From positions 1 to 42,654 of the forward strand of contig JAADFU010000014.1 of assembly GCA_013152715.1 (NCBI GenBank): a stretch of DNA of 42,654 nt, in the 5' to 3' direction. Below the pieces are notes generated by a model. The model was given only the letters and a program-made list of their open reading frames with translations, did not search any database and had not been told where the DNA came from. Of the stretch, positions 1-42,654 are shown one piece after another; position 1 is the first letter of the stretch; every line of letters starts with the position of its first letter. The stretch is from Calditrichota bacterium. GTDB lineage: Bacteria > Zhuqueibacterota > Zhuqueibacteria > Thermofontimicrobiales > Thermofontimicrobiaceae. The translations under genes and the position numbers were made by a program.

Positions 1-2
1 AA

Positions 3-176
3 ACCGCGAAACATGTCAGAATGGTCGCGAATCCAGATCGCCCGGGAATCGGGACTGCGGTAGCCGCGGATTTTTTTTCCATCAATGACCAGATCCAGTG
101 TATCTTTTTCAAGGAACGATTTTATTTTCGGATAAAATTCATCAAATTCTCGTCTGCCAGTCTCAATTTTTATCAC
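3..176 (-). CDS. N-terminal 58 codons of an unidentified protein, possibly a six-hairpin glycosidase-like enzyme (partial)
   Basis: This gene begins with GTG at 174-176 and runs off the left edge, so only 58 codons are visible. The start was chosen because TGAGGTG lies 5 nt upstream on the minus strand; an in-frame stop closes the frame further upstream, in a stretch with no ATG start. The product opens VIKIETGRREFDEF and later reads GYRSPDSRAIWIRDHSDM. The WIRD-type motif followed by a Met resembles the substrate-site segment of (alpha/alpha)6-barrel glycosidases such as glycogen-debranching and GH15-like enzymes. That link is inference from a short motif. It lies 108 bp downstream of the symporter and could be cotranscribed with it. 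Confidence 0.5.
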   Translation of the reverse strand, partial: MIKIETGRREFDEFYPKIKSFLEKDTLDLVIDGKKIRGYRSPDSRAIWIRDHSDMFRG

Positions 177-284
177 ATGCACCTCACAATGATTTCCCTC
201 TTTCTTCGCCTCGAAGTCGCAACGACTCCAGGTTTAAAAAACTATTTTTTCTTTGCGTCCTGCCGATTTCGTGGTCAATAAAAA

Positions 285-2396
285 TCACTTAATATTCACC
301 ATCAACCACAACAAGAGAATAATCACACCGACGATAAGCCAACTCCCGCCAAAGCCGATGTAGTCCATTTTTGACGGTTTTAGAATTTCCCAATGAGAAC
401 CAGGAACAATTTTATTTTTTTCATATTTCTCCGGATGCTCGTATGCGTCCTGCAAAGCTTTTTCTTCTTCTTCAGGAGTTGCGCCGACCGGCGTGTGAAT
501 TTTTGCGAAGAATCGATCCAGGTCTTTTTTGGGAACCATCGGTGTCATGTACGAAAACAAAAACAGTAGCACAAATGGGAACAGTGCGTCAAATAAAAAG
601 CGCATCGCTACCAGTTGCGGTTTGGTGAAACTGGAAAAATCTATGCCGAACCAACTCAAAACCCAGATTTCTGCGTTGAAGCGGCCTATTCCCATTTTTT
701 GCGAATTGGGATCTTCGGGATTGACGCGAGCGACTTTTTCAAAGAAAATCCCGACCGGCGGAATCGTGTGCTCTTTTTGAATCTTTTCGCCAATATCTTG
801 CGCAAAATTCTGTTCGACATCCTCTTTAAGCGCGTCGGTCGTAATGGTCACCACGCGCGGATTTGTTTCTTGCAAATATTTCGGATTGTATCTGACAGAA
901 TCCATCCCCTGAAACAAATTGGGAATGACGGCATAAATCATCAACGTGATGAAAACCTGTAAAATTACCGCCCATCTTGTCAGGCGTCGCCAGATGAAAC
1001 CAAGCCAGATCGACGCGCCGAAAATAGCCGGGATGGAAATGATATATTTGAACAATTCCAGCAAATTGTCAACCATCATGGCAACGACGATGCCACCCAA
1101 AAGAGTGACGCCAATGGTAATTCGTCCCACAAAAAGGTAATGCGCTTCAGATTTATTTGGCACTAATGGCTTGTAAATATTGCGGATAAACAAAGCAGAA
1201 TAGGACACTGCCCCGGCATCAAGGCTGGACATATTCGCGGCCAAAATCCCCACTAACATCAATCCGATCGCTCCGGGGACGAGCAAGTCTTTCGACATGT
1301 AACCCCAGATCAAATCAGGGTCGCTGAGTTTGCCGCTGTAAAGTCCGATGGCAAGCAATCCTGCCAACGCCCAGAAAAGCATAATTAGTCTTTTCCCAAA
1401 CATCCCGCCAATCATCCCGACCCGCGCTGTCATTTCATTTGTCGCAGAACCCGCGGTCTGCATTCCGGTGGCGACGGCGACTATGGACACCAGATTTGCC
1501 AGCACCATGGCGACAATGGTGTACCAAGCGTACTCACTCATCGTTGCCGATCCGAACAACTCAAACATGTAATTCGGAACCGAAGCGTGCAATCCGGCAA
1601 AACCGCCAATTTTGACCAGCCCAATGGGGATGAGCAATAATGAGAAAATCAGAATCAACACCCCCTGAATGGCGTCAGTGATCGCGGCGGCGCGGAATCC
1701 CCCTAACATGGTGTAAATTCCCACGATGAGCGCGTAAATGAAGTAAAACCAGTATTGATTTGTGTGAGAAATAAACGAGTGAAGCTCGCCTTTTTTATTC
1801 TTTTCCACCAGTTCTTCATACCGCGCCCGCTTTTCCACTGACAGCGCATCGTTCTGATCCAATTCTTGCTTCAACGTTTTGAATTCCTGAAATTCTTCGA
1901 TACTGCGACGCTCTTCAACGGAACATTGTTCGATTGTTTTTGGAGTCATTGCCATCATCGTTTTTGCGGCAACCATGTAGCCAATTCCGCCGCCGATGAG
2001 AGAAAGCAGCAGCACAAAGATGGCGTAGCTTCCGCCGAGAAATTTGCTTCTGAATCGCTCCGTAAAATAATCTCCAATTGTGGTCAACCGTACGCGGCGA
2101 AAAAACAGCGTGGTAAACCAGTAAAACGGCGTCAAGAACAGCACTAAGAATTGAATCCACATGCCGCCGATTCCCTGACGGTAAATTTCCCGGGAAACGG
2201 CAACTGCCTGATCCGCGTTCGTGGAGCAACCAAAATTCAAAAAAAGCTGATAAAATTTACCTAATTTTCTTCCGGCGAGGAAAAAATCTTCCGTATCCTT
2301 GGTCTGGTTTGACACGCGTTTTCCCAGCCAGATAACCACGCCGACGTACGCAATAACGATCGCCAAATCTAATATGTGCAAACCCCAAATGTGCAT
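285..2396 (-). CDS. Sodium:solute symporter family (SSS/SLC5) transporter
   Basis: This is an inner-membrane sodium-coupled symporter, probably for a sugar or related solute. The 703-residue product has many hydrophobic helices and the early FFLAGR motif (about residues 38-43) typical of the family. The segment ANMSSLDAGAVSYS (about 387-400), followed by RNIY, matches the helix that carries sodium-site Ser residues in SLC5 proteins. A highly charged stretch of about 60 residues (151-213) interrupts the helices and is longer than usual. A second soluble insert lies at about 500-580, and the C-terminus ends in one more helix. The ATG is preceded by GAGGAG about 7 nt upstream. The substrate cannot be told from sequence; nearby glycosidases make a sugar plausible. 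Confidence 0.9.
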   Translation of the reverse strand: MHIWGLHILDLAIVIAYVGVVIWLGKRVSNQTKDTEDFFLAGRKLGKFYQLFLNFGCSTNADQAVAVSREIYRQGIGGMWIQFLVLFLTPFYWFTTLFFRRVRLTTIGDYFTERFRSKFLGGSYAIFVLLLSLIGGGIGYMVAAKTMMAMTPKTIEQCSVEERRSIEEFQEFKTLKQELDQNDALSVEKRARYEELVEKNKKGELHSFISHTNQYWFYFIYALIVGIYTMLGGFRAAAITDAIQGVLILIFSLLLIPIGLVKIGGFAGLHASVPNYMFELFGSATMSEYAWYTIVAMVLANLVSIVAVATGMQTAGSATNEMTARVGMIGGMFGKRLIMLFWALAGLLAIGLYSGKLSDPDLIWGYMSKDLLVPGAIGLMLVGILAANMSSLDAGAVSYSALFIRNIYKPLVPNKSEAHYLFVGRITIGVTLLGGIVVAMMVDNLLELFKYIISIPAIFGASIWLGFIWRRLTRWAVILQVFITLMIYAVIPNLFQGMDSVRYNPKYLQETNPRVVTITTDALKEDVEQNFAQDIGEKIQKEHTIPPVGIFFEKVARVNPEDPNSQKMGIGRFNAEIWVLSWFGIDFSSFTKPQLVAMRFLFDALFPFVLLFLFSYMTPMVPKKDLDRFFAKIHTPVGATPEEEEKALQDAYEHPEKYEKNKIVPGSHWEILKPSKMDYIGFGGSWLIVGVIILLLWLMVNIK

Positions 2397-2707
2397 TTCA
2401 AATCTCCTCTAATCTTTATGCTTCATTTTCCTTGCTGTACCACTCCGATTTTTGCAGCTATTTTATTTGGGTATTTGAAAAAATACAGAACGCATTTTTT
2501 AAGGAGGAGGAACGACGATTTCTAATCAAGAATATTTCGAGGAGCGGCTTTTATTTTCAGGAGAAAAATATGAGCATCCTCAAAGTGTAGCGCAGGTCGA
2601 TCCTCGCTCACGATTTACAGAGCGGTTCATCTTCTTTTCTGTTTTACATATTTTCAATTTTGTCGCCGTGGAAATTTGTCAGCGCGCCCCGACAAAAACG
2701 AAATAAA
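2397..2707. other. 311-bp intergenic region with no confident gene
   Basis: This separates the GWxTD gene from the symporter gene. I see no tRNA, clear terminator or convincing promoter. A purine-rich tract, AAGGAGGAGGAACG, lies on the plus strand near 2501-2514. The plus-strand frame after it stays open to about 2706 but has no ATG, GTG or TTG start placed to use that tract. A weak 6-bp inverted repeat (TTTGTC/GACAAA) around a GC-rich loop lies near 2678-2698. The symporter is probably expressed from a promoter in this gap, but I cannot place it. Confidence 0.4.
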
Positions 2708-4135
2708 TCATTTCAGTCGAGCGTACATATCGCGCCAATCTTCCTGCTGAACTTCATCCGGATGAGTCGAATGAACTAACATGTAGTCGCCAATTTGGCG
2801 GAAATCCACAAAATAAAAATTAACGCCTCCCAACAAATTATAGTAGTGCCAAATTTGATAGGCTTTATGGGAATTATCTGCCGGGAATCTCTCAACCTCA
2901 TCGGGTTTACCGTAAACCAACAAAACCCGACCTCTGTCCGTCTTCCAACCGGCTTTTTGGCCAATGGTAAATTTCTGTTCTGCGTAATGCAATAGTCGGA
3001 GATATTGCGCTTTTCTTTCGTTTATTTTTGTTCGAGGTTCTGGATCGCGGCGTGCCCAAAACTCGTTAAGAAAATTAATTTTTCCGTTTCGATCAAGCTT
3101 TTTGAATATTTTTTTCTCATCTTTTAACGCGATATATTTTATTTTTTCAAAATAAACATCGAGTGATTTTTCATCCATGTCTTTGAATTCATTAATACTT
3201 ACCTGATTTTTTTGAATCGGCTTCGGTGCTGTTTTTACAATAAAATCTTCCGGCTTGTAAATGGAAAAATTCTTTTTTGAAACTGCTTTGCCGCCGTCAG
3301 CGTCATCGATTACTTCGATGTAAAATGTGTAAAAACCGCTAATTAGACCGGTCAAATCAAATGATCCATGAATGACAGCGGAAGATCCCGGCTTTTGTCG
3401 AACTGAACCTTCTACCTGTTTCACAATATTTTCATTTGGGTCTTTGATAAAATAGGTGGTGCGGAAAGTTGATTCTTTTTTATCCGGCTGAAATTTCAAA
3501 TTATAAATTTCCGCATAATAAAACAATTTTGAAAAGCCGGTGCCATACGCTAACGAAGCATTCGGCATGATGCGCAGTCCGCATTTATCAAATTTATTCT
3601 CCGCTTTCGGCTGTGAAGTGATGCGAGATGCCAATTGAACATCGCTCATCGTCAAATTTTCTGCGCTGAAAGGCGCCAACTTTAGCGATTGGGAGTCCAC
3701 AACCGACTTTTTCGAAACAAGATCAGTCAATCGAGAGAACAGTGTGTATTCGCCCGGATTCAGCCGAATATTTGTCTGCTCGGTAAATTTTTGCGTTGCG
3801 GAAATTTCAGTCAACGATTGAATAAAATCAGTTATCACCAAACTATCGACTCGCATCGCTTTGCCGCCTTTTTGAATGTAAGTCTGCAGCAAACAACCAG
3901 CCTGGAAACCATCTTTCGTGCTCCGGTAGGTCAAACCTTCGCGCAAAAAAGAGTAATAAATTTCCACATAAACGTCGCCCCCTTGCGTTTTGAAACGAGC
4001 AAAATCTGTTTTGAAATCGAATTTCTTTCCTTGCGGAAACGCCGCACCCGGAATTATCGCTGTCAAAAATACAACTAAAATCAGCATTACTTTCATTATT
4101 TTTTCAAAATAAACATATTGCCGGTAATTATTCAT
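2708..4135 (-). CDS. GWxTD domain-containing secreted protein
   Basis: This is a probable periplasmic or surface protein of the GWxTD family, whose function is unknown; it is common in FCB-type bacteria. The ATG at 4135 is chosen because GAGGA lies 6 nt upstream. A longer GTG-started reading to 4156 has no ribosome site. A start at ATG 4096 would give a tighter signal peptide but has a poor ribosome site. A hydrophobic export segment precedes AAFPQG near residue 35. The C-terminal family region has FWARRDPEPRT, then GWKTDRGRVLLVYGKPDEV with the name motif GWKTD near residues 396-400, and ends in aromatic-rich YQIWHYYN...FYFVD. The middle looks like beta-sandwich segments. It is the last gene of the lipoprotein/SGNH/MFS-fusion cluster, 156 bp after the gene before it. 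Confidence 0.85.
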   Translation of the reverse strand: MNNYRQYVYFEKIMKVMLILVVFLTAIIPGAAFPQGKKFDFKTDFARFKTQGGDVYVEIYYSFLREGLTYRSTKDGFQAGCLLQTYIQKGGKAMRVDSLVITDFIQSLTEISATQKFTEQTNIRLNPGEYTLFSRLTDLVSKKSVVDSQSLKLAPFSAENLTMSDVQLASRITSQPKAENKFDKCGLRIMPNASLAYGTGFSKLFYYAEIYNLKFQPDKKESTFRTTYFIKDPNENIVKQVEGSVRQKPGSSAVIHGSFDLTGLISGFYTFYIEVIDDADGGKAVSKKNFSIYKPEDFIVKTAPKPIQKNQVSINEFKDMDEKSLDVYFEKIKYIALKDEKKIFKKLDRNGKINFLNEFWARRDPEPRTKINERKAQYLRLLHYAEQKFTIGQKAGWKTDRGRVLLVYGKPDEVERFPADNSHKAYQIWHYYNLLGGVNFYFVDFRQIGDYMLVHSTHPDEVQQEDWRDMYARLK

Positions 4136-4291
4136 TTTTTTCCTCAATATTGCCACTATACCTTGATTTTATTGAAAATTCACTAATTGAATTGTCTTTC
4201 TTTCAGAATTCTTTTGGTATTTTTTCTACGCCAAAATGATGCTTCCGGCGCAAATTCTTTTCATCTGCGCCAGGCAAACAAAGCCCGAAAT

Positions 4292-7200
4292 TTATTTCAT
4301 CTTTTTCAATTCATCCAGTTTTTTTATCGCCCGACTGTCGTAAGGATCGATTTTTATTCCTTCTTCGAATGCTGCGATTGCCTCCGGAATCTGCTTGTTT
4401 TTTTGGTACATCATTCCCAGATTGAAATATAAATTGGCATCTATCGGAAAATTCTCAATCGCCATTTTGGCGTGCAAAATCGCCGCCGAATAATCATGCA
4501 TCATATAATAGACTTGCGAAATACTCGAATGGGCAAATGGATTTTCCGGCTCCAATTCGATGACTCTGGTTAAACTCTCCCTGGCTTTTTCCCACTTTTG
4601 CGTTTTGATAAAAACAAAACTCTGGCTCATGAGCGCCGTCGGATAGTTGCTGTTAATTTCCAGCGCCTTTTCGTAAAACTCCAGCGCGCGCGGCCAGTCA
4701 GCGTGTGCAACTGCTTCCAATCCCATGAAAACATAGGCTTTGGCAAATTCAGGCGCCGTTTTTAGTACACGCGCGAAGTATTTTTTATCTCTGGTCAAAT
4801 CTTCGTGATTCACCAGATCGACGAATGAAACCAAGTTAAAAGTATTTTCTTCTTCTTTATCAATTGATTTTCTCATCTTTTCAATCGCTTTGTCCGCAAC
4901 TTCTTTGTACGCCGGATTTTGTCCGTACAAACGGTAAGTGAAAAGCGCTGTCATCATATTTTTGGCTTGTTTCTCGAAATCGGCGAGTTTTGCCCGAACG
5001 GACTCCGCATCTCCCAGTGAGCCGAAACCAACGCAATAGGGAAGAATACTTTCTCGACTTTCAGCCAGTTTTTCATAAACTTGAGGAATCATCTCTTTGG
5101 TTGGAACCTGGCTGAACTCCACCAGCGGGTAATTATCGCTATGGCTCGGCGCATCGTCCGAAAATTTTTCCAGCATTCTTTTTCCGCAATAAAAAGTGGA
5201 CAAGAAGGAATACACATTGTCCAGATGGATCTCAGCCAAACTGCTCTTAACATTTGGCAGATTCATGCGTTCGGAAATTGTTTTAATATCAAACGGATAG
5301 ACCCCTTTGAACCCTAGTAATAATAAGTGTTCCGGGTTATTGTACCAGAGGTTGGAATTTGGAAATACTTTGATAAAACTTTGTGTCAACGCCTGAATTT
5401 CTTCCAAATTCATGCCGTAAATCGGCAGCCAGGCAACCAATTGACCGTTTTCATTAAGTTTTTTGTAACAAAGTTTGTAAAATTCTTCAGTGTACAATGT
5501 CGGGCTGAATTTGGGGTCAACGGAATTGACAGAAATAATATCATATTTTTTCTTTGTCGCCAATACATAATTGCGGCCGTCATTAACAATAAACTTGAAT
5601 CTCGGATCATCAAACACGCCTTTGTTGTGCGTTTGAAAATAGCGAGCGGTAACTTTTTCATCAGCGACTAATTCAACGCAATCCACGCGTTTAATCATAT
5701 CATACTGCAAAAATGACTGGCAGGTATTTCCAAACCCGAACCCAATGACCAGTGCCTTTTCAGGAGCAGGATGGAGCAGCATGGGAAGATGAGCCAGCAT
5801 TTTATGAATGACCATGTCTGAAAAAGTAGTATGCGCGGTGTTGTGCCCGTTTACATTTAAATATCTGACATTTTTCCCCCAGATATTAATCTGATCCTTT
5901 TTCTCAAGCACACTAATGGTTGCCGAGGCGGTGTCATTTTGATACAGCAGCCGCGTATTCTGAAATCCGGCTGTTTTTAAAAACAACGGTTTTGACGTAA
6001 AGCTCATCAGGCTAATCACCACAAACAATAAAGTTGAAATTGTGACGAATGCCAGATATCGGTTCCGCGAGGTTTTGAAATCTTTTTCAATAAAAATTGC
6101 GCTCAATCCAATCGCAAAATTGACCAATGCCAGGAATAAAATGCTTCCATTCAGGCCTATCAAAGGTAAAATCACAAATCCCGAAAGGAAGGAGCCCAAA
6201 ATTGCTCCCACGGTATTTGCCATGTAAACGTTGCCGACGCCTTTTCCGAGGGTTTTTACATTTTCAACATAAATACGGTTGACAATGGGAAACACAGCGC
6301 CCATGCAAATCGTTGGAATTAGCAGAATAAAAGAAGCCGACAAAAAGAGCAAAACGGAAACCTGAGTCCAATTATTGCTATTAATCATCCCCAATATAAA
6401 AATCTGGAATGAATTTAAATTCATAAACAGGGGGATTGACAGGATGGCAAAAAATGCGATAACGACCTCAAACAAAGCAAACCACAGTGCGAGATGTTTC
6501 ATCCGATCAATCCATTTGGAAACAATCAGGCTTCCCAGAGAAATTCCCACCAGAAACGTAACTAAAATAATCGTGAAAGAATAGGTTGTGGAGCTGACAA
6601 AAAATATGAGCGCGCGCGTCCAGATTACTTCGTAGGCTAACGCGGCAAATCCGGAAAGGGCGAACAGCGAGATGATAATTTTTGTGGCAGCCGATGAATA
6701 GCTGCTTATTTTTTGATTACGAGCTTCCGCAGTTGACGTTTTCTTCCCTGATTTCGCTTGCTGTTTGGCGCTCTGAACTGTTTTCGTTTTTTGAGCGCTA
6801 AGCAACAAAGCGGCTCCCGCCACACACAGATTAATAAATATGGCGATCCAAAAAGAAGATGTGACGCCAAGCCATCGAATTAAAAAAAAACCAGTAAAAA
6901 AGGCGCCAACAACAGCGCCGAGCGTATTAAACCCATAAAGACGGCTCAGCCTTTTGCCAAAATCTTCGGAATTTGCAATAAAATACTTGCTAATAATAGG
7001 CAACGTCCCACCCATGAGCGTCGTGGGAATAATCAAAATAATGATGGCAAACAAAAATCTGATTGAATTGAAAATTATCGCCTGGTTGCCAAATGTGTTA
7101 AATGCCCAAATATAGAGCGAATCTGATATTGGCAAAAAGAGAAAAAGAATGCCAATCGCAGAAATGCCAATGCCGGCTTCGAGATAGCCGTACGCCTTCA

Positions 7201-7414
7201 AGGGTTTTTTGATGCGGTCCGCGTATTTTCCGAACAAATAACTTCCGAGAGCCAAGCCGCCCATAAAAGCAGTCAAAATGCTACTGGTGGCGTAGGTCGT
7301 ATTCCCAAAAACCAGAATGAGCTTTCTCACCCAGATTAACTGATAAATCAGGCCCGCCGCGCCTGACAAAAAAAACAGTAAATATATTAAAAAACGAATC
7401 ATGTTAATTTTCAT
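4292..7414 (-). CDS. Fused MFS-like membrane domain / spermidine synthase-like domain / TPR protein
   Basis: The 1040-residue inner-membrane protein has three parts. Residues 1-480 form two similar membrane halves: LSGAAGLIYQLIW near 17 and LSGFAALAYEVIW near 253 show an internal duplication, joined by a Lys/Gln-rich linker (207-240). Residues 480-720 are a methyltransferase-like fold related to spermidine synthase, with GFGFGNT (558-564) as the nucleotide loop, VELV (580-583) and NDGRNYV (611-617). The usual catalytic motif VDS.DP reads VNSVDP (629-634), so the conserved Asp is Asn630. Aminopropyl transfer is therefore doubtful. Residues 885-1040 are TPR repeats. Its ATG overlaps the stop of the SGNH gene by four bases (ATGA), implying translational coupling. 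Its true function is unknown. Confidence 0.85.
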   Translation of the reverse strand: MKINMIRFLIYLLFFLSGAAGLIYQLIWVRKLILVFGNTTYATSSILTAFMGGLALGSYLFGKYADRIKKPLKAYGYLEAGIGISAIGILFLFLPISDSLYIWAFNTFGNQAIIFNSIRFLFAIIILIIPTTLMGGTLPIISKYFIANSEDFGKRLSRLYGFNTLGAVVGAFFTGFFLIRWLGVTSSFWIAIFINLCVAGAALLLSAQKTKTVQSAKQQAKSGKKTSTAEARNQKISSYSSAATKIIISLFALSGFAALAYEVIWTRALIFFVSSTTYSFTIILVTFLVGISLGSLIVSKWIDRMKHLALWFALFEVVIAFFAILSIPLFMNLNSFQIFILGMINSNNWTQVSVLLFLSASFILLIPTICMGAVFPIVNRIYVENVKTLGKGVGNVYMANTVGAILGSFLSGFVILPLIGLNGSILFLALVNFAIGLSAIFIEKDFKTSRNRYLAFVTISTLLFVVISLMSFTSKPLFLKTAGFQNTRLLYQNDTASATISVLEKKDQINIWGKNVRYLNVNGHNTAHTTFSDMVIHKMLAHLPMLLHPAPEKALVIGFGFGNTCQSFLQYDMIKRVDCVELVADEKVTARYFQTHNKGVFDDPRFKFIVNDGRNYVLATKKKYDIISVNSVDPKFSPTLYTEEFYKLCYKKLNENGQLVAWLPIYGMNLEEIQALTQSFIKVFPNSNLWYNNPEHLLLLGFKGVYPFDIKTISERMNLPNVKSSLAEIHLDNVYSFLSTFYCGKRMLEKFSDDAPSHSDNYPLVEFSQVPTKEMIPQVYEKLAESRESILPYCVGFGSLGDAESVRAKLADFEKQAKNMMTALFTYRLYGQNPAYKEVADKAIEKMRKSIDKEEENTFNLVSFVDLVNHEDLTRDKKYFARVLKTAPEFAKAYVFMGLEAVAHADWPRALEFYEKALEINSNYPTALMSQSFVFIKTQKWEKARESLTRVIELEPENPFAHSSISQVYYMMHDYSAAILHAKMAIENFPIDANLYFNLGMMYQKNKQIPEAIAAFEEGIKIDPYDSRAIKKLDELKKMK

Positions 7415-8958
7415 TCCTTCTTTTTAGCAGCGTCGTAATCTTCTTTCATTAACTCTTGCCCGATTTTTTTTGCACGAGTAATGGACTCTTCCCGTATTCT
7501 TAAGAGCAGCGCCGCAATTGCCGGATTTATTTTTCCCAGGTCACTCAAATAACTATCCTTTGTGAAATCAAATTCGACTTTGTACGCGACAAAATCATAA
7601 ATACCCAACGCTTCGCGCGTTTGTTCCAAAGTCGGAAACTTGATTTGCCTCACTCCGGGAAACACATTATTGTCAATCAGCGTCCGCGCCAAAAAAAGCG
7701 CCAGGTAATAATAACCCGGTTCAGTTGGATGAACATGATCCAAAAGCAGAGAAGGCTCAGGATAATATTTTTGCGAAAGCTGGCGAAAGAAAAAATCGGT
7801 ATCTGCCAAAATGACATCTTCGCGTTTTGCCACTTTACGACAAATATTTCTGATGAATGATTTTGCCCGAAAAGGCAGCGCATCGAGATCCGTCGCGCGT
7901 TCCAAGGCTAAATCAGCAATTTTGTATTCTTTCAGCTTTGCATAATTCATTCCGGTATAATAATGAACATTTGCATTGGTCGAGTCAATTTCATAGAGCC
8001 TCTTCCAAACAGAGAGAGCATCATCAAATTGTCCCTGATCAAACAGTTCGCCGGCTTGAGCTTGAAGCGTGTCCCAAAGCGCCTGCGTTGTTGAATCGAG
8101 CGATTTTGAAAATTGGCTGAAAAACGGCGGAAAAGTCACATTTGAAATGGGCGTGCACAAAACCAACTTGATTCCGGCATCTTTTGCCATTTTGGCCAAT
8201 TCTGTAAGATTTCTTTCGTAATTTTCCTGAACAAGCTGATTGTAATCATCATCGGGAGAAATAGTATTCTGCAGACTCCATTTCGCATAATCTTTGTATT
8301 CGACTTCTCCCCGCTTCATAATTTTTTTCAAAATCCAACGCATGCCCTGATATAGATAAGTTTGCCGCAAATTCAAAAAACCATTGAAAAAGAATTTTGA
8401 CGAAAAGATCTTATTCGCCGATTTTGAGAGTGCAAACTCATTGGGTCCGAAATACTCATTGTGGCCGGAATAAACAATCACCAGATCAGGATCGTATTTT
8501 TTGATGTCATTAAATACCTTCAGAACCGAAAGGCTGTTGAAAGCATTGCTTCCCAGATTCAACATCTCAATTTCCGGAAGGTTTTTATTGTACTGCAAAA
8601 TCGCGCGCAAATAATTGGGAAAGGAGGCCGGACATTTATATTGCGGTAGTGTATTATAGGGATAGCCTGCGGTAGTCGATCCACCAAGTGTAATAATTCT
8701 GAAACGGTTGCCTTTTTCCCGATGAATAGCGCGATTTGATGAAGAAGTATTCCAAAACTGGTCTAAATCAAATAAAAAGAAATCAGTGAAATAATCCTGA
8801 TTCAAATACAGCGTGCCTTTTTTTCGGTCAACCTTCAAAGGATCAAACCGATGCGTAATAGCGTTAGCAACAAATTCAATACTTAACCAGAGAATAAACG
8901 GCGACAAAACTGCCACAACATAAAAAATAACTTTTCGCGTCAAGCTATTTCTTTTCAC
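7411..8958 (-). CDS. SGNH/GDSL-family hydrolase with embedded TPR region, membrane anchored
   Basis: This is a 515-residue protein with one N-terminal membrane helix (about 10-32), so the catalytic part probably lies in the periplasm. All SGNH blocks are visible: GGST with Ser94, NLGSN with Gly136, GHNE with Asn167, and DHVHP with Asp407 and His410. These residues support esterase, deacetylase or acyl-transfer chemistry on a glycan or lipid. A TPR-like stretch (about 300-365) sits inside the catalytic domain between blocks III and V. The start is GTG at 8956-8958, with AGAGGA about 8 nt upstream and no nearby ATG alternative. Its stop overlaps the next gene by four bases. The pairing with a TPR-bearing MFS-fusion partner suggests that the two products act together. 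Confidence 0.88.
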   Translation of the reverse strand: MKRNSLTRKVIFYVVAVLSPFILWLSIEFVANAITHRFDPLKVDRKKGTLYLNQDYFTDFFLFDLDQFWNTSSSNRAIHREKGNRFRIITLGGSTTAGYPYNTLPQYKCPASFPNYLRAILQYNKNLPEIEMLNLGSNAFNSLSVLKVFNDIKKYDPDLVIVYSGHNEYFGPNEFALSKSANKIFSSKFFFNGFLNLRQTYLYQGMRWILKKIMKRGEVEYKDYAKWSLQNTISPDDDYNQLVQENYERNLTELAKMAKDAGIKLVLCTPISNVTFPPFFSQFSKSLDSTTQALWDTLQAQAGELFDQGQFDDALSVWKRLYEIDSTNANVHYYTGMNYAKLKEYKIADLALERATDLDALPFRAKSFIRNICRKVAKREDVILADTDFFFRQLSQKYYPEPSLLLDHVHPTEPGYYYLALFLARTLIDNNVFPGVRQIKFPTLEQTREALGIYDFVAYKVEFDFTKDSYLSDLGKINPAIAALLLRIREESITRAKKIGQELMKEDYDAAKKKE

Positions 8959-8987
8959 TATTTCTGTCCTCTAAATTATTTTCCTAC

Positions 8988-9986
8988 TTATTTTTTTACT
9001 TTAAATGCAATGAATTGTTCATAAGGATGAGAAATAATGAAATAGAACATGCTATTTTTATAGCAAAATTTATGATACCACGGGGAATAGGGATCCGTTG
9101 GCGTGCTCATGGTCAGCGGGTCCGCTAAATGAAAAGAAGCAACAAGCTCAAAATTAAAATCATATTGCTCGATAAGATCAAAATAAACAATTTCTTCTTT
9201 GCTCATTTTTTTATTTACTCTCACGACAAAAATTCCCTCGTCGCTCACAAAAGCATCTTCAATGAGAGGTCCCTGTTTGCCATTTTTCAGCTTGTATGGT
9301 TTTAATTTTGATTTTATCTTTTTTGCTAAAATCAGATTGCCATTCAAATCATAAATAAATCCGCTGTCAACAACTGCGGGCAGGTAGAAAATTTTATTAT
9401 TATCAGCGATACCGCTGAACGCAAAATCTAATATGCCATCTTTTTCCCCTGAAGCTCTTGGCGAGCGAAATTGTTTAATTAGCTTGCCCCTGGCATCATA
9501 AGTTTCCAGGCAATGGCCAAATCGAAAAGAATCATACATACGATTGATAACGTAATCGCCGTTTGAAGCGAAAAAAACATCGCCTCTGCCGCGCATGAAA
9601 TAACGCTTTACCGGTCTGCCTTTATCCGTAAAAAACTCGATGAGACCAAACGTGTTAATCGCAATTAAGCTGTCAACCGGCGTCGCCGAACAAAGGGCTT
9701 CATAATTTCCGCTGCCGTAGCCGGCGATATTATTGATGAAATTTCCATCAGAATCAAATCTCAATACTCCGGGACCGTCAATGTCCACGACAACGAACCC
9801 ATTATCTTGAGTAATTTTGAGATCAGTGACTCTCTTGAAATAATGTTCGGGCTCAACATTTTTTATATTCAAAGCAAAAGGAGCGACTTCTAATTTGTGT
9901 GATGGCACATTACTGCATCCCCATAATAAAAAGAGGGATATTGCCCAAATACTGAAAATAAAAAATCTTGTTCTGCTTTTCAACAT
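8988..9986 (-). CDS. Six-bladed beta-propeller-like lipoprotein
   Basis: This is a 332-residue predicted lipoprotein. The signal ends LLWGC, placing the lipidated Cys at residue 24. The body has repeated short strands with patterns such as GVLRFDSDGNFINNI and FIYDLNGNLI, as in 6-bladed propeller (NHL-like) proteins of this bacterial group. The ATG at 9986 is preferred because AGGA lies 5 nt upstream and the signal peptide begins there; a TTG start at 10022 would only add residues before it. It follows an intrinsic terminator at 10026-10064 and begins the cluster containing the SGNH hydrolase, MFS fusion and GWxTD protein. Its ligand is unknown. Confidence 0.75.
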   Translation of the reverse strand: MLKSRTRFFIFSIWAISLFLLWGCSNVPSHKLEVAPFALNIKNVEPEHYFKRVTDLKITQDNGFVVVDIDGPGVLRFDSDGNFINNIAGYGSGNYEALCSATPVDSLIAINTFGLIEFFTDKGRPVKRYFMRGRGDVFFASNGDYVINRMYDSFRFGHCLETYDARGKLIKQFRSPRASGEKDGILDFAFSGIADNNKIFYLPAVVDSGFIYDLNGNLILAKKIKSKLKPYKLKNGKQGPLIEDAFVSDEGIFVVRVNKKMSKEEIVYFDLIEQYDFNFELVASFHLADPLTMSTPTDPYSPWYHKFCYKNSMFYFIISHPYEQFIAFKVKK

Positions 9987-10025
9987 TATAATCCTAAATC
10001 CTTTAATTTTATCATTACGCAAATG

Positions 10026-10064
10026 AAAAAATCGGGGACTCCGAGTTACTCCTCAAGAGTCCCC
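10026..10064 (-). terminator. Intrinsic terminator after the PorV-like gene
   Basis: On the minus strand a GGGGACTC arm and a GAGTCCCC arm (10057-10064 and 10034-10041) form a perfect 8-bp GC-rich stem around 15 nt, followed after two bases by six T residues (10031-10026). It lies 43 bp past the stop of the PorV-like gene and 40 bp before the lipoprotein start, so it separates two transcription units. Confidence 0.8.
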
Positions 10065-10107
10065 TTAATTAAAATGACTCAATGACTGATGGCGAAACTT
10101 TCAGCCA

Positions 10108-11166
10108 TTAGAATTTGAAAGTCAGTGAGAATCGATTGACGTCATCAAGAACGCTGAATGATGTCCAGGTATAATCGACGACCAGGCGATAATCACCATA
10201 AGGAATCTCCAAACCGGCGCCAATGGACATTCCTTCATCTGTACGATTGTAGCTTTGTTTGCTCAACCACGAAGGACGCGTTGTCGCTTCAGTCGGATAA
10301 TAAACATCACGATTCAGATATTCATCCTTGACACTCTGAAAGTTAAATTTATATCCGCTGCGCACATACAATTTCTTGTACAGATGAGCTTCAATACCAC
10401 CGAGAACCATCTGGTCGCTATCCAGAGGTTTGGTCGCATCCAGATAGCCTTTGAGACCAAACAGGTCAGAATTGATGAAGCTGTACGACGCTCCAAAGCT
10501 AAAGACCAGCGGTAGGTTGACCGGGACATAATAATATTCATAATCCTGTCCCAGATTCTGGATTCTGGCGCCAATTGTCAGGTCTCTGAAGCCAACTTTG
10601 TAAATTGCTCCAAAGTCCATGGCAAATGCGCCGACTCCGACGCCGTCAATAGTTTCACTGTAGTACTTCGCAGTTGCGCCCAAAGCCAGTTTGTCGGTAA
10701 AATTACGCGCCCAACTCAATGCAAAAAAGTTTGCATTGTAGTCGAATGTAGCAGAAGTCACGTAATCAACGCCTTCCAGCCCCGGCTGGATGTCACGGTT
10801 TGCTGTAATGCCGCTTACGCCTGACATCATGCCGCCAAGTGCAAAAGTACCCCAATTACCGAACGAATGACCCACTGCAAAAGCGTTATGGTTCAAGCCG
10901 GCAATCCAGTCGTTGTAAGAGAATGTCACTTGAGTTTCCCCAGCACTCAGTACAATACCTGCCGGGTTCCAAAACAATTGATTGACATCGCCCTGTACCG
11001 TTGTCATTGCGCTGGCTAAAGCAGTTGCTTTTGCGCCAACCGCAACTTTCAGAATTGAGGCACCTGACGAACCAGTTTTTTTCATCTCTTGTCCAAACCC
11101 GCTACCCACAACTATGATCAGCGTCAAGATGAGTAGCGTGGAGATTATTTTATGTCTCATAAACAT
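10108..11166 (-). CDS. PorV/PorQ family outer-membrane beta-barrel protein (first copy)
   Basis: This is a 352-residue outer-membrane protein of the PorV/PorQ family. In type-IX-secreting bacteria PorV is the shuttle that takes folded substrates from the Sov translocon to the attachment complex; PorQ-like paralogues have less clear roles. An N-terminal signal (ending GSGFGQ) precedes the family's opening segment, with KVAVGAKATALASAM near residues 40-54 and WNPAGI near 66-71. Alternating strand patterns run to a terminal SLTFKF. The ATG at 11166 has GGAGA only 2 nt upstream; the second ATG at 11160 has better spacing (8 nt) and may be the real start. It sits last in a unit with a TonB receptor and a tailed secreted protein, so it is likely specialised for that cargo. 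Confidence 0.85.
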   Translation of the reverse strand: MFMRHKIISTLLILTLIIVVGSGFGQEMKKTGSSGASILKVAVGAKATALASAMTTVQGDVNQLFWNPAGIVLSAGETQVTFSYNDWIAGLNHNAFAVGHSFGNWGTFALGGMMSGVSGITANRDIQPGLEGVDYVTSATFDYNANFFALSWARNFTDKLALGATAKYYSETIDGVGVGAFAMDFGAIYKVGFRDLTIGARIQNLGQDYEYYYVPVNLPLVFSFGASYSFINSDLFGLKGYLDATKPLDSDQMVLGGIEAHLYKKLYVRSGYKFNFQSVKDEYLNRDVYYPTEATTRPSWLSKQSYNRTDEGMSIGAGLEIPYGDYRLVVDYTWTSFSVLDDVNRFSLTFKF

Positions 11167-11205
11167 ATTCTCCTAATTTTGAAGATTCAAGGTTTAAGTC
11201 GCTAA

Positions 11206-13728
11206 TTAGCGCATAATTGCCAGGTAGCCAGTTTGTTGGCCGCCAGGATATTCCGCAACCCAAATATACAGACCGCTTTGCACTTCAGGACCATCTTTGG
11301 TGAACATATCCCAAAATACCGTACCATTCTGCGGATCCAAGCCGTAGTATTCGATTACATCCATAATTTGGCCGGAAAGGTCCAAAATGGTAATTTTTGT
11401 ATTCATCGGCAAATTGTAAAATACCACCTTATGTTCTAAACCAACATCGTGTGGCGCCTGAATTTTGTACGGATTTGGTTTAACGGCGATCTCTTTTTTC
11501 CCGCTAATAAGATCTGCTGCATCGGCACGCGGCAGGTTCAAGACAAACGGCGATCCCATTGCTTTCATTCCTGCGGCGTCTGTCGGATAACCAGTAGCAG
11601 CGGTTGCCCACGGGTAAGTTCCTTGCCATTCGCCATCACGACCGTTGAAATTCTCTTTACCACTTTCAAGACTGGTAAAAGAAGTATTAGCAATCTTGCC
11701 GCTTTCGTTGTCAAAAGCTGCCACATAATACCAGAAAGTATAACCGAATCGCGCCTCGCTGGATTCATCGATCCATTCATAAGCATAGGTGCCAGCATCG
11801 TCGCCGGTATTAGTATAGTTACCAAGGTCTGATTTGGGAATGTAAGCCATTATTTTCCAGGGTCCGTGTGTGCCAGGTGACCATTCGAGATCATAGCCAG
11901 CCGGTGGGCTATTGTTCGGGTTAATGGGCTGACAGTATTTGGCTTCCAATTCTGCGTCCGTCGCGCCGATATCTTCCGCTCCCTGATGTTGATACAAATC
12001 CAGGAATCGCGTTCCAAATTGAGATGTCAGATATTTTGGGTAAGCAGTAACGCGGTAAATTTTGTATCCTGCAAAATCGGCCGCAGTTTCCGCGCGGTCG
12101 TCCCATACGATTCTCGGTTTCACCGTTAAGCCGCTCGGCTCTTCGTACTCAGTGGCCATAACATTCATGTCCGGCATTGGCGGAGGTGTGGGAACATTCC
12201 AGTCATTTTCATAAGCGAAACGAGCCGCTGCCACTGCATTTCTGACGCCTTTCAAGCGATAGCCGCCGTATTCAATGGCTACGATGGTGATGGTTTCTCC
12301 GACTTCAAGTGAGAAAGGACCAACACCAACAGAGGCTCCGGAACCAAAATTATAACCGGTTTTCGGCGTGCCTCCGGCCGTCCACTGATCTTCTTCAGGA
12401 ATTCCCGGGCTTGGTGTGCCAGGATAATTCTTTTCCCAGTTCTGGTACCAGAAATTCGTGTACTTTAAATCACCCAATGGCTGTCCGCCTTTTATCGGCA
12501 AACTGGCAAATGAAACAGGATCGCCAACAGTGTAAGGCTGTGACGTATCAAAATAGTTCGGATCTGGTTTCAATGATTTTCCGACAAAAAGAGCCGGGTC
12601 TTCGCTTTTTCCGCCCTCTTCATAGAAAACACCAGTAGCCATCACAAAGTGACCATAGGGTTCGCCAATTTTTGTTCTGTTGCGAGTGACATACCAGCCT
12701 CTTTGGCTGCCCTTACCAATGGGATCACTGCCATAAATAGTTTTTTTGTCAGGTGCAGAAGATCCAGCATCCATTCCACCCTCTTTGACAGCGATGAAAT
12801 GTTGCCCATTCCAGATATCAGAAAAAACGCCTCTGGAATCGCGATAGCTGACTTTTCTCTTTCCGTCTTCTACCCAGCGAGTGGTAGGATCGATGTCGCT
12901 CTCTTGGATGCCTGTTGCCCAGCAAAATGGCACATCCCAGGGATTTCCTTCAAGATCAGGACTGCCGTCATAACCGGAAAGTCTTGACGGTGGCCACCAA
13001 CCATGCCAACGCGTGCCGCGTTGACTCAGAGCCATACTTCCGAATGTTCCATCATCAATAAGCATGGAAAGCGCTTCAATCTTATGATTTGTGCGATCGA
13101 CTGTTCCATCACAATCATTATCTTGAACGCCGGTGTTTGTTAATTCAAATTCCATAGCGATGAAATCATTCATATTGGCTTCATTGTAGCTAAAACCGCG
13201 AATACGGCCTTTTACGTCCACACCGATATTCGTCGGCATGAAAAATTCGTAAACTTGCTGCAAACGCGTATCATCTGACCAGGGAGCTCCGCCATGGACA
13301 CTACCGTTTGTAGTGGGAGTCTTGTCAGTATTGCCCATGCTTTCCATCCAGAATGCGTCACAGTAATACGGATAGTTGACAGTATCACTGGCAACGGACT
13401 TGCGGTAAGCGCCGATTGGTTCTGTGGGGCTGTATTCTGTCATAAAAATACTTGAATTCCAGGTCAGTGTAAAAATATCGCCAGCCGGGTAGTAGAAAAC
13501 CGGCGCCGTCCACTGCCTGGCATAGTTCCCAACGCGGATAAGATGTCGATTTTTCAAGACGTTGGTCTGCGACTCACCGTAGTATTTGCCCACGGAACTC
13601 GGCATAAAGCTTTCCCATAGGTCACCGCAACAGATTGTACCGACGCCCGGCCAGTCTGTCGCAAATACAGATGTACTCAGACCTATGAGAAATATGATAA
13701 TAAGGATTGATAAATTCTTTTTAACCAT
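11206..13728 (-). CDS. Large secreted protein with Fn3-like region and C-terminal sorting tail (840 aa)
   Basis: A signal peptide (ending SVFA) precedes an aromatic- and Gly-rich body with no catalytic family that I recognise. A fibronectin-III-like segment starts near residue 540 (IVWDDRAETAADFAGYKIYR). The C-terminus from about 745 begins VKPNPY and continues with ITILDLSGQIM, then SGLYIW, as in FlgD-like/type-IX-secretion tails. It resembles the 1219-residue protein in body style, the Fn3 WDD..E....GYKIYR motif and the tail. The ATG has GGAGA 7 nt upstream. It lies 57 bp after the TonB receptor and 39 bp before the PorV-like gene. A surface partner of the receptor is the best guess, in place of SusD; this is inference. 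Confidence 0.75.
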   Translation of the reverse strand: MVKKNLSILIIIFLIGLSTSVFATDWPGVGTICCGDLWESFMPSSVGKYYGESQTNVLKNRHLIRVGNYARQWTAPVFYYPAGDIFTLTWNSSIFMTEYSPTEPIGAYRKSVASDTVNYPYYCDAFWMESMGNTDKTPTTNGSVHGGAPWSDDTRLQQVYEFFMPTNIGVDVKGRIRGFSYNEANMNDFIAMEFELTNTGVQDNDCDGTVDRTNHKIEALSMLIDDGTFGSMALSQRGTRWHGWWPPSRLSGYDGSPDLEGNPWDVPFCWATGIQESDIDPTTRWVEDGKRKVSYRDSRGVFSDIWNGQHFIAVKEGGMDAGSSAPDKKTIYGSDPIGKGSQRGWYVTRNRTKIGEPYGHFVMATGVFYEEGGKSEDPALFVGKSLKPDPNYFDTSQPYTVGDPVSFASLPIKGGQPLGDLKYTNFWYQNWEKNYPGTPSPGIPEEDQWTAGGTPKTGYNFGSGASVGVGPFSLEVGETITIVAIEYGGYRLKGVRNAVAAARFAYENDWNVPTPPPMPDMNVMATEYEEPSGLTVKPRIVWDDRAETAADFAGYKIYRVTAYPKYLTSQFGTRFLDLYQHQGAEDIGATDAELEAKYCQPINPNNSPPAGYDLEWSPGTHGPWKIMAYIPKSDLGNYTNTGDDAGTYAYEWIDESSEARFGYTFWYYVAAFDNESGKIANTSFTSLESGKENFNGRDGEWQGTYPWATAATGYPTDAAGMKAMGSPFVLNLPRADAADLISGKKEIAVKPNPYKIQAPHDVGLEHKVVFYNLPMNTKITILDLSGQIMDVIEYYGLDPQNGTVFWDMFTKDGPEVQSGLYIWVAEYPGGQQTGYLAIMR

Positions 13729-13785
13729 TACGTTTCTCCTAAGTTTAACTTAATTGAGAAAGTCTGTTCTATTAATCAATTCAAA

Positions 13786-16740
13786 TTAGAAAGAGACCTC
13801 AAAGCCAACGTACATCTCTCGCGCGATACCGGTCAACGGACTTCCGTACTGATCCACCGGACGATTTAAAATGCCATAGGGATTTCCTTCGGTCTCATAA
13901 AGGTTGCTGTTTCCGTAGTTATCGAAGTGCAGAACATTTTCGCGATCAAATACATTCAAGATCTCGAGAAATAAACCGCCACGGATTCCAGCAACTGTCA
14001 TGTACTTGGTCAGACGCATGTCGAGCTGAAAGAAATATTCTCCATTTAACATTTTTTCGTAGCGCTGGTTTGTAATATTGGTTTGTTGTCTATAGCGCCA
14101 GGGGCTTCTGTAAGTCGCCATAGTTGACATTTTGACGTCAAACGGGAAATCCCACAATAGTGACAATTTGCCTTTCCAGTCGTTATAACCGCGTGCATAA
14201 GTCGGCCAGAAACCAACAACGTCCCAGTTGTATGGCGTCTTATTTTTGTAACTGATTGAATTAGTAAATTCAGGATCCTGGTTAATATTGCCAGCATTGG
14301 CTGAAGCTTTATCATAAGCATAAGATATGCTTAAATTTCCGGAAAGACCGAATACGCCAAAATACCTTTCAGCAGTCGGGCGTTTCCAGAAATTGAGTTC
14401 CAAACCACGGCTGTCACGGTAACCCCAATTACTGTAGTAAGTGTACAACGAAAAATCAGTTCCGGTCGCCTTTTTATCCTGACCAATGCTCCAGCCAGTG
14501 GCGCTTCCATTTCTGACATCACGATAGTACGCAGTCACGTCAACGCCGAAATCGTTCGTCAAAGCAACATTAACGCCAATCTCGTACGCGGTCGCTTTTT
14601 CGGGATCCGGATCGGAATTCCATACTGCCGGTAGAGATGCATTTGCGAATGAGTTGTAGTTTCTCAACCAGTAACCAAGATTCGGTTGTGTGGTGTAAAT
14701 ACCCCAGCTATAATGCATAGCGGCATTGTCAGTAATCGGATGAGAAATACCAATACGGGGACTGAAGTATTGGCGGGTCTTGCTGTTTTTGGTGTTAGCA
14801 TAATCCATAATGGCCTGGCCATTAGCAAGAGTGTCGAATTTTACCGGTTCAAGGAAATTATCGAGCACTTTTGTATCCATGTTGTAAGCGTCGAATCGCA
14901 GGCCGAGATTAACGATAATGCCTTCATATTCGATCTTATCCTGGATAAACGTGCCAAATGACCAAGGATTGACGGTGTAATCAACAGTCTCAAACTTGAA
15001 AGCCGGATCGGGGAAACCGACACTCGATTTGTGCGAAAATTCATCGACAGTGTTCAGTTTGTATTCCACACCTGTTTTCAACTGATGATGAAAACTCACC
15101 TGATTTGTGTAGTTTGAAGCAAATGTAAGAGTGCTGGTTTTCAGATTTTCATAATGATAACCTGCCAACCCAAATCGAATCTGATTCTGGAAACCGGATA
15201 CCTGATAGCTCGGATCGTTTCCGGGAGATGTGTTAAAAATACGTGTTGCCGGATCATTCAGGTAATAATTCGCTTTTTCAGCAGTATCCAAAATAATCCA
15301 ATCACCGTAGTTGTCATATTGCAACTTGTCATCAACCGGTTTGTATCCCCATGTTTTCTCGTTTCCAACGTAACTAAGTGTTGTTTCAAGAAAACTGGAG
15401 GGATTAAATGTATGGGTATGTTTCAGATACGAGACGAATCCGGAACGGTCCCATACCGGCTGTCCTTCAAGCCAGAATTGATATACGTAAGAATAGGAAC
15501 GGTTAGTCCAGCCAAACAATTGGCCCCAGTCATCCAACTTTCCATAAGCGGTAACTCTGTCGGATTCTGACAAGTCGTAATTCAACTTTAATGACAGGCC
15601 AAGCTCTCTCTGAAATTGACCCGGGTAAGCGCCATGATCATTCAAGAAATTCCCGGCAAAGAAAAAATTGCCTTTTGCAGTCATGGGCCCGCCAAATGTA
15701 AATTCAGAATTCATACGGGGTTTGTCGCCATATTCATAAGCACCAGGCGTCCACTGCATTAAAGCAGCCAGATCATCATTCCCGTTAGCGATTAAGTTTT
15801 GTTTATGCGCGTTGTAAAGATCAGCGGCTGTTTCATTTCCCGAAACAATAGCATTATAGCAATCAGGACCTTTGTGCTTTATGCCGCCTAAACTTGAACG
15901 CACGAACAACTTGCCTGAATATTGTTTTCCCCCGCTTTTAGAAGCAATGTTAATCACACCAGCAGAGGCGCTATACTCAGCGTTAAATGTACCAGCAATG
16001 ACGTTTGCTTCAGCAACACTACTCTGTGTGATTTCAGCAGTCGTCTGAACCATTGCTGAGGAGCGACCTTTTGGATCAACGCTGGACTCTGCTTGAAAAT
16101 CACCAGTGCTTGATCCCATTGGGTTCGTATTGCGTATTACGTTTGTGTACGCATCTGTGCCGCCGCCCGTAGAAGACATAATATCAGTGATGTTTACACC
16201 ATCGATCATGTAAGCAACACCAGTTTTGTTCGCTCCACGCATAGACTGTGTCGTCACAGAAGTTTCGAGGATCTCATTTAATGTATTCACTGGCAATACA
16301 TTATCAACCACCTCGTCGGAAAAAGTAATCTTCGTTGCAGTCATGGTTTTATCCACTGCCGGACGTTTCGCGACGACAGTAACCGTTTCTCCCTCTACAA
16401 CGGTTTCTTTTAGCTGTACATCGAGAGGTGTAGTCACATCCAATTGCGCTTTGACATTTTCAATCTTCTCAGTGGTATAACCCATAAAACTGACGCTGAG
16501 AGTATAGGTGCCAGGAGGGACATTCAAGATAAAATATCTTCCGTTTTCATCTGCCGCAGCGCCCATTGCAGTGCCTACAATCTGAATCTGAGCACCTGGC
16601 AGCGGATCTCCTGTCTTCGCATCCGTAATTTTGCCGGCTATTTTGCCGAGACCGGCAAACGCAGACACGGAGAATAACAGTACCATCACCAGGCCTATAG
16701 TACACACTATAGACATTTTGTGCAAAATTTTCATTGACAT
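13786..16740 (-). CDS. TonB-dependent receptor with carboxypeptidase-regulatory-like N-domain (first copy)
   Basis: This is a 984-residue outer-membrane active transporter of SusC/CirA type. A signal peptide (1-29) is followed by a carboxypeptidase-D regulatory-like beta-sandwich (about 30-112; GKITDAKTGDPLPGAQIQI and GRYFILNVPPGTY). The plug domain (about 130-270) contains AYMIDGVNITD and TFNAEYSASAGVINI. The plug carries an extra loop of about 50 residues (188-238) absent from the second receptor in the window. The rest is beta-barrel, ending YVGFEVSF with a terminal Phe. The ATG at 16740 has GGAGG 7 nt upstream. The substrate is unknown; neighbours suggest an oligosaccharide. No SusD-like gene follows; the next genes encode a tailed secreted protein and a PorV-like protein. 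Confidence 0.92.
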   Translation of the reverse strand: MSMKILHKMSIVCTIGLVMVLLFSVSAFAGLGKIAGKITDAKTGDPLPGAQIQIVGTAMGAAADENGRYFILNVPPGTYTLSVSFMGYTTEKIENVKAQLDVTTPLDVQLKETVVEGETVTVVAKRPAVDKTMTATKITFSDEVVDNVLPVNTLNEILETSVTTQSMRGANKTGVAYMIDGVNITDIMSSTGGGTDAYTNVIRNTNPMGSSTGDFQAESSVDPKGRSSAMVQTTAEITQSSVAEANVIAGTFNAEYSASAGVINIASKSGGKQYSGKLFVRSSLGGIKHKGPDCYNAIVSGNETAADLYNAHKQNLIANGNDDLAALMQWTPGAYEYGDKPRMNSEFTFGGPMTAKGNFFFAGNFLNDHGAYPGQFQRELGLSLKLNYDLSESDRVTAYGKLDDWGQLFGWTNRSYSYVYQFWLEGQPVWDRSGFVSYLKHTHTFNPSSFLETTLSYVGNEKTWGYKPVDDKLQYDNYGDWIILDTAEKANYYLNDPATRIFNTSPGNDPSYQVSGFQNQIRFGLAGYHYENLKTSTLTFASNYTNQVSFHHQLKTGVEYKLNTVDEFSHKSSVGFPDPAFKFETVDYTVNPWSFGTFIQDKIEYEGIIVNLGLRFDAYNMDTKVLDNFLEPVKFDTLANGQAIMDYANTKNSKTRQYFSPRIGISHPITDNAAMHYSWGIYTTQPNLGYWLRNYNSFANASLPAVWNSDPDPEKATAYEIGVNVALTNDFGVDVTAYYRDVRNGSATGWSIGQDKKATGTDFSLYTYYSNWGYRDSRGLELNFWKRPTAERYFGVFGLSGNLSISYAYDKASANAGNINQDPEFTNSISYKNKTPYNWDVVGFWPTYARGYNDWKGKLSLLWDFPFDVKMSTMATYRSPWRYRQQTNITNQRYEKMLNGEYFFQLDMRLTKYMTVAGIRGGLFLEILNVFDRENVLHFDNYGNSNLYETEGNPYGILNRPVDQYGSPLTGIAREMYVGFEVSF

Positions 16741-16825
16741 ATGTGTCCTCCAAATTAAATGGGATTCAGTAACTGACTACATAACTTTTCTCTTGATTTA
16801 GAGAGCAATTTGATCCTAATTTGAT

Positions 16826-16839
16826 TCATCACCTCCTTC
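16826..16839 (-). repeat. Extended SD-like direct repeat, copy nearer the TonB gene
   Basis: The minus strand reads GAAGGAGGTGATGA. The part AAGGAGGTGAT is complementary to the conserved 3' end of 16S rRNA. An identical 14-base copy lies at 16894-16907. This copy is about 90 nt upstream of the receptor ATG, which has its own GGAGG. Confidence 0.7.
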
Positions 16840-16893
16840 GCCTCGTTTGTTATCTGCCAATTCAAATCTGGAAATTGTAAGCACGTCCTTATG

Positions 16894-16907
16894 TCATCAC
16901 CTCCTTC
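16894..16907 (-). repeat. Extended SD-like direct repeat, distal copy
   Basis: This is identical over 14 bases to the copy at 16826-16839, with a 68-bp period. It is followed on the minus strand by a two-codon frame (ATG ACA TAA), so it is unlikely to initiate a protein of any size. Confidence 0.7.
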
Positions 16908-16940
16908 TTGTTTTTATTTTGATTCTTGCTAACTTCCTAA

Positions 16941-16998
16941 AATAAAAATGGAGAAGCTATCTTACAAACATAGTGCATAACAAAAAGCTTCTCCATTT
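16941..16998 (-). terminator. Possible rho-independent terminator or attenuator hairpin
   Basis: A perfect 13-bp inverted repeat (AAATGGAGAAGCT at 16946-16958, complement at 16986-16998) encloses a 27-nt loop. On the minus strand the second arm is followed by a T-rich run (TTTTTATTTT including the arm end). The long loop and modest GC content make it weaker than the terminator at 10026-10064. It could end the LacI-type transcript 346 bp upstream or control read-through into the TonB unit. Confidence 0.5.
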
Positions 16999-17343
16999 GG
17001 TTTCTTGAAATCCAAAAAATTCATGGCACAAAAAGGATGATTTTTCAGGAAAATATCTTTCCTTTGCTTATTCTGCCATCGGGGTTCGTTTTTTGATTCC
17101 CGAAAAATATTTCTTTTCATCGCTATGCTGCCCTTCAGGAAATGACTCATTGGCGACCACTTATTAGTTAAATTTTCCACGATAAATTCTTCATATTTTA
17201 GCCTTAATCGCGTACACAAACCTCTCAATCGTAATTAACTTCTAAAATTTCAAATTTGCGGTCAAGGAGTTTTTAACTTGTTTAAATTTATTTTGCTTCT
17301 AAAAATATGCTATCATTTGAGAAAGGAATCAATGAACATTTCG

Positions 17344-18387
17344 TTACTCACATTCTCCATTAAATGAATTATTCATATGATGGCAAACCAATTTTGTATC
17401 AATAAATACATGTTTCGGTGGCTCTTCTTTTTCCCCTGTTTCAACTAAATCGACAATCATTTCCACCGATTTTGTACCCATTTCATAAGGCTTTTGATCC
17501 ACAGTAATGAAAGGCACACCCAGGCGATGAACGATATTATTATCTCCAAACTCACCCAATTTTACATCATCGGGGATGGAAAGCCCTGCTTCCAAAATTG
17601 CCTTTCCTGCTCCGTACGCCAGCAACCCACTGATAGTAATTGCAGCGTCAAAATGGTGGCCGCTATTGAGCAAACGTTTCATGCGAACATAAGCATCGTC
17701 GATATTGATGCCGCACTCGATGACATACTCGGGATCATAAGGAATATTGTGTTTTTTCAATGCCTCCTGATAGCCCTCAAATCTTCCCTTGGCGACAAAC
17801 AAGTCATGCGTCGGTCCCAAAAAGGTAATTTTTCGACAGCCCTGCTCGATCAACTTTTCCATTAAAATAAAAGAAGCCTGTTTATCGTCGATTGTTACTG
17901 AAGAAAAGTCTTTCCCGTCAATGACTCGGTCGAAACAAACAAATGGAATACCCCGATCTTCGATGGATTCGATAACCGTATTGTTCTCCACGCCGGGAAC
18001 TGCCGCAATTAAAATTCCATCCACATTTAAAGATGATAAAAACCCCAAATTTCTTCTTTCAATGATTGAACTTTCATCGTGTAACATGATAATCGCTTCA
18101 TATCCCAAAGAACGAGCGCGATCAGAAATACCTCTGGTGACTTCAGCAAAAAATGAATGGGCGAGATTGGGAATAATGACTCCGATGATGTTGCTCCGAC
18201 GTCTGATTAAACTTCGCGCTAATAAATTCGGTTGGTAACCAAGTTCCTTTGCTTTTTGTTTTACTCGTTCCCGCGTTTTCAGCGAGATATCAGAACTATC
18301 ACGCAACGCTTTGGAAATCGTCGCAGGTGTTAAGTTAAGAATTTTCGCCAGCGTTTTTAGAGTCACCGGCTTTTTTTTACTTTTCAT
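17344..18387 (-). CDS. LacI-family transcriptional regulator (first copy)
   Basis: This is a 347-residue sugar-responsive repressor. The N-terminal helix-turn-helix (about 8-55) includes TLKTLAKILNLTPATISKAL and the hinge segment YQPNLLARSL. The periplasmic-binding-protein-like effector domain starts at NIIGVIIPNLAHSFFAEV (about 66) and includes VDGILIAAVPG and a C-terminal FITVDQKPYEMG. The start at 18387 lacks a strong SD. A sigma70-like promoter (18506-18533) and a 28-bp palindromic operator (18476-18503) lie directly upstream, so it probably represses itself. It sits between the ABC-permease end of the large operon and the first TonB unit and may control either. The effector is unknown; an oligosaccharide is likely. 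Confidence 0.92.
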   Translation of the reverse strand: MKSKKKPVTLKTLAKILNLTPATISKALRDSSDISLKTRERVKQKAKELGYQPNLLARSLIRRRSNIIGVIIPNLAHSFFAEVTRGISDRARSLGYEAIIMLHDESSIIERRNLGFLSSLNVDGILIAAVPGVENNTVIESIEDRGIPFVCFDRVIDGKDFSSVTIDDKQASFILMEKLIEQGCRKITFLGPTHDLFVAKGRFEGYQEALKKHNIPYDPEYVIECGINIDDAYVRMKRLLNSGHHFDAAITISGLLAYGAGKAILEAGLSIPDDVKLGEFGDNNIVHRLGVPFITVDQKPYEMGTKSVEMIVDLVETGEKEEPPKHVFIDTKLVCHHMNNSFNGECE

Positions 18388-18475
18388 TCAGTACCACTGT
18401 ATATTTTTCGGAAAGATGGGAAATTATTTTTTTCGTTATCAGTAAGTACAGCGGCGAACTTTGCTAAGAACATTT

Positions 18476-18503
18476 ACTTAATCGTTTGCGAAAACGCTTA
18501 AGT
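18476..18503. promoter_or_regulatory. 28-bp LacI-family operator-like palindrome
   Basis: The left half ACTTAATCGTTTGC and right half GAAAACGCTTAAGT match as inverted repeats at 12 of 14 positions. The centre is CG, flanked by CGTTT/AAACG, as in LacI/GalR-family operators. It begins two bases downstream of a -10-like hexamer, where bound repressor would block transcription. The nearest gene is the LacI-type regulator that starts at 18387. Confidence 0.8.
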
Positions 18504-18505
18504 CT

Positions 18506-18533
18506 AATATAAAAATTTATTTCAAATTGTCAA
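18506..18533 (-). promoter_or_regulatory. Sigma70-like promoter of the first LacI-type gene
   Basis: On the minus strand TTGACA (18533-18528) is followed after 16 bp by TATATT (18511-18506). The first hexamer is a perfect consensus. The 28-bp operator begins just downstream, giving a compact promoter-operator unit and a leader of about 110 nt. Confidence 0.75.
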
Positions 18534-18711
18534 GAATTTTTTTTATTTTTTTAAATATTTTTAACTTCACTGTAACATTGGCACTAAATAGCCCTTGTTT
18601 AAAAGTCACATATTATTCTGAAATTATTTAAGTTACAACAAATCACAAATCAAAACCAAATTATTCGTCTTCTTCAAAAAAAAAAGAGGTCAACGCTTAT
18701 TTTTCGGAATT

Positions 18712-19557
18712 TTAGCCTTTCAAGCCCGAAGAAGAGAGACTTTTGACAATTTGTTTCTGGAAAATAAAGAAAATAAAAAGCACCGGAACGATTGCCAAAG
18801 CGGCTCCTGCCATCTGTACATTTTCCCAATTGGTGTAGCGTCCCTGTAGCAATGACAGACCAAGAGGCAGGGTATATTTTGATTCATCGAAGATGAAAAT
18901 CAACGGGGAGATAAAATTGTTCCAGTTGTAAAGAAAAGTTAGAATTGCCAGCGTCGCCAGCAGCGGTTTTGATAGGGGCAGGATAATTTGCCAGTACACG
19001 CGAAAATCACCCGCGCCGTCGATTTTTGCGGCGTCAATAAGTGCGTCCGGGATTTCCTGAATGAATTGCCGCGACAGAAAAATGCCGAACGCTCCCGTCA
19101 GACCGGGAACGATGAGCGGCAGAAATGTATTCAGCCAACCGAAATCTCGCATCAGCAAAAATCCGGGAACAAGCAGCACCGACCCGGGAATGAGCATGGT
19201 GGAAAGCAGCAGCATGAAAAAGAAATTTTTCAGCCGAAACTGATGTTTGGCAAAGGCATAGCCCGCCAAAGTGCAAAAAAACAACGTGCCCAGCGTGGTT
19301 GTGACAGCAACAAACAAACTGTTCAGCATGAATCTACCGTAAGCCAATCCATCAAGCAAATCTTGATACGGCTTCAGCGTCGGATTTTCCAGCAGTAAAC
19401 TGATGGGCACTTTTGTCACATCTTCGAGAGTCTTGAAGGAAGTGATTATCATGTAATAGAAGGGCAAAACCATGACAATCCCGAAAAAAATGACAAATGC
19501 ATATAGAGCAATCCGCGGCAGTTTTCGTCTTAATTTTTGCATTGAAATCAAAGACAT
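18712..19557 (-). CDS. Carbohydrate ABC transporter permease, MalG-like (CUT1)
   Basis: This is a 281-residue inner-membrane permease of the MalG/binding-protein-dependent type. About six hydrophobic helices are seen. The cytoplasmic EAA loop reads DAAKIDGAGDFRVYWQIILP (about 175-194), the site that docks the ATPase. The start ATG lies 3 bp after the stop of the fused binding-protein/permease gene, so the two are almost certainly co-translated and pair as a MalF-MalG heterodimer. The C-terminus ends LSSSGLKG, as is common in this family. No ATPase gene follows; a shared MsmX/UgpC-type ATPase elsewhere is inferred. Confidence 0.93.
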   Translation of the reverse strand: MSLISMQKLRRKLPRIALYAFVIFFGIVMVLPFYYMIITSFKTLEDVTKVPISLLLENPTLKPYQDLLDGLAYGRFMLNSLFVAVTTTLGTLFFCTLAGYAFAKHQFRLKNFFFMLLLSTMLIPGSVLLVPGFLLMRDFGWLNTFLPLIVPGLTGAFGIFLSRQFIQEIPDALIDAAKIDGAGDFRVYWQIILPLSKPLLATLAILTFLYNWNNFISPLIFIFDESKYTLPLGLSLLQGRYTNWENVQMAGAALAIVPVLFIFFIFQKQIVKSLSSSGLKG

Positions 19558-19560
19558 TGC

Positions 19561-21972
19561 TCAATCCCGTCTGGTGATTAATTTTAAATTCAAATAAGTC
19601 AAAATAAACAACAAAATGAACAGCAAATAGGCGATGGCAGAAGCCTCTCCCATTTTGAAATATTCAAAACCTTTGCGATAAAGAAAAGGCACAATGGTCA
19701 TGCCGGAATCATCAGGGCCAAATTTGGACTCTGCCTCGCCGGCTCCGCCGCCGAGCATGTAAATTTGTTCAAAAACCTGAATCGCGCCAATCGTTCCCAT
19801 GATGACTAGAAAAGTGAGCTGTGGTTTCAAATTTGGCAGACTGATGTAAAAAAATTGCCGAAGAGGCCCGGCGCCGTCAATGGCGGATGCCTCGTAAAGT
19901 TCTTTGTTCACATTTTGCAAACCGGCTAAGAAAATCAAAATCGCAAACGCCAGCCCCTGCCAGATGGACATCACAATCACACTATTGAGGAAAAGGGCTT
20001 TGTCCTTCAGGAACCGTACCGGATCTTTAACGATTTCCAGTTTCAAAAGCAGGGTATTAATCCAGCCGTAATTTGTCCCGGCGTAAAGCGCAAACCAGAT
20101 CAAACTCACTGAAACAACAGAAGTGACCAACGGCGAAAAATACATAAACTTGTACAGCCGGTCAGGGATGAGATTTTTATCCAGACACGCTGCCAGAATA
20201 ACGGCAATGAACAACTGAATGGGCAACACGAGCAGTGCAAAATACAGAGACCTGCCGAGGCTACCCCAGAGCTCAGGGCTTTTCAAAATCAAAATATAAT
20301 TTTCCAATCCCACCCAGTGCGCATGACTCAGCGGGATCACCGGATTGTATTTTGTGAAACTCAAATACAACGATACCAAAATGGGAATAAAAATGAAAAC
20401 AAGTGCCGAAATCACCGGCGGTGCAATGTACAGGTATGAATTGAATGATTTTCTTGTATCCCGCGAACCGAAAATGAATCCCAGAAAAACGGCAATTATT
20501 CCGATAACGATTGCCTTGGCATAATCCAGAATATCCCAGCCATCGCCGGATTGAATGATTTTTTCCAGACGTTTGCCAAAATATTTGTAATAATCGCTTC
20601 GCTCCCGATCTAATTTTTTCTGCGCGATGGCAGCAGAAGCGGACAGAACCTCGCGGCAGGTTTGTTGAAGAAATTTTTGAAAATTTTCCTTTTCTTTCCT
20701 GAACTCTCCTCTGGCAAAAGCAACTTTCAAATCAAAAACGCTCAAATTTTGGGCGTCAGCTACTTTTTTTAAATAATTTTCCAGTTTCTCTCTCACCTTG
20801 TAAAAGCTCTGTTCCAGAATCCGATCCGACTCCTTTGTCCAGGGATAGCCGGGAAAAGATTTCAGTCGCTGATAAACTTCGTGGAATAATTCCTGATGCC
20901 CGGGCAGCATTCCCAGATCTTCTTTCCAGAAATCCTGATTCACAGACAGAAGCATTTGTGAACGCTCGCCTAAATTTGCCAGAGCGCGATATTGCGCGAG
21001 CTGCGCTTCTTCGGACATGAGAAATTCAATCCATTTCATGGCATCATCAGGATTTTTCGCGTCACGAAAAATGACCAGAGTCCTGCCGCCCATTATCGTG
21101 GCCGGGACGCCATCGTCAGCCTGAGGGAAAGGGAAAAAGCCAAATTTATCTTTCAAATGCGGCGAACGAATGATGATTTCGCCGTATCGCAAATCATAGT
21201 CAAAAAATAACGGCAGCGCCTTTTCCGGATCGCGCAGAGACATCAGCTCCACTGGTTTTTCGTAAATTAAATTGTAGGAATTCCACAGATTGATGGCAAA
21301 ACTGTATCCTTTGAGGAAATTCGGAGACGTCCAATTCACTTTTGTGCCGTTTTCTTCGTACACCAGCTCTCCGTAGGGCCAGATGTAGGTTCCGATTCCC
21401 CAGTGCGCATTTCGCGTCCAGAGGAATCCGTACTGATAGCGATGAGCCGTCAGAACATCCAATACATGAATTAGCTCGGACCAGGTTTTTGGCGGCTGTA
21501 AGCCAAGTTTTTGGAAAATATCTTTTCGGTAAAATCCAACCAGCGCCGTGGCATTGGAGGGGATTCCGAATAAATGTCCCTGAAAATAGCAGGTGGGCCA
21601 CATATCAGGAAAAATCTTTTCTTTCAAACGAGAAATTGCCTCAGGATAAGCTTTTTCCAGATCGATCACACCGCCAACTTTGCCGTAGTCCAGCGGCGCG
21701 GACAAATTGCTGGTGCCAGCGTCCGGGGGATCTCCGGAAGCCATGGCAGTCAAATATTTGGTAGCAAAATTTCCCCAGGGAATAGGTTGCACGTGCACGC
21801 GAATGCCGCTTCGTTGATAAAAAATGTCGGCAATTTTCTGCATCACCGCGGCTTCATCGTGCGTACCGACGCTCCAGAAATTGACGAAATGTTCCTCCCG
21901 GGCAATCCCTGCGCCGTGAGCAAAAACGAGGTAACTAAAAAAGAAGAAAAATAGAAAAGATTTTCTTTTCAT
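19561..21972 (-). CDS. Fusion of extracellular sugar-binding protein (family 1) and MalF-like ABC permease
   Basis: One 803-residue frame holds two normally separate parts. After a signal peptide (about 1-24), residues 27-400 look like a family-1 solute-binding protein: NFWSVGTHDEAAVMQKIAD, then YLTAMASGDPPDAG, FYRKDIFQKLGLQPPKTWSEL and a late DAMKWIEFLMSEEAQ. A charged linker (about 400-480) leads to an extra membrane helix (about 483-502). A MalF-type permease follows (about 515-803) with an EAA loop EASAIDGAGPLRQFFYISLP (695-714). The extra helix would let an outside binding domain connect to a permease that starts inside. There is no frameshift between the parts. It lies 14 bp after the GH5 lipoprotein gene. 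Each membrane complex would carry its own receptor. Confidence 0.9.
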   Translation of the reverse strand: MKRKSFLFFFFFSYLVFAHGAGIAREEHFVNFWSVGTHDEAAVMQKIADIFYQRSGIRVHVQPIPWGNFATKYLTAMASGDPPDAGTSNLSAPLDYGKVGGVIDLEKAYPEAISRLKEKIFPDMWPTCYFQGHLFGIPSNATALVGFYRKDIFQKLGLQPPKTWSELIHVLDVLTAHRYQYGFLWTRNAHWGIGTYIWPYGELVYEENGTKVNWTSPNFLKGYSFAINLWNSYNLIYEKPVELMSLRDPEKALPLFFDYDLRYGEIIIRSPHLKDKFGFFPFPQADDGVPATIMGGRTLVIFRDAKNPDDAMKWIEFLMSEEAQLAQYRALANLGERSQMLLSVNQDFWKEDLGMLPGHQELFHEVYQRLKSFPGYPWTKESDRILEQSFYKVREKLENYLKKVADAQNLSVFDLKVAFARGEFRKEKENFQKFLQQTCREVLSASAAIAQKKLDRERSDYYKYFGKRLEKIIQSGDGWDILDYAKAIVIGIIAVFLGFIFGSRDTRKSFNSYLYIAPPVISALVFIFIPILVSLYLSFTKYNPVIPLSHAHWVGLENYILILKSPELWGSLGRSLYFALLVLPIQLFIAVILAACLDKNLIPDRLYKFMYFSPLVTSVVSVSLIWFALYAGTNYGWINTLLLKLEIVKDPVRFLKDKALFLNSVIVMSIWQGLAFAILIFLAGLQNVNKELYEASAIDGAGPLRQFFYISLPNLKPQLTFLVIMGTIGAIQVFEQIYMLGGGAGEAESKFGPDDSGMTIVPFLYRKGFEYFKMGEASAIAYLLFILLFILTYLNLKLITRRD

Positions 21973-21986
21973 CGAAAATTCATTAT

Positions 21987-23213
21987 TTACGGCTTCAAAG
22001 TTGAAAAGGTTGAATCGTTAGTTTCGGTCACAAAACCAAGATCATCTGTTGATTGAATTTTGAAGTGATAAGTTGTGTCAGCTAATAAATTTGTCAATTT
22101 CATCGTATGCACCGTGAGAAAAATTGGCGCATACACGGAATCTGTGTATTGTTCGGTCAGGCCATAGAGTACGCGAGAATCGGATTCTAATTTTGTCTTC
22201 CAATAAATTGTCGCCCGATCTGATGAAATGAATTGCACCTGTACGTCGAAAATCTGATTGGAGTACTCTTCCGGTGAAGCATATCTCTGCAGATAGCTGC
22301 GAACTAACGCGCCGAATTCTGTTGGCGTCACATGATCGTCCTGCGTGAGATGGGGATCATCGACCCAGCTCCAGGCAGTCCAGCCAATTTTCTTTTGTCG
22401 AAGATAAGTGATCAATTCTTTCCCCCAATCCAGATGCTCGGCATAGCCGCCAAATTCACCAACAAACATGGGCAGTTGTTCGGAGTAATTCCCAAATTTC
22501 TGTCCCCAGCTATTTTTGTTTCCCATCCAGGGATAGACATGAACACTGTAAACAATATTCGAATAAGGCAACGGATTTTTCGCCCACTCGCTGATATCAG
22601 AAGCCCAGTTCAGACCGGACACCAAAATCAGCGCTCTGTGATGGACGGACTGAATGGCTTCGATGATTTCGCTGGCTCGTGCACGCCATTGCGAAATTCC
22701 GACATCGTGAGCCTCGTTGTGGATGTCATACAACACAGCAGGTTCATCTTTGTACCGCTCCGCTAACTGTTTCCACATGTCAATTGCAGCGCTGTCCGGA
22801 ATTGGTGGAATTCTCACCTGCGTGTTTTGCCATTGCAAATCTAAAAGTACGTAGGCGCCCAAACTTTTTATCCAATCAATGACCTGATCCAGTTTGGAAG
22901 AATAGGCTTCGTCATTCAAAACCCAGTCTTCGTTGAAAGGCAAACGAATTATTTTTGCTCCCCAATCCTGAATGATGTATTGGAATTCTCCCTGACTCAT
23001 GCGATTGCCATTTTTATCATATTCCAGTCCGGAACGATTGACGCCGTAGAGCAAAACCTGTTCGCCGTTTTCATCGATAATTTTATTTCCTGAGACGCTG
23101 AGCCACGATAAATTTGAAGAAGGGCCTGGCTGGGTAGGAGTATTCTTTTCTTCTTTGCTGCAAAAAACAAGCACAGAAAATAGAATGACAAAAATCGCAA
23201 TCAATCGTTTCAT
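21987..23213 (-). CDS. GH5-family (cellulase-like) lipoprotein with C-terminal Fn3-like domain
   Basis: This is a 408-residue glycoside hydrolase, probably cutting a beta-1,4-linked glucan or mannan oligosaccharide. A lipoprotein signal ends LVFC with Cys18, so it is membrane anchored. The TIM barrel spans about 35-310. The acid/base motif is YDIHNEAH with Glu167; the nucleophile motif is FVGEFGGY with Glu253. A substrate-platform Trp segment, WTAWSWVDDP, lies near 278-287. The last 85 residues look like a fibronectin-III domain (ATIYWKT...DTTYHFKIQSTDDLG). It sits between the ADP-ribosylglycohydrolase-family gene and the fused transporter, fitting release of sugars for import. Exact substrate unknown. 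Confidence 0.9.
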   Translation of the reverse strand: MKRLIAIFVILFSVLVFCSKEEKNTPTQPGPSSNLSWLSVSGNKIIDENGEQVLLYGVNRSGLEYDKNGNRMSQGEFQYIIQDWGAKIIRLPFNEDWVLNDEAYSSKLDQVIDWIKSLGAYVLLDLQWQNTQVRIPPIPDSAAIDMWKQLAERYKDEPAVLYDIHNEAHDVGISQWRARASEIIEAIQSVHHRALILVSGLNWASDISEWAKNPLPYSNIVYSVHVYPWMGNKNSWGQKFGNYSEQLPMFVGEFGGYAEHLDWGKELITYLRQKKIGWTAWSWVDDPHLTQDDHVTPTEFGALVRSYLQRYASPEEYSNQIFDVQVQFISSDRATIYWKTKLESDSRVLYGLTEQYTDSVYAPIFLTVHTMKLTNLLADTTYHFKIQSTDDLGFVTETNDSTFSTLKP

Positions 23214-23238
23214 GCCTCACCGTCATTTTTCTAAAAAA

Positions 23239-24579
23239 TTAAAAAACATCAGATGAAAACTCGACTCTTTTATCCGTAGAAATACGGCTCAAGCCTTCAG
23301 CCAACTCATGAAAATCAACTCGATTCGCCCGAGAGACTACTTCCATCCATTTTTGTGGAATGGTTTTCATTCCGTAAGCCGCGCCGCCAAAAAGCGCTGC
23401 CAGAGAAGCCACCGTGTCGTTATCTCTGCCGTAATTGACGCCAAATTCGATCAACCATTTTAAATCCTGCGGCGAGTAATCCATTATCGCCAACGCGACT
23501 GGCAACATTTCGCCTATGGTGCACATTATTTCTTCCCCCACGGCAAATCGATCGTAAAGCGCGCTGGCAAAAGGCGCGAAATTTTCTTTATTCGCTTCTG
23601 TCTCACGGCTTCGGAATCGATGGCTGAGCATAATCGCCGTAATAATTTTTTGATCCAAATCGGACAGCTCGTGCGTTTTTTCCGCACCAAGATAAAATTC
23701 CAAACCAAATTCCTGGATTTCCAGAATCAATTCGGGCCAACTTTTTCCCCCCAGCAAATCAGATAAAATCGCTGCGGCAGTTGCGGCATAGATCGGCGCT
23801 TCTCCGATATCGAAAAAATCAATTTCCCGAACAAATTTAAAACATCCCCTCGGGTCACCGGGAAAAAACACGCTCAAAGGCGGCAAAGTAATCAACCCCA
23901 GAGGCAAGACCTCTCCCCTGTCGTAACTGCTGTTGTTGAACTGACTTTTGAGATCGGTTTTCACCGTGTAAGGTTTGACAGGTTTACAAAACCAGGGCTC
24001 GCTGGTATATTCCCGGACCGCATTTCGCTCAGCCGGTGGGCTCAACAGTTTCGGCTTTTGCGGCACAAAAACAGAAGTCGCTGTTTTCGTAATTTCCCAC
24101 ATGAACCACAAATGTAAAAATTTTTCCCGCAACGAAACCGGTTGTTCCAGAAATTTAATGGAATTATCCTGCACCTGTTTTTCATAACTTATTCGTGCTT
24201 CCTGATATTCATCAAAGATGAACTGCGCCAGTGCCTTTCTTGTTAAAAAATCCGAGGCTGATTTTTTTGAATTTTCGATCATTGCTTGACAAACCAGCAG
24301 CCGCAGCCGGGTATCGTCAGTAAAAGTTCCGGCTTTGGCATGGCGGGAATACACATTCCAGTAATGTTGATACGCCGCAGGATAGACGGAAAAATCATCT
24401 ATCCAACCGCCTTCTTTTAAAAACCGACGCGATTTTTCAGTGTCCCGTCCCTCAAAAGGACCTGCCATTGCATCAGCAATCGCCGATGCCGCCAACATGG
24501 CCTCGATTCGTTCTCGTAGAGAAATTTTCCAATGTTGTTCTTCTAAATCCATCGTTGTCGTCCAAAAATTTTCCAGCAT
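23239..24579 (-). CDS. ADP-ribosylglycohydrolase-family (DraG/ARH-like) protein
   Basis: This is a 446-residue all-helical protein of the ARH/DraG fold. The N-terminal metal and substrate region is seen in AIADAMAGPFEG (33-44) and FTDDT (Thr87, Asp88, Asp89, Thr90). The C-terminal metal motif is GRDNDT (384-389). These Asp/Thr residues coordinate the two divalent metals in known members. A long middle segment (about 165-250) lies between the conserved parts. In a carbohydrate operon the likely role is N- or O-glycoside cleavage or removal of a sugar-like modification, rather than classic deADP-ribosylation; this is inference. It starts 6 bp after the isomerase stop. An internal ATG at 24552 is an alternative start with a slightly better upstream GGA. 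Confidence 0.85.
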   Translation of the reverse strand: MLENFWTTTMDLEEQHWKISLRERIEAMLAASAIADAMAGPFEGRDTEKSRRFLKEGGWIDDFSVYPAAYQHYWNVYSRHAKAGTFTDDTRLRLLVCQAMIENSKKSASDFLTRKALAQFIFDEYQEARISYEKQVQDNSIKFLEQPVSLREKFLHLWFMWEITKTATSVFVPQKPKLLSPPAERNAVREYTSEPWFCKPVKPYTVKTDLKSQFNNSSYDRGEVLPLGLITLPPLSVFFPGDPRGCFKFVREIDFFDIGEAPIYAATAAAILSDLLGGKSWPELILEIQEFGLEFYLGAEKTHELSDLDQKIITAIMLSHRFRSRETEANKENFAPFASALYDRFAVGEEIMCTIGEMLPVALAIMDYSPQDLKWLIEFGVNYGRDNDTVASLAALFGGAAYGMKTIPQKWMEVVSRANRVDFHELAEGLSRISTDKRVEFSSDVF

Positions 24580-24585
24580 ATTGTT

Positions 24586-26133
24586 TCATCGACTCAGTGA
24601 TTGGTAATAGTCATGAATCACCTCCGGATAGATTTCTATTTTTATGCGTTGTCTCAAACTGCTGATAAATTCAGGCACAGCCGTCGCCCGCTTATCCCGC
24701 TCAATAAAACGTCTGATTACATCGCGGTCTTCTTCAGTCATCTCATCCGGTAATTTTTGTTTAACAATTTCGCGGAATTTTTGTTCAATTTCCTGCTCAC
24801 TCACGTGAATATTTTCGATAATTCTCTTGCGCAACATGGTTTGCAGCAAATATTCATCAAATAGTTTTGTTTTGACCGGATATTCCGAATCTTTTTCGTC
24901 AAGCTGTAAATTTTTGGCTTCTTCTGTCAATTGAAAATCTCTGATGGAATAATCGAGCGCGGTCTTCAAACTTCGCCGCACGATGGATGCCGGTAAATAA
25001 GACAAATTACTGATAAATTGCCCCACAGTAAATTTTTTCCCGTTAATGAAAAACAATCCCTGATTTCTAATTTCCCACACCGATGTTTGCAGCGAATCAT
25101 TTTCTTCCGGAGAAATTGATTTCAATCCTATTCTGGCGGAATCTTGATTTTGGTTTTGAAAAATTTTCTTCAAATGTTCACCTACAATTTTCAACGCCCT
25201 CGGATCAACCTGAACATCCAAACCGTTCATCATTTTTTCGATGTGCTGAAATGCGAGCCAATCCCCTATTTTGGCCCGCACCTGAAATTCCAGTTTTTCC
25301 TTTGCCAGCTCAAATTCCTGCTTTGAAACCAGCGGATTCTTTTTCCAGTTTAAAACCTGCAAAATATGATAACCATGAGAACTGCGAACGGGCGGGGAAA
25401 TTTCGCCTTGTTTCAAACGAAAAGCCGTCATCGCCATATCATATTCCATCTGATCCCAGCGAACCCAGCCGAGATCCCCGCCATTTTCCGCCAATTTGGA
25501 ACTGGTGAAAACTTTTCGAGCTAAATTTTCGAATGGCACACCCTTTCGGAGAAGTGCAAGAGCTGAATCCGCCTGAGCCTTTGTCTCGAAATAAAGATGG
25601 CGAACATGACGTTCTTCTCTCGTGTACTGAAAAATTTCCTGAAGCAAAGAATCATCGACAGTTATCTGCGGTTCAATGACGTGGCGGTAGTGTGCCTCAC
25701 GCAGACATTTATTGCGGAAAGCTTCGGATTTCAATCGAAATCGTTCGTCTCGATCCAGCCGTTGTTTTTTCGCCTCCTTTGCCAGCAGCCGCCGATTGAT
25801 CATCTCCTGCAAAAATGCTTCGCGTAACTCAGGCGAATCAAACTTGTCCGGCTGCTTCAAAATTTCCAGATATGCCAGACGGAATTCTTTGAGCGTGATG
25901 ACCTCGTCGCCGATTCTGGCAACAATTTGATCCGACGATCGCTGGCAAAAAGAAAACAATAGCACCAGACCGATCAGGTTTGTGAAAAAAATTAATTTAA
26001 AAATTCTTTTTAAAAACTTCAGGGAAACAGCGCTGATTAATAGATACATCCCCCCTTGCCCCCCTTCAAAGGGGGGAATCAAAAAGTCCCCCTTGGAAGG
26101 GGGATTTAGGGGGATGTATTTCACACCTTCCAT
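24586..26133 (-). CDS. SurA/PrsA-like parvulin peptidyl-prolyl isomerase, predicted lipoprotein
   Basis: This is a periplasmic folding factor. A hydrophobic segment ends LLFSFC (Cys63 of this reading), suggesting lipidation. A SurA N-terminal-like helical region spans about 65-165, and a parvulin rotamase domain about 175-265, with HVRHLYFETKAQADSALALL and later GYHILQVL. The first 28 codons after the ATG at 26133 are mostly translated from a GC-rich REP-like element (26044-26119). A second ATG (26049) lies within the element's own inverted end, so the native start is uncertain. The gene is embedded in the polysaccharide operon and follows the 1219-residue protein by 23 bp, suggesting a dedicated chaperone for the large outer-membrane or secreted products. 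Confidence 0.85.
   Translation of the reverse strand: MEGVKYIPLNPPSKGDFLIPPFEGGQGGMYLLISAVSLKFLKRIFKLIFFTNLIGLVLLFSFCQRSSDQIVARIGDEVITLKEFRLAYLEILKQPDKFDSPELREAFLQEMINRRLLAKEAKKQRLDRDERFRLKSEAFRNKCLREAHYRHVIEPQITVDDSLLQEIFQYTREERHVRHLYFETKAQADSALALLRKGVPFENLARKVFTSSKLAENGGDLGWVRWDQMEYDMAMTAFRLKQGEISPPVRSSHGYHILQVLNWKKNPLVSKQEFELAKEKLEFQVRAKIGDWLAFQHIEKMMNGLDVQVDPRALKIVGEHLKKIFQNQNQDSARIGLKSISPEENDSLQTSVWEIRNQGLFFINGKKFTVGQFISNLSYLPASIVRRSLKTALDYSIRDFQLTEEAKNLQLDEKDSEYPVKTKLFDEYLLQTMLRKRIIENIHVSEQEIEQKFREIVKQKLPDEMTEEDRDVIRRFIERDKRATAVPEFISSLRQRIKIEIYPEVIHDYYQSLSR
26044..26119. repeat. REP-like palindromic element, copy 1 (76 bp)
   Basis: The ends are an 11-bp perfect inverted repeat, ATACATCCCCC at 26044-26054 and its complement at 26109-26119. 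Inside are two further palindromic C-run/G-run pairs (CCCCCCTTCAAAGGGGGG and CCCCCTTGGAAGGGGG). A related copy lies at 35804-35904 in the opposite orientation. It is strikingly GC-skewed against the AT-rich surroundings and overlaps the start of the isomerase gene. Confidence 0.85.
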
Positions 26134-26156
26134 TCGTCAAACCTAACTTTGCAAAA

Positions 26157-29100
26157 TTATTTAATCACAATAAACCGTCCCACATGCTGACCAATTCCCG
26201 GAGCATCCACGTGGTAAATGTACAGTCCATAAGCAATATCCATCTGGTCTTTGGTCAACATGTTCCAGCTTTCAATGCCATCGGTCATCTCGCTGTCGTG
26301 TTCCAGAGTCTGAACCAGCACACCGTCCACAGTGTAAATTCGAATTGTGCATTTTTTCGGCAGATGGATGAATTGAATCATTCGCGGCCCTCGACCCGAA
26401 CGATAGGTGTTTTTCGGCTCCCACGCCGCAGCAGCGACGTAGGGGTTGGGCACGACGCGAATTTTATCCAGATTTTCTTTTGCAATTTGTTCATCGATTT
26501 TTTGAGCTGTCAATTTAAATCGGAACCGATTTGCCGAAGTGAATTGATAATCGCTGTACAAATACAAAGTATCTCCAGCCCCAAGCGTTCTTCCGTAATA
26601 TTGGATGAAATCTGTGGAATCATTGATGGAATTGTTCAGCAAATAAAAAGTCACAATAGTCGAATCATTTGGCAATTGCTCCAAAAACCAGATCTCATCT
26701 TTTCCCGAGAAATGATATTTTGGCACATAAGACATGGGCAAATTTTCCCGGAATCCATATTTAACTTCCTCGCCGGTCACCAGATCGTAGATTTTAAAAT
26801 TAGTGGGACTGGGCGGAATTTTAATCGTGATCGGATAATTTTCCAGTTGCAATGGAACTTCATCAGAAGTATCTGCAACCTCATCAAAGAAAACTATGCG
26901 ATATTGTCTGGGATAAAATACTCCTGGCTTGTATCCCACAATATCCATCACCGAAAAACTCAAATGATATGTGTGGTCTGGATCAATGTTTTCGCTCCAG
27001 CGGACTCCTTCAACAATCCCTTTTCCGCTTTCATCAACCAGATTCAAGATTCCTGGTGTTGCCGGCGGATTATAAACGAAAAATTCCAGACCGTGGCTCA
27101 TGACTCGAAGCGTGGAAGCCTGTTTATCTTCATCATCGTAAAGATTTTTTATCAAAACAATCGAAGTATCTATTTTGCGGTATTCTTTGAACCAGATTGT
27201 GTCCAAATCTACTGGCGACATTTCATCGGTCACATCACGTAGCACCATACCAGTCGTTTCATCGGGAATCATTTCATCCGGATCCTGCGCATCAATCAGG
27301 CTATCCAGATCGTTGTCGTGACGATCGGTGGCAATGTCCAAAAATTGAATTTCATATTCCGTGCCTTCTTTCACCGAATCTGGTTCCACAATACGCACGC
27401 GGATGAATCCTTCACCAGCTTTAGCCTGGCCCACATGTTCGGGTTGTTTGTCAAAACCTGGCGGCACATATCCCAGCGCCGGTGCGCGCGGAATAACCAT
27501 CACCACATTGGGACCTTTTTCCTGAATTTTCCCGGTGGCATCCACAGCAATATATTTCGTCGTCTCTGAAGGATAAATATTATCTTCCAGTGAGCCTTTA
27601 TCAAATGCAGTCACTGCGTAATAGTAACGCCTGCCGTTCACCACCGGCGAATCTACGTAAGTATGCACCAACCCGGTTTCTGCTCCCAGATAATATTGCA
27701 CGCCAAAATTTTTTGATTTGGGATAATAACCGGAAACCCCGTCAATTTTATCAAAAACAGCAATCGGCGTTTTAATGCTGTAACTTCCCAATTGTTGATC
27801 GATAATTGTAGTTGTGGCGTCGGCAAAGCCCGGATCGGTAGCGCGATAAATTTTGTAACCTTCGAAATCGTATTCTTTCAAATAACGATCTTTGCTTTCC
27901 TCGGCTTTGTCGTCCCAGTACAAAGTCACTTTTCCGTCTTCGGCGACAGCGTGAACTGTGGGCAGCGTTGGCGCCACAGCGAAATTGTAATTGGCATCGT
28001 AAATGTCCTGCACTGTTTTCTTGTTGTTGATAATGTGTGCCTCATTCCAGCCGTAAACCATGCCCACGGAGAAGGCCTCTCTTTGCCCGGGTAAAAGAGG
28101 AAAGTACCCCGTAGCAAACAAGTAATCAGCGTCCACATTTTCCAGATGGCCATCGAAATATCCGGGACGGCTCACCAGCCAAACCTGATCGTCATTGCTG
28201 TAAGTGATATCGCCATACTCGTAAAAAACAAAACTGGTCAAGCCGATTTGATCGGATTCGTTCACATCCACGCGGTCGATATTAGGCTCGCCGGGCAAAT
28301 CGCCGGTTCCCGGAGTGGGAAGTCCGTCTCCTTCGCCGTAATCGCCCGTTCCTTCTGCACCGTCAAGTCCTACGTCATCGGACTGCGGGTCCCAATCGCG
28401 ATCGTTATCGATGCCGTCGTCGCGGCGTTCGTCAATGAGCAAATTTGCCAATCCCTCGCCGGTGAGAAAATCTTTTGACAAATATTCTTGCTTGTTGTAC
28501 ACCGGATCCTGAAGGTACAAATAGTAAACTTCGCCGGTTTCGGTAATTTCCGCGCCGTCAGATTCGTCAATTATGCCATTCAAATTATCATCGATGCCGT
28601 TGCGGGGAATTTCTTCCAGCGGCGCATTGGGCATTTTGCGATAAGTAATCCCTTTGTGTTCAAAAGTAATTCCCTCAGCGGGCATGGTAGAAACTGTGCG
28701 TTTCAGGCTGTCCGACTGGTAATCAATGAGAACAACTGGTTCGCCCACAGCATAAGATTTGACAAAATCCGTTTTGGCAATCACATGCCCGCCACCGGGT
28801 GCATCAATGCCGTCGCCGTCGTTATCGATGCCGTCCAGCGCATTGCCCGGGCTCTCCAAAAATGCAAATCCGAGCCAGGGCACGGGACTGTAGCCCTGAG
28901 TCCCGATATTGTCGTAATCGTAATTCACCGTAAGGCCTATTTCCCGGTAGAAAGTCGCTGCGTCGTCGTCATAGTCGGGATTTCCCAGACCAAAGAACGC
29001 GCCCATGGAAGCGCCGACATTCAAGCCGAAGACTGTTTTTTCCAATTTCAGAATGCCAATATTTTTAATATCATAAATCCAGAAAATACAATCTTCCGCG

Positions 29101-29816
29101 CTGGGATTTGCCCATTGCAAACCGCGAATCACCTGACGCAATCCCAAGCCGCCGCGTCCCGGATCATCGGGAATCGGCAACGGCAAAGAAACGCCTCCAA
29201 TTTTTTTATGAAAAGGATAATCATCCACAACGTGAAAACTTTCCTGATCCGCATTAAAGACACCCTTGCCAAAATACCCGTTCCATTTATTTCGCCAACC
29301 GGGATCAATTTGATCAGCCATTTTGTCGGGCCAAAAGGCAGGCCAGGTCACTGGCTTGTCGCTCATGGCGGAATTGTGAAACACATCGGGATTGTCTTTG
29401 TTGTGAAAACCGGGCAGAGGTTCAAATCCCAAAAAATTTCCCAAATCGTCATGGGAAAACATTGCCGGATCCCAACCCTGACAAAAAACTACCGGCGTGA
29501 TGGTTGTGTAAAGTGAATCGCCGGTCTCGGGATCGATTTTGTCGAACACGCGTAATTCTGATGTCACGTAACTGGAGGCATTTCCCATCTGCGTATAGCC
29601 CATATTTATGGGCCATTCGCCGCCGTAAATTATGCTGTTATCGCCTTTAATCGACCCCAGCATGCCATGATTCCAGTAAGTCACGCGTATCTGATTTCCC
29701 GCATGATCGTTGCGCGCCCGGTTGGAACGATCGCCGTGGTATTGCAGCGGATCCTGGGAAAAGATCGCATTTTGCATTATCAAAAGAAACGTCAATGACA
29801 AAATAATTCGTTTCAT
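26157..29816 (-). CDS. Large secreted protein with Asp-rich loops, Fn3-like domain and sorting tail (1219 aa)
   Basis: A signal peptide (about 1-21, ending IFSQ) precedes a 1219-residue body of unknown fold. Four Asp/Asn-rich loops resemble calcium-binding thrombospondin-3-like motifs: DGIDNDGDGID near 329-339, NGIDDNLNGIIDE near 406-418, DGIDNDRDWD near 467-476 and NDLDSLIDAQDPDE near 835-848. A fibronectin-III-like region spans about 615-745 (VTLYWDDKAEES...GYKIYR). The tail (about 1119-1219) begins VVPNPY and ends with a GLYIYHVD strand and FIVIK, fitting type-IX/FlgD-like sorting. It parallels the 840-residue protein of the other TonB unit. It lies 84 bp after the PorV-like gene. A surface-exposed glycan-handling partner of the receptor is inferred. 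Confidence 0.78.
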   Translation of the reverse strand: MKRIILSLTFLLIMQNAIFSQDPLQYHGDRSNRARNDHAGNQIRVTYWNHGMLGSIKGDNSIIYGGEWPINMGYTQMGNASSYVTSELRVFDKIDPETGDSLYTTITPVVFCQGWDPAMFSHDDLGNFLGFEPLPGFHNKDNPDVFHNSAMSDKPVTWPAFWPDKMADQIDPGWRNKWNGYFGKGVFNADQESFHVVDDYPFHKKIGGVSLPLPIPDDPGRGGLGLRQVIRGLQWANPSAEDCIFWIYDIKNIGILKLEKTVFGLNVGASMGAFFGLGNPDYDDDAATFYREIGLTVNYDYDNIGTQGYSPVPWLGFAFLESPGNALDGIDNDGDGIDAPGGGHVIAKTDFVKSYAVGEPVVLIDYQSDSLKRTVSTMPAEGITFEHKGITYRKMPNAPLEEIPRNGIDDNLNGIIDESDGAEITETGEVYYLYLQDPVYNKQEYLSKDFLTGEGLANLLIDERRDDGIDNDRDWDPQSDDVGLDGAEGTGDYGEGDGLPTPGTGDLPGEPNIDRVDVNESDQIGLTSFVFYEYGDITYSNDDQVWLVSRPGYFDGHLENVDADYLFATGYFPLLPGQREAFSVGMVYGWNEAHIINNKKTVQDIYDANYNFAVAPTLPTVHAVAEDGKVTLYWDDKAEESKDRYLKEYDFEGYKIYRATDPGFADATTTIIDQQLGSYSIKTPIAVFDKIDGVSGYYPKSKNFGVQYYLGAETGLVHTYVDSPVVNGRRYYYAVTAFDKGSLEDNIYPSETTKYIAVDATGKIQEKGPNVVMVIPRAPALGYVPPGFDKQPEHVGQAKAGEGFIRVRIVEPDSVKEGTEYEIQFLDIATDRHDNDLDSLIDAQDPDEMIPDETTGMVLRDVTDEMSPVDLDTIWFKEYRKIDTSIVLIKNLYDDEDKQASTLRVMSHGLEFFVYNPPATPGILNLVDESGKGIVEGVRWSENIDPDHTYHLSFSVMDIVGYKPGVFYPRQYRIVFFDEVADTSDEVPLQLENYPITIKIPPSPTNFKIYDLVTGEEVKYGFRENLPMSYVPKYHFSGKDEIWFLEQLPNDSTIVTFYLLNNSINDSTDFIQYYGRTLGAGDTLYLYSDYQFTSANRFRFKLTAQKIDEQIAKENLDKIRVVPNPYVAAAAWEPKNTYRSGRGPRMIQFIHLPKKCTIRIYTVDGVLVQTLEHDSEMTDGIESWNMLTKDQMDIAYGLYIYHVDAPGIGQHVGRFIVIK

Positions 29817-29900
29817 CGTGCTTCCTTTTTTCTCTAAAGTTTCGAGTTTTGAGTTCTGTGTCTCGAGTTTTAGGTGATTTGGTAAAGAGTAAATTTTTGA

Positions 29901-30941
29901 CTAAAATGAAAAAATCATGGAAAATTTATTCGCGTAATTGAATCTGCCGTAATCGATGGCAGCGTAATCCAGATTCAGTCCGAATTGCGCAACTTTAAAC
30001 TGCAGACCAAAGCCAAACGTCAAGCCTCCTTCGGCATCCTGCAAAAATAACTGCCTGTAACCGGCGCGCATTGCAATAAAATTGTGAAATTGATATTCTC
30101 CGCCGACATTCAAATATTCTTTATTATCGTTGGGATGGATGGCGTCCACCGCAACAATCAAATTGTGGTTCCGCACGCCGAAAAAATCCTGTGCAATGTC
30201 TGCGGAAATTCCTACGCGGAAGAAAATAGGCAGCGGAAACTGGTCCGTTGTTAAATCGGCATTAATCGTCGCATTATTTCCCGCATTCACCGGATCGATA
30301 TCGTGCTGCACCAAAAGATCGCGGCCGCTCATTCTCATGCCGCTGCCAAAATTAGAGATGGACATGCCCAGTTTAATATTTTTAAAAATAGTGTCGTACA
30401 AAATTCCCATATCCACCGCCATTCCCGAAGCATGAGAATGCCACAAAGTTTCGCGAATGTATTTCGCAGATCCGCCGATGGAAAAACGGTCTGTCAGAGC
30501 GCGGGCGAAACTCATTCCCATGGCAATAAATGAAGCAGAAACCATCTCTCCGGTGCCGTCTTGTTCGGAAAGCGTCGTTCTTTCGATATCCGGAGCGCCA
30601 AGATGCGTAAATTGAAATCCAACCGTTCCCACGCCGGGCAAACGCAGCGCAATACCAGCGAAATCGAAACTCAAACCGGCGATGTAATCGTAATGGTTGA
30701 AAAGAAACTGACTTCTATTCAGAAAACCAAGCCCGCCAGCGTTCCAGTAAAGGGCTGTCGCATCAGTGGCTTGAGTCACGTAAGCTTCTCCCATCGCCAG
30801 AGCGCGCGCTCCCACGCCGATTTTCAAAAACGGCGCGGCAGTGGTACCAACACGACTCACTGTTTGTGCCTCCAACCCCTGGCTGAATAAGGCGAAAAGA
30901 CTGAAAATGACAATCAATGTGGTTAGATATTTCATATTCAC
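29901..30941 (-). CDS. PorV/PorQ family outer-membrane beta-barrel protein (second copy)
   Basis: This is a 346-residue PorV/PorQ-type protein. After a signal peptide ending EAQ come FLKIGVGARALAMGEAYV (about 38-55) and YWNAGGL (about 65-71), equivalent to the KVAVGAKATALASAM and WNPAGI segments of the first copy. A strand-rich barrel follows, ending KFSMIFSF. The ATG has GAGG 5 nt upstream. It lies 60 bp after the TonB receptor and 84 bp before the 1219-residue secreted protein. By analogy with PorV it may deliver that cargo, or other tailed enzymes of the operon, to the surface; the exact role of such paralogues is not established. Confidence 0.87.
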   Translation of the reverse strand: MNMKYLTTLIVIFSLFALFSQGLEAQTVSRVGTTAAPFLKIGVGARALAMGEAYVTQATDATALYWNAGGLGFLNRSQFLFNHYDYIAGLSFDFAGIALRLPGVGTVGFQFTHLGAPDIERTTLSEQDGTGEMVSASFIAMGMSFARALTDRFSIGGSAKYIRETLWHSHASGMAVDMGILYDTIFKNIKLGMSISNFGSGMRMSGRDLLVQHDIDPVNAGNNATINADLTTDQFPLPIFFRVGISADIAQDFFGVRNHNLIVAVDAIHPNDNKEYLNVGGEYQFHNFIAMRAGYRQLFLQDAEGGLTFGFGLQFKVAQFGLNLDYAAIDYGRFNYANKFSMIFSF

Positions 30942-31001
30942 CTCATTGGATTTTATCTCAAACTAAAATATTTTTAACAAAATTTTTTCTGAATTTGTAA
31001 A

Positions 31002-34000
31002 TTACAAACCGACTCCGATTCCCAATTGAATGAAGCGCGGGGGATAATAATTTCCGGGACGTGTGTAATATTCTTTGACATCAGAAATTTCCACGTCCAA
31101 CCCGGCGTTACGATCTTCCTGAGTACGGGAAGCAAAAGTAACATCGGGTCTGCCTGTATCCGAGTAAACAGTACGCGCATTCCGCGTATCCAGTAAATTG
31201 TAAACATTGAGCATCAAATCATAATTCATTCCGAATAATTTTACCCGCCGCGAGATGCGCAAATCAATCGTGAAAGTCGTGGGTCGCACTTCACTATTCA
31301 CTTTCAGCTCGCTCAAAGTCGTCCCGCCGACTGTTTCGCCGCGATAAAAACTCGGCGTGTAAGGGAATCCGGAATTCAAAGATGCTACCATGCTCGCATT
31401 CCAGCCATTTTTTTGGTAACCAAATGTCGCATTCAAAGTATGCCGCTGATCCCAATCCAGATTGATCAACTGAATGCGCGGTTCTTTGTTGTCGCGAATC
31501 TGCGTGTACGCTTCCTGCGGATTGGAGTAAGTACCCTTGGCAATCATAAAAGTGTAATCCAAATTGACGGAGAAATCGGACAGAGCAAATTGCGAGTTAA
31601 AAGTAATTCCTTTTACCGCCGCGTGATCGTAATTAATATATTTGTGGTAAGTCGTGCCCCAGTAAGTATCGATCGGCGCGCTAATGCCGACCCAATCACG
31701 AATGTCGCGATAAAATCCGGTCACGTTCAAAAACAGCCGATCCCACAGACCCTGTTGCAAACCAACTTCGTACATAACGGTCCGCTCGGGTCCGATGTCC
31801 GCATTTCCGATGAGCGGATTGACATTTGCCTTTTTTACGTCGACCCAGAATTTTGGGTTTTCGTACAAATAGCGCAATTCCGGATTCTGGAAAAACCAGC
31901 CATAAGAAAAATGAATCACGCCTTGCGATGTGATGGGAAAAGAAATGCCGAAACGCGGACTGAGCTGATATTTGGGTTTGGGTTTTTTGTACCAGAATTG
32001 CTCCCGTTCTTCAAGCGTGTATTCCGGCCCCCACTGATCTTCCGGTAAATTGGGATCGTAATTTTTGTAACGATGCGCGTTTTTCACCGGATCGAGAATT
32101 TCCGGATCAGCAGGATCAGCAAGCGTTTTTCCGTCCGAATCAAAATAATCGAACCGTAAACCCAAATTGATGATTAATTCCTGAAATTCAATTTTATCCT
32201 GCACATAGGCAGAAAACTCGCGCGGTTTGTAATGATAATTTTGCGAAAATGCTGAAGAATCCGGATCCGGAATGTAAGGCCTGTAAGTCGTTTGATCAAA
32301 TTGAAGCGTGTATGCCTCGTTGTACAAATCATGAAAAATTCCGCCAAATCCCCATTTCATCAAATGACGATTTGTCACCTGACTGGTCATGTCCCACTTG
32401 AAAGACCAATGCTTGACTTTATTCTTCCAGCGCTGCACATCGTTGCCAAAATAGACAAAATCACTGTTGTTCAATTGCACGGAAACCCACTTATTATTTC
32501 GCCGATCAAACACGTATTGCTCGAAATCCGCTCGTTTGGTCGGCATGTAACGATAATCGTAAGGATCGTCGTAAAGTTCTCCATGATAGTCTTTCTGGAA
32601 ATAGCTGATTTTCAGTTCGTAAAAGGTTTTCGGCGACAAAGTATGATTTAATGAAAAAACATGGGTTTGACTCAAATTATGATGAATCTTTGTCGCATCA
32701 GGAACATATTTGTAGCGATTACTGGCGTCGCGATTACGACGCTTACTCAAATAAAGGCCGTAGCTGAAGTTCATCGACGCCACGGGTCTAAAATACAATT
32801 TCGACTGCAACGAATATTGCTCTGCCCAACTTAACGGCATTAATTTGTCATCCGGCTTTTTGAACGTGTGCACCGTATCCTTCGCCGGGCTGGAAAACCC
32901 CCAGGGCATGAAATAGCGTTTGCCATAAGTGTAGTCAGGATCGTAATAATACCTGCCGGAAATAAAATAGGTTACCCGCTTTTTTGTCCAGGGGATGGGA
33001 CCGCTTGTGTTGAACTGCAAGTCCGTATTGGTGAGCGGATTGAATGTGTTGAGATAACCTTTCTTTTTCAAATAAGGCTTATCTTTAATGACAGAGGAAG
33101 ATTGAAAATCATACTCGCCGGAATTCAAATAATTCAAATCTTCCTCGAAAAATTGATTGGTCAGGCGGTGCGCGGCAAATCGCGCCCAGGCCGGATTGTC
33201 CATGACGTAATAGGTCTTGTCATCGAAACTCAGAAAATCCCCCAGGTAGCCGATAAAATTAAAACGGTAATCGTCACTCCCCTGCTTCGTAACAATGTTG
33301 ATAACTCCGGAGAGCGCTTGTCCGTACTCAGCATTGAAAGTCCCGGTGATCGCCTGCAATTCCTGCACTGCCTGATTGTCAATAGAAATTCCTGCCTGTC
33401 GATTGAGCGGATCGATCACCTGAATGCCGTCAACCAGATACACGATTTCCGTGCTTCTGCCGCCGCGGATGTGGAGTTGGCCTCCGGCATCGCGAACCAC
33501 GCCTGCCTGCAGTTCCAGCACATCACTGACTTCTCGCACCGGCAATGATTGCAACTGATCTGCGCTCACGGAAACCGCCGACGAAGTCAAATCTTTTCTT
33601 ATCCGTTCACGCTTTGCAGTGACAACAACTTCTTCGCCCAATTCCAGCGTCACTTGCGACAACTGAAAATCCAGTCGCGTGGTGTAATCCGCCGAAATTC
33701 GCACTGGTTTGCGCACCTGTTTTTCGTAACCCATGTAGCTCGCTTCCACGATGTACTGCCCCGGCGGCAAATTCAAAATATAAAATTCGCCGTTGAGATC
33801 AGTGGCGGCGCCTTTGACTTGTTCAACCGGGAAACGAACTTCCTTCCCATCGCGCACCATGCCGACGACAACCACATTCCCGCCGGGCAGCGGTTCCCCG
33901 GTTTGCTTGTCAATCAATCGACCGGCAATTTTTCCGGTGATGCCGGCGTAAGAGATATTTTGAAAAACAGTCGCAAAAAACAAAGTAACGAGAAATAGCC

Positions 34001-34019
34001 ACAAATACTTTCGTAACAT
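31002..34019 (-). CDS. TonB-dependent receptor with carboxypeptidase-regulatory-like N-domain (second copy)
   Basis: This is a 1005-residue outer-membrane transporter. A signal peptide (1-25) leads into a regulatory-like beta-sandwich (about 28-122; GRLIDKQTGEPLPGGNVVVV, then EFYILNLPPGQY). The plug (about 143-246) carries LHIRGGRSTEIVYLVDGIQV and TFNAEYGQALSGVINIVTKQG, both strong family signatures. The remaining barrel ends RFIQLGIGVGL. GAGGAGG lies 5 nt before the ATG. It starts 20 bp after the stop of the secreted GH5-like enzyme, consistent with one operon. Substrate is inferred to be an oligosaccharide released by that enzyme. No SusD-like protein is found next to it. Confidence 0.93.
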   Translation of the reverse strand: MLRKYLWLFLVTLFFATVFQNISYAGITGKIAGRLIDKQTGEPLPGGNVVVVGMVRDGKEVRFPVEQVKGAATDLNGEFYILNLPPGQYIVEASYMGYEKQVRKPVRISADYTTRLDFQLSQVTLELGEEVVVTAKRERIRKDLTSSAVSVSADQLQSLPVREVSDVLELQAGVVRDAGGQLHIRGGRSTEIVYLVDGIQVIDPLNRQAGISIDNQAVQELQAITGTFNAEYGQALSGVINIVTKQGSDDYRFNFIGYLGDFLSFDDKTYYVMDNPAWARFAAHRLTNQFFEEDLNYLNSGEYDFQSSSVIKDKPYLKKKGYLNTFNPLTNTDLQFNTSGPIPWTKKRVTYFISGRYYYDPDYTYGKRYFMPWGFSSPAKDTVHTFKKPDDKLMPLSWAEQYSLQSKLYFRPVASMNFSYGLYLSKRRNRDASNRYKYVPDATKIHHNLSQTHVFSLNHTLSPKTFYELKISYFQKDYHGELYDDPYDYRYMPTKRADFEQYVFDRRNNKWVSVQLNNSDFVYFGNDVQRWKNKVKHWSFKWDMTSQVTNRHLMKWGFGGIFHDLYNEAYTLQFDQTTYRPYIPDPDSSAFSQNYHYKPREFSAYVQDKIEFQELIINLGLRFDYFDSDGKTLADPADPEILDPVKNAHRYKNYDPNLPEDQWGPEYTLEEREQFWYKKPKPKYQLSPRFGISFPITSQGVIHFSYGWFFQNPELRYLYENPKFWVDVKKANVNPLIGNADIGPERTVMYEVGLQQGLWDRLFLNVTGFYRDIRDWVGISAPIDTYWGTTYHKYINYDHAAVKGITFNSQFALSDFSVNLDYTFMIAKGTYSNPQEAYTQIRDNKEPRIQLINLDWDQRHTLNATFGYQKNGWNASMVASLNSGFPYTPSFYRGETVGGTTLSELKVNSEVRPTTFTIDLRISRRVKLFGMNYDLMLNVYNLLDTRNARTVYSDTGRPDVTFASRTQEDRNAGLDVEISDVKEYYTRPGNYYPPRFIQLGIGVGL

Positions 34020-34039
34020 CGAGCCTCCTCAAATCGTGT

Positions 34040-35428
34040 TTATTTTATGAAGAGAATTTTGCGCGTCAATTGCTTCTGATTCGATCGGGTAAATATCGCA
34101 AAATAAACTCCGGAAGGAATTTCACTTCCTGACGAATCCTTCGCGCCCCAGATGAATTGAAAATCTCCCTGTCTGATTGGAATTTTTTTTGAAAAAATGA
34201 GTTGTCCCGTCAAATTAAAAATATCAATCTTTTCAATGCCCGAACTATTTTTTACGTTAAATTGAATCGCTCGATTGAATGGATTCGGGAAACAAGAGAT
34301 TTGAAAATCTTGTTCGACTTCTCCGCATGCCTCAACCGCCGTCGCCGGATGAATTCCCCAATTGTCCGAAGTGACAGTCTGCAAAATTTGCTGCGCCTCG
34401 GGAACAATCACATCCTGCCACACCGCATCATCGCTGTTGACACTGTAAGTATTTTCATCTTTTCTGTGCCCGAGCCGCCAGAACATCCAGGGGATGCCTC
34501 TTTCACGGCAGATATTGCACACGCTGCTGTACAGATTTTTCAATTCGCTCATGCCAGCGCTGCGCGTGTCTCCGAATTCCTCCACAAAAAGCAATTTATT
34601 GATCGAACGGCAATAGGACAAATTGTCGTCTATCCATTTGCTCAAATTCCCGCCATAGAAATGAAGCGTGTAAATGTCAGCATCGGGAATGTTGCCCAGA
34701 GTTCGAATATCGTCGCCGGATTTTCCCTGATGATAATAATTGGCATAACCGGCGATGCCCAGTGAAACTTTTGTGTTCGGATCAATTTGCTTCAAATGAG
34801 ACGCCAATTCGCTCAGGAAATTCCGAATCATGTCATGTCTTTCCTGCGAAGAAAGCCCTGTCACATCCAGCAAAGGAATTCCCGCTTCGTTTTGGATTTC
34901 CCAGGCGTAAACAACTTCATCACAATCTTTCCAGGCTTTTCCCAGATAAGAATTGTAATGATTCAAAAAATGGGAAAATCGATTTTTGTGGTCGGAGATC
35001 GATGCTGCTGACGAATAAATGTTCACAGGACCGTATTTATCCAGATAGGGTTTCGAATGAACGGAAAGAGCAATGATCAATCGAATACCTCGCTTCTGGC
35101 ATTCGGACATAAGATAATCGACTTTTTCCAGATTTTCGTCATGAAATGTACCCACCGGATCTTCAAATGTGTACGCTTCTGGTGGATCCTCCCAACTCAG
35201 ATACTGAGCACGATGCCCCAGAAAAATTCGCAGCACTGACAAATTGGCTTCCTGCATGGCGTTCAGTTGCTGCTGAATTCTACCTAATCGCTGGAACCAG
35301 AGCTGGTATTGATTCGCGCCAGCCCAGAGATATTCTTCAGCAGAGACAAGGCTGCAGACAAGGCTGCTTTGAATCAAAGCGAAAATAAAAAAAATGAGAA
35401 AAATGATTTTGGCCTGTTTCAAGTTCAT
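34040..35428 (-). CDS. Secreted GH5-like glycoside hydrolase with C-terminal sorting tail
   Basis: This is a 462-residue extracellular enzyme. After an N-terminal signal (about 1-30) a TIM-barrel glycosidase domain runs to about 355. The acid/base motif is YAWEIQNEAG with Glu181, and the nucleophile motif is LLFVEEFGDT with Glu284, as in clan GH-A families such as GH5 mannanases and cellulases. The last 90 residues are a type-IX-secretion-type tail (CFPNPFNRAIQF, IDIFNLTGQLI, SGVYFAIF). It is the first gene of the long operon that continues with the TonB receptor, so it likely generates the imported oligosaccharides outside the cell. Only a weak ribosome site (GAAGG, about 13 nt upstream) precedes the ATG. 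The exact GH family and substrate remain uncertain. Confidence 0.82.
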   Translation of the reverse strand: MNLKQAKIIFLIFFIFALIQSSLVCSLVSAEEYLWAGANQYQLWFQRLGRIQQQLNAMQEANLSVLRIFLGHRAQYLSWEDPPEAYTFEDPVGTFHDENLEKVDYLMSECQKRGIRLIIALSVHSKPYLDKYGPVNIYSSAASISDHKNRFSHFLNHYNSYLGKAWKDCDEVVYAWEIQNEAGIPLLDVTGLSSQERHDMIRNFLSELASHLKQIDPNTKVSLGIAGYANYYHQGKSGDDIRTLGNIPDADIYTLHFYGGNLSKWIDDNLSYCRSINKLLFVEEFGDTRSAGMSELKNLYSSVCNICRERGIPWMFWRLGHRKDENTYSVNSDDAVWQDVIVPEAQQILQTVTSDNWGIHPATAVEACGEVEQDFQISCFPNPFNRAIQFNVKNSSGIEKIDIFNLTGQLIFSKKIPIRQGDFQFIWGAKDSSGSEIPSGVYFAIFTRSNQKQLTRKILFIK

Positions 35429-35697
35429 TTATGAAAAATTACCTTCGCAAAATAAGCTTTTCGATGGTGTACTCTACCTCAAAGTTGGAGCACGCCTGTT
35501 TAGATTTTGGATTTAATCCGTCAGGATTTTATAAAATGCTCACGCATAAATTCCAGAAAGCAGTTGCAGATATACTCCAACTGAAAGGCAAATCATACTT
35601 TTTTTATTCCACAAAACAGAATTTAATCGATCTGGCTTCTGATGCAGCCAATGGATGCCCCAAAAGCTCAATCAATTTTGTACAAATCTTTTAAAGA

Positions 35698-35728
35698 GGC
35701 GGCTGCTTCTGTGAAAGAAGCTGCCGCC
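35698..35728. other. Strong GC-rich hairpin
   Basis: GGCGGCTGCTTCT (35698-35710) pairs with AGAAGCTGCCGCC (35716-35728) at 12 of 13 positions around a 5-nt loop. Neither strand has a long T-run directly after it (minus: TCTTTAAAAG), so it may be a factor-dependent terminator, an attenuator or an RNA-stabilising stem in the leader of the long operon. Confidence 0.6.
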
Positions 35729-35803
35729 GCAATGTTTTCAATGAAACGGTTTAATTTGAGGTAATATTTTAGTGTGTAATTTTCGTATTTAACGTTGTAT
35801 TTT

Positions 35804-35904
35804 AACATCCCCCTAAATCCCCTTTATTTAAGGAGGACTTGAGAGTTCTCCCCTTCAAGGGAGGATTTTCTACCCTCCTTTGAAGGGGAGACAGGGGGGA
35901 TGTT
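35804..35904. repeat. REP-like palindromic element, copy 2 (101 bp)
   Basis: It is bounded by AACATCCCCC (35804-35813) and its complement (35895-35904). An inner pair of 17-base arms (35848-35864 and 35874-35890) is an inverted repeat with one mismatch. The outer sequences ACATCCCCCTAAATCCCC and CTTTGAAGGGG match copy 1 read on the other strand. It starts 27 bp after the stop of the CBM9-type gene and may end or stabilise that transcript. Confidence 0.85.
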
Positions 35905-35931
35905 ACTAACTCCGCTAATCAACAATTTTCC

Positions 35932-38895
35932 TTATTTCATCAACAACATCTTGAGCGTCTTGGAATAGTCCGCAGTTTTCAATTTGTAAAAATAAATTCC
36001 GCTCGAGACTTTGACTCCGGCATCATTTCTGCCGTCCCATTGTGCCGCATGATAGCCCGCAGGCTTGTCCGCATCAATCAGCGTACAAATCTTCTGGCCT
36101 AACATATTGTAGATTTCCAGTTTGACATGGCCCGCATCTGCCAGATCAAATTTGATTCGCGTTTCCGGATTGAAAGGATTGGGATAATTTTCATGCAATT
36201 GCGTGCGCTCGGGAAGTGCAGGATTATCTTCGGCGGTTTCCACACCTGTCGGCGCGTAAACTTCGAGATAACCCCAACTGGAAGGACGTTTCCAATTTTC
36301 TGTGTTTCTCACGCCGCCAATGTTAAGTTGTTTTGTTCTTCCTGTTTCCGGCGCGTCCAGCACCAGGTCTTTGTCATTGATGTCGATACGAATGGGAAGC
36401 ATATCTCCGACCTGCGGCGTAAAATCATGATTTGCCGCCAGAGAATCCAGCGCAATTTTCGCCTCAATCTGGTAGCCCGTGGGACTCGGCAAAATCAACG
36501 CTTCCAGTCCCGGAAAAGTTCTCGGAGAGCTTCCGCTTTGCTGAATTTCGCCCCACGATGTGAAAGAAATTCGGTAATCTCCGGTACCCGGATTGTCAAC
36601 ATCATTCAGATCATGCAGCGCGTTCAATGCCATTGCATTGTAAAATCCGATGAACAATTCGAATGCATCGCCTTCCCAGGCTTGACCGCTTTCAGCCAAA
36701 TCATCGTCCACGACATTGGCGCCGAGATAGAGATAATCATCGTCAATGACAAAAATACAGGTTGTCAAATTGAGGTCTGTAGATGCCGGTGTCCAGTCTC
36801 CGGCTGCATCAACGCCTACACCTTCAGGGGTAATGTTGAAATTTTCGTAAGTTAAAAATTCCGCCAGCGAGCCGTCGATCATGAAATTGAAATTCGGATC
36901 GTAGACAGCTTTCAGCGTCGGAGACGACGGAACAGTGACCGGGCCTACCGAACTCACGTCACGCAGTTCCGTCTCAGTGCCGTCCAGACCGGTCGCCGTC
37001 ACTGCGTAGTAAAAAGTGATATCTCCGCCATGAGTGGTGTAAGGCCTGTGATTCCAGTACTGCACCTGCCGCGGAATTTTTGTGCCGATACGGACGACAT
37101 CGGCCGCCGTCAAATCAGTGATCGGATTTGGGCTAGCATAAACGTTGTAAGTTTCACTCAAATTATCCGGATTATCTGTCCATTGAACCTGTGCGAAAAC
37201 GTAAGGCTGCACAACGTTAGCAGTGTCCACAATTGCGGCTGCTTCGGGTGACAGCAAGGCGCCTGCCGGTTCTTCCACACCGACCAGCGTGTAATTGTCC
37301 CAGTAAATCGTACCAGCCCAGCTTTCCGTAGAATAGACCTGAACTCCGGCGCGGATACTGCCATGGGGATCCAGATCAGCCAATTTATCCAGCACATTGT
37401 AAGTAAGCGTATGCCACTGTCCCGGCTGCAGCGTTGTATCCGACACAGTAAATGACGTCTCTGTCCAGGTCCAGGAAACTTTATCCGTCGCCCACAGACT
37501 AATTTGCGTCCCAACTGGCGTATTATCCGGCAGATAAACGTCAATAGTAATCGCCGTTGCTCCGGTGTCTGTGTCTGTCCATTGCAAATCAATGTTCTGG
37601 TTCACAAATTGAGCCTTTACATCCAGCGCAAAATCCCAGTCAGTCTGCAAAACGCCCACAGAATGTCCGGTGGGATCAGCGGCCCAGTTGATGGCTGTCA
37701 TCGCGGTGTTCCAGCCCGTGTTCACAAAATCGTACGTGCCGCGAGCTTCATTTTCAAAATCAGCGAGCACCCACTTTTTGCCCACTTCCATAGTATGGAA
37801 CTGCACATTGTCCACCATCAGCGTGCCAGTCCAGCCGTTCTTAGTGTTAAAATAGACTTCCAGACCCCCCTTGGCATTCCACGGCAGATAATTGCTATTC
37901 AACTGATGCGAGCGTTTCACCGGAAACGTCAATGTGTTCCATTCACCTTTTTTCAAAGGTTTCGATCCACCCCAGCCATTTGCCGGTGAATATTTCACAT
38001 CGATCCAGGTCCAGTTAGTTTTGTCCTGGCTCCAGGCTTTAATCATGACCGTGTCCGGAATGTCCGCCGGAATAAAAACATCGTAAGTCACAAATGCGGC
38101 GCCTTCGGTCGTTTCAGTCCAGCCCATATCCAGCGGATCAAGTCCGATGGCAGCTTTGCCGTCACCAGTGGCATTCAGATCCATCGCCAGCACGCCACCG
38201 TAATTCGGGTCGTCCATTTGGCGCAGATTGGAACCGGCATCGCCCCACCAATAGCCGAATCCCTGAGTTCCCAAATTGGGATCGTTAAAATCTGCCGCCA
38301 CATCGGGTTCCACGCCCCAGAGAGTGACATTGTCGATCAGAATCGTTCCTGACCAGGCTCCCGTAACATAGCCGAGATAAATTTCTAATCCGCCTTTGGC
38401 GTTCCAGGGCAGATAATTGCTGTTTAATTCGTTGAAACGTTTGATTGCGAAAGTAACCGTATTCCACGCCCCTTTAATCAAAGGTCTGGCCCCTTCGAGC
38501 CATTGCGTGGGAGAAAATTTCACATCGATCCAGGTCCAGTTGGTTTTGTCCTGGCTCCAGACTTTAATCATGGCGCTGTCCGGAAAATCAGCCGGAATGA
38601 AAATGTCATAAGTAAGAAAATAGGCGCCGACTGTTGTTTCGGTCCATTTCATGTCCAGCGGATCCACTCCGATAGCAGCTTTTCCGTCGCCAGTTACGTT
38701 CAAATCCAGCGCGAGAACGCCGCCGTAAGTCGCATCAGTCATCTGGCGCAAATTGGACCCGGCATCGCCCCACCAATAGCCGAATCCTTGAGTCCCCAAA
38801 TTCGCGTCATCAAAATTGAAAATGACCTGCGCCGGGGAAGTCTGGACAAGAGCAACGCTCATGACCAGCACCAGTAGTAACAAAAATCGTTTCAT
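35932..38895 (-). CDS. Secreted CBM9-type carbohydrate-binding protein with three repeated modules and sorting tail
   Basis: After a signal peptide (1-22) come three related beta-sandwich modules of about 170 residues (25-195, 201-368, 376-541). The first two are nearly identical, sharing GFGYWWGDAGSNLRQM and DKTNWTWIDVK; the third has diverged. An Fn3-like linker region spans about 550-655. A CBM9-like domain (about 665-880) contains DYLYLGANVVDDD and YRISFTSWGEI. The tail (about 895-987) has ENYPNPFNPETRIKFDL, VKLEIYNMLGQ and SGIYFYKLKT, a clear type-IX-type sorting signal. No catalytic residues were recognised, so it probably binds polysaccharide at the cell surface. GGAGG precedes the ATG by 9 nt. 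It has a long leader with an extra SD-like sequence. Confidence 0.88.
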   Translation of the reverse strand: MKRFLLLLVLVMSVALVQTSPAQVIFNFDDANLGTQGFGYWWGDAGSNLRQMTDATYGGVLALDLNVTGDGKAAIGVDPLDMKWTETTVGAYFLTYDIFIPADFPDSAMIKVWSQDKTNWTWIDVKFSPTQWLEGARPLIKGAWNTVTFAIKRFNELNSNYLPWNAKGGLEIYLGYVTGAWSGTILIDNVTLWGVEPDVAADFNDPNLGTQGFGYWWGDAGSNLRQMDDPNYGGVLAMDLNATGDGKAAIGLDPLDMGWTETTEGAAFVTYDVFIPADIPDTVMIKAWSQDKTNWTWIDVKYSPANGWGGSKPLKKGEWNTLTFPVKRSHQLNSNYLPWNAKGGLEVYFNTKNGWTGTLMVDNVQFHTMEVGKKWVLADFENEARGTYDFVNTGWNTAMTAINWAADPTGHSVGVLQTDWDFALDVKAQFVNQNIDLQWTDTDTGATAITIDVYLPDNTPVGTQISLWATDKVSWTWTETSFTVSDTTLQPGQWHTLTYNVLDKLADLDPHGSIRAGVQVYSTESWAGTIYWDNYTLVGVEEPAGALLSPEAAAIVDTANVVQPYVFAQVQWTDNPDNLSETYNVYASPNPITDLTAADVVRIGTKIPRQVQYWNHRPYTTHGGDITFYYAVTATGLDGTETELRDVSSVGPVTVPSSPTLKAVYDPNFNFMIDGSLAEFLTYENFNITPEGVGVDAAGDWTPASTDLNLTTCIFVIDDDYLYLGANVVDDDLAESGQAWEGDAFELFIGFYNAMALNALHDLNDVDNPGTGDYRISFTSWGEIQQSGSSPRTFPGLEALILPSPTGYQIEAKIALDSLAANHDFTPQVGDMLPIRIDINDKDLVLDAPETGRTKQLNIGGVRNTENWKRPSSWGYLEVYAPTGVETAEDNPALPERTQLHENYPNPFNPETRIKFDLADAGHVKLEIYNMLGQKICTLIDADKPAGYHAAQWDGRNDAGVKVSSGIYFYKLKTADYSKTLKMLLMK

Positions 38896-38931
38896 AAATA
38901 GTTCCCTCCTGCTTTGGTTTGTTGTTTTGGC

Positions 38932-38978
38932 TAATTTTCTTTTTTGGGAAAATTAAATTTTTGCTTCCACCTCCTTTC
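38932..38978 (-). promoter_or_regulatory. Leader elements of the CBM9-type gene: SD-like sequence and hairpin
   Basis: On the minus strand GAAAGGAGGTG (38978-38968) is complementary to the 16S rRNA 3' end but lies about 73 nt before the ATG. An 8-bp perfect stem follows (TAATTTTC/GAAAATTA, 38955-38948 and 38939-38932). The true start codon has its own GGAGG. The layout recalls the distant SD sequences in the TonB leader at 16826-16907. Confidence 0.5.
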
Positions 38979-39083
38979 AAAACAATCAGTATTTTTTGCC
39001 GCCAAGACTCAAAGGCTTCAAGTTATTAAAAAATGAACTTATTGAGCACCAAATAAAATTGAATAAAATATTTTCCTGATTAC

Positions 39084-39119
39084 ATCCGTGAAAATCTGTA
39101 TTATCCGTGGCGCTCCGTG
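39084..39119. repeat. Degenerate intergenic CCGTG repeats
   Basis: ATCCGTG occurs at 39084-39090 and 39103-39109, and TCCGTG at 39114-39119. Short degenerate repeats of this kind are common in intergenic DNA of many environmental bacteria. No function is evident. Confidence 0.5.
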
Positions 39120-39136
39120 TTCTATTAAACTCAAGC

Positions 39137-40135
39137 CTAAATTTTCCGCACCGATTCTCTTTCCACCAATTGCACCGGCACTACCGTGTGAATCGGCGAA
39201 TCAATTTCCTTGCGAATTGCCCGGAACAAAATTCTCACGCCAATGGAACCCAATTCTTGCTTGAAAACGCGAATCGTCGTTAAACCCGGCGTGGAAAATC
39301 GCGCCAGATCAATATCGTCAAATCCCACGATACTCACATCATCAGGAATTTTCAAATTCATATCCTGAACCGCTTTGTAGCCGTAAAGCGCATTAATATC
39401 GTTCGCCGAAAAAATTGCTGTTGGCGGATCAGGTTGGGAAAGCAATTTTTTCACATGGTCGTATCCTTGTTCGATTCCCCCGGCGCTGATGTAATTTTTC
39501 AAAACCGGAATATTATTTCTTTCCAGCGTCTTGAGATAGCCTTGGTATCGCAATTCAAAACTTAACCTCGACAAATCCCCGGAAATGAAGCCGATCTTTC
39601 GATGCCCTTTTCGGACCAAATGTTGCATTGCCAAAAATGCTCCGTGCTCATTGTCAATAATGATCTGATTGCAATTGGAAATTTCAAATTTCGGATCAAT
39701 GTAAACCAGCGGCAAATTGACTGAAATGATTCTTTTTACAAAATCTTCTCGGAAAATGCCTACCAAAACCAAGCCGTCCACCTGTCTTTCGCGAACCATT
39801 TTAGGCAAATGATCCTGATTGCACTCGGGAATCAAATGCAGCACCAAATTGTAATTATTCATTCCGATTTCCGATTCGATGCCTTCGAGCACCCGCGAAT
39901 AAAATGGATTTCCGGATAATGGCTGATTTTCCCGGCAAAAAATCACACCGATGTTCTCTGTTGTTTTTGACTTTAGTCCTTTGCCAAAGGCATTGGGACT
40001 GAAATTGTAATTTTTGGCGATTTCTTTCACCCGCTGACGCGTTCCCGGGCTCACGTCCGGTCTGTCGTTCAATGCTTTCGACGCGGTGGAAATGGAAACA
40101 TTTGCCAGACGGGCAATATCTTTTATCGTCACCAT
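39137..40135 (-). CDS. LacI-family transcriptional regulator (second copy)
   Basis: This is a 332-residue repressor. The helix-turn-helix is VTIKDIARLANVSISTASKAL (residues 2-22), with hinge region FSPNAFGKGL. The effector domain begins near NIGVIF (about 62) and contains VDGLVLVGI, AIFSANDINALYGY and DDVSIVGFDDIDLARFSTPGLTT, all classic for the family. The ATG at 40135 has AAGGA about 8 nt upstream. It follows the DUF5060 glycosidase by 23 bp, so the two are cotranscribed from the promoter at 42382-42410, which carries an operator palindrome; autoregulation is likely. Its inducer is probably a product of the neighbouring glycosidases. Confidence 0.95.
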   Translation of the reverse strand: MVTIKDIARLANVSISTASKALNDRPDVSPGTRQRVKEIAKNYNFSPNAFGKGLKSKTTENIGVIFCRENQPLSGNPFYSRVLEGIESEIGMNNYNLVLHLIPECNQDHLPKMVRERQVDGLVLVGIFREDFVKRIISVNLPLVYIDPKFEISNCNQIIIDNEHGAFLAMQHLVRKGHRKIGFISGDLSRLSFELRYQGYLKTLERNNIPVLKNYISAGGIEQGYDHVKKLLSQPDPPTAIFSANDINALYGYKAVQDMNLKIPDDVSIVGFDDIDLARFSTPGLTTIRVFKQELGSIGVRILFRAIRKEIDSPIHTVVPVQLVERESVRKI

Positions 40136-40158
40136 TAAATGATCCTTTTGTAATTCTG

Positions 40159-42336
40159 CTAAATCTCGCCTTTTGCGCGGACAAAGTAAAATCCGATGTC
40201 CCCGCGGAACTGCGGCGACTTTAATATCTGATTGTCTAAAATTTCAACTTTTTCTTGTTTTAAAACCGAGCCATTCCAGGTGTTCAGCCATTGCAAATCA
40301 TAAATCCCGCGCGCGAACTCGGGCAATGAAATATCCGCCTCTTTCACCAGCGGTACGCTGTTTCGGGAGCCCATCTGCTTCCAGGAATAGTCCTGATGAC
40401 GAATCCAGAGAAATCCAATTTCGCTGCCGCACAGCCCGACAATTTTTACCGCATCTGCCGCACCGTAGCCGCAGCCGACAAATTCGTAACGCGCGACCTC
40501 CATCCAATCAGTGCCGTCATTCTGAACCCGAATGCGATGCGAACCTTGCGGAACCGGGACCGCAAAAGTTTTATTAATCAATCCCTGATAAATTTTCCAT
40601 TCTTCCTGCCATTGTCTTTTTTCCCAATCGCTACTCTCGGCGCTCAAATCCAAATTTTTTTCCAGCGCCAGGCTGTCATCCAGAAAAATCCGCAGCAAGC
40701 AGTTGTCAGAAACGTGATTGATGTGCACGCGAAAAAAGCCGTCGCTCGCGTAATTAATTTCAAAAGTCGGCGGCTTGCGCAAATCCGACTTTTCCGATCC
40801 GAACAGGAACGTTGGTATTTGCTCTCTGTGCTCAATAGTGCCATTCTCATTTACGACAAACTTGTCCCGAACATTTTTGCTCCATGGTTTTTGAGGGAAA
40901 ATGACAAAATTTTTCTCTGAACTGTCTGTTGCCGAAACGATTTCCGTTTTCTGATATTCCTTCACGGAGCCATTCGCCAAAAGAGGCATCAGTTTTTCGT
41001 TAACGTTAGCGATGGTTCTGAACAAAGTGTACAAATCACTGGAATCAATCAAACTGTCCCACCACCACGTCAACGGCAAAATTGGCGTCGGCGAGAAAAG
41101 TCCTGCCCAGAGTCCGTTGTGAATTCCCAAATTTGTCGGATCAGCGTTGCGGGACTCTTTGGGCCCGCGAAAGTCAACGCCGAACTCGCCGACCACGTGC
41201 GGCTTGTGAAATTGATTTTCCATTTCTGAAATTGTTGCAGGAAGCGAATAAGTAAAATCAGGTTGATTGTAATGGTGCGTTTGAGAAAAATCCATCTCCT
41301 CGATACGCCAGATGTCAAGGTAACCTTCGCCGGAAAAACTCGTGGTAATCAGGTGATCGTAGGGGTCAACTTCCCGCAAATATTCTGCCATCTCCTCATG
41401 CCAGCGAATCACGTCTTCTGGTTTCCCTGCAGTGAGATCCACTTCATTCCAGAATTCCCACGCCGCGATTTGCGGACTGTAGCCCCAGCGAGCAACGATG
41501 TAATCCAATCGCTGTTTGTAAAACTTTTTCGCCTTTGGCGATGTGAAAAATTCAGCTTCCGTGCGACAGGGGCCACCGTTGCGGAAATTGTAAGGATTGT
41601 CATTCCACTTTTTCTCTTTGAAGTAGCCCTGCTCTTTTTGCACCACGCCATGATAATCAAAACAAAGCATCACGTAAATCTCGTAGCGACGGGCGAGACT
41701 TAGCACAGAATCCAGACGCGCAGCATTTTGCAAATTATATTTGCCCAGTCCTGACTCTTTCCATTCCAGCGCAAGATTCCAGGGACACATCCAGATGCGG
41801 ACAAAATTGCAGCCGTTTTTTGCTAAGCGCGAGAAATAAAATTCATAATTCTCCGCCCATGCCACATTTTCCCCAATGCCGCGAAAATACGCCCCGTCAT
41901 CAAAGCGAAAACCAAAGTGAGATTGCGGATCTCGACGCAAAAAACCGTGCTCTTGAGCGGGAACAACATTTATCGAAAACGTTTTAGATTTTTGGGAAAT
42001 TTTTTTAGTTTTCAGTTCAAATTGAATCAAATATTTGCCCGTCTGCTGCGGTGTAAACCGAAACCGCCACAGTGACTTGCCATCTTTTTCTCCGTCGTAA
42101 AAACAGAAGTGATTTTCCGTTTCACCTGAAGAAAGTCCAATTCTTGCAATTAACCCGGACTCTCTAACATCAAAAGGATTAATGAGTTGAATATTTAGTA
42201 TCATTTCCATTTGCAAAGGATCATATTGACGGACTTCAGCCGGAGGCGCAGAAATGGAGAGAAAGATATTTTCTGATCCGGTCAGTGTCATGGCATAAAA
42301 AATTATCGCGAGAAAAATGAGGAAAGCATATTTCAT
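40159..42336 (-). CDS. DUF5060-containing GH5-like (clan GH-A) glycoside hydrolase
   Basis: This is a 725-residue exported enzyme. A signal peptide (about 1-20) precedes a DUF5060-like beta-sandwich (about 25-125). A TIM barrel follows (about 130-470) with FRGIGENVAW, RIWMCPWN, acid/base AAWEFWNEVD (Glu298) and nucleophile HVVGEFGVDF (Glu384). The C-terminal region (about 530-725) looks like a carbohydrate-binding beta-sandwich and a short final domain (GIYDLQWLNTWNG). Such proteins are usually glucan-, mannan- or related-polysaccharide-acting enzymes; the substrate is not fixed by sequence. It is the first gene of a two-gene unit with a LacI-type regulator and lies downstream of a clear promoter and operator. 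The ATG has a GGAAGA site close upstream. Confidence 0.87.
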   Translation of the reverse strand: MKYAFLIFLAIIFYAMTLTGSENIFLSISAPPAEVRQYDPLQMEMILNIQLINPFDVRESGLIARIGLSSGETENHFCFYDGEKDGKSLWRFRFTPQQTGKYLIQFELKTKKISQKSKTFSINVVPAQEHGFLRRDPQSHFGFRFDDGAYFRGIGENVAWAENYEFYFSRLAKNGCNFVRIWMCPWNLALEWKESGLGKYNLQNAARLDSVLSLARRYEIYVMLCFDYHGVVQKEQGYFKEKKWNDNPYNFRNGGPCRTEAEFFTSPKAKKFYKQRLDYIVARWGYSPQIAAWEFWNEVDLTAGKPEDVIRWHEEMAEYLREVDPYDHLITTSFSGEGYLDIWRIEEMDFSQTHHYNQPDFTYSLPATISEMENQFHKPHVVGEFGVDFRGPKESRNADPTNLGIHNGLWAGLFSPTPILPLTWWWDSLIDSSDLYTLFRTIANVNEKLMPLLANGSVKEYQKTEIVSATDSSEKNFVIFPQKPWSKNVRDKFVVNENGTIEHREQIPTFLFGSEKSDLRKPPTFEINYASDGFFRVHINHVSDNCLLRIFLDDSLALEKNLDLSAESSDWEKRQWQEEWKIYQGLINKTFAVPVPQGSHRIRVQNDGTDWMEVARYEFVGCGYGAADAVKIVGLCGSEIGFLWIRHQDYSWKQMGSRNSVPLVKEADISLPEFARGIYDLQWLNTWNGSVLKQEKVEILDNQILKSPQFRGDIGFYFVRAKGEI

Positions 42337-42360
42337 GGCTCTTCCGTCTGAAAAGTCACA

Positions 42361-42372
42361 GAAAACGTTTTC
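42361..42372. promoter_or_regulatory. LacI-family operator-like palindrome
   Basis: GAAAACGTTTTC is a perfect 12-bp palindrome with a central CG, the core of LacI/GalR-type operators. It lies 9 bp downstream of the -10 hexamer and 24 bp upstream of the glycosidase ATG, where repressor would block transcription. It shares the AAACG/CGTTT core with the operator at 18476-18503. Confidence 0.78.
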
Positions 42373-42381
42373 GTTGATTTC

Positions 42382-42410
42382 AATATAAAATAAAAGTGTC
42401 TAAAAGTCAA
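42382..42410 (-). promoter_or_regulatory. Sigma70-like promoter of the glycosidase-lacI unit
   Basis: On the minus strand TTGACT (42410-42405) is followed after 17 bp by TATATT (42387-42382). The spacing is ideal. The operator palindrome lies just downstream. Confidence 0.75.
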
Positions 42411-42543
42411 GCAAATTTTTGAATTTTTTTTAAATTTTTTTTAACAAATTCTTTGATGTTGATTTGCCACAGAGCTACAAAGAAAAATGAATGTTCAATT
42501 TCGGATGACATAATCTAAATTTGTTACCCCGCTGCTTATTTAA

Positions 42544-42654
42544 TCAACGAACCAACGCCATCTTCCGTGTTTTTCTAAATTCAGATGTTTTGAGTTGATA
42601 AAAATAAATACCAGAAGCTGCCGGGTTTCCGCTCTCATCTTTGCCATCCCAGGA
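42544..42654 (-). CDS. C-terminal end of a secreted protein with type-IX-type sorting tail (partial)
   Basis: Only the last 36 codons and a TGA stop are in the window; the gene begins beyond the right edge. The translation contains SWDGKDESGNPAASGIYFYQ and ends KMALVR, closely matching the final strands of FlgD-like/type-IX sorting tails (compare the CBM9-type protein's AQWDGRNDAG...SGIYFYKLKT). It is therefore another exported or surface protein, probably part of the same polysaccharide-use region. What lies N-terminal cannot be judged. Confidence 0.85.
   Translation of the reverse strand, partial: SWDGKDESGNPAASGIYFYQLKTSEFRKTRKMALVR

Follow-up and report, generated by a model that had tools for sequence, protein, structure and literature searches.

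A solute-binding protein fused to a MalF-type permease in a putative CUT1 sugar importer, and its relatives within one phylum

Introduction

Most CUT1 importers are split, with the solute-binding protein (SBP) and the permeases made as separate chains. One importer with a MalE-MalF fusion reportedly comes from Bdellovibrio bacteriovorus. It is a maltose/maltodextrin ABC importer characterised by Licht et al. (2019, Res Microbiol 170:1-12, PMID 30193862; cited in PMC7756565, PMC9045158, and PMC7060353), and the review passage that cites this work calls MalE fused to MalF transport-competent (PMC7756565). On account of that statement, the SBP-fused CUT1 design is already known, and the kind is not new. 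In other ABC families, GlnPQ (for glutamine) and OpuA (for glycine betaine) have the binding domain covalently joined to the permease, and the passages concerned give two binding domains in tandem for GlnPQ (PMC8025302) and two for OpuA (PMC11065425).

Here we describe a fusion gene in the window, by which we mean the whole 42,654-nucleotide stretch of DNA that was analysed. As in the MalE-MalF importer, judged by the title under which it is cited, the system is of the CUT1 type and a single solute-binding domain sits on the MalF-type subunit, the two being encoded by one ORF. Unlike that importer, as far as the citing sources describe it, the present one belongs to a different lineage, lies in a likely mannan and not a maltodextrin context, has a UgpA-like permease, and has its probable ATPase outside the locus. 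It resembles GlnPQ and OpuA in the covalent joining, but here a single SBP is carried by one member of a MalF/MalG pair, and the permease is a CUT1 permease with a dissimilar partner gene, not one of the polar amino-acid or osmolyte kind. With MalEFGK2 and UgpBAEC it shares a family-1 SBP, two dissimilar permeases with EAA loops, and probably a MalK-type ATPase; in those systems, however, the SBP is separate, and the split CUT1 permeases examined have no extra helix ahead of the permease. The MMSYN1_0195-type fusion (NF043073) likewise unites a permease with a binding protein in a single chain, within a related importer family, but it is of the polyamine family and matched only weakly, to the MalG partner. 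A preliminary description of this DNA had suggested that a CUT1 case is new beside GlnPQ and OpuA. This view has to be given up, since the MalE-MalF maltose importer is cited as already characterised (PMID 30193862) and the phylum studied here has many fusions of this sort. What the present locus adds is the likely mannan context, the UgpA-like permease, the apparently repeated fusion within one phylum, and the constant extra helix.

Results and Discussion

The features of the fusion gene and of its immediate neighbours are collected in Table 1.

Table 1. Positions in the window of the fusion gene, its parts, and the adjoining genes
Feature	Position	Strand	Evidence
SBP-permease fusion gene, 803 aa	19561..21972	minus	single ORF; Pfam; orthologous fusions L053, L027, L054
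Signal peptide region, residues 1-24 (MKRKSFLFFFFFSYLVFAHGAGIA), without lipobox Cys	21901..21972	minus	hydrophobic segment 6-24; sequence reading
Family-1 solute-binding domain, core residues 41-324	21001..21852	minus	PF01547; phmmer
Charged linker of about residues 385-480, mostly helical by prediction	20533..20820	minus	composition; low-confidence AF2
Extra transmembrane helix, residues 485-503	20464..20520	minus	hydropathy 2.24
UgpA/MalF-type permease domain, residues 507-800	19573..20454	minus	NF007852; phmmer
EAA (coupling) loop, residues 693-717, YEASAIDGAGPLRQFFYISLPNLKP	19822..19896	minus	orthologue alignment
MalG-type partner permease, 281 aa	18712..19557	minus	PF00528 E=3e-22; UgpE E=5e-39
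LacI-family regulator, downstream of transporter genes	17344..18387	minus	PF00356; PF00532
GH5 secreted glycosidase, directly upstream of fusion	21987..23213	minus	PF00150 E=2e-36

The frame begins with ATG and, as the preliminary description had read it, is uninterrupted by a stop codon; that description named no strand, and the gene lies on the minus strand. SBP_bac_1 (PF01547) matched the binding domain with E=2e-30 and 107 bits, the cut-off being 26, and phmmer aligned the N-terminal part with solved sugar-binding proteins, the best being 5ysb (E=1e-25, residues 26-388). On the same protein, BPD_transp_1 matched residues 588-797, also above its cut-off (E=2e-12); UgpA (NF007852) was the best NCBIfam match to the C-terminal part (E=1e-28), and phmmer related this part to the CUT1 permeases 7cad, SugA, and MalF. 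Apart from the segments in the signal peptide and the extra helix, hydropathy analysis gave six hydrophobic segments that match those of a CUT1 permease, starting at residues 520, 579, 615, 665, 719, and 778. Within the EAA loop, E694, A695, D699, G700, A701, P713, and P717 are invariant in the orthologues. The proposed order of exported SBP, charged linker, extra helix, and MalF-like permease with its EAA loop is thus confirmed. The MalG-type gene, whose UgpE-like product is the second, dissimilar permease with an EAA loop, begins three bases past the stop codon of the fusion. Scans for promoters and terminators gave signals near the shuffled expectation.

Between the two domains, residues 385-483 contain 20 K/R and 16 D/E. 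The AF2 model places linker helices at 380-407, 412-420, and 425-474, with low confidence; it is a poor model of the fusion (mean pLDDT 41, pTM 0.30, from an alignment of three sequences) and gives the explanation below no structural support. All complete fusions have a hydrophobic helix immediately ahead of permease helix 1, and the split permeases examined lack it. Cytoplasmic loops tend to be net positive (the positive-inside rule), and the stretch from the extra helix to permease helix 1, GSRDTRKSFNS, reads as net positive, which fits the cytoplasmic side. Since the SBP must be outside and the N terminus of the permease inside, one extra helix would solve the topology of the chain. The recurrence of the helix in every complete fusion checked supports this proposal, which had been made from the present gene.

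We consider it highly probable that these genes encode a CUT1-type importer in which one of the two permease halves permanently carries the SBP through an extra helix, with a MalG partner, a shared single ATPase, one binding domain, and beta-manno-oligosaccharide as the likely cargo. The signal peptide would direct the binding domain to the periplasm, where the long, charged, helical linker would tether it to the extra helix; this helix would return the chain to the cytoplasm, so that the N terminus of the MalF-type permease lies inside. The fusion would assemble with the neighbouring MalG-type subunit and two copies of a single, unlinked MalK/MsmX-type ATPase. Because there would be one fused subunit per MalF/MalG heterodimer, each transporter should have one tethered binding domain, and docking within the molecule would replace the steps by which a free binding protein diffuses and docks. 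Such tethering fixes the receptor:transporter ratio and prevents loss of the receptor.

The genome has one OB_MalK match, in a 365-aa ATPase encoded at an unlinked site beside rho- and prfA-like genes, against three CUT1 permease systems (on contigs C14, C100, and C36). A single MalK-type ATPase therefore probably serves all three. The partnership is assigned from this single candidate in a draft genome that is 98% complete; sharing of an ATPase among importers is described for other bacteria in the passage cited (PMC11212667).

The surrounding genes bear on the substrate. A GH2 beta-mannosidase gene (E=1e-142) lies beside the orthologous fusion L027, and a GH130 beta-1,4-mannooligosaccharide phosphorylase gene (E=1e-126 to UhgbMP) beside L054; in the window itself, the GH5 protein encoded at 34040-35428 is closest to endo-mannanases. 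These genes suggest beta-manno-oligosaccharides, which we favour. The same mechanism could carry beta-glucan oligosaccharides or another sugar, because the GH5 glycosidase that adjoins the fusion has endoglucanases and a GH5 beta-glycosidase as its nearest PDB entries and is less like mannanases. We regard such a cargo as rather unlikely, though worth keeping in mind, against the mannan-specific genes beside two orthologues and the mannanase-like gene in the window. The pair of GH5 and fusion genes also occurs in L053 (GH5 at 1905..3194), the window encodes a DUF5060/GH5 protein at 40159-42336, and GH130 genes are found on other contigs of the same genome. One of the split CUT1 systems of this genome (L045, G000:C100) adjoins a GH130 gene (C100:5008-5859), so that mannan-type substrates may be served by importers of both designs, fused and split.

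The importer is flanked by TonB-receptor-like, PorV-like, and glycosidase-type proteins with type IX sorting tails (window 10108-11166, 13786-16740, 29901-30941, 31002-34019, 34040-35428, and 35932-38895), recognised mostly by eye and in part by Pfam matches. With these proteins around it, the neighbourhood looks like a larger polysaccharide-use region.

Would the binding domain stay attached? The length, charge, and probable exposure of the linker, together with its poorer alignment between orthologues than that of either domain, would fit cutting by a protease to give a free binding protein and a permease with one extra helix. Such cutting seems improbable to us: invariant linker positions are kept in the orthologues, the linker is predicted to be helical in the weak AF2 model, and the extra permease helix would be needless if a free SBP were wanted. 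It is less probable still that sensing, or the docking of other, free SBPs, is the main role of the attached domain, in place of service as the transporter's own receptor. SBP-fused transporters of another family can hold several binding domains, as stated for GlnPQ (PMC8025302), but the binding domain here retains a full-length family match, and no free SBP gene adjoins the fusion in the window, in L027, or in L054.

Related genomes were searched for the fusion gene. Full-length fusions were found in two of 60 of them, G006 (70% identity over 780 residues) and G030 (49%). A named genome collection added one in Bin_79R (40%) and contains the G006 sequence as MAG Prado141. When genome contigs were scanned with the alignment of the orthologues, no more than three loci came up, which leaves the named taxonomic range thin. 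The orthologous fusions (L053/L026 of G006/Prado141, L027 of G030, and L054 of Bin_79R) are about 69%, about 48%, and 40% identical to the present one; their alignments extend from the SBP through the linker and the extra helix to the permease and contain many invariant positions. Each is followed by a MalG gene, whose product is 80, 67, and 59% identical to that of the window in L053, L027, and L054, respectively. The gene order PPIase-GH5-fusion-MalG is common to the window and Prado141 except for one gene inserted in the window. An additional fragment at a contig edge in G080 is 58% identical to the permease end. We also noted that an ADP-ribosylglycohydrolase family gene (window 23239-24579) stands between the PPIase-like and GH5 genes and is absent from that place in L053.

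Domain scores, full-length fusions of 69-40% identity elsewhere, and conserved synteny together exclude chance. Split systems form the majority in CUT1, and the window is a single contig from a 211-contig draft, but an assembly or sequencing artefact, in which two adjacent genes were joined through loss of a stop codon or through a frameshift, is rejected with near certainty by the orthologous fusions, three other genomes sharing fusion, linker, and extra helix at 69-40% identity and many further genomes having similar fusions. Judged from these sequences, the SBP-permease fusion is a real gene, as had been proposed; in G006/Prado141, the nearest relative that has it, one gene is found and not the two that were thought to speak against it.

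Further loci of the same phylum were examined by ORF calling. At least 14 more distant single-ORF fusions were identified (L031, L034-L044, L049, and L050), all 14 with SBP_bac_1 and BPD_transp_1, and many split SBP/permease systems occur alongside them. Five other apparent fusions (L028, L029, L030, L032, and L033), seen as long open frames, were rejected when ORF calling resolved them into split SBP and permease genes. A maximum likelihood tree of 53 permease domains, which is unrooted and has long branches, placed the window, G006, G030, and Bin_79R in one clade (support 100/100); two further fusion clades, both well supported, and one fusion on its own stand apart from it. At least four changes of the fused or split label were required on this tree, and forcing all fusions into one group was rejected (delta lnL 164, AU p 2e-80). 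As the fusions form no single group among the permeases, the fusion probably arose more than once, and repeated fusion is likelier than repeated fission of an older fusion because most CUT1 systems are split. We lean towards the view that several separate fusions of SBP and MalF-type permease took place in this one uncultured phylum, each adding a helix ahead of the permease; tethering would then be a preferred, convergent design for its polysaccharide-degrading members.

Annotation that counts free binding proteins overlooks importers in this phylum. The presence of fused and split CUT1 importers side by side in the phylum, and in the present genome together with a single ATPase gene, offers a natural comparison for the effect of tethering on affinity and rate.

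Some variants were observed among the loci. In L051 (3399-5896), SBP and permease occupy two frames that overlap; this resembles a fusion broken by a frameshift, through assembly error or decay. L048 (2929-4881) and L052 (3635-5254) encode MalF-type permeases that have a non-SBP N-terminal region and are placed next to a fused clade in the tree. In L048 this region comprises about 360 residues with up to three hydrophobic segments and no Pfam match. MalG lies downstream of the permeases of this type, and no SBP-like gene was seen adjacent in L048. In the fusion of G010 (L043, 3253-5970), a series of similar repeats (IDSLGFKAFIDS-like) is inserted ahead of the linker.
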